Positions 1-49,006 of a stretch of DNA of 49,006 bases are shown here, one piece after another. Origin of the DNA: a virus; the IMG/VR virus record IMGVR_UViG_3300048778_000111, positions 1 through 49,006 of that record, one strand, 5' to 3'. The position numbers were made by a program, and so were the translations under genes. A model generated the notes under the pieces. The model searched no databases and was not told where the DNA came from. It worked only from the letters and a program-made list of their open reading frames with translations. Positions within the stretch are counted from its first letter, which is position 1; each line of letters opens with the position of its first letter.

Positions 1-83
1 GCCGCTATTACCGCCTCTCGTGGCGATAGGTTGAAATAATGCTCTTGCCCCGGAAAGTATGGATTGACAACTTTGCTGTGCAT
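1..83 (-). CDS. Hypothetical protein, 5' end only (runs off left edge)
   Basis: Only the first 27 codons are inside the window (begins MHSKVVNPYFPG). The ATG at 83 is chosen because it follows GAAAGGATC at normal ribosome-binding distance and lies 18 nt downstream of structured leader copy A. It is the last visible gene of the leftward operon. I do not recognise it. Confidence 0.6.
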   Translation of the reverse strand, partial: MHSKVVNPYFPGQEHYFNLSPREAVIA

Positions 84-100
84 TTTTGATCCTTTCCGCT

Positions 101-162
101 CTCTTGCCATAGCCTTAGCTACTGAGATCCGTTCCTGTATTCCGGTCAACGGGCCGGTACGT
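101..162 (-). promoter_or_regulatory. Structured leader RNA element, copy A
   Basis: Read on the minus strand this has a CCGG/CCGG hairpin, a conserved ACAGGAACG stretch, then a hairpin TAGC-TAAG-GCTA enclosed by TCTC/GAGA, with conserved TGGCAA on the 3' side. It ends 18 nt before the start codon at 83. Copies at 845 and 1605 keep the loops and change both sides of each stem together. A translational regulator or protein-binding leader is inferred. Confidence 0.7.
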
Positions 163-163
163 T

Positions 164-178
164 GTCCAAATAATGGAC
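164..178. repeat. Dispersed 15-bp palindrome (GTCCAAATAATGGAC)
   Basis: One of 28 copies in the window. Its last base is the first base of CTA, the complement of the stop codon of the leftward gene at 178-828. Confidence 0.85.
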
Positions 179-828
179 TATTCCACCCCGTCCGCGACCT
201 TGCGTTCTGCTTCCAGAATGGCCCGCCCGTCCGCGTCCAAAGCATCCCAAAGCATGGAATCAATTTGACCATTACCAGAAGCGGATTCCATGATCGCCCA
301 TGCCGCAAGGTCAGACGGCTCGAAGGATTGATAGAAAACGGATTCGATCAAAGTTCCAATTTGGTTTGCGTCCCACTCCAGCGGGTTTTTCGGCCACGCC
401 GCGAGGGAATTGTCGTAGAAGGACATAAACCCGTCATAGGAGGTGAACTTTTCATGAATCTGCCCGTCCAGTTGCGCTTTCGCCGCCGGATGGCCTGTTG
501 CCAACTTGTACAAAGCTTTGACCGCGCGCTGTGAGACTTCCACGAAAATTCGATCTGTTGCAAAGTTGTAGGCGCGCGGGGAATTCAGTTCCACGAACTT
601 CAGACGAATCGGAACCCCGGCCCCGTCCGAAAGCAAGTCGCAAAACGTATCGGCGTACCGTTTGGCATATTCTGTATGGACCTTAGTCCAGTCGATATGC
701 TCCCAGGAGTCGCCCGCAGAGGGAAGCGGGTCGCCGTTATTGTCTGAGAAAATCGACTCCAGTTCGTTGTCAAGCAAAGCAGAGTGGTCCGAATCGTAAA
801 AGCCGGTAAACGGAATAGTGGACTGCAT
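178..828 (-). CDS. Hypothetical phage protein (216 aa)
   Basis: An acidic soluble protein beginning MQSTIPFTGFYDSDHS with no membrane segment or motif I recognise. The mid-section (around residues 85-105) reads like an ordinary alpha/beta fold and the C-terminal half is helical and rich in Ala, Glu and Asp. The ATG at 828 has AGAGGAATACA upstream and lies 17 nt downstream of leader copy B. Function unknown; its place in the leftward operon suggests early or host-interaction functions. Confidence 0.8.
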   Translation of the reverse strand: MQSTIPFTGFYDSDHSALLDNELESIFSDNNGDPLPSAGDSWEHIDWTKVHTEYAKRYADTFCDLLSDGAGVPIRLKFVELNSPRAYNFATDRIFVEVSQRAVKALYKLATGHPAAKAQLDGQIHEKFTSYDGFMSFYDNSLAAWPKNPLEWDANQIGTLIESVFYQSFEPSDLAAWAIMESASGNGQIDSMLWDALDADGRAILEAERKVADGVE

Positions 829-844
829 TGTATTCCTCTCTTGA

Positions 845-905
845 CTCTTGCCAGCACCTTAGTGCCTGAGTCACGTTCCTGTTTGGCCGGTAACGTATCC
901 GGCCC
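845..905 (-). promoter_or_regulatory. Structured leader RNA element, copy B
   Basis: Minus strand: stem GGCCGG/CCGGCC with loop ATACGTTA, then AAACAGGAACG, then outer stem GACTC/GAGTC around hairpin GCAC-TAAG-GTGC and conserved TGGCAA. Loop ACGTT can pair with the downstream AACGT as a pseudoknot. It ends 17 nt before the start codon at 828. See copies A and C. Confidence 0.72.
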
Positions 906-929
906 CGGTAAAGTGCTAGCTGGACGGGT

Positions 930-1100
930 TTAGCTCCGAGAGCTGGCGCAAAGGTTCCCATCTTCATCATATTCCCATTCGTACTCTGTGCCGTCCTTGC
1001 TCCACGCCTGAATGGGTCTGTTTTCCAAGTCTCGAACCACTTTTTCATATCCCCGGCGGTCCACATCCTGATTCCAACGTTCCAATCCTTCGAGAGTCAT
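930..1100 (-). CDS. Hypothetical small protein (56 aa)
   Basis: Reads MTLEGLERWNQDVDRRG at the start and contains an acidic, aromatic segment (TEYEWEYDEDGN) near the C-terminus. Start ATG at 1100 and TAA at 930-932. It is a short, highly charged soluble protein. The following gene starts after a spacer that contains leader copy B. Not recognised. Confidence 0.6.
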   Translation of the reverse strand: MTLEGLERWNQDVDRRGYEKVVRDLENRPIQAWSKDGTEYEWEYDEDGNLCASSRS

Positions 1101-1138
1101 TGATTCCCTTCCGACTGCGCCATGAGGCTGTTTGGTTT

Positions 1139-1153
1139 GTCCATTATTCGGAC
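1139..1153. repeat. Dispersed palindrome (GTCCATTATTCGGAC)
   Basis: The last base begins CTA, the complement of the stop codon of the leftward gene at 1153-1404. This is the same arrangement as at 164-178, so two leftward genes end exactly at a copy of the repeat. Confidence 0.85.
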
Positions 1154-1404
1154 TAAACGAACGGTATACCCTGCGCCTTTTGGAGCCAATACCCTGTTGA
1201 CCCGTATACTAGGTCTGAGAATCGGGGTTTTTTGCCCCTATTCTCTGGCAAGCCTAGCAGCAGGCGGAGGTCTGAGTCACTTGCCGAGCGGGTGGTATTT
1301 TCGTACCGGAACTTGCGTATTGCAAACCCGAGTGTTCTTTCCCGCTCATATTTGCTGTAGAGACCATGAATTAGTCGCGCGCGCGCCATATTTCGCTTCG
1401 CCAT
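1153..1404 (-). CDS. Hypothetical basic protein (83 aa)
   Basis: Strongly basic, Arg-rich protein (begins MAKRNMARARLIHGL, with LRLLLGLPENRGKKPR in the middle). Its start ATG at 1404 follows AGGGGGATTC, and the stop of the upstream gene at 1414 is only 9 nt away, so the two are co-transcribed. The charge suggests nucleic-acid contact but no fold is recognised. Confidence 0.65.
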   Translation of the reverse strand: MAKRNMARARLIHGLYSKYERERTLGFAIRKFRYENTTRSASDSDLRLLLGLPENRGKKPRFSDLVYGSTGYWLQKAQGIPFV

Positions 1405-1413
1405 TGAATCCCC

Positions 1414-1587
1414 CTAGTACCCTAGAAAAGCCTTGACCACTTTCAAACTCGGGCGCATCCGTATCCAATCATCATGCACGTACCCAGCTATGTCCGAGTA
1501 GCTGCTAAGGGCGAAAATGTATCCGCCGCGCATATAGGCTTTTACTCCGTGCTCAATGAGCATATTGACCAGTTGAGTGTGAATCAT
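1414..1587 (-). CDS. Hypothetical small protein (57 aa)
   Basis: The start is taken at ATG 1587 (MIHTQLVNML) because AGAGGAAAC sits just upstream; the longer GTG start at 1614 would run into leader copy C. A helical N-terminal half is followed by an aromatic, Gly/Tyr-rich centre. First gene of a pair with 1153-1404. Function unknown. Confidence 0.65.
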   Translation of the reverse strand: MIHTQLVNMLIEHGVKAYMRGGYIFALSSYSDIAGYVHDDWIRMRPSLKVVKAFLGY

Positions 1588-1604
1588 GTTTCCTCTTTTC
1601 TGCG

Positions 1605-1667
1605 CTCTTGCCACGTCCTTAGACGCTGTGCGCCGTTACTGTATGCCCGGTAACCGTCCGGGCCGGT
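1605..1667 (-). promoter_or_regulatory. Structured leader RNA element, copy C
   Basis: Minus strand: stem GCCCGG/CCGGGC, then ATACAGTAACG, then an outer stem of GCGCAC with GAGCGC (one A.A mismatch) around hairpin CGTC-TAAG-GACG and conserved TGGCAA. It ends 18 nt before the start codon at 1587. Compared with copies A and B the stems differ but remain paired. Confidence 0.72.
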
Positions 1668-1681
1668 TGCGCCGTGAGACT

Positions 1682-1882
1682 TTAGCTAAAAAGGCAAAGT
1701 ACGGCCAACACTATCACGGCGAGAGCTATCCATCCGAATGGATGCCGCGCCCGTTTGCTGATATTCCGTGCGCCCGGCTTGAGTACCAGAGCATTAGGAT
1801 ACTCTTCCCTGTTCTGGTATTCTGACCATGCAGAGTTTACTATGTCCGCCCGGCCGCGCCATGCTGCCTGTTTAAGTGTCAT
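1682..1882 (-). CDS. Small C-tail-anchored membrane protein (66 aa)
   Basis: The first 45 residues are hydrophilic and the last 20 (from about HPFGWIALAVIV) form one clear membrane helix that ends the protein, a tail-anchored layout. ATG at 1882 follows GGATGAA and lies 2 bp from the stop of the preceding gene. A phage protein acting at the host inner membrane is plausible, but no family is recognised. Confidence 0.65.
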   Translation of the reverse strand: MTLKQAAWRGRADIVNSAWSEYQNREEYPNALVLKPGARNISKRARHPFGWIALAVIVLAVLCLFS

Positions 1883-1883
1883 T

Positions 1884-2258
1884 TCATCCTACTTTCTGTA
1901 CCTGTACAGGTACAAACACTTTGACTACATTTTGAGCATAGTACCCAACAAACCCGCTGTCAAGTACTAATTTTTCGAATTCGTACCGTGCGTTATTCTC
2001 TGTTTGTCTGGCCGTCGATTGCGCCGTGAGGATTAAACCCAAAGGGTCAGAATCGAGATTGTAGAGTGTTTCCGAGTCCAGTTCGGCGGTGTACCGGGTC
2101 CGATTCGCTTGCACAGCGGGCTCCCGGTATCCCGGTAAACCAAAGTATGTACCTTTTACCTGTGCGCGGTCCCGTTCAGCTCCGCGCACTCCAGTACCGG
2201 CAAACTCGGGTAGAGTGGCCGTTAAATCGGCTTGCTTGCTCCAGTGATTGACTATCAT
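1884..2258 (-). CDS. Hypothetical protein (124 aa)
   Basis: The start ATG at 2258 overlaps the upstream gene's TGA as ATGA and has GAGGAAACGCGGA upstream, so it is translationally coupled. The sequence is soluble, with a central TYFGLPGYREP segment and a basic/hydrophobic C-terminus (VVKVFVPVQVQKVG). A longer start at 2285 inside the upstream gene is less likely. Function unknown. Confidence 0.7.
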   Translation of the reverse strand: MIVNHWSKQADLTATLPEFAGTGVRGAERDRAQVKGTYFGLPGYREPAVQANRTRYTAELDSETLYNLDSDPLGLILTAQSTARQTENNARYEFEKLVLDSGFVGYYAQNVVKVFVPVQVQKVG

Positions 2259-2899
2259 TCCGCGTTTCCTCTCGCATGTACCCATAGCGCCGCTTGCAAA
2301 TCTCTTGGACTAATGCCTAGCCTTGACGCTGCAATCTGAAAAGCCTGTTCTAAGCTGTCATAGTCATGGCCCGGTTTAGGTGCGGATTCATCCTTGCCGT
2401 CAGTCGCAATACGCTTGCTCCACACGTCGATAGTGACCGCGTGTTCATCCCCTGTGATATTCCGAAAGAATCGGCACGTCTTAGGACCGTTGAGAATGAC
2501 CAGTATTTGCGCACTGGTAGGATTCTCAAGCTGTAGAATCCGCCATGCCTTGTCAACCCTATTCCACGTTGAGACGCTCGGCGGATACTCGGAATTACCA
2601 AGCCAAGCCGTGCAAACACGTTCCGCATACAGTTTGTTGTGTTTCCAATCCGTTCTTGGAGACAATGCTGCTAGTACTCCCGCACCCACTAGCACGTTAG
2701 GATGAATTGCGCGCGCTGTAGACTGTGCCCGGTCATACCACGCGATACCGGCCCGCAAGTCTTTCAGCGATACATCGGCATATGCTCTAGTGATAGCAGC
2801 GATATACTTTCCACGCCTGCCGTGATACTTCAAGAAAACCCGATTGTAAACCCGAGTGGTTTTCTTGCCGTGATCATAGCTCGGAGTTAGTTCAAACAT
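2255..2899 (-). CDS. Conserved phage protein, DUF7178-like (214 aa)
   Basis: Contains GVLAALSPRTDWKHN, then NGPKTCRFFRNITGD and VTIDVWSKR, the motif order I associate with a widespread actinophage and soil-phage family of unknown function sometimes labelled DUF7178. The pattern resembles helix-hairpin-helix DNA glycosylase folds, but no catalytic residue is certain. ATG at 2899 is preferred over GTG 2908 because AGGTGG lies at the right distance. The family name is from memory and should be treated as tentative. Confidence 0.65.
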   Translation of the reverse strand: MFELTPSYDHGKKTTRVYNRVFLKYHGRRGKYIAAITRAYADVSLKDLRAGIAWYDRAQSTARAIHPNVLVGAGVLAALSPRTDWKHNKLYAERVCTAWLGNSEYPPSVSTWNRVDKAWRILQLENPTSAQILVILNGPKTCRFFRNITGDEHAVTIDVWSKRIATDGKDESAPKPGHDYDSLEQAFQIAASRLGISPRDLQAALWVHARGNAE

Positions 2900-2913
2900 G
2901 GTATCCACCTATC

Positions 2914-2963
2914 GTATCGGCTTGAAACGATACCGCCGCATTAAAGGCACGTTGTATTGTGCC
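2914..2963 (-). promoter_or_regulatory. Two leader hairpins upstream of the 2899 start
   Basis: On the minus strand a GGCAC/GTGCC hairpin (2946-2963) is followed by a GTATCG/CGATAC hairpin (2914-2933) that ends next to the AGGTGG ribosome binding site. They may modulate translation. They are not copies of the A/B/C leader. Confidence 0.45.
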
Positions 2964-2977
2964 TCACTCTGCGAGTT

Positions 2978-2992
2978 GTCCGGATAATGGAT
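2978..2992. repeat. Dispersed palindrome, imperfect (GTCCGGATAATGGAT)
   Basis: Lies between two leftward genes, about 80 nt upstream of the 2899 start. The last base departs from the GGAC arm. Confidence 0.75.
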
Positions 2993-3001
2993 ACGTTTTG
3001 A

Positions 3002-3352
3002 CTAGACGGGATTACCGTTACGGGTAAGGCGCGCGCCGTCAATCCACGAAAAGATACCCGGCACTTTGAGTTTGTGCGCGACCCAAACGGTATTGGGTGC
3101 TGCGTCAATAAACCCGTGGACGGAGGGAAGCTCCAGAATGAGAACGGATTCCTGTTGATTTTCCCAACGAATGACGCGCGCGATATTCTCCACCGTTCCG
3201 CGCGGAACGTCCACTAGATCAATTGCTAGTGAGTTTTCGCGCTGGCCCTTCCATGCGCCGATTGACGGCGTAACGGTATACCCGTCGACGTATCGGTCGA
3301 GTATGGCGAAAATGCCGTCTCTGTTCACATCCTCTGTCAGAATCCTGTACAT
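3002..3352 (-). CDS. Hypothetical protein (116 aa)
   Basis: Alternating hydrophobic and charged segments suggest a small alpha/beta protein. Start ATG 3352 has GGGGGAGT directly upstream. It belongs to the leftward operon between the 57-aa gene and the DUF7178-like gene. I do not recognise a family. Confidence 0.7.
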   Translation of the reverse strand: MYRILTEDVNRDGIFAILDRYVDGYTVTPSIGAWKGQRENSLAIDLVDVPRGTVENIARVIRWENQQESVLILELPSVHGFIDAAPNTVWVAHKLKVPGIFSWIDGARLTRNGNPV

Positions 3353-3486
3353 TTTACTCCCCCATTCGTGAATTGGTTATGCAGTACGTTTGTTAAGCCA
3401 TTCATAATACAAGGCTACACGCGTATACTCCGCTGTGATTCTTTCCGCTGCTACGTCACACGGTCTGGCCCGCGCCTTGCAGCTTT

Positions 3487-3660
3487 CTACCTGTCAGACT
3501 TGAGACTGACCATTGACGCGTCTACGGTGATCGTCGCCCGGATGCTATCCACTTCCACCTGAACCCCGTCCCCAAACACATCCACAATGGTTGCGTCACT
3601 TGCCACACGTCCCCATTCTTCCGAGTCAGTGTTGACGTGTACTCTGTCCCCAATTTTCAT
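3487..3660 (-). CDS. Small beta-rich protein (57 aa), possible -1 extension
   Basis: Begins MKIGDRVHVNTDSEEWG and continues with alternating Val and charged residues, like a small SH3- or KOW-type barrel. GAGAGGGG lies upstream of ATG 3660. The -1 frame downstream of its stop stays open to the TAA at about 3376 with protein-like composition (ending YYEWLNKRTA) but has no good start codon, so a frameshift extension or a decayed neighbour is possible. Confidence 0.6.
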   Translation of the reverse strand: MKIGDRVHVNTDSEEWGRVASDATIVDVFGDGVQVEVDSIRATITVDASMVSLKSDR

Positions 3661-3672
3661 GGCTAACCCCTC

Positions 3673-3777
3673 TCATCCAATCAGGTTGATTACTGCCAGT
3701 GTAAATGCCACCAGCCGGGAGTATTGCAGGTTCCGGGCCACATTGTATCCGTCCACGATCCACCCGAAAACACTCAC
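3673..3777 (-). CDS. Tiny membrane protein (34 aa)
   Basis: A GTG start at 3777 overlaps the upstream stop (GTGA). The second half (LVAFTLAVINLIG) is a single hydrophobic helix. Gene spacing fits the tight leftward operon. An even smaller ATG reading frame of 9 codons (3774-3803) lies just before it and may be only a coupling peptide. Confidence 0.45.
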   Translation of the reverse strand: MSVFGWIVDGYNVARNLQYSRLVAFTLAVINLIG

Positions 3778-3802
3778 GCTGCTACCGCTATGTTGTCAGT
3801 CA

Positions 3803-3880
3803 TTACGCCTCCAATCCTTGATTCTTCAGTTCCACAAAGAAAGCGGATGCTGTGTGTTGCCTGTATTCCGCGTTCGTCAT
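3803..3880 (-). CDS. Leader-proximal small peptide (25 aa)
   Basis: First open reading frame after the leftward promoter: MTNAEYRQHTASAFFVELK onward, ending TAATG with the next ATG. A GAGG motif lies upstream. Size and position suggest a small regulator or a leader peptide, but this rests on position only. Confidence 0.45.
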   Translation of the reverse strand: MTNAEYRQHTASAFFVELKNQGLEA

Positions 3881-3908
3881 AATCAAACCTCAAGTAAAGC
3901 GTGAAACA

Positions 3909-3937
3909 ACTATGACCGATTCCGAAAACCACGTCAA
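3909..3937 (-). promoter_or_regulatory. Leftward sigma70-type promoter
   Basis: Minus strand TTGACG, 17-bp spacer, CATAGT, followed by the start of the leftward operon. It is the only good leftward promoter seen and explains the whole 1-3880 block. A palindrome copy lies about 75 bp upstream (4011-4025). Confidence 0.7.
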
Positions 3938-4245
3938 GCGTTATTTTCGTCTAGGCTGTGGAAAAGTGACTCATCGTCAATAAAGACGCGGTGAATAATT
4001 TTCTCAAGCTGTCCGGATAATGGACTACTGAGCCAAACGGCTGCACGTTAGCATTAGACCTAATAGTGGGAAACAATCCGCATCTTATCAGGGGGAGCAT
4101 ACCAGCCGCGTCTAATCACGCTCTCACGCATCATGGGCCAGCCCGCAACAGGCTAAACTCCCCCTGTAAACCACTCCAGCTAGCAAGATACCTATAGGTA
4201 ATCCCTCACCAGCTCTGGCCCCTCGCTCTCAGAACGTCTAATCCA
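3938..4245. other. Non-coding divergent control region, left half
   Basis: No convincing gene. It contains the leftward promoter upstream region and one palindrome copy (4011-4025). The remainder shows no repeat or structure I can support. Confidence 0.5.
4011..4025. repeat. Dispersed palindrome (GTCCGGATAATGGAC)
   Basis: Located between the divergent leftward and rightward transcription units, upstream of the leftward promoter. Confidence 0.85.
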
Positions 4246-4440
4246 ATGCCAATTACCCAAACACAACGCGCTGAGATAATCCTCACTAGAATCATAGAGA
4301 GCGATACGTCTACCGTTGATCAGATACTAGAGGCAACTAGGCAGTTGCTGGCATTTAAACGGGTTAGGGCCCGGCCAAGAGCAAAGCGTAAAGCCAAACT
4401 GCCGGATTCTAGGCCGCTGTCTGTACTCGGGAGTAAGTAG
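4246..4440 (+). CDS. Small basic protein (64 aa)
   Basis: An N-terminal amphipathic helix (about residues 5-37) is followed by a strongly basic tail (RARPRAKRKAKLP). That layout would suit a DNA-binding regulator at the divergent control region. The ribosome binding site is weak, so the start is uncertain and the gene could be spurious. Confidence 0.4.
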   Translation: MPITQTQRAEIILTRIIESDTSTVDQILEATRQLLAFKRVRARPRAKRKAKLPDSRPLSVLGSK

Positions 4441-4461
4441 GGCGGGGTAAGTAGGGCGGGG
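4434..4461 (+). repeat. Tandem 14-bp repeat (TAAGTAGGGCGGGG twice)
   Basis: Two perfect copies, the first of which includes the stop codon of the 64-aa gene. Possibly a small duplication or a pair of binding sites. Confidence 0.6.
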
Positions 4462-4608
4462 TTACATGGACATACCTTTTACTGTGCGGCACACAGTATC
4501 CGAGCGGGCGAACGGCCGATAAACCCTGTTTGACATCTACAGATTGCAATCGACCATTTGTTATCAATCACTTACAGACAGAGTGTGACAATATGGCGAC
4601 AATAGTTA

Positions 4609-4636
4609 TTGATAGCCGCTCAGGGGGTGGTATGAT
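4609..4636 (+). promoter_or_regulatory. Rightward promoter
   Basis: TTGATA, 16-bp spacer, TATGAT, with GTGG immediately before the -10 as in the other promoters of this window. It faces the lysis and HExxH genes. Confidence 0.6.
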
Positions 4637-4768
4637 ACAGAGCGAGAGTTGAGTGTAAGCTACTGAAAACACTTAGGATAGACAGGGGTCCCTAGAAAGA
4701 GTTTGACTAGCCCCCGGCCCTACCCCCTTGGCCATGCCGTGGGGAGGCTACGTGACCTAGCAACACTC

Positions 4769-4808
4769 CTCTCCTTTTTAAGGGGTCCCAAAAGGGTACC
4801 AAGGAGAG
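4769..4808. other. Hairpin CTCTCCTT/AAGGAGAG
   Basis: A perfect 8-bp inverted repeat encloses 24 nt that can pair further (GGTCCC with GGGTACC). No T-run follows, so it is not a classical terminator. Confidence 0.6.
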
Positions 4809-4832
4809 GAAAATACGGTTTTATCAAAAATC

Positions 4833-4850
4833 GTTTACTAATCAGTAAAC
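4833..4850. promoter_or_regulatory. Palindrome GTTTACT-AATC-AGTAAAC
   Basis: A perfect 7-bp inverted repeat with a 4-bp centre. Operator-like, placed 130 bp before the first rightward gene of the lysis region. Confidence 0.5.
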
Positions 4851-4981
4851 CTCACTTTGTTTAGAATCAACAACTTAGTTAACCCTCTCCACCGTGTGGA
4901 TAAAACGAAATATATAGCAAAATGTTGTTTATTTAATTACTCCCGTATTTAAGTAGTAAACAGTTTTGAACAGGAGGAACC

Positions 4982-5281
4982 ATGAAGACGATTCTAGGAA
5001 CCGCCGGTGTGGTTCTCATCCTCTGCTTAGGCGGGTTTGGGTATTGGGGCCGGCGGCAGGACATAGCGGATTTGAAAGTACAGATCGTACTCCTCGAAAA
5101 CCAAGAACGCCAAACCCAATCCAACCTCGACCGGGAAACTAAAAACGAAACTAAAAACCTTTCCGTAGAGAGACGCACCAACCAGAAACTAGAGAAGGCT
5201 GTCTACTATATCATCCAGGCTTTGACAGCAACAAGTCCGGTACCGGATGCCGCGCCGTCCTCTCTTCGGAGTAGTCGATGA
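4982..5281 (+). CDS. Membrane-anchored coiled-coil protein, spanin- or holin-like (99 aa)
   Basis: Residues about 3-22 (ILGTAGVVLILCLGGFGYWG) form one N-terminal membrane helix, followed by a long heptad-like helix rich in Glu, Gln, Asn and Arg. This is the layout of Rz-type inner-membrane spanins. It has a strong GGAGG site and its stop overlaps the lysozyme start at 5278, which supports a lysis role. A tail or regulatory membrane protein cannot be excluded. Confidence 0.6.
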   Translation: MKTILGTAGVVLILCLGGFGYWGRRQDIADLKVQIVLLENQERQTQSNLDRETKNETKNLSVERRTNQKLEKAVYYIIQALTATSPVPDAAPSSLRSSR

Positions 5282-5733
5282 ATACCTCTGCAACCGCTGC
5301 CAAGCAGATCGCCGAGTTTGAGGGTATTCGTCTAACCCCGTACAACGATCTCTCGGGGAATGCTACTGTTGGGGTTGGTCATCTGATTCATAGGGGACCC
5401 TTGAATGGTACCGAAGAACCGGAGACGGAAGAACAGGCTATCCGGGATTTTGAGTCTGACCTGATATCCAAAGCCGAGGTCTTCGTTTCCCGTATCCGAG
5501 TACCCTTGAACCAGAACCAGTTCGACGCTTTAGTATCCTTCTGTTATAATCTGGGTTGCGGAACTCTCCTGAATCTAGTGTCCGAAACTGGACTCAATCA
5601 AGGAAAGTACGAAGCTGTTCCCCCCGAGATTCTGAAGTACAACAAATCCCATGTCAACGGAGTATTGGTTCCTGTTTCGGGGTTGACCCGCCGTCGGCAG
5701 TGGGAAGCCGAGTTATTTTCGAAGGCCGTCTAA
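5278..5733 (+). CDS. Endolysin, T4-type lysozyme (GH24)
   Basis: Cleaves the MurNAc-GlcNAc bond of peptidoglycan at the end of infection. Catalytic residues are visible as E15 (FEG), D24 (YND) and T30, with the same 9- and 6-residue spacing as Glu11, Asp20 and Thr26 of T4 lysozyme; VGVGH and the later LNQNQFDALVSFCYNLG are typical of the family. At 151 aa it is a normal length with no signal peptide, so it needs a holin. It overlaps the upstream coiled-coil gene and shares TAATG with the gene after it. Confidence 0.92.
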   Translation: MNTSATAAKQIAEFEGIRLTPYNDLSGNATVGVGHLIHRGPLNGTEEPETEEQAIRDFESDLISKAEVFVSRIRVPLNQNQFDALVSFCYNLGCGTLLNLVSETGLNQGKYEAVPPEILKYNKSHVNGVLVPVSGLTRRRQWEAELFSKAV

Positions 5734-6050
5734 TGGTTATTCCCCACACGATCAAGGTCGGGCCACACGTCTACTCAGTTGTCCGAAAGACAGGGGAAGA
5801 GATGCCCGAGGCTTTGGGCGATACGGACTTCGACGCGAATGAAATCCGGATTCGGAAGAATATGAGGAAGACCAAATCGCAGGAGATCGTTCTTCACGAA
5901 CTTCTTCATGCCTGTACATATCCTTCATTCACCGGAGCGTACGAAGGGGAAGAGAAGTTGATGACCGAAGAGTTCGTCAACGCCGTCGCTCCTGTTCTGC
6001 TCCAAGTCCTAAAGGACAATCCTAAATTGGTGGAGTACCTGTGTGGCTGA
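5733..6050 (+). CDS. Small HExxH protein, putative zinc metallopeptidase (105 aa)
   Basis: Residues 55-59 read HELLH, a zinc-binding metallopeptidase signature, in a small protein without a signal peptide. The ATG overlaps the lysozyme stop (TAATG), so it is coupled to it. The next gene is another HExxH protein. Such small phage proteins are often annotated as SprT- or ImmA-like; the substrate is unknown. Confidence 0.7.
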   Translation: MVIPHTIKVGPHVYSVVRKTGEEMPEALGDTDFDANEIRIRKNMRKTKSQEIVLHELLHACTYPSFTGAYEGEEKLMTEEFVNAVAPVLLQVLKDNPKLVEYLCG

Positions 6051-6393
6051 AACTACAAAATGGACACCTAAACAATTATACCTGTTACTGAATGCCCGGT
6101 ACTTCCGAGGAGCGCTTCCCAATATTCCTGTTGTCTGGAGCAAGGATTCGCACAAAGGAGTCCGGAAGCATACGATGGGGTCAACTTGGTTTGATTCGGA
6201 AACGAAACTTCCAAAACGTATTACCCTCAACCCTGAGTACAAGACAGCGTTCTCTTTGTGGGCGGCTACGTTGCTCCACGAGATGTGCCATGTACAACAA
6301 TGGAAAGTTCCTGAAAAGCAAATGCACGGACGGAAGTTCCAGAAACGAATGAAGCAGTTGGCGGCAAGAGGGGCCTTCTGTGGACTGTGGTAA
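6043..6393 (+). CDS. SprT-like zinc metallopeptidase-domain protein (116 aa)
   Basis: A GTG start at 6043 overlaps the previous gene. LLHEMCHVQQWK (residues 77-88) and HGRKFQKRM (95-103) match the SprT pattern of HExxH followed by a third ligand His in HGxxF. SprT/Spartan proteins act on DNA-protein crosslinks in eukaryotes, and phage homologues are of unknown role. It follows another HExxH gene, so the pair may act together. Confidence 0.8.
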   Translation: MAETTKWTPKQLYLLLNARYFRGALPNIPVVWSKDSHKGVRKHTMGSTWFDSETKLPKRITLNPEYKTAFSLWAATLLHEMCHVQQWKVPEKQMHGRKFQKRMKQLAARGAFCGLW

Positions 6394-6405
6394 AATAAAA
6401 CGGTA

Positions 6406-6419
6406 GTCCAGTAATGGAC
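6406..6419. repeat. Dispersed palindrome, 14-bp form (GTCCAGTAATGGAC)
   Basis: Central base pair missing relative to the 15-bp form; arms intact. It sits in the gap before the 6472 gene. Confidence 0.75.
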
Positions 6420-6471
6420 ACATTGAACTGATGTAGAGTAACAACGACCACTACGCGGCGGAAGGAAAACA

Positions 6472-6957
6472 ATGCAAATAGGAAAAGGTAAGCAAGGCGT
6501 AATTGTCTCTGAGTACGGAGACGACGGTAGCGGGTTTCTCGGAAGCATCTCTCCGACAGTAGACAAGTCTCAGTGGATCATGTGGTTTGATTCTAAAGGA
6601 GATGCGGTTCTCTACACGGAACGAGAAGACAACGGGGCCGTAGTCGGGGAACCAATCCGTTTGAAAGCACGAGGCCGAGTCCGGAGAACGACAGGAGCAC
6701 CCCAAGCGTCCATTACTGGAAACATGGAGATAGGCCGGGCGACGATCTGGGGCGAAGAGTACCTCACCCTGAAGGTCGATAAAAATGGTGGAACTTTGAA
6801 GCATGTCTGGCCGGACGGAGAAGTCAGCGATATTATATTTGGAAAAGAAGGGGATGGACACGATTATGATGGCCGAGACCCCGAACAGTGCGTGAACCTT
6901 GAGGGCAGAACACAAACAATCATTCTGGTCAATCGTGTAGACAGACCAGAAAAATAA
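6472..6957 (+). CDS. Hypothetical beta-rich protein (161 aa)
   Basis: Strands rich in Val, Tyr and Trp alternate with Gly/Asp turns throughout (for example WIMWFDSKGDAVLYTE and YLTLKVDKNGG), suggesting a small beta fold. GGAAGGAAAACA precedes the ATG. Not recognised; it is the last gene before an independent promoter. Confidence 0.7.
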   Translation: MQIGKGKQGVIVSEYGDDGSGFLGSISPTVDKSQWIMWFDSKGDAVLYTEREDNGAVVGEPIRLKARGRVRRTTGAPQASITGNMEIGRATIWGEEYLTLKVDKNGGTLKHVWPDGEVSDIIFGKEGDGHDYDGRDPEQCVNLEGRTQTIILVNRVDRPEK

Positions 6958-6960
6958 TTA

Positions 6961-6988
6961 TTGCGCTCTCTCCGATCTGTGGTATAAT
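6961..6988 (+). promoter_or_regulatory. Promoter of the 6995 HNH gene
   Basis: TTGCGC, 16-bp spacer, CTGTGG just before TATAAT. Only 6 bp separate the -10 from the ATG, so the predicted transcript starts at or next to the start codon (leaderless). Confidence 0.7.
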
Positions 6989-6994
6989 AGTTCT

Positions 6995-7540
6995 ATGAGT
7001 TCAATGATTAACAAGGCAGTACTTGTGCTTAACGCTTCTTATGAGCCGGTGAGTATCACCCGAGCCAAGAACGCTTTGAAGCTGCTCGTCAAGGGATCAG
7101 CGGTCGCGGAAGAGGATTACGGTGTCGAAGTATATCCGGGAATCCCCCTACCGTGCGTGATCAGGCTGAGGAACTATAAAAAAATTCCGGTCCGGATAAG
7201 CATTCTTACTCGGGCAAACATCTACGCCAGGGACCACTACCTCTGCCAGTACTGCGGAGCAAAAGAAGGCTCCACTCGGGTTATCAATGGGAAACCGACT
7301 AAAGTGGTGCTCACGCTGGACCACGTTCTGCCCGAGAGTCGTGGCGGGCCGTTCGCGTGGGATAACCTCTGCGCCTGCTGCCGCTCTTGCAATACAAAGA
7401 AGGGCGACCGGACTCCAGAAGAAGCGGGGATGCCTTTGTTGCACATTCCCGGTCGTTTAACGATTCACACGTCGCGTATGTTGTTGCGACTTGTGGGCCT
7501 TGATGAGGACGCTCGGTGGAAAAAATATTTGTACTTCTAG
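6995..7540 (+). CDS. HNH endonuclease, cellular type (181 aa)
   Basis: N-terminal part MINKAVLVLNASYEP is typical of a widespread bacterial HNH family. CQYCG and CRSCN provide zinc ligands, and LDHVLPESRGG plus WDNL form the beta-beta-alpha metal active site. It is not obviously inserted into another gene, unlike the other HNH genes here. The second Met at codon 4 is an alternative start. The promoter arrangement suggests leaderless translation. Confidence 0.85.
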   Translation: MSSMINKAVLVLNASYEPVSITRAKNALKLLVKGSAVAEEDYGVEVYPGIPLPCVIRLRNYKKIPVRISILTRANIYARDHYLCQYCGAKEGSTRVINGKPTKVVLTLDHVLPESRGGPFAWDNLCACCRSCNTKKGDRTPEEAGMPLLHIPGRLTIHTSRMLLRLVGLDEDARWKKYLYF

Positions 7541-7541
7541 G

Positions 7542-7569
7542 TTGACAACCGCCAAAACTGTGATATAAT
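7542..7569 (+). promoter_or_regulatory. Promoter for the 7601 gene and tRNA array
   Basis: TTGACA, 16-bp spacer with CTGTGA, TATAAT. A palindrome copy begins 8 bp after the -10, so it covers the predicted transcription start. Confidence 0.8.
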
Positions 7570-7576
7570 GTATTTA

Positions 7577-7591
7577 GTCCAGAAAATGGAC
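7577..7591. repeat. Dispersed palindrome at a transcription start (GTCCAGAAAATGGAC)
   Basis: Positions about +1 to +15 of the 7542 promoter and just before AGGAGG. Arms extend to AGTCC/GGACT. An operator or mRNA hairpin position. Confidence 0.85.
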
Positions 7592-7600
7592 TAGGAGGTC

Positions 7601-7822
7601 GTGGTGTTTATATCCCCGACGATAGAAGTAGGCCCTTGGGAGGGTGGAGTAAGTGTTAGGAGTTCGGAAAATTCTTTCCCCATGTGGAACGTGGTTATAG
7701 CCACCGATGGAAGCACTAGAACTTTTCTTGATACGCAAGAAGGACGCGTTGGTGAGATTATCTCGGAAACGCCACCCGTTCAATTACAATCCTGGGTGAA
7801 AGTTTATGAAATCTGTACCTGA
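7601..7822 (+). CDS. Hypothetical protein (73 aa)
   Basis: Starts at GTG 7601 or 7604 after a strong AGGAGG. A compact beta-rich sequence (WNVVIATDGSTRTFLDT) with two Trp-containing segments. It lies between the promoter and the first tRNA, so it is presumably co-transcribed with the tRNAs. Function unknown. Confidence 0.65.
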   Translation: MVFISPTIEVGPWEGGVSVRSSENSFPMWNVVIATDGSTRTFLDTQEGRVGEIISETPPVQLQSWVKVYEICT

Positions 7823-7829
7823 AAGATAT

Positions 7830-7907
7830 GCGAGTATAGCCCACGTTGGAAGAGGCGTCTGGCTTAAACCCAGTTCAGGGCCGGTTCGACACCGGTTACT
7901 CGCACCA
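7830..7907 (+). tRNA. tRNA-Leu(TAA), short variable arm
   Basis: Acceptor GCGAGTA/TACTCGC, A, encoded CCA; anticodon loop CTTAAAC; T-arm GCCGG-TTCGACA-CCGGT. The variable loop is only 5 nt, unlike normal bacterial tRNA-Leu. Confidence 0.85.
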
Positions 7908-7908
7908 C

Positions 7909-7983
7909 GGTCAGGAACCTAATCGGCTAAGGGACTGTTTGCAAAACAGTTGTTGGGGCGTTCGACTCGCCTCCTGACCTCCA
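7909..7983 (+). tRNA. tRNA-Cys(GCA)
   Basis: Acceptor GGTCAGG/CCTGACC, T, CCA. Anticodon stem ACTGT/ACAGT with loop TTGCAAA. Canonical layout. Confidence 0.92.
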
Positions 7984-7996
7984 AGTTTAGTTTTAT

Positions 7997-8073
7997 GGGC
8001 GACTAGGAAAACTGGCAAATCCATCTGACTTAGAATCAGACTTTTCGGGGTTCGACTCCCCGGTCGCCTACCA
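7997..8073 (+). tRNA. tRNA-Leu(TAG), short variable arm
   Basis: Acceptor GGGCGAC/GTCGCCT (one G.U), A, CCA. Anticodon stem TCTGA/TCAGA with loop CTTAGAA. Five-nt variable loop CTTTT instead of a class II arm. Confidence 0.85.
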
Positions 8074-8079
8074 AGTTTT

Positions 8080-8162
8080 GCCGATGTGGCGTAATTGGAA
8101 GCCGCGCTGGATTCAAATCCCAGTCCTTCGGGGTGCCGGTTCGATTCCGGCCATCGGCACCA
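8080..8162 (+). tRNA. tRNA-Leu(CAA)
   Basis: Acceptor GCCGATG/CATCGGC, A, CCA. Loop TTCAAAT with an A-C closing mismatch; variable region of 11 nt with a CC-TTC-GG mini stem, closer to a normal Leu. Confidence 0.8.
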
Positions 8163-8164
8163 AG

Positions 8165-8335
8165 TTTCTCAGCATCGTGTTTGACACGTAGATTATCAAC
8201 CAGTTGAGTCCGAAGGATTGTGGAGCGGCCAATCACAACTGTGAGGTAGGGGCGTTATCCCGGCGCGAAAACCCCACAAGGAAACTTGCGGCGAGAGGTC
8301 GGGATTGCTGAACTTAGAAGGTTCAGACTGAGAAA
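8165..8335 (+). ncRNA. Structured non-tRNA RNA candidate in the tRNA array (171 nt)
   Basis: Closed by a perfect 8-bp pair TTTCTCAG (8165-8172) with CTGAGAAA (8328-8335). Inside are hairpins GTGT-TTG-ACAC, CAAG-GAAA-CTTG (a GNRA tetraloop) and CTGAAC-TTAGAAG-GTTCAG. It has no T-arm, no CCA and no open frame, and I do not recognise SRP, tmRNA, RNase P or a group I core. Function unknown. Confidence 0.5.
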
Positions 8336-8342
8336 GTTTTAC

Positions 8343-8429
8343 GGAAGCGTGCCTCAATGGTACAGGACGGCTCTGCTAAGGCCGCAAGACCGAAAGGTTG
8401 TGAACGTTCAAGTCGTTCCGCTTCCGCCA
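8343..8429 (+). tRNA. tRNA-Ser(GCT)
   Basis: Acceptor GGAAGCG/CGCTTCC, G, CCA. Loop CTGCTAA; long variable arm with GACC-GAAA-GGTT. Normal class II Ser tRNA. Confidence 0.9.
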
Positions 8430-8444
8430 TTTTGAGGAGATTAA

Positions 8445-9005
8445 ATGGAAGAATTTCGAGTTTGCAAGACGTGTGGAGAAACAAAACCAATCACTGAGTT
8501 TTGTATAAACTACACCAATAAATCTACGGGGATGGTATACCGGAGAAATGTCTGCAAAGCGTGTGATTATCCGGCTCGAAATTTGAGAGCAAGAGGAAGA
8601 AAAGGAACGAGCGAAGAATCTGTTCGACTCCGAAAAGAACGAGGAAAAAGATACCAAGACAGTCCAAAGAATAGACCAGCTATCATAGTGAGAGATTCTA
8701 AGAAATCAGACAAGATAAAAGGTCTCGAAAATGATCTGGACGTTGGCTGGGTCCGGGAGGCAATCGTCGGTGGGTGTACTTATTGCGGAGAAACTACTCT
8801 CAAGATGTCTCTGGACAGAATTGATAATAGTTTAGGGCACCTGAAAAGCAATGTTATTCGTTCTTGTACTCGTTGCAACTATCTGAGACGAGATATGCCC
8901 TACGAGGCTTGGTTAATAATTTGCCAGTCGGTCAGAAAAGTTCGAGAACTTGGGCTATTTGGAAATTGGACCTGTGGCATCAGTGACAGAAATTTAGGAA
9001 AGTAA
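8445..9005 (+). CDS. HNH-type homing endonuclease in the tRNA array (186 aa)
   Basis: An N-terminal zinc ribbon (CKTCGETKPITEF and CKACD, residues 6-41) is followed by a basic linker and a C-terminal nuclease core with CTYCGETTLKMSLDRID and NVIRSCTRCNYLR, the phage HNH/endonuclease VII-like type. TTTGAGGAG precedes the ATG. Its last codons contain a copy of the first 13 bases of the tRNA-Ser(GGA) gene, so it probably inserted at that tRNA. Confidence 0.85.
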   Translation: MEEFRVCKTCGETKPITEFCINYTNKSTGMVYRRNVCKACDYPARNLRARGRKGTSEESVRLRKERGKRYQDSPKNRPAIIVRDSKKSDKIKGLENDLDVGWVREAIVGGCTYCGETTLKMSLDRIDNSLGHLKSNVIRSCTRCNYLRRDMPYEAWLIICQSVRKVRELGLFGNWTCGISDRNLGK

Positions 9006-9138
9006 ACTCCCAGGTGCTCCGCCAGTACAAAACCGCAAAGAGCCGTCGGTCTTTTCGTCTCAAGCCTCTCGAAGAAGCTCAAATCGTAGACGATGAGTTG
9101 ATGTCCGGACATCGGCCAACATTTTGGAAAGTAAACTC
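8997..9138 (+). repeat. 13-bp direct repeat at the HNH insertion (GGAAAGTAAACTC)
   Basis: Copies at 8997-9009 (end of the HNH gene) and 9126-9138 (5' end of tRNA-Ser(GGA)). The 116 nt between them reads like gene debris (a GTG frame from 9014 runs into the tRNA) and holds no assignable gene. Confidence 0.7.
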
Positions 9139-9212
9139 AGCGGGGTCTGAGACTCCGTTGGAAACGGATGTGGTCCGAAAGGACTGGGCTTCAAGTGCTC
9201 TGCTTTCCGCCA
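9126..9212 (+). tRNA. tRNA-Ser(GGA)
   Basis: Acceptor GGAAAGT/GCTTTCC, G, CCA. Loop TTGGAAA; long variable arm GTCC-GAAA-GGAC. Its 5' end is duplicated at the end of the upstream HNH gene. Confidence 0.88.
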
Positions 9213-9216
9213 TTTA

Positions 9217-9303
9217 GGAAGATGGCGACCAAGGTGGTCAAACCGATTCGAACTCGGTGCTGTCCATTATCTGGACAAGGTTTCGATACTTCATCTTCCG
9301 CCA
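9217..9303 (+). tRNA. tRNA-Ser(CGA) with the palindrome as variable arm
   Basis: Acceptor GGAAGAT/ATCTTCC, G, CCA; anticodon stem ACCGA/TCGGT with loop TTCGAAC. The long variable arm is the 15-bp repeat GTCCATTATCTGGAC (9262-9276) folded as a hairpin. The T-arm is weakly paired, so functionality is uncertain. Confidence 0.8.
9262..9276. repeat. Dispersed palindrome inside a tRNA-Ser variable arm
   Basis: A perfect copy, GTCCATTATCTGGAC, extended to TGTCC/GGACA. Confidence 0.9.
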
Positions 9304-9441
9304 ATTGTCCCTCAACGGGCGTCCACCCGAAAGTCTCAGTTGAATCGGGATGGTCATTAGAACTGAGGTCGGCGCTGCTTTGAGAACCCGGCAGCAGACA
9401 TAGCCGTGGTCCCTTATTAGGACAAGGGGTCTCACAGTTTT
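9304..9441 (+). other. Hairpin-rich non-tRNA segment
   Basis: No gene found. It contains inverted repeats CTCAGTT/AACTGAG and GCTGC/GCAGC and a degenerate palindrome GTCC-CTTATTA-GGAC at 9409-9423. It may be a degraded tRNA pair, but no acceptor or T-arm can be built. Confidence 0.4.
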
Positions 9442-9528
9442 GGATCGTCCTGCCGACGTTTCGGCGACTCGTCCTGAAAACGAGTGCTCCTGAAAAGGAT
9501 GAGAGTTGAACCCTCTGGCGATCCTCCA
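9442..9528 (+). tRNA. tRNA-Ser(TGA), C33
   Basis: Acceptor GGATCGT/GCGATCC, T, CCA. Loop CCTGAAA has C instead of the nearly universal U at position 33. Long variable arm; T-loop TTGAACC. Confidence 0.8.
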
Positions 9529-9532
9529 TTTT

Positions 9533-9616
9533 GCGCGTAGCGGACGATGGCGTCCATCTGGCCGTAACCCAGCCGCTCTAAGAGCACCGGGAGTTCAATT
9601 CTCTCTGCGCGCACCA
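9533..9616 (+). tRNA. tRNA-Tyr(GTA), C33
   Basis: Acceptor GCGCGTA/TGCGCGC, A, CCA. Loop CCGTAAC (C33). Class II arm GCTCTAAGAGC is normal for bacterial Tyr. Confidence 0.82.
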
Positions 9617-9639
9617 TTTTATAGAACCAGAAAGGCGAG

Positions 9640-9795
9640 ATGCCGCACGATGTGTACTTGTTTGGGTTTAGCCCCGACTGGTGGCTTCTCAGGGCCCCCC
9701 AATATCATTTTGCAATGGGGATAGTGGCGGTAGTTTGCTTGGCGTTTTGTTTTGACTCCTGGCTAATGCTTCGCCGGATTTACAAAAAGTTTTAG
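9640..9795 (+). CDS. Small membrane protein inside the tRNA array (51 aa)
   Basis: MPHDVYLFGFSPDWW leads into a hydrophobic helix (MGIVAVVCLAFCF) and a basic tail (RRIYKK). AAAGGCGAG precedes the ATG. Its stop codon abuts the next tRNA. A membrane-acting accessory peptide; role unknown. Confidence 0.6.
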   Translation: MPHDVYLFGFSPDWWLLRAPQYHFAMGIVAVVCLAFCFDSWLMLRRIYKKF

Positions 9796-9872
9796 ACGGG
9801 GGTCCGTTGGTATGGCCTGAGCGCTCATAACGCTTCAGGAATAGCGCGGTTCGAATCCGCCTCCCCGAACCA
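9796..9872 (+). tRNA. tRNA-Met/Ile2(CAT)
   Basis: Loop CTCATAA. Acceptor ACGGGGG/TCCCCGA has an unpaired first position (A-A), reminiscent of an initiator tRNA, but the GGG/CCC anticodon-stem pairs of initiators are absent. Initiator, elongator and Ile2 identities cannot be separated by eye. Confidence 0.75.
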
Positions 9873-9876
9873 ATTC

Positions 9877-9950
9877 GGTCCCGTGATCTAACGGAATGAT
9901 GCTCGCCTGTCTAGCGAGATGAGAGGGTTCGACACCCTTCGGGACCGCCA
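9877..9950 (+). tRNA. tRNA-Asp(GTC)
   Basis: Acceptor GGTCCCG/CGGGACC, G, CCA. Anticodon stem CTCGC/GCGAG with loop CTGTCTA. Confidence 0.92.
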
Positions 9951-9955
9951 TATTT

Positions 9956-10033
9956 GCGACGGCAGTCTGCGCTGGTTTGGACCACGGTCTTTCACACCGT
10001 GCTACGCGGGTTCGATTCCCGTCCGTCGCGCCA
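9956..10033 (+). tRNA. tRNA-Glu(TTC)
   Basis: Acceptor GCGACGG/CCGTCGC, G, CCA. Loop CTTTCAC between ACGGT and ACCGT. T-arm GCGGG-TTCGATT-CCCGT. Confidence 0.92.
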
Positions 10034-10039
10034 AGTTGT

Positions 10040-10129
10040 TCAGGTGTAACCATAATTGGAACTGGCTACGGCTGTTAACCGTATCGCCCTTAACTGGGTA
10101 TAGAGGTTCGAGTCCTCTCACCTGAGCCA
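10040..10129 (+). tRNA. tRNA-Asn(GTT) with a long variable arm
   Basis: Acceptor TCAGGTG/CACCTGA, G, CCA; anticodon stem TACGG/CCGTA with loop CTGTTAA. The variable region is 18 nt with a CCC/GGG stem, a class II feature not expected of tRNA-Asn. Confidence 0.88.
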
Positions 10130-10134
10130 AGATC

Positions 10135-10254
10135 ATGATCTATACTATTTACAGAACGACAAATTTATTAAACGGAAAATTCTATGTTGGCATTCACAAT
10201 AGAATCAAGAAAATTACTGGGTCTTCGCCTAGTAGGTATGGCACTTCGCTCTGA
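10135..10254 (+). pseudogene. GIY-YIG endonuclease N-terminal fragment running into a tRNA
   Basis: MIYTIYRTTNLLNGKFYVGI is the GIY-YIG nuclease signature (IY then YVG). The frame ends after 39 codons inside the following tRNA-Gln gene, so only the N-terminal motif remains. It is the relic of a homing endonuclease lost from the tRNA array. Confidence 0.75.
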
Positions 10255-10294
10255 ACGAAGAATAGGACAGGTTCGAGACCTGTAGACCCAGCCA
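10218..10294 (+). tRNA. tRNA-Gln(CTG)
   Basis: Acceptor TGGGTCT/AGACCCA, G, CCA. Anticodon stem CTTCG/CGAAG with loop CTCTGAA. Overlaps the end of the GIY-YIG fragment frame. Confidence 0.92.
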
Positions 10295-10299
10295 AGTTT

Positions 10300-10389
10300 T
10301 GGGAGATCGCTTAATTGGGTAAGGCACCTGCCTTTGAAGCAGGCAGACCGAGAGGTCGTATGGGGGTTCGAGGCCCTCTCTCCCAGCCA
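10300..10389 (+). tRNA. tRNA-Gln(TTG) with a long variable arm
   Basis: Acceptor TGGGAGA/TCTCCCA, G, CCA. Loop CTTTGAA. An 18-nt variable region forms GACC-GAGA-GGTC, unexpected for Gln. Confidence 0.88.
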
Positions 10390-10394
10390 ACTTC

Positions 10395-10409
10395 GTCCAG
10401 ATAATGGAC
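10395..10409. repeat. Dispersed palindrome (GTCCAGATAATGGAC)
   Basis: A perfect consensus copy between two tRNA genes. Confidence 0.9.
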
Positions 10410-10456
10410 TATGTATAGGTCCATATCGTGGGTTAAGGTGCCATACAGGGGGTTTT

Positions 10457-10531
10457 GCCTGATTAGCTTAGTTGTTAGAGCGTTGGATTCGTATCCCAAA
10501 TACCGGAGTTAGATTCTCCGATCAGGCCCCA
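10457..10531 (+). tRNA. tRNA-Thr(CGT)
   Basis: Acceptor GCCTGAT/ATCAGGC, C, CCA. Loop TTCGTAT with an A-C mismatch closing the anticodon stem, the same defect as in Leu(CAA). Confidence 0.82.
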
Positions 10532-10611
10532 AGGCTCGGTCCTCTTGATACCCGGCGAGAGGGGGCTAGGTCAACCCCGAGATTGTTCTAGCCTCTGGCC
10601 GTTCGGGACAA
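10532..10611 (+). other. Hairpin segment between tRNA-Thr genes
   Basis: CCTCT/AGAGG and GGCTAG/CTAGCC hairpins in about 80 nt, tRNA-sized, but without a recognisable T-arm or CCA end. Unassigned. Confidence 0.35.
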
Positions 10612-10687
10612 GGTGGTTAATCATTGCTGCTGATGAGCGTCCTCGGTAAGGACGAATAACGGAGTTGAAATCTCCGAACCACCTCCA
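10612..10687 (+). tRNA. tRNA-Thr(GGT), C33
   Basis: Acceptor GGTGGTT/AACCACC, T, CCA. Anticodon stem CGTCC/GGACG with loop TCGGTAA (C33). T-loop TTGAAAT. Confidence 0.82.
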
Positions 10688-10707
10688 AAGTTTTTCTGAA
10701 ATAAATG

Positions 10708-10736
10708 TTGACAAACTGAGATTCGTGTGGTATACT
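10708..10736 (+). promoter_or_regulatory. Internal promoter of the tRNA array
   Basis: TTGACA, 17-bp spacer ending GTGTGG, TATACT, 18 bp before tRNA-Thr(TGT). Confidence 0.8.
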
Positions 10737-10754
10737 GTTTTTAGTTTAAGATTT

Positions 10755-10828
10755 GCACCCGTGGTCTAGTGATAAGACGTGCCCTTTGTACGGCCAAGAC
10801 GGGGGTTTGATTCCTCCCGGGCGCTCCA
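10755..10828 (+). tRNA. tRNA-Thr(TGT)
   Basis: Acceptor GCACCCG/CGGGCGC with one A-C mismatch, T, CCA. Loop TTTGTAC, anticodon stem with one C-C mismatch. Confidence 0.75.
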
Positions 10829-10837
10829 AGATTTACC

Positions 10838-10855
10838 TGTCTGAGAAATCAGACA
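10838..10855 (+). other. GNRA hairpin TGTCTGA-GAAA-TCAGACA
   Basis: A perfect 7-bp stem with a GAAA tetraloop just after tRNA-Thr(TGT); no T-run follows. Possibly the relic of a larger folded RNA. Confidence 0.5.
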
Positions 10856-10910
10856 CTACTCCGGACCCAGAGACAAAAGGGCAAAGCGGTCAAATCTGGT
10901 CCCGAGTTTG

Positions 10911-11108
10911 ATGAGGACAATGCCTTATGGCTATCGGGGCTTAAGTTCTGAAGCTCCGCCGGGAATGACTTGGTGTTCTCTTCATAAGCAATATCTTCCG
11001 GTAGAACAGTTTCACAAAGACTCGAAGCAAAAGAGCGGCTATCAAAAGAGATGTATTGACTGCCGCAAAAAGAAGAGAAAAGTTTCTTCCCCAAAGAGGG
11101 AAGACTAA
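10911..11108 (+). CDS. Zinc-ribbon protein, HNH N-terminal domain only (65 aa)
   Basis: MTWCSLHKQYLPVEQFHK followed by CIDCRKKKRK matches the N-terminal zinc-ribbon of the phage HNH genes at 8445, 26446 and 34934, but the nuclease core is absent. It is a truncated endonuclease or a stand-alone DNA-binding domain. TGAGAA before it and GGTTCGAATCC...TTCTCA after it hint that it interrupts a tRNA. Confidence 0.6.
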   Translation: MRTMPYGYRGLSSEAPPGMTWCSLHKQYLPVEQFHKDSKQKSGYQKRCIDCRKKKRKVSSPKRED

Positions 11109-11127
11109 GCAGCCAGAGATAACGGTT

Positions 11128-11250
11128 CGAATCCATCTTCTCACCGAGGGTTACCTCGGAGAGTCGTCTAAGGGTAGGACACTGGCGTAAGTCCGAGGAA
11201 TGAGGGTCTCCAATCCCTCCGGAATATGCGGTATTCCGCACCGTCATTCA
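11128..11250 (+). other. tRNA-like remnants
   Basis: GGTTCGAATCC at 11128 is a bare T-arm core. The segment from about 11156 has a D-arm-like GTCGTCTAAGGGTAGGAC and a T-arm-like GAGGG/CCCTC, then a perfect GGAATA-TGCGG-TATTCC hairpin in place of an acceptor. No intact tRNA can be built. Confidence 0.4.
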
Positions 11251-11277
11251 ATTAGGACCTCGGCGAAGTTTGAGTTG

Positions 11278-11351
11278 GGGGCCGTGATGAAACGCGATCA
11301 TGTCGCTTTTGCACTGCGGATTTGAGGGTTGGATTCCCTCCGGCTCCACCA
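11278..11351 (+). tRNA. tRNA-Ala(TGC)
   Basis: Acceptor GGGGCCG/CGGCTCC, A, CCA. Loop TTTGCAC with a T-T mismatch closing the stem. T-arm GAGGG-TTGGATT-CCCTC. Confidence 0.78.
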
Positions 11352-11545
11352 AGTTTGAGGGCGTACTCTTTTGAAGGACTTGTCAGAGTCCCAATCGGGT
11401 ACGTTGGCTGACACCACAAGAGTCTGACCTAAGAGCCCGACTCAAGCCTCAGAGCAATTGATCTGAGAACCGCGACACCTGCGGCAGCGTTCTGAGTTGA
11501 TCGACTCGGGGTGAGTGGCGTGACGGCGGGGAGAGACCATGTTTT
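11352..11545 (+). other. Structured non-tRNA segment (194 nt)
   Basis: No gene. A long-range pair ACTCTTTTG with CACAAGAGT encloses GACT/AGTC and CCC/GGG hairpins. Further on, CTCAGA-GCAATTGA-TCTGAG, CCGC/GCGG and GAGT/ACTC hairpins follow. Like 8165-8335 it is folded RNA in appearance but not a tRNA. Confidence 0.4.
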
Positions 11546-11621
11546 GCCAACTGCGTAGGTATGGTTATTACGATTCTCTGAAAAGGAATAGAACTCGGAT
11601 CGTAACCGGGAGTTGGCACCA
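11546..11621 (+). tRNA. tRNA-Phe(GAA)
   Basis: Acceptor GCCAACT/AGTTGGC, A, CCA. Anticodon stem ATTCT/GGAAT with loop CTGAAAA. The T-loop ATCGTAA is unusual. Confidence 0.85.
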
Positions 11622-11622
11622 T

Positions 11623-11700
11623 CAGTGCGTAGCTCAGTCTGTTCAGAGTTCTCGTTTCGGATACGAGGGGTCGCTGGTTAGAATCCAGCCGCACTGACCA
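11623..11700 (+). tRNA. tRNA-Pro(CGG)
   Basis: Acceptor CAGTGCG/CGCACTG, A, CCA. Anticodon stem CTCGT/ACGAG with loop TTCGGAT. Confidence 0.88.
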
Positions 11701-11706
11701 ATTTAT

Positions 11707-11783
11707 CTGGGGGTGGGCAAAAGGTTAGCCTCTCGCTCTGGAAGCGAACTATCAAGTGAGTTCGATTCTCACCCTCCAGACCA
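11707..11783 (+). tRNA. tRNA-Pro(TGG), C33
   Basis: Acceptor CTGGGGG/CCTCCAG, A, CCA. Loop TCTGGAA has C33. T-arm GTGAG-TTCGATT-CTCAC. Confidence 0.78.
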
Positions 11784-11789
11784 TTTTAC

Positions 11790-11866
11790 GCCCCTGTAGC
11801 TTAACTGAATAAAGCGGCAAGCTACGAACTTGTCAGATTCCGATTTGAGTTCGGACAAGGGTTCCA
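11790..11866 (+). tRNA. tRNA-Arg(ACG)
   Basis: Acceptor GCCCCTG/CAAGGGT with one mismatch, T, CCA. Anticodon stem GCAAG/CTTGT with loop CTACGAA. T-arm TCCGA-TTTGAGT-TCGGA. Confidence 0.8.
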
Positions 11867-11867
11867 C

Positions 11868-11938
11868 AGGGGATGATCTGGGATTAGGCCAGCCTCCAAA
11901 TCTAGCCGTGAGGAGTTCGATTCTCCTATCCCCTGCCA
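11868..11938 (+). tRNA. tRNA-Trp(CCA), shortened
   Basis: Acceptor AGGGGAT/ATCCCCT, G, CCA and T-arm AGGAG-TTCGATT-CTCCT are clear. The D-arm is short and the anticodon stem weak; loop CTCCAAA is the best fit, giving Trp. Confidence 0.6.
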
Positions 11939-11965
11939 GTTTGAACGTACTCATTTTGAGAACAA

Positions 11966-12041
11966 GTCAGCGAGGACGAAGAGAATAGTCGCGGCACTCA
12001 TAACGCCGTCGTAGCTGGTTTGAGTCCAGCCGCTGGCACCA
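11966..12041 (+). tRNA. tRNA-Met/Ile2(CAT), second copy
   Basis: Acceptor GTCAGCG/CGCTGGC, A, CCA. Loop CTCATAA. T-arm GCTGG-TTTGAGT-CCAGC. Could be elongator Met or Ile2. Confidence 0.8.
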
Positions 12042-12047
12042 AGTTTT

Positions 12048-12138
12048 GGGCGATAGCATCGGCGTGCGGCGGGGCCTTATAAACCCTGAACTCCAGATTA
12101 GAGTGCCGGGACGGGTTCGACTCCCTCATCGCCTACCA
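12048..12138 (+). tRNA. tRNA-Ile(TAT) with a long variable region
   Basis: Acceptor GGGCGAT/ATCGCCT, A, CCA. Loop CTTATAA. About 20 nt of variable region with an ACTC/GAGT stem, not expected of tRNA-Ile. The T-stem is imperfect. Confidence 0.72.
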
Positions 12139-12139
12139 C

Positions 12140-12214
12140 GGGTTGCAAGCTTAGACGGCGAAGCACTCGACTCTTAATCGAGAGAACCGAGTTCGACTCT
12201 CGGGCAACCCACCA
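12140..12214 (+). tRNA. tRNA-Lys(CTT)
   Basis: Acceptor GGGTTGC/GCAACCC, A, CCA. Anticodon stem CTCGA/TCGAG with loop CTCTTAA. Confidence 0.92.
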
Positions 12215-12261
12215 ATCTTAGGAGAACGTTATGAACCAGAAATCCGAGAGTGACAAAAGAC

Positions 12262-12335
12262 GCCTCGTGAGTGTGATGGTGCATAACTGGCTTTTACCCA
12301 GTTTGGACAGAGTTCGATTCTCTGGCGGGGTACCA
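12262..12335 (+). tRNA. tRNA-Lys(TTT)
   Basis: Acceptor GCCTCGT/GCGGGGT (several wobble pairs), A, CCA. Anticodon stem ACTGG/CCAGT with loop CTTTTAC. AGGAGAACGTTATG just upstream looks like the start of a lost gene. Confidence 0.85.
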
Positions 12336-12341
12336 AGTTTT

Positions 12342-12417
12342 GCGGACGTAGATTAGAGGCTAAATCGGCTGGTCTACACCCAGTTCACCGCAGGTTCGAG
12401 TCCTGCCGTCCGTACCA
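12342..12417 (+). tRNA. tRNA-Val(TAC), C33
   Basis: Acceptor GCGGACG/CGTCCGT, A, CCA. Loop TCTACAC has C33. Confidence 0.82.
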
Positions 12418-12418
12418 T

Positions 12419-12496
12419 CCCCGAATAGCTCATCCTGAGAAGAGCAATCTCTTGATAGGAGATAGGTGGGCGGTTCAAGTCCGTCTTCGGGGACCA
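12419..12496 (+). tRNA. tRNA-Ile(GAT)
   Basis: Acceptor CCCCGAA/TTCGGGG, A, CCA. Anticodon stem ATCTC/GAGAT with loop TTGATAG. Confidence 0.88.
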
Positions 12497-12500
12497 AGTT

Positions 12501-12615
12501 TGTTTGTTCGGGTAGAGGCTTATCCCTGATCTGATGCTAAAGTGGGTGCGCGGTCGCTCAGGACACTATAAATGAGTGGACCCACTCGGAGATTCGAATT
12601 CTCCACAAACAATCA
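12501..12615 (+). other. Aberrant tRNA-like gene (115 nt)
   Basis: Acceptor TGTTTGT/ACAAACA and T-arm GGAGA-TTCGAAT-TCTCC are perfect. The end is A-TCA instead of CCA. The middle is enlarged: CCTGA/TCAGG encloses about 28 nt, and AGTGGGT pairs with ACCCACT. No 7-nt anticodon loop is evident. Confidence 0.55.
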
Positions 12616-12619
12616 ATTT

Positions 12620-12693
12620 GCGGGGTTGGTATATCGCTTGTGCCCTGGTCTTCCAAACCAGAGAAAGGGGTCGAACTCCCCTACTCCGCTCCA
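12620..12693 (+). tRNA. tRNA-Gly(TCC)
   Basis: Acceptor GCGGGGT/ACTCCGC, T, CCA. Anticodon stem CTGGT/ACCAG with loop CTTCCAA. Last tRNA of the array. Confidence 0.92.
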
Positions 12694-12698
12694 TTTTA

Positions 12699-12713
12699 GT
12701 CCGGATAATGGAC
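12699..12713. repeat. Dispersed palindrome (GTCCGGATAATGGAC)
   Basis: Directly follows the last tRNA, before two hairpins and the first structural gene. Confidence 0.85.
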
Positions 12714-12722
12714 AAATATCTC

Positions 12723-12771
12723 GGCCATGAGTTGTTTTCATGAGGCCAAGGTAAGGGCAGTACGATACTGC
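12723..12771 (+). terminator. Two hairpins after the tRNA array
   Basis: A GGCC-ATGA/TCATGA-GGCC hairpin (12723-12747) and a perfect GCAGTA-CGA-TACTGC hairpin (12757-12771). There is no T-run, so a processing or leader role is as likely as termination. Confidence 0.4.
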
Positions 12772-12833
12772 GCCGGGGCCACTAGGTCCTAAAGCACTAC
12801 CATCCCCAACCTACATCCAAAGGAATCAACACA

Positions 12834-13481
12834 ATGGCTCGTCAAGACACATCAGTCGGCTTCCAGAACTATCCTCTTACTGTAACTTCGTATGTTGCCG
12901 GTACCGAACAGGCGCTCATCGCCCCTACTGCTTCCGGAGTTTATCCCGGACTGCCTTCTCCCGTTTTCCCCCTATCCACGTCTACTTACCCCAGCGTGAT
13001 GTATGTTACTCCCTCTCCTGATATTGCTGGGTCTGTGTATGACGGCCACCCGTTTGAGATCAAGTTGGCCCTCAAGTTCACCACGGCTGCTTCGGTTAAC
13101 ACCAGCATTCTAGTGAACTTGTATCAGGCAACCAATGCGGTTCTTGCGGGCGGACCTACTTCGTCTGCATACAGCGTGGTTACAGCCCTGACCGGAACCG
13201 GCGTTACCAAGATGATTACCGGAACCTCGACGGCTGCTAACAGCACCTCTGGAACCATTATCTTGTCCGCACAGTATGTTTGGGACTCTGTTTCCAAACA
13301 GTTGGCTATTGCGAACGCAGCTACCACCTATCAGAAGGGTGTCAGCATTTCCACGGCAAATACGGCTGCAACCGTGGCCAGCTTGAACCAGAACGATCTG
13401 AACTTTTATCCGTCGTTCACGTTTGCTACTACCGTTCCCACGTCCTTTGTGGTTACAGAGTTGAGCATCGACCGCGTCTAA
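12834..13481 (+). CDS. Probable virion surface or decoration protein (215 aa)
   Basis: Thr-, Ser- and Ala-rich, beta-type sequence typical of exposed phage virion proteins. It is paralogous to the gene at 39989: both carry an (I/V)NLYQAT segment, a WD(A/S)VS segment and end in a strand after F..TV or NTI (VVTELSIDRV versus PVELNLSQF). AAAGGAATC precedes the ATG. Decoration protein or small fibre subunit is inferred. Confidence 0.65.
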   Translation: MARQDTSVGFQNYPLTVTSYVAGTEQALIAPTASGVYPGLPSPVFPLSTSTYPSVMYVTPSPDIAGSVYDGHPFEIKLALKFTTAASVNTSILVNLYQATNAVLAGGPTSSAYSVVTALTGTGVTKMITGTSTAANSTSGTIILSAQYVWDSVSKQLAIANAATTYQKGVSISTANTAATVASLNQNDLNFYPSFTFATTVPTSFVVTELSIDRV

Positions 13482-13494
13482 CCAATCAAACCCA

Positions 13495-13514
13495 CGGGGG
13501 TCTTCGGACCCCCG
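13495..13514 (+). terminator. UUCG hairpin CGGGGGTC-TTCG-GACCCCCG
   Basis: A perfect 8-bp GC stem with a stable TTCG tetraloop right after the 12834 gene. No T-run follows, so it may act as an mRNA stabiliser or weak terminator. Confidence 0.6.
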
Positions 13515-13526
13515 CACGGAGACCAA

Positions 13527-13748
13527 ATGGACACTCTCATCGAAGCAGTATGTGGCGTTCTATTTGTTCTAGCGGTTCTGTTCGCGGTTGATCGGAGTCT
13601 TTGGATCAAGGAAATCGAGACCGACTTGAACAACTTTTTGGGCGATTCTCTGGCTGCTCGTGATGTGGCCGAGGATTCTGTCCGAGTACACTACCAAGCG
13701 CAAGTAAGTGCTATCAAAGCACTTATTAGAAAACATTTTAAGTTGTAG
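13527..13748 (+). CDS. Small N-terminally anchored membrane protein (73 aa)
   Basis: A hydrophobic helix at residues about 3-21 (LIEAVCGVLFVLAVLFAV) is followed by a charged helical region. Possibly a holin accessory or membrane adaptor; no family recognised. It sits in a run of small structural-region genes. Confidence 0.65.
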   Translation: MDTLIEAVCGVLFVLAVLFAVDRSLWIKEIETDLNNFLGDSLAARDVAEDSVRVHYQAQVSAIKALIRKHFKL

Positions 13749-13756
13749 AGGATCGC

Positions 13757-14131
13757 ATGGCAACTTTTGTCGTCAAAGATCGTGTAGCACAAAATGTTGG
13801 ATCAATATCCGCATTGAACACCCCTGTAGTTTTTGGGCTTCCAGATATGTCCCAAACATACCGGGGTCAAGTTACCATCGTAGGAAACGGGGGAGCGGCA
13901 ACTGGTCCTACTTGGGTTCTAGAAGGAAGCATTGATAATGGCGCGACTTGGTTTGTAGTCCCCGCGCAGACAACGTTACCTCTCGCTTTGACTGGACAGA
14001 TGACCGGAGATACTGCCCCTCTATTTGCTAATCAATATAATGTATCTGGTTTGGGTGGGGCCTTGTTCCATTTTGGCCTATCCGCAGGTACCGGACTAGC
14101 CGCGACCACCGTCTGGGTCCTGGTCGGCTGA
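13757..14131 (+). CDS. Beta-rich virion-type protein (124 aa)
   Basis: Gly-, Ala- and Thr-rich strands (TYRGQVTIVGNGGAATGPTW, then GSIDNGATWFVVPAQ) suggest an immunoglobulin- or lectin-like fold common in phage decoration and fibre proteins. Good ribosome binding site (TAGAGGATCGC). Function inferred only from composition and place. Confidence 0.6.
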   Translation: MATFVVKDRVAQNVGSISALNTPVVFGLPDMSQTYRGQVTIVGNGGAATGPTWVLEGSIDNGATWFVVPAQTTLPLALTGQMTGDTAPLFANQYNVSGLGGALFHFGLSAGTGLAATTVWVLVG

Positions 14132-14217
14132 GGGTACATTCTCTGCGGGAACTGAGACGGTGTACGGCACCATCACGGCTCGTAGAATTCGCTAACGAAA
14201 ACCTACAAAGGAAAATC

Positions 14218-14397
14218 ATGGCAAAAGATATGAAGGATGTAAAGAAGTCCGCTAAAACTGCGGAAAAGTCCGCAAAGAAGTCCGCTAAGGCCGAAGAGAA
14301 ATCCGAGAAGAAAATCGGCTCCGTCAAAATCAAAGTCAAGGTAAAAAGTTCAACTCCAGAAGGCGCAAAGAACGCTCTGAAGAAAGCAATCAAGTAA
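14218..14397 (+). CDS. Lys/Ala-rich histone H1-like small protein (59 aa)
   Basis: About one third Lys, with repeated (K)KSAK and EKS units in the first 32 residues, then KIGSVKIKVKVK and a C-terminal helix. AAAGGAAAATC precedes the ATG. The composition matches nucleoid-like DNA-compacting peptides; packaging or DNA condensation is a guess. Confidence 0.65.
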   Translation: MAKDMKDVKKSAKTAEKSAKKSAKAEEKSEKKIGSVKIKVKVKSSTPEGAKNALKKAIK

Positions 14398-14405
14398 CAT
14401 AACCC

Positions 14406-14420
14406 GTCCATTATCTGGAC
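14406..14420. repeat. Dispersed palindrome (GTCCATTATCTGGAC)
   Basis: Directly upstream of the ribosome binding site (AAAGGAATAATT) of the 14433 gene. Confidence 0.9.
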
Positions 14421-14432
14421 AAAGGAATAATT

Positions 14433-14747
14433 ATGGCAGAGTCGCGCGCTAAGTCCGGAATGGGCGGAAAGTCCGGAAAGAAATCTAGCAAGAAATCAGG
14501 TCGCATTCATGAGACCCACATCCGTCATTACCCTCACGGAGGGCACGAAGTAACACACCACTACAAAAACGAGGACGGGTCAGTCACTCCTGGTGATCCC
14601 GACATGATGGCCGACAAAGCCTCGCTCATGGCAAATCTACAAAACACAATTCCCGACAACGGGTCGGCACAAGCTGCTCCCGCTGTGTCACCTCAAGCAG
14701 CACCCGCCGGTCCGGCTCCTGCTACTGCGGCCCCACAGGGGATGTAA
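14433..14747 (+). CDS. Basic and His-rich protein (104 aa)
   Basis: A basic Ser/Lys/Gly N-terminus (KSGMGGKSGKKSSKKSGR), a central His-rich segment (HIRHYPHGGHEVTHHY) that is common in small phage structural-module proteins, and an Ala/Pro-rich tail. Metal or DNA contact is possible. Function unknown. Confidence 0.65.
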   Translation: MAESRAKSGMGGKSGKKSSKKSGRIHETHIRHYPHGGHEVTHHYKNEDGSVTPGDPDMMADKASLMANLQNTIPDNGSAQAAPAVSPQAAPAGPAPATAAPQGM

Positions 14748-14748
14748 C

Positions 14749-15051
14749 ATGAATATTCTTATTGGCAATGATTGGCGTTCTACCGCCGCTGGGTATGCTG
14801 GGTCGGCTCAAGCAGTCTCTTCCGCGCTGACAGGATTTCTGGCCGTAGTGGCGATGCAGGCCCCGGCGCACAATTGGCTGTGGACGATTCTCGGAGCGGG
14901 CGTGGTCTGCGCTACGACTATCGTTCGCATCGTGCTGGGAACAAATCAGAACTACGTCCAGGCAGACCCCAACATCCCCGCTTTAGTCAATCCTGCTGTA
15001 GTCAATGTATCGACTAGCGGGCCAGTCCCCACCGCCGCGAAGGCGCAGTAA
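14749..15051 (+). CDS. Two-helix membrane protein, holin-like (100 aa)
   Basis: Two hydrophobic segments, around residues 16-40 and 44-64 (WLWTILGAGVVCATTIVRIVLG), and a soluble C-terminal tail fit class II holin topology. It is away from the lysozyme, but phage lysis genes are often dispersed. The stop overlaps the next ATG (TAATG). Holin is a topology-based suggestion. Confidence 0.5.
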   Translation: MNILIGNDWRSTAAGYAGSAQAVSSALTGFLAVVAMQAPAHNWLWTILGAGVVCATTIVRIVLGTNQNYVQADPNIPALVNPAVVNVSTSGPVPTAAKAQ

Positions 15052-15557
15052 TGTGGCCCTTCAAGACTAAGGCACCGTCCGCAAGCGCTGTGACGATGAC
15101 CGCAATTTCTACCGGGACGCCTGTGGCGGATCCCGTTGCAAGTAATGTAACACAACCAAAACAGGAGATTAACATGGGTTTTAAAAGCGTTCTAAGTACG
15201 TTTGGTGGAGACATCAAGAAGGTTTTCGAGTGGGTAGGCAGCGCTAAGGGTCAGGCAGTTGTCGCTAGCGGCGAGGCCGTAGTCGAGGTTGTCGATCCCG
15301 GTCTGACTGGCATCATCAATTTGGCAAACACGTATATTACAGAGGCTCTGAAGACCGAGGCTCTCGCTGCGGGTGCTGCTGTGCAGAACGGAACCGGAAC
15401 TCAGAAGTTGGCGGCTGTTACCGCTGCGGTTACACCTTCGGTGTTGGCCTACGCCAAGTCCGCAGGTCTGGCTGTTCCTACCGCAACTGAAATTCAAAGC
15501 GCAGCAAATGGTATTGTGTCGTTCTTGAACGCACTGAATGGCACCGCCGCTGCCTAA
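15051..15557 (+). CDS. Ala/Val-rich protein with an internal start (168 aa)
   Basis: From Met42 (MGFKSVLSTFGGDIKKVFEWV; ATG 15174, strong AGGAGATTAAC) the protein is an amphipathic helix followed by an Ala/Thr-rich helical domain. The upstream 41 codons are in frame from an ATG overlapping the previous stop, so two products are possible. A small membrane-active or virion protein; not recognised. Confidence 0.6.
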   Translation: MWPFKTKAPSASAVTMTAISTGTPVADPVASNVTQPKQEINMGFKSVLSTFGGDIKKVFEWVGSAKGQAVVASGEAVVEVVDPGLTGIINLANTYITEALKTEALAAGAAVQNGTGTQKLAAVTAAVTPSVLAYAKSAGLAVPTATEIQSAANGIVSFLNALNGTAAA

Positions 15558-15564
15558 TAACAAC

Positions 15565-15586
15565 GGGCGCTTCTTCGGGAGCGCCC
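15565..15586 (+). terminator. Hairpin GGGCGCT/AGCGCCC followed by ATTTCT
   Basis: A 7-bp GC-rich stem right after the stop of the 15051 gene, followed by a short T-containing tract. Probable intrinsic terminator, though the T-tract is weak. Confidence 0.6.
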
Positions 15587-15603
15587 ATTTCTGTGGGATA
15601 AAT

Positions 15604-16260
15604 ATGACCCCCAAACTTGCCTCTCTCTACTTCGTCCTGGTAGTCCTTCTTAGTCTCTCTGTTTGGGGAAGCGTGGGACTAACTCAACACCTAATTGTGG
15701 CGATAGATAAGTGGGGGAATTCAGCGCCCGATTTCAAACCAACGCTTGACGCGATAAGTGGACCCCGAGGAACTCTGCACGAAATAAACAAAGTTGCGGT
15801 GAAGATCGGGGACGCTGTTGTAACCACTCAGCTTCAGGAACGGTCTGCAATTCCACACGTAAACGCCGCTATGGATCAGTTTGGATTTGCAGCGTCCCGC
15901 CTCAGCCGCACCGCAGATTCCCTGTCCGGAACAGCTAATGCTCTTACCGGAACCGCGCAGGCCGCTACCGGAACTCTTAACGAGGGCCAACGAACGATAG
16001 CAGCGGCACAACCCCTGCTATCTAATTACTCCCAAGCTGGATACGATCTAGACGAGCTTCTCAAGCGTAAAGCTATCGGTCAGATTTTGGATCATGCAGC
16101 CGGTATCTTGGACCGTGGAGATAATATTGCCGGGGACGCTCAGCGAGTGAGCGACGACTTAACTAGACGTTACTTCCTGCCGGAACCTTGGTACAAAAAA
16201 GTGGGTCCGTTCGCGGAGCTAGGCGCTAAAGTAGGGAACAAAGCACTCGGACTTTGGTAG
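15604..16260 (+). CDS. Membrane-anchored helical protein (218 aa)
   Basis: A membrane helix at residues about 6-27 (LYFVLVVLLSLSVWGSVGL) is followed by a long helical domain with LSRTADSLSGTANALTGTAQ heptads that resemble chemoreceptor-type or MlaD-like coiled coils. The start ATG 15604 is preferred over an upstream frame that crosses the terminator hairpin. Function unknown; possibly envelope interaction. Confidence 0.65.
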   Translation: MTPKLASLYFVLVVLLSLSVWGSVGLTQHLIVAIDKWGNSAPDFKPTLDAISGPRGTLHEINKVAVKIGDAVVTTQLQERSAIPHVNAAMDQFGFAASRLSRTADSLSGTANALTGTAQAATGTLNEGQRTIAAAQPLLSNYSQAGYDLDELLKRKAIGQILDHAAGILDRGDNIAGDAQRVSDDLTRRYFLPEPWYKKVGPFAELGAKVGNKALGLW

Positions 16261-16264
16261 ATAC

Positions 16265-16471
16265 ATGACTTTCGAAGTTCTGGAAAGACTCAGATTGTTT
16301 GTGGGTGGACACCGGCAAAAATCGCTGGTGGCCGCTCGAAACGCCCAGCTTAACGGGTATAAATCAGTAGCACTTGAGCATCAGAACGAAGCGGCATTCG
16401 CTGCGGCAATTCTTCAAGATTTAAGGAACGAAAAAGGAACTGGTTATGCCAACCCGAAAACCAACTACTAA
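16265..16471 (+). CDS. Hypothetical helical protein (68 aa)
   Basis: Basic and Ala-rich, predicted helical throughout (begins MTFEVLERLRLFVGG). Its 3' end overlaps the DUF6496-like gene by 26 bp in another frame. Unknown function. Confidence 0.6.
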   Translation: MTFEVLERLRLFVGGHRQKSLVAARNAQLNGYKSVALEHQNEAAFAAAILQDLRNEKGTGYANPKTNY

Positions 16472-16628
16472 AGTTGGAAAGCAGAAAGCCGTTACGGGCG
16501 TGATGGAAGAATTTAAAGCAGGAAAACTGCACTCAGGGTCCAAGAAAGGACCCAAGATCACGAACCCAAAACAGGCAATCGCTGTGGCGTTATCTGAGTC
16601 CGGGCAAAGTCGCAAAGGAAAGAAGTAA
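16446..16628 (+). CDS. DUF6496-like small basic protein (60 aa)
   Basis: MEEFKAGKLHSGSKKGP followed by ITNPKQAIAVALSE is the signature I recall for the DUF6496 family of small phage and bacterial proteins of unknown function. The start overlaps the previous gene. It is placed immediately before the terminase gene. Confidence 0.7.
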   Translation: MPTRKPTTKVGKQKAVTGVMEEFKAGKLHSGSKKGPKITNPKQAIAVALSESGQSRKGKK

Positions 16629-16642
16629 TCCAAATAATGGAC
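16628..16642. repeat. Dispersed palindrome providing the terminase start codon
   Basis: ATCCAAATAATGGAC; the ATGGAC half is the first two codons (Met-Asp) of the terminase gene. Confidence 0.8.
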
Positions 16643-18733
16643 AATTTAGACCGGTTTGACGAACTCATCATAAAGAATGGGACAGATCCGAACCTGCTCG
16701 ACAGCCGCCCAGAGGAATTTTATTCAGGAGCTTCCCTGATATCAAACGAAGACCTGTACAACTTTCTGCAAGAAATACGACCCGATCTTGAGAATGAGAT
16801 GAAGTTGGGAGTAGATCACGTACCCAACTCGCGGGCGGGGAAAGAAGTTCGTCGGCGGTGTATTTTTGATATCAAGTGGTTGGCTAAATACTTCTTATGG
16901 GACATCATTTCTCTCAGCACAACGGGAGAAATTAAACCCGTCGCAGATAATATTTTTCTCGACCCGACCTATGACGTTGTTTTCGATATGTATGTCCAAA
17001 AGGACCCCAAGACTCCCATCCACAAACTCAGCAAAGTTAAAACAAGAGTATTGCTGTGGCCTCGCGGATGCGCCAAGAGCTGGTCGGATCATATTGACAC
17101 GGTTCAATGGGTATTGGCGTACCCCCACATACGACTTCTGTACCTAACAGCCGAGGCCAGCTTGTCTTCTGGCTTCGTATCAGAGGTAAAAGCATTCTTT
17201 GTTCTAAGAGAAGATGAACCTACTCTGATGAATCTATTCTGGCCAGAATACTGCTGCCCAGAAAAGGATATGCGCAAAGGAAATGTCTTTACCTGCCCAG
17301 TGTGGTCCCGCAAAAAGGTAAAACGCAAAGAGGCGACAGTAACGGCGTCGTCCGTGGGAAAAACAAAATCCGGACAACACTACGAGGTCATCAAAGCGGA
17401 TGACGCAGTCTCTGATAAAAACACAGAAACTGAAACGCAGTGTCAAAGTGTTTCCGAAAAGTTAGACCTAGTAGAAAACCTGCTAGTCCCCGGCGGGGAT
17501 GGGTATTTTCTGCAATTCGTTGGTACTAGATACCACGAAATGGATCACTACGGAAAATTAGTAGACAAGTTCCAAAACAACGGAGAAATTGAAGTAGTCC
17601 AAGAAGGTCCAAACTGGAAGAAGCTGCACAACAAGACCTTCAATGTTGACATTGTTATTGGTAGAGCCTGTCAGATTAAGCCGGAAATAATTGATAAGCT
17701 GTCTAGAGAGGGTCGCCCTGTAACGTACCAAGAAGCAGGGGAAGAGGGTTGCTCCCTGCTTGTTCCCAACCTCATTACGTACTCGTTCTTCGTCGGAAAG
17801 TTTACCAAGAACGAGAGAGTCACAGAGGGGCAGCTTAACCAGAACCCCCAGACTACGAGTGACGTAGAGTTTGACCGAATGATGATGCTCCGGGCTACTG
17901 TTCCGTATCAGATGCTTCCCCGAGAAGGACCTTGCTGCCAGTTTTGGGATTTTGCTTTCAGCCAGAAAAAAGGTAGAGACTACTCGACTGGCGCGTCCAT
18001 TATCTGGACAGAAGAAGATGAACTTACTTCCAAGGGAGAGAAGACCGGCAACAAGAAAACGGTCGGATACGTTCGCAAGATTGTTCGGGACCGCTTCAAT
18101 CACTCCACCCTCGCCCAAGCCGTAGTTGATCTAGCCGTAGAAGAGCATCCATTTGTTATTGGAATTGAAGATGCCGCCGGGTCTCGTTTCTTGGAGCCTA
18201 CGATTATTTCGACAGCGCTCAGAACAAGAGACGCGCGCGTAATTGAGTTGTGCTCTCATATTGACTGGGTAACTCCCGACAATCAAATAGATGCCAAGCG
18301 CGTCCGAATGCGGTCGATGTACCCTTGGATTTCCGAGGGACGTCTAAAATTCTTGAATGCCTGCATGGCCCCCAAAGAACCTAATCTGGAAGTCTTTTAT
18401 AGTGAATGGGCCAAATGTTTGGTCTCGCATCACCACGATGATATACCCGATGTCATCTCTCAGATGCCCAATCGGTATGCCCCCCGCGCCACCCAAGCCA
18501 TAGTCGAAAACAACGTAGAGATGTTCTCCCGCATAGATCAAATAGGATGGAACGAACTCTTCAACGAAGACTATATGGCGCAGAACGGATCATGGATGGA
18601 CGATAACGGAAACATCATAAATAGCGAACAGCCAATTATGCCAACAGCCGATCTATTCCAACCAGAACCAGAAGCATCAACTCAGACGCCGTATGGGCTG
18701 CCAAACGTCCTTGGGGCCGGATTTTGGGGGTAG
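16637..18733 (+). CDS. terL: Terminase large subunit (698 aa)
   Basis: The DNA-packaging motor: an ATPase that translocates DNA into the procapsid and a nuclease that cuts concatemers. The Walker A-like loop PRGCAKSW is at residues 142-149 and Walker B VIKADD at 251-256, followed by a GTRYHEMD region. The nuclease half shows WDFAFSQKKGRD (about 434) and GIEDAAGSRF (about 508). The length is within the upper range for the family. No small terminase is identified. A perfect copy of the 15-bp palindrome lies in frame at 17995-18009 (Ser-Ile-Ile-Trp-Thr). Confidence 0.92.
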   Translation: MDNLDRFDELIIKNGTDPNLLDSRPEEFYSGASLISNEDLYNFLQEIRPDLENEMKLGVDHVPNSRAGKEVRRRCIFDIKWLAKYFLWDIISLSTTGEIKPVADNIFLDPTYDVVFDMYVQKDPKTPIHKLSKVKTRVLLWPRGCAKSWSDHIDTVQWVLAYPHIRLLYLTAEASLSSGFVSEVKAFFVLREDEPTLMNLFWPEYCCPEKDMRKGNVFTCPVWSRKKVKRKEATVTASSVGKTKSGQHYEVIKADDAVSDKNTETETQCQSVSEKLDLVENLLVPGGDGYFLQFVGTRYHEMDHYGKLVDKFQNNGEIEVVQEGPNWKKLHNKTFNVDIVIGRACQIKPEIIDKLSREGRPVTYQEAGEEGCSLLVPNLITYSFFVGKFTKNERVTEGQLNQNPQTTSDVEFDRMMMLRATVPYQMLPREGPCCQFWDFAFSQKKGRDYSTGASIIWTEEDELTSKGEKTGNKKTVGYVRKIVRDRFNHSTLAQAVVDLAVEEHPFVIGIEDAAGSRFLEPTIISTALRTRDARVIELCSHIDWVTPDNQIDAKRVRMRSMYPWISEGRLKFLNACMAPKEPNLEVFYSEWAKCLVSHHHDDIPDVISQMPNRYAPRATQAIVENNVEMFSRIDQIGWNELFNEDYMAQNGSWMDDNGNIINSEQPIMPTADLFQPEPEASTQTPYGLPNVLGAGFWG
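17995..18009. repeat. Dispersed palindrome inside the terminase gene
   Basis: A perfect GTCCATTATCTGGAC in coding sequence, read as SIIWT. Confidence 0.9.
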
Positions 18734-18734
18734 C

Positions 18735-19103
18735 GTGAAACTATTTGTCCAGATAACGGACGATGACGGCGAGGTCCTTGATGAGTACTCTTGCGACCCT
18801 TGCCAGCCGAATCGATGGAACGCACCGACGGGTCAGAAATTTATTGGAAAGATGCCACAGCAGTCGTCTGACGTTGTAAATAACGGTACGTACGAATTAT
18901 TCGGTATTACTTTCCAGCCACACCTCCGAGTAGATCGCCCAAACGGGTGGTCCGCTCCCCCTCCGGACAGTTCTCCCGCTGGCCTCCCCAGTTACAAACC
19001 TTCTCCTAAACCATCCTTCCCGTGGAGCAAGTCTGCTCTGAATTCTGCACCAAAACAAAATCCCGCACCGGGTTTCCCGCCTGCGGCAATATCAAGAGGA
19101 TAA
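18735..19103 (+). CDS. Hypothetical protein with a Pro-rich tail (122 aa)
   Basis: GTG 18735 is chosen because GGGGG lies 7 nt upstream and the frame starts 2 bp after the terminase stop. The N-terminal 60 residues look folded, and the C-terminal half is Pro/Ser-rich and disordered. A palindrome copy lies in codons 5-9. Unknown function. Confidence 0.6.
   Translation: MKLFVQITDDDGEVLDEYSCDPCQPNRWNAPTGQKFIGKMPQQSSDVVNNGTYELFGITFQPHLRVDRPNGWSAPPPDSSPAGLPSYKPSPKPSFPWSKSALNSAPKQNPAPGFPPAAISRG
18747..18761. repeat. Dispersed palindrome (GTCCAGATAACGGAC)
   Basis: In the first codons of the 18735 gene, just after the terminase stop. Confidence 0.82.
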
Positions 19104-19104
19104 T

Positions 19105-19401
19105 ATGACCGTAGGTAATCTCGTTGTGCTCGGCGGAAATCTCGAATCTCCGCGCAACTCAAAACCATCTGACTACTCCGCTGTCGGCCCTTCTGGCCCC
19201 GAAGGCGAAGCTAAGGGAGCAGGACAACTCGTTTCCCTTACCACAGAACAAGAAGGTCCGCAGCACGCTCAAGACGATGGAGAACATACTCCCGCAAAGT
19301 GGGGCAAGGCCGACTGGAAAGTAGGAACAGCCAGCGAAGGAAGCACTTCGATCTCCGTTCCTTACTCTGTAGATTTTGAAACTGGCGAACATACGTGCTA
19401 A
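19105..19401 (+). CDS. Hypothetical acidic protein (98 aa)
   Basis: Gly/Ser/Glu-rich and likely disordered, ending with a short beta segment and a Cys. The start is 2 bp from the previous stop, with AAGAGGATAAT as binding site. Possibly a small virion or scaffold accessory. Not recognised. Confidence 0.55.
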   Translation: MTVGNLVVLGGNLESPRNSKPSDYSAVGPSGPEGEAKGAGQLVSLTTEQEGPQHAQDDGEHTPAKWGKADWKVGTASEGSTSISVPYSVDFETGEHTC

Positions 19402-19406
19402 CAGCG

Positions 19407-19421
19407 CTCCATTATCTGGAC
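19407..19421. repeat. Dispersed palindrome (CTCCATTATCTGGAC)
   Basis: Immediately followed by GAGG, the ribosome binding site of the 19430 gene. Confidence 0.85.
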
Positions 19422-19429
19422 GAGGCCCG

Positions 19430-21970
19430 ATGAATAAACTTTTCTTGCTGCTTCTCATTCCGATTCTTGCTTTTGGCCAAGCCACCACGGGGTACCACCG
19501 GGTCAACCAACTATTGGCCCGGGGAACTTCTGGCGTTACTGCGCAAATTGTGCCGAACGGCTCTATCTACGTGACCAACACGGTTACGGGAGCGACCGCA
19601 ACTATTTATTCGGACCCCGGTTTATCTAGTCAGATCACTTCGGGATTGGTTACCTCGGATAAAAACGGCAACTACGACTACTATATCCCACTTAATTACT
19701 GCGTCAATGAAACTGTTTCTGCTCCCGGTCAAGGAAGTTATACTACCGAGAATATCTGCATAAATGGAGGTGGAGGTTCGGGTACTGTTGGCTCTGGTAC
19801 TGCGGGACAAGTCCCGTATTATGCCGCAAATGGAACTACAGTCCAACCAACTAGTTCTCTTCCAAATGGAATCACCGCTACAACCCAAACCACCGGGGAC
19901 AACACCGCCGAAGTAGCTACGGATGCTTTTGTTCTTGCCAACGTTCCAGTCGTAAATTTTGCTTCTCCTCCCGTATTGGGCAGCACAACTCCGAACGTAG
20001 TCAATGGCACAAACGGAAACTTTTCAGGAACCGTCGCGGCTGGCACTACGACACCTACAACAATCGGTTCGACCGGCGTCATCTTTCCTGACGGCACTAG
20101 TCAGGCGACGGCGGCACCTTTTTCAAAGTTTACTGCCAACACCTATCTTGGGTGGGCGTTCAGTGACAATGCTGCCTCTACAACGGTCACTGCTACATCC
20201 GTCCCGTCCATAGACGGTACAACCCTAAACGGAGTGCTTGTCAGTGGCAATACTTCGACAGTTGCAACAACAATCACCGGGCCGCTCGGCACAGTTCCCG
20301 CTTTCCACTTTACAACTTCCGGACAGTATGTTGACATCACGGTGCCTTTGATGGAGACTGGGTCGCTCCAGAATCTCTGGACAAAGTATGCAGGCAATCC
20401 TGTGATTAATGGGCCGGGTTCTGAAAACATTTATGGCCAAGTAACAAGAAATCCGGCTGGTGGTTGGTACTACTATCTATCGAATGGACAAAGTGGGGCT
20501 TCAAATATTAACCGCTTTGAAAGCTCCAATCTGGTGAATTGGAGCAATCCTACCATAGCTTTAGCAAGTTTAGGAATGGGAACTACTGTCACGGCAGCGG
20601 CAGGTTCATCTACAACCACAATTAACGTGGTATCTGGAGGAGCTTCCTGTACAAGTGGGATGCTGGTATACGACCAGACAAATCCCGGATACATTCAAGC
20701 GGGTAATTATGTCGTATCCTCGACCGGAACAACCATCGTTGTTACTACAACACCCACCACTGAACCGTCTAGCGGAGACGTTATTGCGTGTGGTCCGTGG
20801 GATGCGTCGCTCCAAACAAGCAGCGTCTTCCAGCGCGTTTCGGATGGTGTTTGGATTATGTTGTACCGAGGGTCTAATAGCGCGGTAAATGCCACAAATC
20901 AACTGGGCGAGGCGACTGCGACTGACGGCATCACGTTTACCCGTATTAACAGCGGCGCCGCTCCTGGTTTATTTAATCCAGCATCTACCAACTTCGATCC
21001 TACTGCGGTGATCTACAGTCCTTCATCGGCAACATATTACTTATACACAAATGGGAAACTACAGCACGGAAACCAATACGTCTACACCACGCAAGACCAG
21101 ACATTTAGCGGAGCCATGACTGCCGCTGCTAACAGCCCTATCTTTACCGATACGGATAGTTATTGTGCATCGGTTTGGATGGAAGGAAACCTATATTATA
21201 TGATGGTTCCTTTTGATGCCGCTCCCGGCTCGGCGCTGTATGATCACGGGCTAAAACTCTGGCGCTCTACCACTCCATATTTTACAGCAGCTTCGCGGAC
21301 GTTTCTCGGTTATGCCGCTGTTAATGACCAAACCTACGATATGGCATACCTGGATACGCCTACTGTGCCGATGATGGACGTAACTAAGTCGTCACATGCG
21401 CTGGAGACAGGTTCTGTCATTACCGCCATATATACTGCGTTGAGTGGGGCGGCCAGCCAGCCCGCACTCATAAGCACAAATACTACTGCGCTGGCCGCGT
21501 TGCATCAAGTGATGGATTTGCGCACCATACTTGGCAATGAGATGGCTTTCAGCTTTTGGGTGCAGTTTGACCAGCTAAATGCTAACGATCCGGTGTGGAG
21601 TGTAGGCACCTCGCCGACAGATGGCAATGCCGCCCGCCTACTGGAGATCAAAGTTAGTGGCGCGAACAAGGTGTTGGCTTACTGGTTGGGGAATAGCTAC
21701 CAACTCTCCACAACGGCATTGAACACTGGAACTCCCTATTATATCGTGGTAACAACTGACGCGGTGAACACCTATATTTACGTCAATGGCGTGCTGTCAG
21801 GAACATTTACAGGCGTAAATAATGGGGCTTACCAGTTCAACCACCTGTACGTTGGTGCTGGATTCTCTGGAGGATCAAACTACCTGCACGGTTATGTGTG
21901 GGACTTGCGAGTTTATCCTGAAATGTTCGATGCGTCACGCGTGGCCAGCATTTACGCTGGCGGAAACTAG
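19430..21970 (+). CDS. Exported fibre/depolymerase-like protein with LamG domain (846 aa)
   Basis: Begins with a Sec signal peptide (MNKLFLLLLIPILAFG, cut before Gln). Residues about 18-110 (GYHRVNQLL...NGNYDYYIPLNYC) are shared with the 43574 protein. The middle has beta-propeller glycosidase features (YGQVTRNPAGGWYYYLSNG and repeated blades, GH43/GH32-like). The C-terminal 150 residues form a concanavalin/LamG-type domain (AFSFWVQFD, YIYVNGVL). It is probably a tail adhesin or polysaccharide depolymerase; a signal peptide on such a protein is unusual. Confidence 0.75.
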   Translation: MNKLFLLLLIPILAFGQATTGYHRVNQLLARGTSGVTAQIVPNGSIYVTNTVTGATATIYSDPGLSSQITSGLVTSDKNGNYDYYIPLNYCVNETVSAPGQGSYTTENICINGGGGSGTVGSGTAGQVPYYAANGTTVQPTSSLPNGITATTQTTGDNTAEVATDAFVLANVPVVNFASPPVLGSTTPNVVNGTNGNFSGTVAAGTTTPTTIGSTGVIFPDGTSQATAAPFSKFTANTYLGWAFSDNAASTTVTATSVPSIDGTTLNGVLVSGNTSTVATTITGPLGTVPAFHFTTSGQYVDITVPLMETGSLQNLWTKYAGNPVINGPGSENIYGQVTRNPAGGWYYYLSNGQSGASNINRFESSNLVNWSNPTIALASLGMGTTVTAAAGSSTTTINVVSGGASCTSGMLVYDQTNPGYIQAGNYVVSSTGTTIVVTTTPTTEPSSGDVIACGPWDASLQTSSVFQRVSDGVWIMLYRGSNSAVNATNQLGEATATDGITFTRINSGAAPGLFNPASTNFDPTAVIYSPSSATYYLYTNGKLQHGNQYVYTTQDQTFSGAMTAAANSPIFTDTDSYCASVWMEGNLYYMMVPFDAAPGSALYDHGLKLWRSTTPYFTAASRTFLGYAAVNDQTYDMAYLDTPTVPMMDVTKSSHALETGSVITAIYTALSGAASQPALISTNTTALAALHQVMDLRTILGNEMAFSFWVQFDQLNANDPVWSVGTSPTDGNAARLLEIKVSGANKVLAYWLGNSYQLSTTALNTGTPYYIVVTTDAVNTYIYVNGVLSGTFTGVNNGAYQFNHLYVGAGFSGGSNYLHGYVWDLRVYPEMFDASRVASIYAGGN

Positions 21971-21979
21971 GAGGACGCA

Positions 21980-23287
21980 ATGAAGACAATTACCTTTTTG
22001 TTTGCTCTGATTTTCACTATGACAGCGGCGGCTCAGAACTCATGGACCGTAGCTCCGAACGGTACTCTTACCGGCGTACCTACAGTGTACGGAACAATAA
22101 CACCTGGAGATTGCGCCGGATGGTTCTCCGTCAATCCGCCCTTGTTGTATGACGTAGGGCAAGCCTGCAACCAGGGCACGCCCGCCAATTTAACCATTAA
22201 CAATAGCAATGCGGGAGCAGCCCCCGGCGCTGTTTTCAATGGGTCTACGCCCCTAACCATTAGTGCGAACACTATTGGTGCCCAGTTGGCATCACCTCCG
22301 CCGTCTGTCACTCCAGAGTGCGCCTGCGCGATGGCGGCAGATCAAAGCATCGGGGCAAACGCGATCACGGCGGGGACTTCGACCACGATCACGGGCACGT
22401 CCCTACCTGCCGCATACGTTGCTCCGGGCCAGCTTTTCGGCATCACAGCATCAGCTACATGCACCAGCGGGAGCTTTAACGCCGGTCCATTCAAGGTACT
22501 GTCTGCCATTCCTAATCTCATCACCGTCGATCCATCCACACCTTTGGGTTGCACATGGTCGAGCGGCGGGAGCCTGTATCTGTGGTGCAGCAACCAGACG
22601 ACAGATGCGCTCAGTACTACTCTGTACTCGACCTCCAACAACTACTCCGTTCCTGCCAACACCATTGCTGCAAAGTCAACCTACGAGCTGAAGATGCAGA
22701 TTGGCGTGTATTCCAGCAGTGCTCCCCCAAGCGCATCTTATAAACTTTTTTATGGCACGACTAACATTTACACGCCACAGGGCTTTGCAACGTGGAGTGG
22801 AAGTTCAGCAGGATCTGTAGGAGAAATCAATTACAACATTGTCGCTCTCTCTCCATCCGTCCTTAGCGTATCGGAGTTTATGTCGGGGAACTTTTCCAGC
22901 GCATCCCTGGTAGCCGCAGAAAATACATATTCACCGATAACTGTCAGTTCAACGACAACGAAAAACTTACAGCCTGAGATAGGATTTATAGCCACAGGCG
23001 TGGCAACAGCAACGTATGTGAGCAGCCTCCCGCTTAGCGGGACAGGAAACGTATCACTGGGGACTTTCAATGCTGCCTGCACAGCTACGGCAACAATGGC
23101 AGTCACAAGCGGAGTGGCCGGAGCGATCACAATCACCTCGCGAGGGCAAAGCTGCACAGCCGCACCCACTACGGCCACATGCACGAGTGGCACTGCCACC
23201 TGTTCCGGTACCGTCACGCTGACCAGCACTTTAGGCGGAGCACCGGGGAATGCGGTGATCGTCTACTCGCTGAAGCCAAGGCCGTAG
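21980..23287 (+). CDS. Exported repeat-rich surface protein (435 aa)
   Basis: A signal peptide (MKTITFLFALIFTMTAAA, cut before Gln) is followed by Thr/Ser/Ala-rich beta repeats with several Cys pairs. GGAGGACGC precedes the ATG. It lies directly after the 846-aa adhesin and may be its partner. No enzymatic motif is seen. The following degenerate domain at 23367 may once have been its C-terminus. Confidence 0.65.
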   Translation: MKTITFLFALIFTMTAAAQNSWTVAPNGTLTGVPTVYGTITPGDCAGWFSVNPPLLYDVGQACNQGTPANLTINNSNAGAAPGAVFNGSTPLTISANTIGAQLASPPPSVTPECACAMAADQSIGANAITAGTSTTITGTSLPAAYVAPGQLFGITASATCTSGSFNAGPFKVLSAIPNLITVDPSTPLGCTWSSGGSLYLWCSNQTTDALSTTLYSTSNNYSVPANTIAAKSTYELKMQIGVYSSSAPPSASYKLFYGTTNIYTPQGFATWSGSSAGSVGEINYNIVALSPSVLSVSEFMSGNFSSASLVAAENTYSPITVSSTTTKNLQPEIGFIATGVATATYVSSLPLSGTGNVSLGTFNAACTATATMAVTSGVAGAITITSRGQSCTAAPTTATCTSGTATCSGTVTLTSTLGGAPGNAVIVYSLKPRP

Positions 23288-23366
23288 CTGAATACATCTG
23301 AACGGTGCCTAATCGTCAGGTGGGAGTCAGGCAACGATAATGATGGCACTGCGGTGCTTGGAATAA

Positions 23367-23852
23367 AAACATGGTGCCTCCTGCACCGGCGCGACTCAGG
23401 CGACGGGTGCGGTGACCGTGGCATCAACGCAAACGCTCTATGCGATCGCAACCGAGTCCGGATACACCAACTCGACAGTTGGCTCCGCCGCGTACACCAT
23501 CACCACCACGCCTCCAACCGCCGCAACTCCCACGTTCAGTCCCGTGGCAGGTACGTACACCGTAGCTCAGTCAGTAGCCCTCGCCAGCAGCACCAGCGGC
23601 GCGGCGATTTACTACACTACAAATGGCACCAATCCCACGACCTCTTCGACTCTCTATGCTGCGCCGTTCTCGATTGTGACGACCACGACCGTCAAGGCGC
23701 TGGCAGTGAAATCCGGATACACCAACAGTGCGGTTAGCTCGGCGCTGTACACGATCACCACACCTTCCAGTTCCTGCACCATCACAGTAGGCACTACAGG
23801 AAAAATCACGATAAGTGGGACTGGGTCGGTTACTATCACGGGGTGCAGTTAG
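23367..23852 (+). pseudogene. Remnant of chitobiase-C-terminal-type (CHB_HEX_C) domains
   Basis: The open frame has no ATG near its start. It encodes the end of one domain copy (TQTLYAIATESGYTNS) and one full copy (PTFSPVAGTYTVAQSVAL then AIYYTTNGTNPTTSS and VKALAVKSGYTNS), typical of carbohydrate-associated beta domains. The 5' half of the first copy is missing, so it is probably a truncated C-terminus of the preceding gene. A GTG at 23412 could still start translation. Confidence 0.6.
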
Positions 23853-23890
23853 GGATTTGTACGCCCGGCGAGGCTCCAGGGAGGCGAGAA

Positions 23891-24118
23891 ATGATTGTAC
23901 CAGCGGCGATGATGATCGAAGCGGCGATTGACCAATTGCAATCGCCTACAGCTTTCAGCGCGGAGGCGTGGGTTTTGCCGGATCAGCGGAAAGAGCTGCA
24001 TTCCGCCGTACCTAATGCCTCCGAGGACTTCAAGTCCGGCTATGAGTTGGGAGTTCAGACAGCCCGTGTGTTGCTTTCCGGACTGCCAGCGGCGGTACTC
24101 AATAAGGTTTCAATCTAA
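23891..24118 (+). CDS. Hypothetical helical protein (75 aa)
   Basis: ATG 23891 follows GGGAGGCGAGAA. Two amphipathic helices (about 5-20 and 43-70). It sits just upstream of the portal, where small adaptor or regulator genes are common. Unknown. Confidence 0.6.
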   Translation: MIVPAAMMIEAAIDQLQSPTAFSAEAWVLPDQRKELHSAVPNASEDFKSGYELGVQTARVLLSGLPAAVLNKVSI

Positions 24119-24126
24119 GGGGTCGC

Positions 24127-24246
24127 ATGGCAATCATCGGCGCATTGAACGGTATCAATATCGTTACGAGAAATCGGAAAACGACTAGGTCTGATCACCA
24201 CACTGTTTCTAACAAAATAAAGGCCCTTGGCCTAACGAGAGAATAA
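24127..24246 (+). CDS. Tiny basic protein before the portal (39 aa)
   Basis: MAIIGALNGINIVTRNRK followed by a Lys/Arg-rich region; stop TAA then ATG of the portal directly. AAGGGGTCGC lies upstream. Translational coupling to the portal gene is likely. Confidence 0.5.
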   Translation: MAIIGALNGINIVTRNRKTTRSDHHTVSNKIKALGLTRE

Positions 24247-26325
24247 ATGAGCCAGCTTCCAGAACCAGTCCGCGACCCGCACCAGGACATAACAAAAGAC
24301 GAAGCGTTAGAGTTTCTGCATACCGGGACTTTCGGAGACCCCGCGTCTCTTGCTCTCGTAGTCCAAGATACGGAGAGGGCAGAATCCGATGAGCAGAGAA
24401 AAAGCTGGATAATGGCCTGGGTTTCTTCCCGAGACCTCTATACTTCGATTTATGCCCCGAACTTCTGGCCGGGTACCTCAATTGAAGCTTCTTCGGTAAA
24501 TTTCTTCACGGTGGCTACGGCGGTCAACGGCATCAACCCCCAGCTTTTGGCCGGATTGTTCTACGAAAATCCCCCTTTTATGGTTCAAGAACGGAGCGGA
24601 ACCTCAGCGCAGTGTGCGCGCGCCGTGTCGGCCCTTCTCGGCTATCAACTGGAAGACATCAACTTCCGAGAAGAACTCCGTCTTGGTTTGATGAACTGTC
24701 TACTGTTCGGAACAGCCATTTTCGCCGAAGGGTGGGAAAAATACACCAAGACTCGAAAGATCGTCAAGCGGAAGAATCCAGTTGTCAAAATTCCAAGCAC
24801 TATTCCCGGCGCTCCTGAGACCTCAATATCTGATGACGAACTCGAAGTAGAAGAGATCGAAGAAGTAATCGACAGACCTACTTTTGAGCACATAGTCAAT
24901 CTTCGGGAAATTCTGGTGGACCCAGGTCTCGAAGTCCCAGACATCCGCAAAGCTAAATATATTGTCCGCCGCCGGTATATGACCTGGGACGATATTGACA
25001 AGCTGCGCGACCGTGAAGGCTACGATATTCCATCTCGCGAGAAGATGCTTGAGTTGTTTCTCCCCCCGAAGGAACCCGTCGAATCCAATCCCCAGCAAGA
25101 AGGCGGACGCAATCCTTTGTGGGACGCGCGCGCGGAATCTCCGTGGGAAGCTACCACGGTCGATCCTTTCCAGCAACCTCTGGAAGTCCTCGAACGGTGG
25201 GACAACAAAACCCTAATCGTAGTGATCCAGAAAAAGGTGGTCATCTACAACGGACAGAACGCCTACGGTAAAATCCCGTTCCTGAGTATCGGTTGGTGGG
25301 ACCAGCCCGGAGCTTTCTGGTCTATCGGTCTTGGTCGGCTGATCGGCACAGAACAGCGTGTCCAAGCCGGTATTACAAACCTGATGATGAACATCGCGAA
25401 CCTGAAGTTGAACGCTCCTATGGTTCGTGTAAAAGGAAAGTCGGTCCCGACACAAAGCATCCGCATCGGCCCCAACAAAATGATCGAAGTGGACGCCCAA
25501 GGCGATCTACAACCTCTGAAGTTCGGAGATCCAGTACAAGAAGCCAACCAGCTCTTTGCCATGTCTCAGCAGAGGGTGGATTCTGTGTCGGGCGCTAACC
25601 CAATTACCTCTCAGGGAAATGCTGGGTCGGCTGGGCACTCTAACCTCGCCCGATCCTCCGCCGGAGCTTCACTACTCGGACAGGGCGCGTCAAATATCAT
25701 CTCCGATTGTATCGATAAACTGGCTAATCAGGTGCTGGTGCCTTATTTGTATGACGTTTCTGAAATGAACCAGATGATGTTGCCCTATTCGCAGTTGGAA
25801 TTTATCCTTTCGGATGAACTAAAACACGAGTACGTGCAAAATGGGGGCGATCTTGTTTCGGTCCTCAATGCCAAGGTGAAGTTCGCCGTATTGGCCGGGA
25901 GCAAAATGACTACGAGGAGAAACATGTCACAGGGTCTTCCTCTCCTAAGTCAATTCTTGGCCAATCCCTCCGTGGTGGAACAGCTAGCTATGGAAGGTAA
26001 AAAGATAGACGTAAACGAAATCTGTAGGATGTGGTTCGAAGCCTCTGAGTTCCGTAACCAGAACGATGTAATCGTCGATATGACCCCAGAAGACCTACAA
26101 CGCCAACAGCAGAAGAGTCAAAGTGGGGCAATGCAAGTCAAGTTCCAGCAGCAACAGGCTCTGTTGGCGCAGAAGGCACAACTACAAGCCGAACAAGCAG
26201 ACAGCGAAAATATTGCCCGGAGCGCGCGTGACGTGCTGCGCGAATCATTCAAACGAGCCGTTGAGCCAGATGTATTAACAGGCCAGCCAAACACAGGTAG
26301 TTCCGGATTCGGCGGGAATCTATAA
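24247..26325 (+). CDS. Portal protein (692 aa)
   Basis: Forms the dodecameric ring at the packaging vertex through which DNA enters and leaves. The sequence has the usual portal layout: an N-terminal helical region with NFFTVATAVNGINPQLLAGLFYENPPF, a central wing, a stem region (LSIGWWDQPGAFWSIGLGRLIGTEQRVQAGITNLMMN) and a long Gln-rich C-terminal helix (about 605-660). Its size fits podovirus-like portals. It is followed by an inserted HNH gene, then the scaffold and capsid genes. Confidence 0.85.
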   Translation: MSQLPEPVRDPHQDITKDEALEFLHTGTFGDPASLALVVQDTERAESDEQRKSWIMAWVSSRDLYTSIYAPNFWPGTSIEASSVNFFTVATAVNGINPQLLAGLFYENPPFMVQERSGTSAQCARAVSALLGYQLEDINFREELRLGLMNCLLFGTAIFAEGWEKYTKTRKIVKRKNPVVKIPSTIPGAPETSISDDELEVEEIEEVIDRPTFEHIVNLREILVDPGLEVPDIRKAKYIVRRRYMTWDDIDKLRDREGYDIPSREKMLELFLPPKEPVESNPQQEGGRNPLWDARAESPWEATTVDPFQQPLEVLERWDNKTLIVVIQKKVVIYNGQNAYGKIPFLSIGWWDQPGAFWSIGLGRLIGTEQRVQAGITNLMMNIANLKLNAPMVRVKGKSVPTQSIRIGPNKMIEVDAQGDLQPLKFGDPVQEANQLFAMSQQRVDSVSGANPITSQGNAGSAGHSNLARSSAGASLLGQGASNIISDCIDKLANQVLVPYLYDVSEMNQMMLPYSQLEFILSDELKHEYVQNGGDLVSVLNAKVKFAVLAGSKMTTRRNMSQGLPLLSQFLANPSVVEQLAMEGKKIDVNEICRMWFEASEFRNQNDVIVDMTPEDLQRQQQKSQSGAMQVKFQQQQALLAQKAQLQAEQADSENIARSARDVLRESFKRAVEPDVLTGQPNTGSSGFGGNL

Positions 26326-26333
26326 GAAAACAG

Positions 26334-26362
26334 TTGACTTTTTGTAAAGGATGTGGTATACT
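26334..26362 (+). promoter_or_regulatory. Promoter of the 26446 HNH gene
   Basis: TTGACT, 17-bp spacer ending ATGTGG, TATACT, then a perfect palindrome TTAGTTCGAACTAA shortly after. Confidence 0.78.
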
Positions 26363-26384
26363 ATCTTTAGTTCGAACTAACGGC

Positions 26385-26445
26385 AGAGGGGTCGGTGCCT
26401 GAATCATCGTCCCCAAAGCCCTACCTCATATTCAGGATGAGCCAA
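26385..26445 (+). promoter_or_regulatory. Leader hairpins before an HNH gene (copy 1)
   Basis: A GGGG/CCCC hairpin followed by CCCAAA and a CTCAT/ATGAG hairpin that overlaps the AGGATGAG binding site. The same order of elements precedes the HNH gene at 34934. Confidence 0.5.
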
Positions 26446-27489
26446 ATGACAGAAGAAGCCATGATGAAACGCTGCTCTAAGTGCGGCGAAGTTAAACCGT
26501 TAACAGAGTTTTACAAAGACTTAAGCAAGAAAGATGGGTTTCGAAACGACTGTAAATCCTGCTTTTCCCGGAGAAGAAGAGAGTACTACGCGGAGAACAA
26601 AGAAGAAATACTCGCTAAAAATCGAGAATATAATCTAAAAAATAGAGACTCTATTCGCAAAGCAGAAAAAGCGTATAACGAAACCCACTCAGAAGAAATA
26701 AAGCAATATCGTCGATCTCGTCACGTCATAAACCGAGATAAAAATATTGCGAGAAGTAAAGATTTTTACGAGGAAAATAAGCCTCGCATTCTAGAAGAAC
26801 AGAAAGATAAGCGACGGAAGAGACCCTCGTACTCTATTTTTTATGCCGCTAAAAACCGCGCCAAAGAGAATAATATACCCTTTTCTTTGGTGGAGGAAGA
26901 TGTGGTCATTCCCCGCTTGTGCCCTATTCTGGGGATACCGTTAGAACGGGGGACCGGAGTTCATCACGATGAATCTCCAAGTTTGGATAGAATTGTTCCT
27001 GAGTTGGGATACATTCGGGAAAATGTCGCAGTAATAAGCTACCGGGCGAATACTTTAAAGACTGACGGGACGGCTAAAGAACACCGGCTGATTGCCAACT
27101 GGATCGAAGGTATTTCTTCTTTTGTATTTGAGACAACTCCGGCTGTTAAAAAGCATTTGTACCGGCTTACCGCTAGCGCGAAAGGGCGGGCAAAGAGAGG
27201 TGGATTTCCGTTCTCTATCACAAAAGAGGATTTTCTCATTCCCAGTATTTGTCCCATTCTCGGAATACCTATCAGGCCCGGTCTTGGAAAGATGCAAGAC
27301 AGTTCGCCGACTCTAGACAAGATCATCCCCGAACTCGGATACGTTCCCGGAAATGTTGCGGTAATCAGTTGGCGAGCAAACAGAATCAAGAACGTGGGCA
27401 CCGCCGCCGAACACCGCCAAATAGCCGATTGGATAGACACCCAACTAAACCGTCCAGATAATGGACAAACCCCCGAGGCATCGGATTGA
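26446..27489 (+). CDS. Homing endonuclease with two HNH-like domains in tandem (347 aa)
   Basis: An N-terminal zinc ribbon (CSKCGEVKPLTEFYKD, CKSC) and a basic helical linker lead into two similar nuclease modules, each with CPILGIP, (S/T)LD(R/K)I(V/I)PELGY and NVAVIS(Y/W)RAN. The 34934 protein has one such module. Start could be 26437, 26446 or 26461. It has its own promoter and leader and separates portal from the next structural genes, as free-standing homing genes do. A palindrome copy is in its last codons. Confidence 0.85.
   Translation: MTEEAMMKRCSKCGEVKPLTEFYKDLSKKDGFRNDCKSCFSRRRREYYAENKEEILAKNREYNLKNRDSIRKAEKAYNETHSEEIKQYRRSRHVINRDKNIARSKDFYEENKPRILEEQKDKRRKRPSYSIFYAAKNRAKENNIPFSLVEEDVVIPRLCPILGIPLERGTGVHHDESPSLDRIVPELGYIRENVAVISYRANTLKTDGTAKEHRLIANWIEGISSFVFETTPAVKKHLYRLTASAKGRAKRGGFPFSITKEDFLIPSICPILGIPIRPGLGKMQDSSPTLDKIIPELGYVPGNVAVISWRANRIKNVGTAAEHRQIADWIDTQLNRPDNGQTPEASD
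27452..27466. repeat. Dispersed palindrome in the HNH C-terminus
   Basis: GTCCAGATAATGGAC, read in frame as (R)PDNG(Q). Confidence 0.9.
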
Positions 27490-27502
27490 TGCAGGAGACA
27501 CG

Positions 27503-28246
27503 ATGGCCCAAAAGTTAGAAGATTTGTTACAGCCTCTTCTTTCCGCACTAGAGGATTTTCTGAAAGAATTCAAGAGAAAAGCGCAGGCGCTCCTGGAAGA
27601 AGAAACTCGTGAATCTACGTTTAGAAAACTAGCGAAAGAATTACGAGAAAGACAAGAGCGTTACAAGAAAGACGAGCAAGACAACTGCCCCCACGTTGCT
27701 GGCTGTAATCCTCTAAGCGAAATGCAAGATACCTTTGGAAGGACGAGCATCGTCTGGCACACTTTGGATACGGGTGCGGCTGTTGGAATCTGTACTGTCT
27801 GCCAAAGAATTTTCCTCCCGGAAGACAAAGATTACGCGGAATGGCGCGCAAAGCCTTCGTTTAATAGATGGTCTTCTGCGGGCACAAGATTCTGGCCGGA
27901 CGGGAGAATAACGCAATTTCCCACATCCCAAAACTCGGAAGAAGAGTTCACCCCCTCCTATACACAAGAAGAACTTTACCAAAAGGTAGAGGACGAAAGA
28001 AAGTCTATCGGGGGCTACGCGTACCCGGCGGAAGGTCTGGACGCTCTCTCAGACGACCAGATCAATAAACTTTTTGTGGGCGTTCGGGAATACCGCAAAG
28101 CCCTCAAGAACCCTGAGAAAGCGTTAGAGAAAATCTTTTCTGGGCCGGAGTGGAGTGTGAGAACCGACATCATCCCTCCGGAAAAACTAGAGGAAGAAAA
28201 CGAGCCAGAGTACGACTACGACGATTGGAGGGATGACGACTACTAA
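27503..28246 (+). CDS. Zinc-finger-like structural-region protein (247 aa)
   Basis: A coiled-coil N-terminus (residues 5-60) is followed by NCPHVAG, SIVWHTLD, VGICTVCQRIFLPED, YAEWRAKPSFN and SSAGTRFW. The 41820 protein carries the same series, so the two are paralogues with a shared Cys/His metal site. The acidic tail is rich in Asp and Tyr. CAGGAGACACG before ATG 27503 decides the start. Position between portal and scaffold suggests a head-assembly role; not proven. Confidence 0.65.
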   Translation: MAQKLEDLLQPLLSALEDFLKEFKRKAQALLEEETRESTFRKLAKELRERQERYKKDEQDNCPHVAGCNPLSEMQDTFGRTSIVWHTLDTGAAVGICTVCQRIFLPEDKDYAEWRAKPSFNRWSSAGTRFWPDGRITQFPTSQNSEEEFTPSYTQEELYQKVEDERKSIGGYAYPAEGLDALSDDQINKLFVGVREYRKALKNPEKALEKIFSGPEWSVRTDIIPPEKLEEENEPEYDYDDWRDDDY

Positions 28247-28455
28247 TGACTCAACCAAATTTTAGTACTAAAGACAACGCTATCCCCGCCACCGATTATG
28301 ATCGAATGTCGGACGCCGAGATTCAGAACCTAATCAACCAAGCCCACCAAGTCAAAACAGGACGTATGGGCCGAGTATCCGCCGCACCTCCTCCCCCTCA
28401 AAAAGGGTATGTAGACATCGACGGGCTTATTAAGCGGTACGGAGGGCAGTCGTGA
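28246..28455 (+). CDS. Hypothetical protein (69 aa)
   Basis: Soluble, helical N-terminus and a PPPP stretch before YVDIDGLIKRYGG. Its start overlaps the previous stop by one base (TAATG) and its stop overlaps the next GTG. Small head-region gene of unknown function. Confidence 0.6.
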   Translation: MTQPNFSTKDNAIPATDYDRMSDAEIQNLINQAHQVKTGRMGRVSAAPPPPQKGYVDIDGLIKRYGGQS

Positions 28456-28793
28456 CCGACATTATCTACCCCGATGAACTAGAAGGCAAGATTGATGTGT
28501 ACGAACGGGGACGGATTCTACGAACAGTACCAGACCAAGCCTGGGAGATCATCTTTGATACTGTCCACAGCTACGTAGATGGTACTGACCAAGCGCATCG
28601 ATCTCTTCCGCCGGGAGACCCCGCAGTAGTAGCCTCCCATGCCGGACTTTCTGTCCTGAGTCAATTCGAGACTTTCTTCAAGCAGGACCTCGAAAATGCA
28701 ATGGAATTCGCACTACACCCAGATACGGAGTTCACGGCGTACTTAAGTGGGTTCCGAGATAAACTTGATGTTTTGAAACAGCAGGAGGCGTAG
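28452..28793 (+). CDS. Hypothetical acidic helical protein (113 aa)
   Basis: GTG start with GGAGGGCAGTC upstream, overlapping the previous gene. Mainly helical and acidic (FETFFKQDLENAMEFALHPD). It ends GCGTAGTG, sharing a base with the next start. Unknown function in the portal-scaffold block. Confidence 0.6.
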   Translation: MTDIIYPDELEGKIDVYERGRILRTVPDQAWEIIFDTVHSYVDGTDQAHRSLPPGDPAVVASHAGLSVLSQFETFFKQDLENAMEFALHPDTEFTAYLSGFRDKLDVLKQQEA

Positions 28794-29035
28794 TGGACGA
28801 GAATCTCGTAGGACAAGCAAGCACATATACACAACTTTCGTGCGGAGGGGAACCTAATCAGCAGACGCAACACGTTTGCCCCAATTGTGGGTATTGCCCA
28901 TGTTGTGGTAGAAAGAACCCACTATCCTCTCCGTATATTCAGCCTTGGCCCGGATACCCGCAGCCGTACGTTGGTGATTGGTCCTGGGCCACCGGCCAAG
29001 CTTGGATAACTCGTACTTCCACAAACATTGGCTGA
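28793..29035 (+). CDS. Zinc-ribbon protein with aromatic tail (80 aa)
   Basis: CPNCGYCPCCGRK (residues 29-41) provides four closely spaced Cys, and the rest is Pro/Trp/Tyr-rich (PWPGYPQPYVGDWSWATG). GTG start overlapping the previous stop. A small metal-binding protein of unknown role. Confidence 0.6.
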   Translation: MDENLVGQASTYTQLSCGGEPNQQTQHVCPNCGYCPCCGRKNPLSSPYIQPWPGYPQPYVGDWSWATGQAWITRTSTNIG

Positions 29036-29037
29036 AA

Positions 29038-29052
29038 GTCCGAATAATGGAC
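29038..29052. repeat. Dispersed palindrome (GTCCGAATAATGGAC)
   Basis: Directly after the zinc-ribbon gene, upstream of the scaffold gene. Confidence 0.88.
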
Positions 29053-29133
29053 AATTCCACTAAGAAATAACGTATACTTTTTCCTTAAACACCTACCCGT
29101 TGATATTGGATTATATCAAGAGGAATGAACAAC

Positions 29134-30300
29134 ATGAGTAAGCCTGTATCTGACCCCTGGCTCCTGAACTCTGACGGAAGCCCCGACCCATTCGCAAACA
29201 ACGTAGATTGGAATATGCCCGATCTTCCCAACCTCGACGAAGATATTAATGACCAAGATCCAGTTCTCACATCTCAGGAAAACCTAGACCCGGAAATTAT
29301 CGAGACTCCTCCTGTAGCAGGTCCGCCCCCACCCCCCGAGGAACCAGAAGAACCAGAAACAATGGACCTCGAAGATGGTACCCAACTAGTCCTGAGTAAA
29401 GACAAAGGAGTGTGGGTTGGTTCGGTCGTAGGTTGCGCGGGAAGCGCCCAAGTCTACAAAGGAGCTACCAAGAACAAGTTGATTCTGGAAGTTCTAAAGG
29501 CTCAGGCAAATGCTACCAAGAAGATTCGGGAGCAGAATGCCAAGATCAAGTTCGGAGCTATTCCCGCGAAGCCAGTAGCACAAACACAGACCCCTCAGCC
29601 GTCTCCTGTCCGGCAACTCACCGCAGACGAGATTTTTGAATACCGGACTTTGTGGGAGTCAGATCCAGCAGCCGCCAACGACTTCTTACTCCAAAAAACT
29701 CGCGGGGTGACTATGGACCAAGTCCTGAACCTCGCCCAGCAGGGAGCAAAGCAAGGATCGTACGCGGCCAATCAGCTTACTGCCGAGCAGGCAAATAAAA
29801 CCTTCTTGGCGAATAACCCCGACTATTATGCGGACACAAATTTTCAGAACTTCAACCTGCTACTTCAGTGGCTAGCGAAGTTCAAACTCGGTGAATCAAT
29901 CCGAAAGGGAGATGAAGAAGCGGTATTCAATAATCTACTCTCCACCGGAAACTACACAGCCGAAAATCTTGAGGAAGCCTTCCAAGACCTGAACAACGAT
30001 GGTTTGATGATTCAGGCACCAAGGCAACCCAAAACACCTTCACCGGAAACGGTGGAACCCCCTCCGCCGGTAGCGGTTCAACACGAACCGGCACCTGCGC
30101 CGCGTCCCGACTCACGGATTGTAAGTCAGGTTACGCGCCCGAGAGCGGCACTAGGAATTGGCAGGAATGACGTAACACCCGTCAAACCTCCGGAGTCTCC
30201 GAACGCACCCTCAGCCGAGGATTTTGAGAACATGACAGACGAAGAAGTTGCGAACACCCTCAATGCTATTCGTCGGGCACGTGCTCAAAGTCGGCGCTAA
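29134..30300 (+). CDS. Scaffold protein (388 aa)
   Basis: Acidic, Pro/Glu-rich N-terminus, central segment FLANNPDYYADTNFQNFN typical of scaffolding proteins of T7/N4-like heads, and a helical basic C-terminus (NALNAIRRARAQ-like) that would contact the shell. It lies immediately upstream of the major capsid gene, the usual place for scaffold. ATG 29134 is preferred over 29125 by spacing from AAGAGGA. Confidence 0.75.
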   Translation: MSKPVSDPWLLNSDGSPDPFANNVDWNMPDLPNLDEDINDQDPVLTSQENLDPEIIETPPVAGPPPPPEEPEEPETMDLEDGTQLVLSKDKGVWVGSVVGCAGSAQVYKGATKNKLILEVLKAQANATKKIREQNAKIKFGAIPAKPVAQTQTPQPSPVRQLTADEIFEYRTLWESDPAAANDFLLQKTRGVTMDQVLNLAQQGAKQGSYAANQLTAEQANKTFLANNPDYYADTNFQNFNLLLQWLAKFKLGESIRKGDEEAVFNNLLSTGNYTAENLEEAFQDLNNDGLMIQAPRQPKTPSPETVEPPPPVAVQHEPAPAPRPDSRIVSQVTRPRAALGIGRNDVTPVKPPESPNAPSAEDFENMTDEEVANTLNAIRRARAQSRR

Positions 30301-30327
30301 AAACTAACAACAAAGGAGTATCTCTAA

Positions 30328-33300
30328 ATGAGTTACTCACCTGCATCAATTGTGACTTCGGGCGCTTTGCCCAACCTCGTAGCTATTCACTATGAACGTG
30401 AAGCAATTCCTAACCTGAAGGCACAAACACCCTTCCTTAGCATGACGAAGCAGCGTCCGCTGCCGCTCCGTCAGGGAAACCAGATTCAGTATTGAATAGT
30501 GCTGAATTAAAATCTAGCTATATCGGTGGAACCCTATTGACAATAGAATGCTGGTGTGGTATTCTTATCTTGTCAACTAGACAATACCGAGCAAAGACCC
30601 TATGAGAGAACGAACAAAAGCATACGTAGCCGGACTGATGGACGCCGAGGGTTGCTTTTCGATTTACAAACCAACAGTTAAACCGAACGGCCCCTGCACC
30701 AACTACCAACCACGCATTGTTTTGAGTAATACTAATCTGCCGATAGTCAAATGGCTGGTTAGAACTTTCGGTGGCTTCTTTACCAAACACACCCCTAAGA
30801 AAGGGCAGGTTTGGTACCAGTGGAACCTCAACGGCAAAAAGTTTGCCCCCGAATTCCTCTCATACATTCTTCCGTATCTTCGCATCAAAAAAGCTGAGGC
30901 TCTCGTACTTCAGGAGTTCTATAGCTTGGGAGACGCACAGAATCCTTCCAGACGCCAAGAGCTTATGGAAACGATTCGCGGAATGAAGAACAGGGAATGC
31001 CTAACGACTGAGACGCTAGACGGAAAAGTTGAAGATAAACTAACACATGCGTATATAGCCGGAATTATGGACGGAGAAGGTTGCGTATCTGCCGCCTTCA
31101 CCCCAGACAATAAACCGATGCTACGAATTCGGATGGGAAACAACTACCGCCCCCTTGTCCAAATGTTTCTCGATCTCTACGGAGGTTGGTTTCATACGAC
31201 AAAGGCCCACGACAACACCGAGGAGTTTTATACTTGGGAGTTGACGGGAAAAGAAAGGCGGGAACAATTCCTCCTCCAAGTTCTTCCCTACCTAAGAATC
31301 AAGAGACCGCAAGCCAAGATCGCTTTGGAGCTTGTTCGTCTTCCTAGTTCTCCGAATAGGGAACTCCGCAAGAAGTTGTGCGATGTAATTCGTTATCTCA
31401 ACCTACCGAAGATACAGCCTGTTCTCATCGGCGACGATGAGAGCGCCCCAGTAGAGATACTGACGGCCTAAACACAAAAGTCTTCACCTACGCTCTGCTC
31501 GCAGCAAACCTAAATCAGGCTGCTGAGGGAACCGTTGGATCGCCCATCAGCGAGTCCAGCAACAAGATCGTAGCGACCATGAATATATCGGTGGTCGAAA
31601 AAGCAGCCTAAATCGGTGAACATCTGCTTGACAAAATACTACTTGGTGTAGTAGTATAGTAGTTGGAGTAGACAATACCGAGGAAACCCGTTTGAAAGAT
31701 AAGACAAAAATAAGCCCCGCAAGATGGAACTACCTAGCCGGTTTAATAGACGGCGATGGTTCTTTGGGAATAGCAGTCCACCCGCACGAACAAAACTACA
31801 TTAACTATGATGCAACGGTAGAAGTAGCGACCACGCACCTGCCTACGGTAAAATGGCTATCCGATACTTTCGGAGGACAATTTTACACGACACAGGATAA
31901 GCGTCCAAATCGTAAACCAAATCATCATTGGTATGTGAGTAATTCTGAACACCAACTTAATCTATTGAAAATGGTTTCCCCTCTTCTGAAGTTGAAACGG
32001 AGACAAGGAGAAACGATAGTTCAATTTATTGGATTGGGGGGGAGAAGCTACCACAATTCTGATGCTAGAAAAGAACTGTCTGATTACGTTTCTTTTAGGA
32101 ACGGATTTTTTGAGCCAGTAAAAAGAATGCACAGAGATGTAGAAGAAGTTACAGCGAGCAAGGACGACTATCAATATTTAGCCGGAATTTTAGACGCCGA
32201 AGGAACTTTGAGTTTGTATGAATCAAAACGTTCTTTCGACCCCAAGATTCAGCTTCCCAATACGGACATGAGAGTGTTCGATTTCCTTCTTGAAAAGTTT
32301 GGCGGCAGCGTAAGCTCTTCCAAAAGAGAACATCGTGAACTAGGAAATTGGGTACTACCGACCCGATTCTTGGAAACTACTCTCTTAGCTATTTTGCCTT
32401 ATATGGTTACTAAACGAGAGCAAGCTATTCTCCTACTTGACTGGTTTCGAAACCGAAGAAATCTTTCTGATGATGAGACCCGAGAAGTTATCAAAAAATT
32501 TCGAGTACTAAATCATCGCGGAATATCCCTAACGACTAATACGGTTGCCTGTCCGGATAACGGACAGATGATAGAGTCTGACCTCGTAGGCGACTGCGAG
32601 AGCGCACCAACAGTGATGTTGGTTGCCTAAACACATTGCGGGCAATATGCCGACTTCATCAATTCATCTGACCTAGCGTTGGATGTCGCGATAGATGACC
32701 CGGGTTTATTGCAGAATCTGGCTTAACCCAATGGGCCAGTATAAATCCTCTTTAATTAAGCTGGAACTCTCCGCAAGGAGACAACAGACTGCAAGCAGGC
32801 TTCGGCTGGGCAGCAGTAGAGACTAAACAAGAGGACGCCCTTCGGGGTGATGCGATAGTCCGCTCTATGCAGCGATGTATAGAGGCTGGCAGAAATGACC
32901 AGCCCCGCCCGTTATCTGGACGGTAACAAAAAGGAACGAACTTAACTACCGCTTGGCTCTCACCCTCAACTCCCTCGTCCAGCTTACCGCTGACTCGGCT
33001 GTTGCGGTCGATAGCTTGGTCAACATCCAGCTTGCGAACGGCTCGTATCTGACCGCGAATAACATCCGGTCTGCTGCTCAGTCGCTGGTAAGCGTCAACG
33101 CTCGTCCTCTCGTGGACAACAAATTTGGTGGCATTAAATATGGTGCCTTCGGCTGGTAACAGCCGTCGATACGAGGCTAATTCGGTGAACGTCTCTTTGA
33201 GAAAACGCCGAGCGAAACCCAACTGTAAAGTATTACTTACAAGTTGGGAACGTGTAGAGAACATACGCCCCGCTCCTTGTACAGAATCGTACACATTACG

Positions 33301-34808
33301 AAACTTGCACGGGTGAAGACATGTTCCGACCTGCATGGCGATATGCAGAGGCTGATGGAAACAGTCAGTCCCGTCCAGATAATGGACGAGTAACAAAAAG
33401 CATTCACCCTAATGTTGTCAGAGATGTTTTGAACGACACCTCCTTCAACGGATTGTCGGACATCATCAAGAGAAGCGACGAGATGCGCAACATGCTGTTT
33501 GAACTGCCTAAGAATGAGGATACCATCTCGTTCGCGGGTGTTACTTTCAAACAGACATCCACTGCCCCCACTGTAACAATCTCCGGAAATACCTATGGAC
33601 TTGAAAGTCTAGTAGCCTGAAGAAGTAATTCTTCTTGAATCACGTCGCTAATTCGGTGGACATCTCTCAGAGACAATACCGAGCCAAACCCAAGAAATTG
33701 GGAAGTGTGTAGAGAGCATAGACGACGCTCCTGAAAAGGATGATGATGTGCTCCGGCCTGTATGGCGACATACAGAGACTGATAGAAATACTCAGTCCCG
33801 TCCAGATACTGGACGAGTAACAAAAGCGTACAATAGTTATATTTTCGGCGATGACGCAATCTTCTCTGTTTTCCTTAACTCCGGGGACCTCGCAGCGTAA
33901 TCTGCGTAGGAAAACCACTTCTGATTGACTCGAACTCTGAAATGACAACGAGGCGGAACTCGAAAGAGACCGTGAACGACTAAGCGAAGTGGCGTCCATT
34001 AAATGGACGATGCAATAGTCTGGACATGCAGGAATAGTAACTGCATGAAGTAGACGGAAACGATCTACTCCATTCTAAGATATTTAGAATGAGTAACATA
34101 CGCGGGAAGAACCCAAATGATGGATCGAAAAACTATAAATAAGCTTGTAGCTTCAGCGGGTAACTGCTGTCGAACACACCGCTAATTCAGGGAAACTCTC
34201 TAGTAGACAATCCTGAGCGAAGCCCGAAAGGGAACGTGCAGAGGCCATATACGGTGCCCCTCTCAAGAGGGTGATGAGATGGTCCGAACTCTAAAGCGAT
34301 TTAGAGAGGCAGACGGAACAAGAAACGATCTGCTCGTCCAGAAAATGGAACGTAACAATTCAACGAAGCTTTTCATCCAGAGTGCACCAGAGCAGGGCTC
34401 CGTATCGGACCCGGCTCGTCAAATCGGAGGGTTACTAAAGTAACCTGCCCTCCTAGATATTAGTGATAAGTTATAGAAAACAAAGGGGTTAGCTATAACG
34501 TCCGTTACACTAATACACTACGTTAAAACACTGGCGTAGTATAAACTTCTTCTGATGGACTCGAACGCTGAGATGCCAACGAGGCGGAACTCGAAAGAGA
34601 CCGTGAACGACTGAGCGAAGAAGACCTGAAAGGGTATGCAACAGTCTGGACATACGGGAACAATCAACCGTATGAGGCAAGCGGAACCGAAACGACTTGC
34701 TCGCGTCCATTATCTGGACGAGGTAACAGAATCGCCGGGTTCTACCATGACTTTGAGAAGGCTGCAATCGGAGACAAGTTCTTCGTAATCAGCAACTTAG
34801 AGTTGTGA
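30328..34808 (+). CDS. Major capsid protein, nine exons joined by splicing (326 aa)
   Basis: Forms the icosahedral shell (HK97 fold, P22/N4-like branch by sequence pattern). Predicted exons: 30328-30490, 31481-31580, 32639-32723, 32935-33149, 33401-33596, 33829-33875, 34103-34136, 34366-34432, 34735-34808. Their lengths (163, 100, 85, 215, 196, 47, 34, 67, 74) add to 981 nt and give one open frame ending in TGA. Each junction was set by a U.G pair in P1 and a final G of the intron; exon 6/7 is the least certain. Junction products such as KIVATIGQYADFI, GAFIHPNVV and FSVFLGKNPND look natural for the family. CAAAGGAG precedes the ATG. Confidence 0.85.
30537..30565 (+). promoter_or_regulatory. 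Intron-internal promoter for the first LAGLIDADG gene
   Basis: TTGACA, 17-bp spacer ending GTGTGG, TATTCT, 36 bp before the ORF, followed by an inverted repeat TTGTC/GACAA. Confidence 0.65.
30602..31471 (+). CDS. LAGLIDADG homing endonuclease in intron 1 (289 aa)
   Basis: Two LAGLIDADG motifs (YVAGLMDAEGCF near residue 9 and YIAGIMDGEGCV near 149) mean one monomer with two halves that recognises an asymmetric site in the intronless capsid gene. TACCGAGC...AGACCC lies upstream. The C-terminus GDDESAPVEILTA is encoded by the 3' part of the ribozyme core, so protein and RNA share sequence. The related intron 2 enzyme ends almost the same way. Confidence 0.9.
   Translation: MRERTKAYVAGLMDAEGCFSIYKPTVKPNGPCTNYQPRIVLSNTNLPIVKWLVRTFGGFFTKHTPKKGQVWYQWNLNGKKFAPEFLSYILPYLRIKKAEALVLQEFYSLGDAQNPSRRQELMETIRGMKNRECLTTETLDGKVEDKLTHAYIAGIMDGEGCVSAAFTPDNKPMLRIRMGNNYRPLVQMFLDLYGGWFHTTKAHDNTEEFYTWELTGKERREQFLLQVLPYLRIKRPQAKIALELVRLPSSPNRELRKKLCDVIRYLNLPKIQPVLIGDDESAPVEILTA
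31628..31657 (+). promoter_or_regulatory. Intron-internal promoter for the second LAGLIDADG gene
   Basis: TTGACA, 18-bp spacer, TAGTAT. Weaker than the intron 1 promoter. Confidence 0.5.
31692..32630 (+). CDS. LAGLIDADG homing endonuclease in intron 2 (312 aa)
   Basis: TTG start after GAGGAAACCCG. Motifs YLAGLIDGDGSL (about residue 15) and YLAGILDAEGTL (about 163) mark a two-domain enzyme. It ends GDCESAPTVMLVA, parallel to the intron 1 enzyme, again because this stretch is also ribozyme core. A palindrome copy lies near its 3' end (read PDNGQ). It presumably spreads intron 2 to intronless capsid genes. Confidence 0.9.
   Translation: MKDKTKISPARWNYLAGLIDGDGSLGIAVHPHEQNYINYDATVEVATTHLPTVKWLSDTFGGQFYTTQDKRPNRKPNHHWYVSNSEHQLNLLKMVSPLLKLKRRQGETIVQFIGLGGRSYHNSDARKELSDYVSFRNGFFEPVKRMHRDVEEVTASKDDYQYLAGILDAEGTLSLYESKRSFDPKIQLPNTDMRVFDFLLEKFGGSVSSSKREHRELGNWVLPTRFLETTLLAILPYMVTKREQAILLLDWFRNRRNLSDDETREVIKKFRVLNHRGISLTTNTVACPDNGQMIESDLVGDCESAPTVMLVA
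32551..32565. repeat. Dispersed palindrome (GTCCGGATAACGGAC) in the intron 2 ORF
   Basis: Read in frame as PDNGQ, the same peptide as in the HNH gene at 27452. Confidence 0.85.
32724..32934 (+). ncRNA. Capsid gene intron 3 (group I, 211 nt, no ORF)
   Basis: P1 is CTGGCT with GGCCAG (U.G at the splice site). Core pieces AGAGACTA and GATAGTCC are visible. The hairpin near the 3' end is a variant of the palindrome. Ends GTAACAAAAAGG. Confidence 0.78.
32907..32921. repeat. Dispersed palindrome variant in intron 3 (GCCCGTTATCTGGAC)
   Basis: Forms the last hairpin before GTAACAAAAAGG, the 3' end of intron 3. Confidence 0.75.
33150..33400 (+). ncRNA. Capsid gene intron 4 (group I, 251 nt, no ORF)
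   Basis: P1 is GCCTT with GAGGC, extended by the CGGCTG-GTAA-CAGCCG hairpin. Core begins TAATTCGGTGAAC. The palindrome is the last hairpin before GAGTAACAAAAAG. Confidence 0.8.
33373..33387. repeat. Dispersed palindrome in intron 4 (GTCCAGATAATGGAC)
   Basis: A perfect copy, flanked C/G so the stem is CGTCCA/TGGACG. Confidence 0.9.
33597..33828 (+). ncRNA. Capsid gene intron 5 (group I, 232 nt, no ORF)
   Basis: Closely similar to intron 4 (TAATTCGGTGGAC...GACAATACCGAGCC...CCCGTCC...GAGTAACAAAAG). P1 is CTAT with GTAG. Ends GCG before TAC AAT. Confidence 0.75.
33800..33814. repeat. Dispersed palindrome in intron 5 (GTCCAGATACTGGAC)
   Basis: Same hairpin position as in intron 4. Confidence 0.88.
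33876..34102 (+). ncRNA. Capsid gene intron 6 (group I, second lineage)
   Basis: Core shared with intron 8 (ACTCGAACTCTGAAATG...ACGAGGCGGAACTCGAAAG). P1 is GTTTTCCT with AGGAAAAC, but the splice-site base pairs with A rather than G, so the 5' boundary may be off by a base. The palindrome is in an internal hairpin here, not the last one. Confidence 0.65.
33994..34008. repeat. Dispersed palindrome in intron 6 (GTCCATTAAATGGAC)
   Basis: Occupies the place where intron 8 has a short ACCTGAAAGGGT hairpin. Confidence 0.85.
34137..34365 (+). ncRNA. Capsid gene intron 7 (group I, 229 nt, no ORF)
   Basis: P1 is CTAT with GTAG. Core TAATTCAGGGAAAC...GACAATCCTGAGC relates it to introns 4 and 5. Ends GTAACAATTCAACG. 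Confidence 0.75.
34336..34350. repeat. Dispersed palindrome variant in intron 7 (GTCCAGAAAATGGAA)
   Basis: Last hairpin before GTAACAATT. One arm is altered. Confidence 0.72.
34433..34734 (+). ncRNA. Capsid gene intron 8 (group I, second lineage)
   Basis: P1 is GGAGGGT with GCCCTCC, a 7-bp helix with the U.G splice pair. Core matches intron 6. The palindrome is the last hairpin. Ends GTAACAGAATCG. Confidence 0.82.
34705..34719. repeat. Dispersed palindrome in intron 8 (GTCCATTATCTGGAC)
   Basis: Perfect copy in reverse orientation relative to introns 4 and 5, same hairpin position. Confidence 0.9.
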
Positions 34809-34828
34809 AAATAATTCGAATTTTCTTG

Positions 34829-34856
34829 TTGCATTTCCACGAATCTGTGGTATAAT
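34829..34856 (+). promoter_or_regulatory. Promoter of the 34934 HNH gene
   Basis: TTGCAT, 16-bp spacer ending CTGTGG, TATAAT, followed by a near-palindrome TTGGATTCGAATTCAA. Confidence 0.72.
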
Positions 34857-34879
34857 GTACTTGGATTCGAATTCAAAGG

Positions 34880-34933
34880 TAAAGGGCGGCGCTGACCCGT
34901 CGCCCCAAACCTCATGGTCAGATGAGGATAAAA
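34880..34933 (+). promoter_or_regulatory. Leader hairpins before an HNH gene (copy 2)
   Basis: GGGCG...CGCCC hairpin, CCCAAA, then CCTCAT-GGTCAG-ATGAGG, whose 3' arm contains the GAGG binding site. Same plan as at 26385. Confidence 0.5.
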
Positions 34934-35560
34934 ATGAAAACCAAAGTTTGCAAGAAGTGTGGAATAGAGAAATCAGTAGAAGAGTTTGGTAAAAAGCTGT
35001 CGGGATGGACTGCCTTGTGTTTAGATTGCACGCGGCAGAGAGATAGAGAACGATATGCAGCCAATCACGAGGAAATTAGGGAAGTGCAAAATGAGTACTA
35101 CTCTAAGAACTCGGCAAAGATAATGGCGCAGATGAAGCAGGCACTAAAGAATCACCCGGAAAGAGGTCTTCTTAGGTTAGCTCAACGTCGCTGCAAGAAG
35201 TCGGGGGTTGTTTGCACGATAACTGAGAAAGATATTGTAGTTCCGGAGTTTTGCCCCATCCTGGGTTTGAAGTTAGAATTTGGGGAAATGGATAACCGAA
35301 ACAACTCTCCGAGCCTGGACCGCATAATCCCCGAACTAGGGTACGTCCCGGGAAACGTTGCTGTAATCTCGTATAGAGCCAATCGAATCAAAAACGAAGG
35401 TCTAGCAGAAGAGCACCGCCGCATAGCCGACTGGATGGACGCCCAAAACCGACCCGACTACGGAAACATCAGCAAGGAAACTCGGGAAGTAGTTGATCAG
35501 ATTTCCCAAAACTTGGCTAAGGATATGAGGGAAGCCGCAAATGCTCAACTGGTTTCGTAG
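34934..35560 (+). CDS. HNH homing endonuclease, single domain (208 aa)
   Basis: N-terminal zinc ribbon (CKKCGIEKSVEEF and CLDC), basic linker, and one module CPILGLK...SLDRIIPELGYVPGNVAVISYRANRIKN, nearly identical in key positions to the modules of the 26446 protein. It stands right after the capsid gene with its own promoter and leader, a typical free-standing homing gene. ATG 34934 fits the GAGG site better than 34922. Confidence 0.85.
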   Translation: MKTKVCKKCGIEKSVEEFGKKLSGWTALCLDCTRQRDRERYAANHEEIREVQNEYYSKNSAKIMAQMKQALKNHPERGLLRLAQRRCKKSGVVCTITEKDIVVPEFCPILGLKLEFGEMDNRNNSPSLDRIIPELGYVPGNVAVISYRANRIKNEGLAEEHRRIADWMDAQNRPDYGNISKETREVVDQISQNLAKDMREAANAQLVS

Positions 35561-35765
35561 ATTTTACTACCTTCATCTTGGGCCTCGACCCAGAGTTTGC
35601 TATTCGGTCCGGTTTGTTAGTAGTTCGCCTCCCGAGAAATGGACCAGAGGTCGACACACAGACGCCCAAACTATAAACTGGAACAAAGACTACAAAGGTC
35701 TTACCGAAGTAGAGGGCGTAGTCTGGGAGAATCGAGGAGAGACCAATGCGAACCCTGCCGCTTGA
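35541..35765 (+). CDS. Hypothetical protein (74 aa)
   Basis: Overlaps the end of the HNH gene, with GAGGGAAGCCGCAA upstream. Arg/Tyr-rich N-terminus (WFRRFYYLHLGPRPR) and a Trp/Asn-containing C-terminal half. Unknown function. Confidence 0.55.
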   Translation: MLNWFRRFYYLHLGPRPRVCYSVRFVSSSPPEKWTRGRHTDAQTINWNKDYKGLTEVEGVVWENRGETNANPAA

Positions 35766-36048
35766 AGTCGAGATCAAAAATTACGAACTGGTGATCCATA
35801 TTGGCCTTGAGTCCCTCGCTTATGCAGCCGACCAAAGCGACTTGTTCAATCCCTACGACCCCGAAAAGAACAACTTTGTCCGACAATTTCAAGTATCCGA
35901 CGCTGAAGAATGGGCCAAAGACATCAATCGGGAACTGACGCGAGAGGAAGAAGATGGCAGTTCTATGTTGACCAACCTCTTTGATAAGGCTTTCGAAAAG
36001 GCTCTAGACCAGGCAAGTCTTGGAGTAAAGGAACTCACCAATGCCTAA
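35746..36048 (+). CDS. Hypothetical acidic protein (100 aa)
   Basis: N-terminal beta strand (LPLEVEIKNYELVIHIG) followed by helical acidic segments. GGAGAGACCA precedes the ATG. Overlaps its neighbours on both sides. Not recognised. Confidence 0.6.
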   Translation: MRTLPLEVEIKNYELVIHIGLESLAYAADQSDLFNPYDPEKNNFVRQFQVSDAEEWAKDINRELTREEEDGSSMLTNLFDKAFEKALDQASLGVKELTNA

Positions 36049-36397
36049 CCTCCTATTTTCGTTGACGGCTAAAGACTTCGAGTTCCAGACCTTCTGCACA
36101 GGTGGAAACGGGGGTCAGCATCGCAACGCCAAGCAGAACGGTGTCCGGTGCATTCACCCACCCTCTGGAGCCGTTGCAGAGCACAGAGACGGACGAGACC
36201 AATTCCGAAACAAGCAGGAAGCGTTCCGAAAGTGTTGTGAGTCCCCGAAGTTCAAGACTTGGCACCACGTCGAGGTCCTAAGACGCACCGGAGAGCTACG
36301 GGAGATTGAGAAACGGGTAGATCAGACGATGTCGCCCGAGAACATCAAGATTGAGTACTTTGGGGAACCAGAAGAAGAAACCGAATGCTCTTTGTGA
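36041..36397 (+). CDS. GGQ-domain release-factor-like peptidyl-tRNA hydrolase (118 aa)
   Basis: CTGGNGGQHRNAKQNGVR (residues 19-36) with GGQ at 24-26, HPPSGAV and DQFRNKQEAF reproduce domain 3 of bacterial class I release factors and ArfB-type proteins, whose GGQ loop enters the ribosome and hydrolyses peptidyl-tRNA. There is no stop-codon-recognition domain. The length resembles ArfB-type rescue factors, and a basic tail is replaced by an acidic one (EYFGEPEEETE). It may free stalled ribosomes during infection. Confidence 0.85.
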   Translation: MPNLLFSLTAKDFEFQTFCTGGNGGQHRNAKQNGVRCIHPPSGAVAEHRDGRDQFRNKQEAFRKCCESPKFKTWHHVEVLRRTGELREIEKRVDQTMSPENIKIEYFGEPEEETECSL

Positions 36398-36522
36398 TAT
36401 CTTTTGTCCTCTTGATCTGCTTTGGGTTATTCGTCTTTTTCTGCTTCCAAATTCCACTTCTGTGGGAGTTATGCCCGTTTTTAATCAAGGAGATTCAATG
36501 CCCGCTAGCTCTGCCTCAGTAA
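36385..36522 (+). CDS. Small hydrophobic membrane protein (45 aa)
   Basis: MLFVISFVLLICFGLFVFF is one strong membrane helix near the N-terminus. It overlaps the GGQ gene and the following gene, with only a weak binding site, so confidence is limited. Confidence 0.45.
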   Translation: MLFVISFVLLICFGLFVFFCFQIPLLWELCPFLIKEIQCPLALPQ

Positions 36523-36758
36523 CCACCAGCGGAACTCCTTGTCCCAAATGTGGAAATGTAGATAAGTACATGGATTTCTACACTTCCGATATAAATTTCA
36601 TAACTGTGCGAAGGATATGTGGCAAGTGCTCTCATACGTGGGAAGAATTCTGGATGGAATCTCTTGACCCAGTAGGATATGCAGAATTGATGAAATCTTT
36701 ATCGGATGAACTTAATAGTCGGTTAGAGGAAATACTAGAAACATTGGAGAACGAATGA
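36498..36758 (+). CDS. Zinc-ribbon protein (86 aa)
   Basis: Two Cys pairs, CPKCGNVDKYMDF and CGKCSHTW, form a zinc ribbon like those of TFIIS/archaeal-type small proteins, followed by an acidic helix. AAGGAGATTCA before ATG 36498 decides the start. Possibly nucleic-acid binding. Confidence 0.65.
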   Translation: MPASSASVTTSGTPCPKCGNVDKYMDFYTSDINFITVRRICGKCSHTWEEFWMESLDPVGYAELMKSLSDELNSRLEEILETLENE

Positions 36759-36865
36759 TTGCCTCAGTAGCCACCGGCCCCTCAATGCCCAGCACAACTG
36801 CTACGTACTACGGAACCAAACCTAAACCCAAGCCCAAGAAAGCAAAGAAGACCAAGAAGAAATGA
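36755..36865 (+). CDS. Small Pro/Lys-tailed protein (36 aa)
   Basis: MIASVATGPSMPSTTATYYG followed by a KPKPKPKKAKKTKKK tail; ATGA overlap with the preceding stop. The basic tail would bind nucleic acid. The next gene overlaps its stop the same way. Confidence 0.5.
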   Translation: MIASVATGPSMPSTTATYYGTKPKPKPKKAKKTKKK

Positions 36866-37002
36866 AGCGGCTAACTGATGGAGTTCCGAGAATCTACAAA
36901 GAGGGTGTGATCTACCCGCCCAACCAGATTCCTTTGGAGCACTTGGCTGCTTGCAATTCTGGATGGGTCTGGAATATCACTCCGAAGAAGGAGTCCGAAT
37001 AA
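36862..37002 (+). CDS. Hypothetical small protein ending at the palindrome (46 aa)
   Basis: MKRLTDGVPRIYKEGVIY onward. The start overlaps the previous stop (ATGA). Its last codons and TAA stop are formed by the palindrome at 36993-37007, whose TAATG also starts the next gene. Confidence 0.55.
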   Translation: MKRLTDGVPRIYKEGVIYPPNQIPLEHLAACNSGWVWNITPKKESE

Positions 37003-37007
37003 TGGAC
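36993..37007. repeat. Dispersed palindrome forming a stop/start junction
   Basis: GTCCGAATAATGGAC: TAA ends the 36862 gene and ATG starts the 37002 gene. Confidence 0.88.
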
Positions 37008-37208
37008 AAACACGTGGTTGAAAAATCAGAGTTTCCCCCAAACTTAGAGGGACTAACTAAATATTGGAAGTCTCCTCCTCCTGAAAACACTCTGGCCGAG
37101 TTTGTGCTATTTCGAATGAACGGTTCGGATTTTGCGAAAGAAACATGGTCTGGATTTGGGGAGCCCGGCTTGATGCACGTAGCTAATCTCTTTTGGAAGT
37201 TGAAATAA
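37002..37208 (+). CDS. Hypothetical protein (68 aa)
   Basis: Starts MDKHVVEKSEFPPNL at the ATG inside the palindrome, TAATG-coupled to the previous gene. Aromatic-rich C-terminal half (FVLFRMNGSDFAKETWSGFG). Unknown. Confidence 0.55.
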   Translation: MDKHVVEKSEFPPNLEGLTKYWKSPPPENTLAEFVLFRMNGSDFAKETWSGFGEPGLMHVANLFWKLK

Positions 37209-37211
37209 TTC

Positions 37212-37313
37212 ATGGACAAGTTGGTTAGGTTTCCTGATGATTTTCGACCGCTCCTAGCACACCGAGGGGTTGTCTATGAGTACTCTCCTGGTTTTTGGAT
37301 AAAAATTCCGTAA
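37212..37313 (+). CDS. Small protein (33 aa)
   Basis: MDKLVRFPDDFRPLLAHRG then an aromatic end (YSPGFWIKIP). It starts 4 bp after the previous stop and begins with the same MDK as that gene. It ends just before a new promoter. Tentative. Confidence 0.45.
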   Translation: MDKLVRFPDDFRPLLAHRGVVYEYSPGFWIKIP

Positions 37314-37318
37314 AAGTG

Positions 37319-37347
37319 TTGACAAACCCACCAAACTGTAGTACAAT
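37319..37347 (+). promoter_or_regulatory. Promoter of the 37371 gene
   Basis: TTGACA, 17-bp spacer ending CTGTAG, TACAAT, 24 bp before AAAGGAG and the ATG. Confidence 0.8.
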
Positions 37348-37370
37348 GTTCTTAAATCAAAGGAGACAAC

Positions 37371-37544
37371 ATGGCCGAAAAATGGATTCAGAACGCTACG
37401 AAGAAAATGGAGAAGAAGGGCACGATAGGGTCCTTCGGCAAGGCCACCGGAAAGAAGATTGCGGCTGGTAAGAAAGCCGGAGGCGCTGAGGCCAAGAAAG
37501 CCGTCTTTGCCCAAAACATGAAGAAGATCGCAAAAGGCAAGTAA
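37371..37544 (+). CDS. Small Lys/Ala/Gly-rich basic protein (57 aa)
   Basis: Begins MAEKWIQNATKKMEKKGTIG and continues with KATGKKIAAGKKAGG and KKAVFAQNMKKIAKGK. It has its own strong promoter and binding site, suggesting high expression. The composition resembles small nucleoid- or packaging-associated phage proteins. It is coupled (TAATG) to the KTSC-domain gene. Confidence 0.65.
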   Translation: MAEKWIQNATKKMEKKGTIGSFGKATGKKIAAGKKAGGAEAKKAVFAQNMKKIAKGK

Positions 37545-37765
37545 TGGACCGCCCATTAAAACTCAAGAAGAAGAGCAGTCAGATTCACGAAGGATCGACC
37601 TACGACCCGGATACAGAACGCTTGACTACCGTTCTGAATGGTGCAACTGTGGCCTACCACCAAGTGCCGCAAGAACTTATAGACGGACTTGAACAAGCGG
37701 ATAGTCCCGGATCGTATTTCCACCAACACATTCGTAACGCACATAAGAACACCAGAGTTCGTTAG
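37544..37765 (+). CDS. KTSC-domain protein (73 aa)
   Basis: STYDPDTERLTTVLNGATVAY, then HQVPQELIDGLEQADSPG and YFHQHIRN match the small KTSC domain found at the C-terminus of some lysyl-tRNA synthetases and as free phage proteins. It is thought to bind nucleic acid, though the role is not established. The start overlaps the upstream stop. Confidence 0.75.
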   Translation: MDRPLKLKKKSSQIHEGSTYDPDTERLTTVLNGATVAYHQVPQELIDGLEQADSPGSYFHQHIRNAHKNTRVR

Positions 37766-38136
37766 ATTGGCTGTCCGCCTCCTTCATAAATCCAGGACAG
37801 CCAGCCGGGGCAGTTCTTTTCCTCCTTTCAACTGTCCTGGCCTCCCAAGTTTGGCCCTCCCCCCCGACCACATAACATGGACGGAATACGGATCGCGACC
37901 GTCGCGGAGGGTCAATAGTTTGTCCAGATAATGGACGTATGCAGACCGCAAGAGAACCAGCCAATCCAATCGTTCACTAGCCCTGAATGAGCGAGGCGGC
38001 AGGTTGGGCAGGTTGGGTCGCTTTGACAAGATTTTAGATGACCTCTACTATCGTAGTCAGATTACGACTCCAACCGGGCAACGTCCGATCTTAACTTTCT
38101 ACTACGGTCTGCGATTTGTATCTACCCAGAGGAACA
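37766..38136. other. 370-bp region with inverted repeats and a headless frame
   Basis: Perfect inverted repeats GGCTGTCC/GGACAGCC (about 37769-37804) and CCAGGACAG/CTGTCCTGG (about 37792-37834) compete for the middle sequence. A palindrome copy is at 37922-37936. From its TAA an open frame of 83 codons (37932-38183) reads like protein (FDKILDDLYYRSQITT) but has no start codon, so it may be a truncated gene. Confidence 0.5.
37922..37936. repeat. Dispersed palindrome (GTCCAGATAATGGAC)
   Basis: A perfect copy at the 5' end of the headless open frame. Confidence 0.9.
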
Positions 38137-38478
38137 ATGCCAAAAATAGCCGATCCTTTTTCAGATGGGTACCGCCATCTTAACCCCCTCCCCGACTCTA
38201 CCCTCCGCGACTTAGCTCGCAATGACGCTGCCCCCAGAGACTATCGTAAATTTGCTGTGGAGCTTCTGTGGGTCCGCAAATCTCCCTACGTCAAGCACAC
38301 GGATCTCCGAGAATTTGTCCAGGAGTTGGAAGCCGAATACGAGGGAATCTCGTTCGAATTCCCAGCACCCAAGGTTGAAGAAGGTCCGGGTCCTTTTACA
38401 GCCGGAGTAACAACGAAGACTATGTTTGGTCCCGACGTGACAGTAAATTCTGGAGACAGCAATGCAACTAGCGGATAA
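38137..38478 (+). CDS. Hypothetical protein (113 aa)
   Basis: ATG 38137 follows AGAGGAACA. The first 70 residues are helical and charged (LRDLARNDAAPRDYRKFAVELLW) and the C-terminus is Pro/Gly/Thr-rich. It overlaps the phosphatase gene start. The N-terminal block recalls a short motif common to phage structural accessory proteins, but I cannot name it. Confidence 0.6.
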   Translation: MPKIADPFSDGYRHLNPLPDSTLRDLARNDAAPRDYRKFAVELLWVRKSPYVKHTDLREFVQELEAEYEGISFEFPAPKVEEGPGPFTAGVTTKTMFGPDVTVNSGDSNATSG

Positions 38479-39097
38479 AACAAATGTTCTGTGTTACGTC
38501 GTTAGGCACGGGAGGACTACGCTCAATGCAGATGGATGTTTTAGAGGCAATAGCAATCCGCCTTTAGATAGTGTCGGCATTCGACAGGCGGAAATGGTGG
38601 CCAAACTTCTAGAACCCGTAGAAATATCCCATATATTTTGTTCCGACCGACTCCGGGCCACTACAACTGCTGAGGAGATAGGAAAATCGGCAAAACTACC
38701 CATACATAGGTCAGAAAGTTTGCGCGCTCTTGACGTGGGGGATTTTTCCGGAAAACTAAGAACAAAAGAGTCAGAAGCCGCATTACAGGTATTCATAGAT
38801 CACCCGTCAACAGATATACCCGGCGGGGAATCGCTGAATAACTTCAAAAGTAGGATTAGGCCCTGCATCACAGAGGCCGTGGATATAGCTCTAAAATGTG
38901 GAGTTCCTACTATTGTGGTTGCCCATAGTAGCATAGTCCATGAAGTTGGAAGTATGCTGTATAACGACCACAAGAGTATTTTGGTAGAGCCGGGGGGAAT
39001 CGTTGCTATTTACCTGAATAATGGAAAAGTAGTGGCAGATCCAATTTTCAGGCCGACCAATACACCCCCGGGAACGAGGTCGGAAACAATCTCGTAA
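38462..39097 (+). CDS. Histidine phosphatase family protein (211 aa)
   Basis: VVRHGRTTLNADG (R15-H16-G17) is the catalytic RHG motif of the phosphoglycerate mutase-like phosphatases; CSDRLRATTTAEEI, PGGESLNNF and VAHSSIV supply the other phosphate-pocket residues. The length fits small members such as CobC/GpmB-like enzymes. Such genes are rare in phages; the substrate (sugar phosphate, nucleotide or cobalamin precursor) cannot be told. GGAGACAGCA precedes the ATG. Confidence 0.85.
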   Translation: MQLADKTNVLCYVVRHGRTTLNADGCFRGNSNPPLDSVGIRQAEMVAKLLEPVEISHIFCSDRLRATTTAEEIGKSAKLPIHRSESLRALDVGDFSGKLRTKESEAALQVFIDHPSTDIPGGESLNNFKSRIRPCITEAVDIALKCGVPTIVVAHSSIVHEVGSMLYNDHKSILVEPGGIVAIYLNNGKVVADPIFRPTNTPPGTRSETIS

Positions 39098-39120
39098 AAT
39101 ATTCATTTTTCAGAGGAATA

Positions 39121-39939
39121 ATGGAAACAGAATTCTTGGAAATAGCTACCTCGGCGCTCTGCTCTAAGTGCAAAGAGAGAAAAAGTAGAGATTGTTTTGG
39201 GGCAAATAAAAATAAGAAAAACGGCTTAGACTCTTGGTGTAAAGATTGCCGTAACCAAACTCGTCGAGAAAAGAAACAAGACCCGGAATATTTCTCAAGA
39301 TTTTCGCAGAAGAATCACGAGTATTACGAAATCCATAAACAACGAATTTCTGAGTACCACGCAAACAGATATATTCAACTAAAACCAGAAATATCTGCTA
39401 GAAATACCGCGTATCGAAATCTTCCTGAATCTAAAGAAAAAAGTAGAAAACGATATACCAGCGAAGAGCATAAAGCTAATAAAAGAGAGAAGAGTAAAAG
39501 TCCCGAATATCGTAGACATAGGAATGAGTTTGAGAAACAAAAGAAGGAAGAAGACCTCAACTATAAACTCGCTTGTGATTTACGTACTCGCCTTAACCAA
39601 GCAATTAAATCGAACACGAAGACTGGATCGGCTGTTCGAGACTTAGGATGCTCTATAGAAGAACTAAAGGCGCACCTTGAATCTAAATTCCAAACTGGAA
39701 TGACTTGGGAGAACTGGGGAATAGGGGAGGATCGATGGAACATAGACCACATAATTCCCTTGTCCGCCTATGACTTGGGGGAGCGTCAACATGTTGTTTT
39801 GGCTTGCTACTACCTGAATCTTCAGCCGCTTTGGTCTGGGGATAATCTTGCCAAAGGAGATAAATACCCAGATTTTAATGCGGAACAAATCTTCAAACCT
39901 CTTCTTATTTCTGGCACACACGCAGAAACGATAACCTAG
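39121..39939 (+). CDS. HNH homing endonuclease with a zinc ribbon (272 aa)
   Basis: N-terminal CSKCKERKSRDCF and CKDCRNQ zinc ribbon, a long basic linker (residues 50-150), then TGMTWENWGIGEDRWNIDHI and NLQPLWSGDNLAKGDK, the core of phage HNH enzymes of the type with DHIIPLSAYD. A free-standing homing gene between the phosphatase and a virion gene. GAGGAATA precedes the ATG. Confidence 0.88.
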   Translation: METEFLEIATSALCSKCKERKSRDCFGANKNKKNGLDSWCKDCRNQTRREKKQDPEYFSRFSQKNHEYYEIHKQRISEYHANRYIQLKPEISARNTAYRNLPESKEKSRKRYTSEEHKANKREKSKSPEYRRHRNEFEKQKKEEDLNYKLACDLRTRLNQAIKSNTKTGSAVRDLGCSIEELKAHLESKFQTGMTWENWGIGEDRWNIDHIIPLSAYDLGERQHVVLACYYLNLQPLWSGDNLAKGDKYPDFNAEQIFKPLLISGTHAETIT

Positions 39940-39988
39940 TGCCCGTAGTGGCAAAGATAATCAACCAACTACCTCTAAGGAGTTTTAC

Positions 39989-40681
39989 ATGAATAGCGAT
40001 ACCTTTGCCGGACTTTCCGGCGTCCTAACGGGCAACCCAACCTACCGTAACAATCTTCTTCCCCTAACTGGTCTAGGAACCACTGAGACCGTAGTCAATA
40101 TGGCCACGGATTCCTCCCTTACAACGGGGGTAGCCGCGTTTGTTCGCGCCCCCCTTCAGACTGATATCATCGGGAGCAATGCTCCTCTAGATCAGAATGA
40201 AAACGGGAGCAGCATGGGCGGCAATCTAGGCCGTCCTGGGCAGGATTACCGAGGCGCGCGCCCGTACTTTAACTCGAATAGCTTTAATGGTCGTCCTTTC
40301 TGTTTGCAGGCGTCTGGGTATTTCACTACGTCAGCAGTTGACTCGGCCACCGCTCACGCTATTAATTTGTACCAAGCTACCGCCGCGAACGGTGCCCAGC
40401 TAACTACCAAGAATACAATTTTCTCGGCTCTATCTTCTGCTACCCTAGCGGCGGGTAGTTACAACTACTTGATCCAGGTCAATTTGGTTTGGGACGCTGT
40501 TTCTCACTTGCTGAATGGGTGGGCTGAGGCAACAGTAGGTGGAACTTATACGGTGCGTACCGCCCTTACTCCAATCACAATCGCTTCTCCGACTGACTTG
40601 TTCTTCTTCCAATCTGTGAAGTTCAATACAGGCGCGGCCAACACAATCACTCCGGTGGAACTCAACTTGTCGCAGTTCTAA
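39989..40681 (+). CDS. Probable virion surface protein, paralogue of the 12834 gene (230 aa)
   Basis: Shares with the 12834 protein a HAINLYQATA segment, LVWDAVSHLLNGW and a C-terminal strand pair. The N-terminus differs. AAGGAGTTTTAC precedes the ATG. Duplicated decoration or fibre proteins are the likeliest explanation. Confidence 0.65.
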   Translation: MNSDTFAGLSGVLTGNPTYRNNLLPLTGLGTTETVVNMATDSSLTTGVAAFVRAPLQTDIIGSNAPLDQNENGSSMGGNLGRPGQDYRGARPYFNSNSFNGRPFCLQASGYFTTSAVDSATAHAINLYQATAANGAQLTTKNTIFSALSSATLAAGSYNYLIQVNLVWDAVSHLLNGWAEATVGGTYTVRTALTPITIASPTDLFFFQSVKFNTGAANTITPVELNLSQF

Positions 40682-40787
40682 ACGACGTGCGGGTGTCTCT
40701 ACGTAGTAATGCGCAGAGCGGGTACACGGGTCTCGGGGTCTCTCAGTAAAACCAAACGTGAGATATCGAGAACACCCGCAACAACTT

Positions 40788-40802
40788 GTCCGAATAATGG
40801 AC
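40788..40802. repeat. Dispersed palindrome (GTCCGAATAATGGAC)
   Basis: Just upstream of the AAGGAATC binding site of the 40814 gene. Confidence 0.88.
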
Positions 40803-40813
40803 TAAGGAATCAA

Positions 40814-41077
40814 ATGTCAGTTGCTATCGCGGTTCTAAGAGCACAAGAAGACCCCATCGGAGGTTTCGAAAACGTCATCGGTTATGTAATTGCCGCAGTC
40901 GTTCGGCAACCCTCGGGGGAAATCTCATTGGAACGAGAGATTGCAGCTCACGCCGACAACTTCGAGGACAACCAGTTAGCCGAGTCCGTGGTTAAAACCA
41001 TCGAAGCTAAGTTGAACGAAGCTTTCCCCGATCCAAACAAACCAGAGCCTAGTAAGTTGTGGGTGCCAAACCAATGA
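40814..41077 (+). CDS. Hypothetical acidic protein (87 aa)
   Basis: Start ATG 40814 after AAGGAATCAA. Sequence MSVAIAVLRAQEDPIGG, a hydrophobic stretch (VIGYVIAAVVR) and an acidic helix follow. Its stop overlaps the next start (ATGA). Unknown. Confidence 0.6.
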   Translation: MSVAIAVLRAQEDPIGGFENVIGYVIAAVVRQPSGEISLEREIAAHADNFEDNQLAESVVKTIEAKLNEAFPDPNKPEPSKLWVPNQ

Positions 41078-41766
41078 TCATAGACGAGTTTGATGTCATA
41101 GATTACGATGCTGGAGTTTCTGATGACATTCTCGGAGCTGAGTGTGCGTCATGCCACAGATTGCTGACATTTTCGGGTGGGTTCTTTCCGAAGAACTCGA
41201 CCTATAAATCCGGATATGGTCCCCAGTGCTATAACTGCCTGAAACAACCGAAGCTGAGCATTAAAGAGCATACGGCCCGACTCCAAGAGATGAACTATAA
41301 TTCCGAGGGGACGAGACGGCAGAGACACGCAGATACTCTTGACATCATTGACGACCGGCCCGGAAGACCGATAGAATGTTCTTTGTTCCTACAGAAACTG
41401 TTACACGTCTACCCACAATTGTACGTGGCGCAAGGCGGTGTAATGATAAATGGTGTGGTTGTCGATCTAGCGCTCTATGCAACCTCAGGAATTAATAAGC
41501 CAGAGTGGTCCAATAACAGCTTCAAGTATCTTGGGTACATCACTTTGGGCGTTCGGCCCGAGTATTCAAGATACGAATTCAACGAACGAGATGTGATGAT
41601 TCGTTGTATCGATATTGGTTGGCGATCTGTGCTTCTCAGGTTCATTGAAAACAACATCCTAACAGAAGAACAGTGTGAAAAGGAATTCGGACCCCCTTCG
41701 GGTGGCGTCAATTCGCTTTGGTACAAGAAACTGAACAACCACCGTAACGCAAAGAAAATTGCTTAA
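41074..41766 (+). CDS. Zinc-ribbon protein of unknown function (230 aa)
   Basis: CASCHRLLTFSGGFF and CYNCLKQ form a zinc ribbon like the N-termini of the HNH genes, but the rest (LYVAQGGVMINGVVVDLAL, YLGYITLGVRPEYSRYEFN) has no nuclease signature. It could be a derivative of that domain with a new C-terminal fold. GTG 41059 is an alternative start; ATG 41074 couples to the previous stop. Confidence 0.6.
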   Translation: MIIDEFDVIDYDAGVSDDILGAECASCHRLLTFSGGFFPKNSTYKSGYGPQCYNCLKQPKLSIKEHTARLQEMNYNSEGTRRQRHADTLDIIDDRPGRPIECSLFLQKLLHVYPQLYVAQGGVMINGVVVDLALYATSGINKPEWSNNSFKYLGYITLGVRPEYSRYEFNERDVMIRCIDIGWRSVLLRFIENNILTEEQCEKEFGPPSGGVNSLWYKKLNNHRNAKKIA

Positions 41767-41769
41767 CCA

Positions 41770-41784
41770 GTCCGATTAATGGAC
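41770..41784. repeat. Dispersed palindrome (GTCCGATTAATGGAC)
   Basis: Between the 41074 and 41820 genes. Confidence 0.82.
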
Positions 41785-41819
41785 AACCCGTTTGGCTTGG
41801 ATTAGCCATAGGAGAATGT

Positions 41820-42428
41820 ATGCCCGCAGGAAGACCACCCAAGAACCAAAATGAAGAAACCGAAGCCGTTGAGGAAACCCCTCAGACTTTCAATAGCCGC
41901 GTAACACCTATTTCTACAGACGCTCTGTTCACGCTAATCGCCTCGATGCAACAGCAGTTGCTCGCCTCCCAAACCGCCGCCGCAGAAGCAAATGCTAAAC
42001 TCGCTGAAGCTATTTTGGAGACTACTAAGCCTCGTGAAGTTCTGAAGTCAAAAGAACAACTAGCCCGGGAAGAGAACGATAGAATGTTCTACGAGCAGGC
42101 GAGGGAACTGTCCCGGCGACAGAAAGAAACCAAGAAACGTGGGCAGAATTTGTGCGACCACGTTGCTGGAAGTCTGGGAGAAGTTCCGGAAGTTCATGGA
42201 AAGACTTGTATTGTTTGGCACAGAACAGACATTGGAATAGATGTTGGTATTTGCACTACTTGTGGCAGGTTGTTCCACCCAGAAGACCCAGTTGACGCGC
42301 AAGGTCACGACTACGTGTATTGGCGCAGAAAAGCTTCCATCAATAAGCTGTCTACCGCCGGAACAGAACGTCGGTTCAGTAACCCAGTGCAAGCGGCGCA
42401 TGATTCCTTTTTACGAGACGACGATTAA
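41820..42428 (+). CDS. Zinc-finger-like protein, paralogue of the 27503 gene (202 aa)
   Basis: N-terminal disordered and coiled-coil part, then CDHVAGSLGE, TCIVWHRTD, VGICTTCGRLFHPED, YVYWRRKASIN and LSTAGTERRF, matching the 27503 protein block by block. The shared Cys/His set suggests one metal site. GGAGAATGT precedes the start. Role unknown; both copies lie among head genes. Confidence 0.68.
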   Translation: MPAGRPPKNQNEETEAVEETPQTFNSRVTPISTDALFTLIASMQQQLLASQTAAAEANAKLAEAILETTKPREVLKSKEQLAREENDRMFYEQARELSRRQKETKKRGQNLCDHVAGSLGEVPEVHGKTCIVWHRTDIGIDVGICTTCGRLFHPEDPVDAQGHDYVYWRRKASINKLSTAGTERRFSNPVQAAHDSFLRDDD

Positions 42429-42449
42429 TCCCATCTAAACGAGGCCCGA

Positions 42450-42905
42450 GTGAAAAACCTGTCTTACGAAAGTTGGGTAACTCAGTTCGTAAAGAATGTG
42501 TCCGAGTATTTTGACCTCGCCGGGTGGACCATCCACGTTGAATTCAGAAACGAGGAATCCAAGAGCGGGTGCTACGCGGACAACAACATAAATTCTCCTT
42601 ACCAGTTTTCGACTATTACTCTCTACCAGCAGTCGAAGATAGATTTCGAAGAGGGAGAAGGTAATCTTCTCGTAATGTCGATTGTTCACGAATTGGTTCA
42701 CATTTTTCTTGACCCTTTTCAGGACTGTATGGAACCCTATCTATCGAGCACAACAACTCCTCTATTCATGAGAACACTCGAACAGCAAACCCAAAAGCTG
42801 ACGATGGCGTTTCTGAAGACCCTCCCCGAAGATATTATCCCTCCTTTTCCCAAGGTAAAACATGGCAAGTACAATTCAGCTTCAAAGGACGATAAACAGA
42901 AGTAG
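42450..42905 (+). CDS. HExxH zinc metallopeptidase-like protein (151 aa)
   Basis: VMSIVHELVHIFLDPF carries HELVH (residues 80-84). The upstream segment ITLYQQSKID and short length fit phage proteins related to the two HExxH genes at 5733 and 6043. GTG start with GAGGCCCGA upstream. No signal peptide. The 3' end overlaps the connector gene by 44 bp. Confidence 0.72.
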   Translation: MKNLSYESWVTQFVKNVSEYFDLAGWTIHVEFRNEESKSGCYADNNINSPYQFSTITLYQQSKIDFEEGEGNLLVMSIVHELVHIFLDPFQDCMEPYLSSTTTPLFMRTLEQQTQKLTMAFLKTLPEDIIPPFPKVKHGKYNSASKDDKQK

Positions 42906-43572
42906 CCAGTTTATTAGACTGGCTCCTTTGACGTTTGCGTCTAATACGGCGAACGATCCCGCGTTCTCAAACGCAGACTGGGTTATGCAGACAATACTAG
43001 CGCCTCCATTCGCGTGGAGATGGAACAGGAACTCTACGGCAACTCCTACGGCCCCGACGTTTACAACTACCCCAGGAGTTTCTGATTACCCGGTTTCACT
43101 CCCCAACTTTGGATGGATCGAGAAAGCGGTTGGATACGATGTGGCCGATGGCTTCCGAGCCTTTGAGCTACAGGTCGGCCTAGTCTCCGGTGGGGAGTCC
43201 CTCCAAAACGAACCGGCACGTATTGCTGCCCAGTATGATGACGACTCGGGAAACATTGTATTCCGACTGTTTCCGCCTCCTGATGATGAGTATAACATTG
43301 TAGTGGAGTGGCAGAAAGCTGCGCCCCTATTTACAGTGGCAACTCAAACGTGGGCACCGATCCCCGACTATATGTCATACATATATAACATGGGATTCGA
43401 CGCCTTGTCTTTCCAGTACATGAATGATCCTCGATTTCAAGGAACAATGCAACTGTTTTACACAGAGTTAGCAAACGTATCCGAGGGGCTGACTGAGAGT
43501 CAAAAGAACATCTGGCTTCAAGACCGCGTCAACAGTATCAGAGAAATGAACAAGGTTCAACAAGGACGATAA
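42862..43572 (+). CDS. Head-tail connector or neck-type virion protein (236 aa)
   Basis: The sequence FSNADWVMQTILAPPFAWRW, a series of beta strands, and the C-terminal LFYTELANVSEGLTESQKN helix are what I recall of head-completion or tail-tube adaptor proteins in podovirus-like soil phages (gp11-like). It lies between head genes and the surface protein cluster. Tentative but consistent with place and size. Confidence 0.6.
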   Translation: MASTIQLQRTINRSSQFIRLAPLTFASNTANDPAFSNADWVMQTILAPPFAWRWNRNSTATPTAPTFTTTPGVSDYPVSLPNFGWIEKAVGYDVADGFRAFELQVGLVSGGESLQNEPARIAAQYDDDSGNIVFRLFPPPDDEYNIVVEWQKAAPLFTVATQTWAPIPDYMSYIYNMGFDALSFQYMNDPRFQGTMQLFYTELANVSEGLTESQKNIWLQDRVNSIREMNKVQQGR

Positions 43573-43573
43573 A

Positions 43574-46369
43574 GTGCAGAAAACCCTTACCATCATTTTG
43601 TCCATTATCTGGACTACTTGCGCGTTTGGCCAAGTCACTACCGGATATCATAGAGTTAACCAGCTTCTCCAGCGAGGAACCTCGGGGGCCTACGCTCAAA
43701 TAGTCCCGCGTGGAACTATCCATGTTACCAGCGCGGCGACGGGACTTTTAGCTACTATTTACAGAGACCCGCTGCTTACCTCCCAAATCGCATCAGGATC
43801 TGTAACATCGGACGCAAACGGAAATTACGACTACTATATTCCCTTGAACTACTGCGTAGATGAAACAGTATCTTCCCCCGGAGCCGGGTCGTATACCACC
43901 ACCAACATTTGTGAGAACACGGGGTCCTCCGTTGCCCTGTTTGCCACCCCGCCTGTTTTGGGCAGCACAACCCCAAACGTAGTCAACGGCACCAGCGCAT
44001 CGTTCTCAGGCACCCTCGTGGCTGGCGTTTCGGTCAGTGCTCAAACCAACATTACCTACACCCCAACCACATCCGCAGAGCTTGCCGCCGACCTAGCGCT
44101 TGGTTCAAACATTACCATCAACCTACCGTGCGGTACGTGGACCTCGACAGCAAGGTCATTATCTAGTACCAACATGCATCTGCATGGCGCAGGAAGGGAT
44201 TGCACGTTCATCCAATTCAGCAATACGGACGGAATCACGTTCACTGGTTCAAACGTGGAAGTGGATGGGATCACGTTTGAGGGAACGACTGGAAGATTTA
44301 CAGTGCAAGCCTACGGGGTAAGCCAATTCCGCTTTCACGACAACACTATCACGCAAGCGGGAACTCAAGTAGGTGTCGGCAGTCGCTATTCTGGTGCCCT
44401 TATAATTGGGAATGGATCATCGGATTTGTGGGTAGAGCGCAACATTTTCACAGCAAACGGCGTAGGTCCGACCGGCGGGACAAATCCGCAAGGATATGAC
44501 GTTTGGACCAATTACGACAACAAATTTACAACCCGGCTGCACCTTCGCAACAATCGAGTGTTCTCATCAAACACTGGGATTTCCTTCGGACTTTATAACT
44601 GTACCGAATGCGATGCTGAAAACAACGTTATCGACCAGAACGATATGTATAACTCTGCCGAAGGAGACGGGCAGGGCTATGGGATCGTGTACTACGAGAT
44701 CAGTGGAACCGACACGCTATCCAGCATCTCGCGCACATCGAATGTGGTCACGGCGATACTGCTTAGCGCCCCATCGTTCACTTTCACAAGCGGGATGCAG
44801 GTCCTAGTTACGCGGAGTCAGTTTGGACCGAACGGAACGGATTTCAACGGAGTATTCACACTTACAGGCGTGACCGGAACAACCTTCACCTGGGCACAAA
44901 CCGCGCCGGATGACTCCATCTCTTCGCCGAACGCAAGTTTGAAGCACGCGATCTCCTCTCCGCAGATTATTGGAAACATTATAACCAATACGGCGGGAGG
45001 ATGCATTTATTTGCAGGGCGTTGCGACTCCCACCGTCGAACACAACACCCTTTCGCAGTGCGATCAGAACCTATCGGCATCTTCTTTGCCGCAATCCTGC
45101 ATTGGGCTGGCCGCTGTGTGGGGAGGCACTATAACAGGGAATGTTTGTAGTGGAAACCCAATCAGCGACGGGGTTTCACTGGCGTGGGTGTACTCTACAT
45201 CGATTACTGGAAACACCTTTGAAAACCTTACTGGTGGCTACGGAAACGGGATCAATCTCAAGGGTGCGGAGCACATCAACGTGACCGGGAACACGATAAG
45301 GAATGCCGGGCATTCAGGCATCGGTGACACGGGAACCTCAGTCTCTAACTGCTACAAATGCACCTTCGGGAACAACGATATTTGGATGTCTCCGACCGGT
45401 TTAGGGTACTACTTCCAAGGCTATGACGCTGACATCAATATCACGGGAGGCTCTGTCTATGCTCCGTCTTTAACTGGCGGTAATTCGGGTATTTACTTTG
45501 GGGTCAATACGAATAACGTCAATGTGACCGGCGTCAGCATAGATGGCTATGGAGACGGCAGCACGGTTTCAGAGATGAATTTTGGCATTATAGCGCTGGG
45601 AGCGAACAGCAGCTTCACCGCTAACAAGATCAAAGGAGTGAGCCTATACGGAATCTCTGATCGAGGCACCGACCAGATATTCCGGGCCAACACGATCACC
45701 AACAGTGGCACAGGCATACTTACAGGGGGAACGCGGCCTCAGATTGTCGATAACGTTTTGTGGTCTGGGGTGACGACGCCGATCAATAGCGGGAGCGCGA
45801 CGAATCCGTATCTCAGCGGGAATCAAACGGCCTCATCCACGCCGCCAAATGTGCTGTTTTCAAACTACACCAACGCCAATGGCACGGTCATTCCCTCGAC
45901 GGCACTTGGCAATCAGGGTCCAGCAACGGGGTATGTGCAGCTTGCGCCTTCAGCTACAGGTACACCGGGCTGTTTATACGACAACGGCTCAGGCATAAGA
46001 TCGTGGGCAGCGTGCAGCGGCATGACGTGGCCAACGCAAACCAACTACTATCCGCTATATGCGGGGTCAAGTGCCTGGGGCACCAGTCATATTGATGATG
46101 GTGTGACTACAGTAAGCACGATTACCTCAACAGAGACGATTGCGGCTCCTGGGTACAAAGGCACTGGAAGCGGGACCGCTACAATCCAACTCCCCGTAGT
46201 CAGCTATTCCACCCTGAATGCGGCTTATCCGTGCAGTTCCACCTATACTGGAATGCGTGCAAGCGTCAACGATGCGCCGACTGATACTTGGGGTGCCGCT
46301 ATCTCTCCAGGTGGCGGAGGGTACACTGAGCCAGCCTTTTGCAACGGAAGCGCGTGGGTGGTGAAATGA
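43574..46369 (+). CDS. Exported beta-helix adhesin/depolymerase-like protein (931 aa)
   Basis: GTG start after AAGGACGA. A signal peptide (cut after AFG, before Gln) leads to an N-terminal domain shared with the 19430 protein. Residues about 170-700 show repeats of a right-handed parallel beta-helix (NVEVDGITFEG, FRFHDNTITQ, HLRNNRVFSS, TVEHNTLSQC), as in phage tailspikes and pectate-lyase-like enzymes. The C-terminal part is a different beta domain. The signal-peptide region contains a perfect palindrome copy. Confidence 0.75.
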   Translation: MQKTLTIILSIIWTTCAFGQVTTGYHRVNQLLQRGTSGAYAQIVPRGTIHVTSAATGLLATIYRDPLLTSQIASGSVTSDANGNYDYYIPLNYCVDETVSSPGAGSYTTTNICENTGSSVALFATPPVLGSTTPNVVNGTSASFSGTLVAGVSVSAQTNITYTPTTSAELAADLALGSNITINLPCGTWTSTARSLSSTNMHLHGAGRDCTFIQFSNTDGITFTGSNVEVDGITFEGTTGRFTVQAYGVSQFRFHDNTITQAGTQVGVGSRYSGALIIGNGSSDLWVERNIFTANGVGPTGGTNPQGYDVWTNYDNKFTTRLHLRNNRVFSSNTGISFGLYNCTECDAENNVIDQNDMYNSAEGDGQGYGIVYYEISGTDTLSSISRTSNVVTAILLSAPSFTFTSGMQVLVTRSQFGPNGTDFNGVFTLTGVTGTTFTWAQTAPDDSISSPNASLKHAISSPQIIGNIITNTAGGCIYLQGVATPTVEHNTLSQCDQNLSASSLPQSCIGLAAVWGGTITGNVCSGNPISDGVSLAWVYSTSITGNTFENLTGGYGNGINLKGAEHINVTGNTIRNAGHSGIGDTGTSVSNCYKCTFGNNDIWMSPTGLGYYFQGYDADINITGGSVYAPSLTGGNSGIYFGVNTNNVNVTGVSIDGYGDGSTVSEMNFGIIALGANSSFTANKIKGVSLYGISDRGTDQIFRANTITNSGTGILTGGTRPQIVDNVLWSGVTTPINSGSATNPYLSGNQTASSTPPNVLFSNYTNANGTVIPSTALGNQGPATGYVQLAPSATGTPGCLYDNGSGIRSWAACSGMTWPTQTNYYPLYAGSSAWGTSHIDDGVTTVSTITSTETIAAPGYKGTGSGTATIQLPVVSYSTLNAAYPCSSTYTGMRASVNDAPTDTWGAAISPGGGGYTEPAFCNGSAWVVK
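43600..43614. repeat. Dispersed palindrome in the signal-peptide coding region
   Basis: GTCCATTATCTGGAC read as SIIWT, the same peptide as in the terminase. Confidence 0.9.
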
Positions 46370-48603
46370 AGAAATTTCTCTTTTTCCTTCTTCTCTCCCT
46401 CTCTGCGGTCTCTGCGAAGCCCTGCTTTTCACAGTTGTGGAGCGGATTGCTTTACCCGCCTGGCTCGGGAACCTGCACGGGAGCTACACCGTCCGGATGT
46501 GCGGTGGACTGGAGCGGGTCGGGCATCCCGGGTGGCGTCCCCACAGGTACGCAGACGGGCAGCACAATCGCGGCTACTGGCTCAGACCAGACCTCCGCGA
46601 TCAATGCGGCACTGGCGGCTTGCGGCGGATCTTCCGGAGCAGTCAAGTACGTCAACTTGGCGGCAGGAACGTTTGTCCTATCCGGTCCACTCATTCCCTC
46701 CAGCTATTGCTACCTGAACGGCCAGGGCGCGAACTCTACCATCCTGCAATTCACCAGTACCAGTGGGAACGGCGAGATCAATCTTGGCGCGCCAATGTCG
46801 GGCGGCTCTCCGGCTGCTCCGTCTACAGCGAACGATACGGCAATTACTGGCGGACTGTCGGCAGGGTCTACGAGCATCGCAGTAGCCAGTGCTGCGCATA
46901 TTTCTGTAGGCTCTCTGCTCTCCATCTCGGAGTTGAACAGCGCGTCAAACAACGTCAACTCGACCGGCTCGGAGGGATTCTGCAACTTCTGCGACAACTA
47001 CAACGGTAGCAGGTCAAGCGGTCAGACGGTCAAGGTCACGAATGTGAGCGGGACAACCGTCACAATCTCGCCCGGTCTGTACTGGACTTATGGAACGACA
47101 CTGCCCTCGTGGGTGGCGAGCACGACCTACTATGAAGGCCAGAATGTCACGACGAAGGGACACATCTACTTCAACGTCATCAGTCCAGGCAGCGGAGCGA
47201 ATTACGGCACCGCGAACTATAACTGCGTGAGCGGAACATCCGCGTCCAGCTTCCCCACAAATGGAAGTCAGTTCACAGACGGAACCTGTAACTGGCTTGA
47301 CCTCGGCGCAGGCACCACGACCAGCCCTCTGGCTACTCCCTTCACGCCAACCGTCGAAGCGGGCGTGAAGAACCTGCAACTTTACACTGTGAACGGTGGG
47401 ACGGATACCCTTGTTGGCCCGAATATCTCAATCAATCAGTGCGAGTATTGCTTTGTTTCCGGCGTCGAAGACAACTACACAGACGCGGATCACGTTCTGG
47501 CAAGTTGGGATTACGGCGGCGAAATCACACAAAGTTATTTCTCGAACGCGATCTTGCACACTTCTGGAACTTACGATTCCTGCGTCCAAATTGACTCCAA
47601 GACATCGCTACTTCTCTTCGACAACAACATATTGGAGCGGTTGCACATAGGTATCAACCTTGAAAAAGGTGCATCTGGAAATGTGGTTTCCTACAACTTC
47701 ATCCAAGCTCCCTTCGATGTGGGGAGCGTTGATTTCGTGACTGGGGCAATTGAGTTCCACGGCGCGCATCCTGAGTTCAACTTGTTTGAGGGGAACATCC
47801 TGCAAGAGTTCCAGCCAGATTCAATTTGGGGAACCTCGATTCACTCGACCTATTATCGGAACTGGACAACAGGGTCTATGGCGGTCAACAATCCCATTGC
47901 CGCAGGCCGGAACGCGGTCAGCGCGGGAGGGGCGGCGGTTCCTTGCACCGGCATAACAAGCGGAAAGTCCTGCTACCAGTTCCAAGGCGGGCGAGCAGTC
48001 AACATCTCGTATCTTACGCTTGGGACCAACCTGCTTGGTAACGTAGTAGGAAGCGCTTGGCAAATCAATAACCTCGGTTATGGGGGGGAGGGAGTAACAG
48101 TCTACAACTCTGGCTCTCCACAAACTGATGTTCTCCAGTGGCCCGGCTCTCGATCCTACGACTCCATCATGTACGATTACGCCTTCGGCTACGGAGAGGC
48201 CGGAGACGACGGCACCTGGGCGTTGGATTCAACGCTGGCTTATTCCACTTCGCTGCTGCACGGAAACTACGGCGACATCTCCAACTCCGTCTATTGGACC
48301 ACTGGCCTGACGCACACCCTTCCGGCGTCTTTTTATTTAAGCGCCAAACCTTCGTGGTGGGGATCGCTTCCGTACCCAGCTATTGGCCCGGACGTTACCG
48401 GAGGGAGCGGACCCGGCGGGCACGTTTCGGAGACGACATCCATTCCGGCACAGGCTTGCTATCTGGGCACATCGGGTGGCAGCTACGGCGGTGCGGGATC
48501 TCCAATCTCGTTTAACGCGGCAACCTGCTATTCATCAGCGTCCCTAATGCCACCACAAATTACTGGCAATGTGGTCATCTCTGGAAACTTCACAATCAAC
48601 TAA
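46366..48603 (+). CDS. Exported beta-helix protein (745 aa)
   Basis: Signal peptide MKKFLFFLLLSLSAVSA, then a Cys-containing segment and a parallel beta-helix (SAINAALAACGG, YCYLNGQGANSTILQF, CFVSGVEDNYTDADH, NLFEGNILQEF). The start ATG 46366 overlaps the upstream stop. The layout resembles pectate-lyase-3-type tailspikes with a carbohydrate-acting groove. Probably a second adhesin or depolymerase. Confidence 0.72.
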   Translation: MKKFLFFLLLSLSAVSAKPCFSQLWSGLLYPPGSGTCTGATPSGCAVDWSGSGIPGGVPTGTQTGSTIAATGSDQTSAINAALAACGGSSGAVKYVNLAAGTFVLSGPLIPSSYCYLNGQGANSTILQFTSTSGNGEINLGAPMSGGSPAAPSTANDTAITGGLSAGSTSIAVASAAHISVGSLLSISELNSASNNVNSTGSEGFCNFCDNYNGSRSSGQTVKVTNVSGTTVTISPGLYWTYGTTLPSWVASTTYYEGQNVTTKGHIYFNVISPGSGANYGTANYNCVSGTSASSFPTNGSQFTDGTCNWLDLGAGTTTSPLATPFTPTVEAGVKNLQLYTVNGGTDTLVGPNISINQCEYCFVSGVEDNYTDADHVLASWDYGGEITQSYFSNAILHTSGTYDSCVQIDSKTSLLLFDNNILERLHIGINLEKGASGNVVSYNFIQAPFDVGSVDFVTGAIEFHGAHPEFNLFEGNILQEFQPDSIWGTSIHSTYYRNWTTGSMAVNNPIAAGRNAVSAGGAAVPCTGITSGKSCYQFQGGRAVNISYLTLGTNLLGNVVGSAWQINNLGYGGEGVTVYNSGSPQTDVLQWPGSRSYDSIMYDYAFGYGEAGDDGTWALDSTLAYSTSLLHGNYGDISNSVYWTTGLTHTLPASFYLSAKPSWWGSLPYPAIGPDVTGGSGPGGHVSETTSIPAQACYLGTSGGSYGGAGSPISFNAATCYSSASLMPPQITGNVVISGNFTIN

Positions 48604-48615
48604 AAAGAGGGTAAA

Positions 48616-49006
48616 ATGAAACGAATTTCTTTTCTCATGACTCTGGCATTTCTACTAGTTTCTATTGGATGCCATGCACAGGTTCCTGCTACTACACATG
48701 TGGTAGCTATAAATGGGACAGCCCCATCCATCTGCACAGGAAACTCTTGCACCTACCTATTCAGCCGCATCGCGGTGACATCAGGGGCTGTGACCTGTCC
48801 TGTGGCAACCACGGGTACGTATGCTTCCCTCAACAGCGGTGCTGAGACTAGTACAGTTGCCTACACGGACAAGACCGCAGCAGGTTTAACGGTATGCTAT
48901 GTGGCTCAAACTGATTTGGGCGGGGCATATTCAGTCGCCAGCGCAACAGCAGGGCCTTACGTGGTTCCTGCAAATCCAGTTGCCCCAACCTCGGTAACCG
49001 GGGCAC
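48616..49006 (+). CDS. Exported surface protein, 5' part (cut by the right edge)
   Basis: 130 codons visible. Signal peptide MKRISFLMTLAFLLVSIGC; the Cys could be a lipobox Cys or the cut may be after HA before Gln. The rest is Thr/Ser/Ala-rich beta sequence with Cys pairs. AAGAGGGTAAA precedes the ATG. It continues the surface protein cluster. Confidence 0.65.
   Translation, partial: MKRISFLMTLAFLLVSIGCHAQVPATTHVVAINGTAPSICTGNSCTYLFSRIAVTSGAVTCPVATTGTYASLNSGAETSTVAYTDKTAAGLTVCYVAQTDLGGAYSVASATAGPYVVPANPVAPTSVTGA

Follow-up and report, generated by a model that had tools for sequence, protein, structure and literature searches.

A candidate new class of small self-cleaving ribozyme in the intercistronic slots of phage operons

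Known small ribozymes compared with a phage leader RNA

About nine or ten natural classes of small self-cleaving ribozymes are known, and the role that they play in phages is still open (PMC6155905, PMC10085705). Pistol, hatchet, and twister-sister were all found by the same logic, namely the recognition of an unknown conserved RNA in ribozyme-rich slots (PMC10085705, PMC4604424, PMC4604425). Here, we analyzed a stretch of 49,006 bases that makes up an IMG/VR virus record (hereafter the window), in which a reading made from the sequence alone had described an unrecognized structured leader RNA, present in three copies ahead of leftward genes. This description is fully supported: all three copies occur on the minus strand, within a run of small genes read leftward, and a search of Rfam 15 at gathering and at permissive thresholds matched none of its families to the elements. 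In addition, a full-text literature search of open-licence papers returned no report of this RNA.

Among the described classes, hatchet (RF02678) offers the closest layout, with a P1 stem that is often 6 bp long, a conserved P1–P2 linker, a P2 stem, a conserved asymmetric internal bulge, and a P3 stem, all of which have counterparts in the element (PMC4604424). Hatchet often carries an extra 5′ hairpin (P0), as the element sometimes does, and it was discovered via ribozyme-rich slots (PMC4604424). However, hatchet requires a P4 stem for activity, which the element does not have, and its model spans 133 positions against the 58–70 nt of the element; a hatchet search of 18 element-bearing contigs (E <= 1) gave no match, and neither did direct scans. 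Pistol (RF02679) is likewise a small, phage-associated RNA in which a 5′ hairpin P1 is combined with two more stems, under the same slot logic (PMC4604425). Yet in pistol a pseudoknot connects the P1 loop with the P2–P3 junction, where the element has a single A, whereas the possible pseudoknot partner in the element lies in the P1–P2 linker and is devoid of covariation support; the pistol model does not match the element.

The other classes to be considered are those found in the same operons as the element. Type-P5 twister (RF02684) occupies the same slot between stop codon and ribosome-binding site (RBS), upstream of homologous genes, but differs from the element in its sequence core and topology, and the twister models RF02684 and RF03160 match only at other positions, never at the elements. 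HDV-like ribozymes (RF02682 and kin) also occur in these operons, and the UGGCRAG strand of the element resembles UGGCUAAUGGG of the HDV-like ribozyme in contig L401, a resemblance that is a look-alike only: the nested double pseudoknot of HDV-like RNAs, in which the 3′ strand of P1 runs between P2 and P4, is absent from the element, the alignment of which leaves one A between P2 and P3, and no Rfam match links the two. As for the hammerhead, matches to its CUGANGA and GAAA core and to its Rfam models all lie in other gaps.

A covarying RNA family

In the window, copy 1 spans positions 98–159 (minus strand, as for all coordinates of the copies; 60.5 bits, E 1.1e-12). It consists of a P1 hairpin (CCGG/CCGG, 157–154/145–142), the linker J1/2 (ACAGGAACG, 138–130), an outer stem P2 (GATCTC/GAGAGC with one A-G mismatch, 129–124/103–98), an internal loop formed by an A (123) and GGCAA (108–104), and an inner hairpin P3 (GTAGC/GCTAT, 122–118/113–109) with the loop TAAG (117–114). 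Copy 2 (842–904; 72.3 bits) repeats this succession with P1 GGCCGG/CCGGCC (904–899/890–885), the same J1/2 ACAGGAACG (882–874), P2 TGACTC/GAGTCA (873–868/847–842), A (867), GGCAA (852–848), and P3 GGCAC/GTGCT (866–862/857–853) around TAAG (861–858), and copy 3 (1602–1663; 70.9 bits) does so with P1 GCCCGG/CCGGGC (1663–1658/1650–1645), J1/2 ACAGTAACG (1642–1634), P2 GCGCAC/GAGCGC with one A-A mismatch (1633–1628/1607–1602), A (1627), GGCAA (1612–1608), and P3 GCGTC/GACGT (1626–1622/1617–1613) around TAAG (1621–1618). All the parts that the sequence-only reading had named (the GC-rich hairpin, ACAG(G/T)AACG, the outer stem, the A/GGCAA internal loop, and the inner hairpin) are thus present, although its boundaries are shifted by 3–4 nt relative to ours (159–98, 904–842, and 1663–1602), and the 17–18 nt that it had given between element and start codon come down to 13–14 nt when measured from the end of the outer stem to the ATG (83–81, 828–826, and 1587–1585 for copies 1, 2, and 3). 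Each copy begins 18–25 nt past the nearest stop codon of the upstream frame and is separated from its ATG by a purine-rich RBS.

To look beyond the window, we built a covariance model (R1) seeded solely with the copies of the window and of the related contig L086, which carries all three of them, each with one or more changes in sequence. R1 matched a diverged copy in L099 (E 2.8e-9), a contig that had met a looser pattern earlier, as well as G006/L149 (E 1.1e-7), G017/L174 (E 3.9e-8), and G032/L175 (E 5.0e-7), which were first found by the model among relatives by their TerL protein rather than by pattern. A wider pattern combined with a filter on stem complementarity yielded 30 distinct sequences, and R1 scored 30 matches in the pattern-found loci, all at E < 1e-5. 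A second model, R2, added further copies, along with members in L450, L433, and L360; over ~1.7 Mb of mostly unrelated loci, its only other matches above 23 bits were L328 and L340, which are repeats of a known member. Overall, the family comprises 33 distinct members, which form 25 clusters below 85% identity, with sizes of 58–70 nt, solid matches in about 25 contigs, most of them fragments, and up to 6 copies per contig. The covariance-model search for which the sequence-only reading had called recovered independent members in other phage contigs.

Loose DNA patterns taken by themselves mostly returned chance matches, which the complementarity filter removed, and the model matches in L176, L177, L178, and L150 were dropped as chance because they were coding-like or had a broken core. 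In a pattern scan of genome contigs, one believable member was found, at L360:883–942 (+; 36.8 bits), with weak P1 and P3, before a small gene with an RBS on a contig of 6.9 kb from a Candidatus Omnitrophica bin; the other 13 candidates scored no better than about 21 bits. A truncated member at L407:9576–9623 (+; 28.1 bits) keeps P1 and ACAGGAACG intact and still precedes an RBS, with P2, P3, and GGCRA shrunk to a short hairpin, and is possibly a decayed copy. Among cultured phages, the nearest TerL (23% identity) is that of Tunturi_3, a soil phage of Tunturiibacter (Acidobacteriota), which gives a weak hint to the host; no element was found in Tunturi_3.

Across the family, the fold runs from hairpin P1 through the linker J1/2 (ACAGGAAMG) to P2, a 1x5 internal loop (A / GGCRA), and the hairpin P3. 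In the model-fitted alignment of 29 distinct rows, 96.5% of the cells pair and 15 of the 17 pairs show changes on both sides, with 149 doubly changed cells against a mean of 39.7 after shuffling and 10–23 in slid registers. When P2 and P3 are read from a MAFFT alignment made from sequence only, 93.9% of the cells are still paired, and 98 are doubly changed (shuffled, 29.1; slid, 3–22). Covariation is significant in all three helices. The inner stems TAGC/GCTA, GCAC/GTGC, and CGTC/GACG, which had been noted to differ on both sides among the three copies, do so indeed, and further members extend the pattern. Folding of single sequences recovers the family helices for copy 2, L138, and the L401 copy, nearly so for copy 3, and misses P1 in copy 1; for copy 2, the fold is exactly the family structure (z -3.74).

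This compensatory pairing in three helices bears on a reading of the element as a conserved DNA feature, such as a promoter, a recombination site, or a regulator site. In favor of such a reading, these gaps often contain repeats and palindromes, but the element is always oriented in the sense of the next gene and lies just 9–32 nt from its start codon. These gaps are too short for a promoter, so the element should lie within the transcript; a sigma-70-like sequence (TTGACA-17-TATGCT, 1935–1963, minus strand), a consensus match only, is found transcriptionally upstream of all three copies. We rejected the DNA site, which was already disfavored and is hardly credible.

The unpaired nucleotides are highly conserved. 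CAG...UGGCRAG is present in 33/33 distinct members, with the caveat that the conservation of CAG and GGCRA was partly built into the search patterns. The linker reads ACAGGAACG, ACAGGAAAG, or close variants, the internal loop is closed by an invariant C-G pair on the P2 side and an invariant G-U pair at the opening of P3, and a CC-rich stretch, often ACC, directly precedes P1 (CC within the last 7 nt in 28/33). In the aligned members, P3 closes as a hairpin of about 4–6 bp, the loop of which is free: TAAG, previously presented as a common feature, is replaced by GGATA, AGATA, CCCAA, GAAA, and others outside the window. The proposed CGTT/AACG pseudoknot can form in copies 1 and 2, but it does not covary across the family, since shuffling loops among members gave a mean of 86.7 against the 92 observed, with 99 of 2000 shuffles as high. 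No other tertiary contact was proved; when copy 2 is folded alone, the conserved CC upstream of P1 forms an outer CC/GG pairing with the linker, which could not be proved either. By definition, a self-cleaving ribozyme breaks its own strand at a single site through internal phosphoester transfer; small covarying helices arranged around highly conserved unpaired nucleotides are a further mark of the kind, and the family shows them. Being compact (about 62 nt) and well covarying, it provides a candidate class with many natural sequences to test.

Intercistronic slots shared with known ribozymes

The element sits between a stop codon and an RBS, ahead of unrelated small genes, with a median of 11 nt from the stop codon to P1 and of 14 nt from the end of P2 to the start codon, against a median of 16.5 nt to the start codon for the known ribozymes of the same arrays. 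In the window, copy 1 is followed by the RBS GGAAAGGA and ATG (81–97, minus strand) of a gene that begins MHSKVVNPYFPGQEHYFNLSPR and runs off the window, copy 2 by a 216-aa gene (178–828, minus strand), and copy 3 by a 57-aa gene (1414–1587, minus strand) that begins MIHTQLVNMLIEHGVKAYMRGGYIFAL. This diversity weighs against the suggestion that the element might be a metabolite riboswitch tuning the translation of the next gene. A conserved core in a 5′ leader and an aptamer-like length of 58–70 nt would suit a riboswitch, but many unrelated small phage proteins are encoded downstream, without a shared pathway, and the same copy-2 element is followed by the 216-aa gene in the window but, in the sister phage L086, by an unrelated gene of 112 aa. 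Moreover, the RBS lies outside any conserved pairing and no expression platform is visible. We therefore rejected the riboswitch, which we regard as very improbable.

The same leftward gene block of the window also contains a Type-P5 twister self-cleaving ribozyme (2916–2973, minus strand; RF02684, 40.0 bits, E 4e-6), located 16 nt before the ATG (2899–2897) of a 214-aa gene. Twister-P5 scores above the Rfam cut-off in 10 of the about 25 element-bearing contigs, the 10 representing ~6 independent lineages (G017, G032, G038, G039, and G051 share one element sequence and were counted as one), and was found in 0/50 unrelated viral (phage) contigs. Other ribozymes accompany the element as well: L149 has a sub-threshold twister-P1 (46.1 bits, E 1e-7), G050 a hammerhead II (42.5 bits) and an HDV-like RNA (48.7 bits; below cut-off in three other lineages), and G001/L086 a hammerhead II before an RBS at C1:9289–9357 (minus strand; 36.9 bits for a Rfam cut-off of 37). 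In L401 (G050), two elements, a hammerhead II, a Twister-P5, and an HDV-like RNA follow one another within 2.6 kb on one strand. Several element contigs (e.g. G033/G035/G040/G045, G034/G042, G043, G047, and G048) have no known ribozyme above the Rfam cut-off in the record.

Besides co-occurring, the element and Twister-P5 replace each other upstream of the same genes. In the window, L136, and L404, the new element lies upstream of the gene family of copy 3, a place taken in L416 by Twister-P5 (E 2e-23 to 1e-16); the L416 homolog is 60% identical to the protein of the window (E 2e-23). Similarly, the gene family of copy 1 is preceded by the element in the window and L136 and by Twister-P5 in L402, where the relative is extended by 19 residues at its N-terminus and is 63% identical over 27 residues (E 2e-11). 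Together with the occurrence of copy 2 before unrelated genes, these gene families with either RNA indicate that the element goes with the slot rather than with the gene, and that it is exchanged for a known ribozyme. Such orthologous pairs, with twister or the new RNA upstream, make an intercistronic ribozyme role directly testable, in phage operons that harbor four or more RNA classes in equivalent stop-to-RBS slots.

Since these slots are shared with Twister-P5, hammerhead II, and HDV-like RNAs, the element is probably a self-cutting RNA, although occurrence in the slots of known self-cleaving ribozymes is a supporting rather than a defining property: association and interchange with ribozymes do not prove catalysis, and the slots could hold other structured 5′-UTR RNAs. 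The functions offered by the sequence-only reading, which had missed the ribozyme-bearing slots, are less well supported. One of them is a translational operator or other 5′-UTR site, at which a phage or host protein would bind the linker and the A/GGCRA loop to repress, activate, or stabilize the message. The position directly before the RBS and the repetition up to 6 times per contig speak for such a site, a conserved internal loop amid variable stems is typical of protein sites, and a GTCC-N7-GGAC hairpin found genome-wide in these phages could itself be one. On the other hand, twister takes the same slots and gene families in sister phages, hammerhead and HDV-like RNAs fill equivalent operon slots, and no candidate binding protein was identified; as the element lies among differing genes in different phages, its cognate protein would moreover have to be shared by them. 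We thus consider the operator unlikely. The interchange with ribozymes would also be expected of a processing or stability element that relies on a nuclease of the host or the phage (RNase III, E, P, or J), which would reach a ribozyme-like outcome without self-cleavage and the stable fold of which would shield the 5′ end of the processed mRNA. But the near-invariant linker, A, GGCRA, and C-G and G-U closing pairs exceed what a nuclease usually needs, and the members probably reside in phages of different hosts (e.g. L360, from the Omnitrophica bin), so that dependence on a nuclease appears distinctly improbable.

Hence, we think it likely that the element represents a new structural class of small self-cleaving ribozyme, which cuts the polycistronic mRNAs of phages just 5′ of the RBS. 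It is also fairly probable that this natural class has its own fold and active site, and that its phages put a self-cleaving RNA, of nearly any class, ahead of one gene after another, swapping ribozyme classes as interchangeable parts. On this basis, a group of soil and environmental phages would use the candidate ribozyme to trim multigene messages. The linker and the internal loop may come together as the active site, and, given that hatchet cleaves at the 5′ base of P1 (PMC4604424), the cut is predicted by analogy to fall at the same place in the element, close to its conserved CC-rich stretch. The product would be a 5′-OH mRNA that starts with the folded element, followed by the RBS and the ATG. 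We infer catalysis and this cleavage site, as well as a benefit that might lie in the separation of cistrons, in 5′-OH protection, or in the tuning of translation.

Further features of the arrays and of the window

The window contains 24 copies of the GTCC-N7-GGAC hairpin or palindrome (typically GTCCRRATAATGGAC) when 0.7 would be expected, often right behind a stop codon. One site (164–178) is directly 5′ of copy 1, and others include those at 1139, 4011, 7577, 9262, 9409, 10395, 12699, 14406, 27452, 29038, 33373, 36993, and 37922. The hairpin lies just 5′ of 6/35 new elements, and in L401 it forms stem III of the hammerhead and P4 of the HDV-like ribozyme. A GTCC hairpin also opens a further recurrent intercistronic leader (window 1153–1100, minus strand; L086 about 1690–1620 and 3335–3300, minus strand), in which it is followed by AAACC, a small hairpin GCC-UCAY-GGC, RCAG, and an RBS; this leader may represent one more motif of these arrays that has not been described before.

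Elsewhere in the window, we detected a group I intron (34127–34306, plus strand; 66.3 bits), HNH/endonuclease VII-like genes (26395–32627), and an array of 22 tRNA genes identified with ARAGORN (7830–12693, plus strand), similar arrays being present in related contigs.
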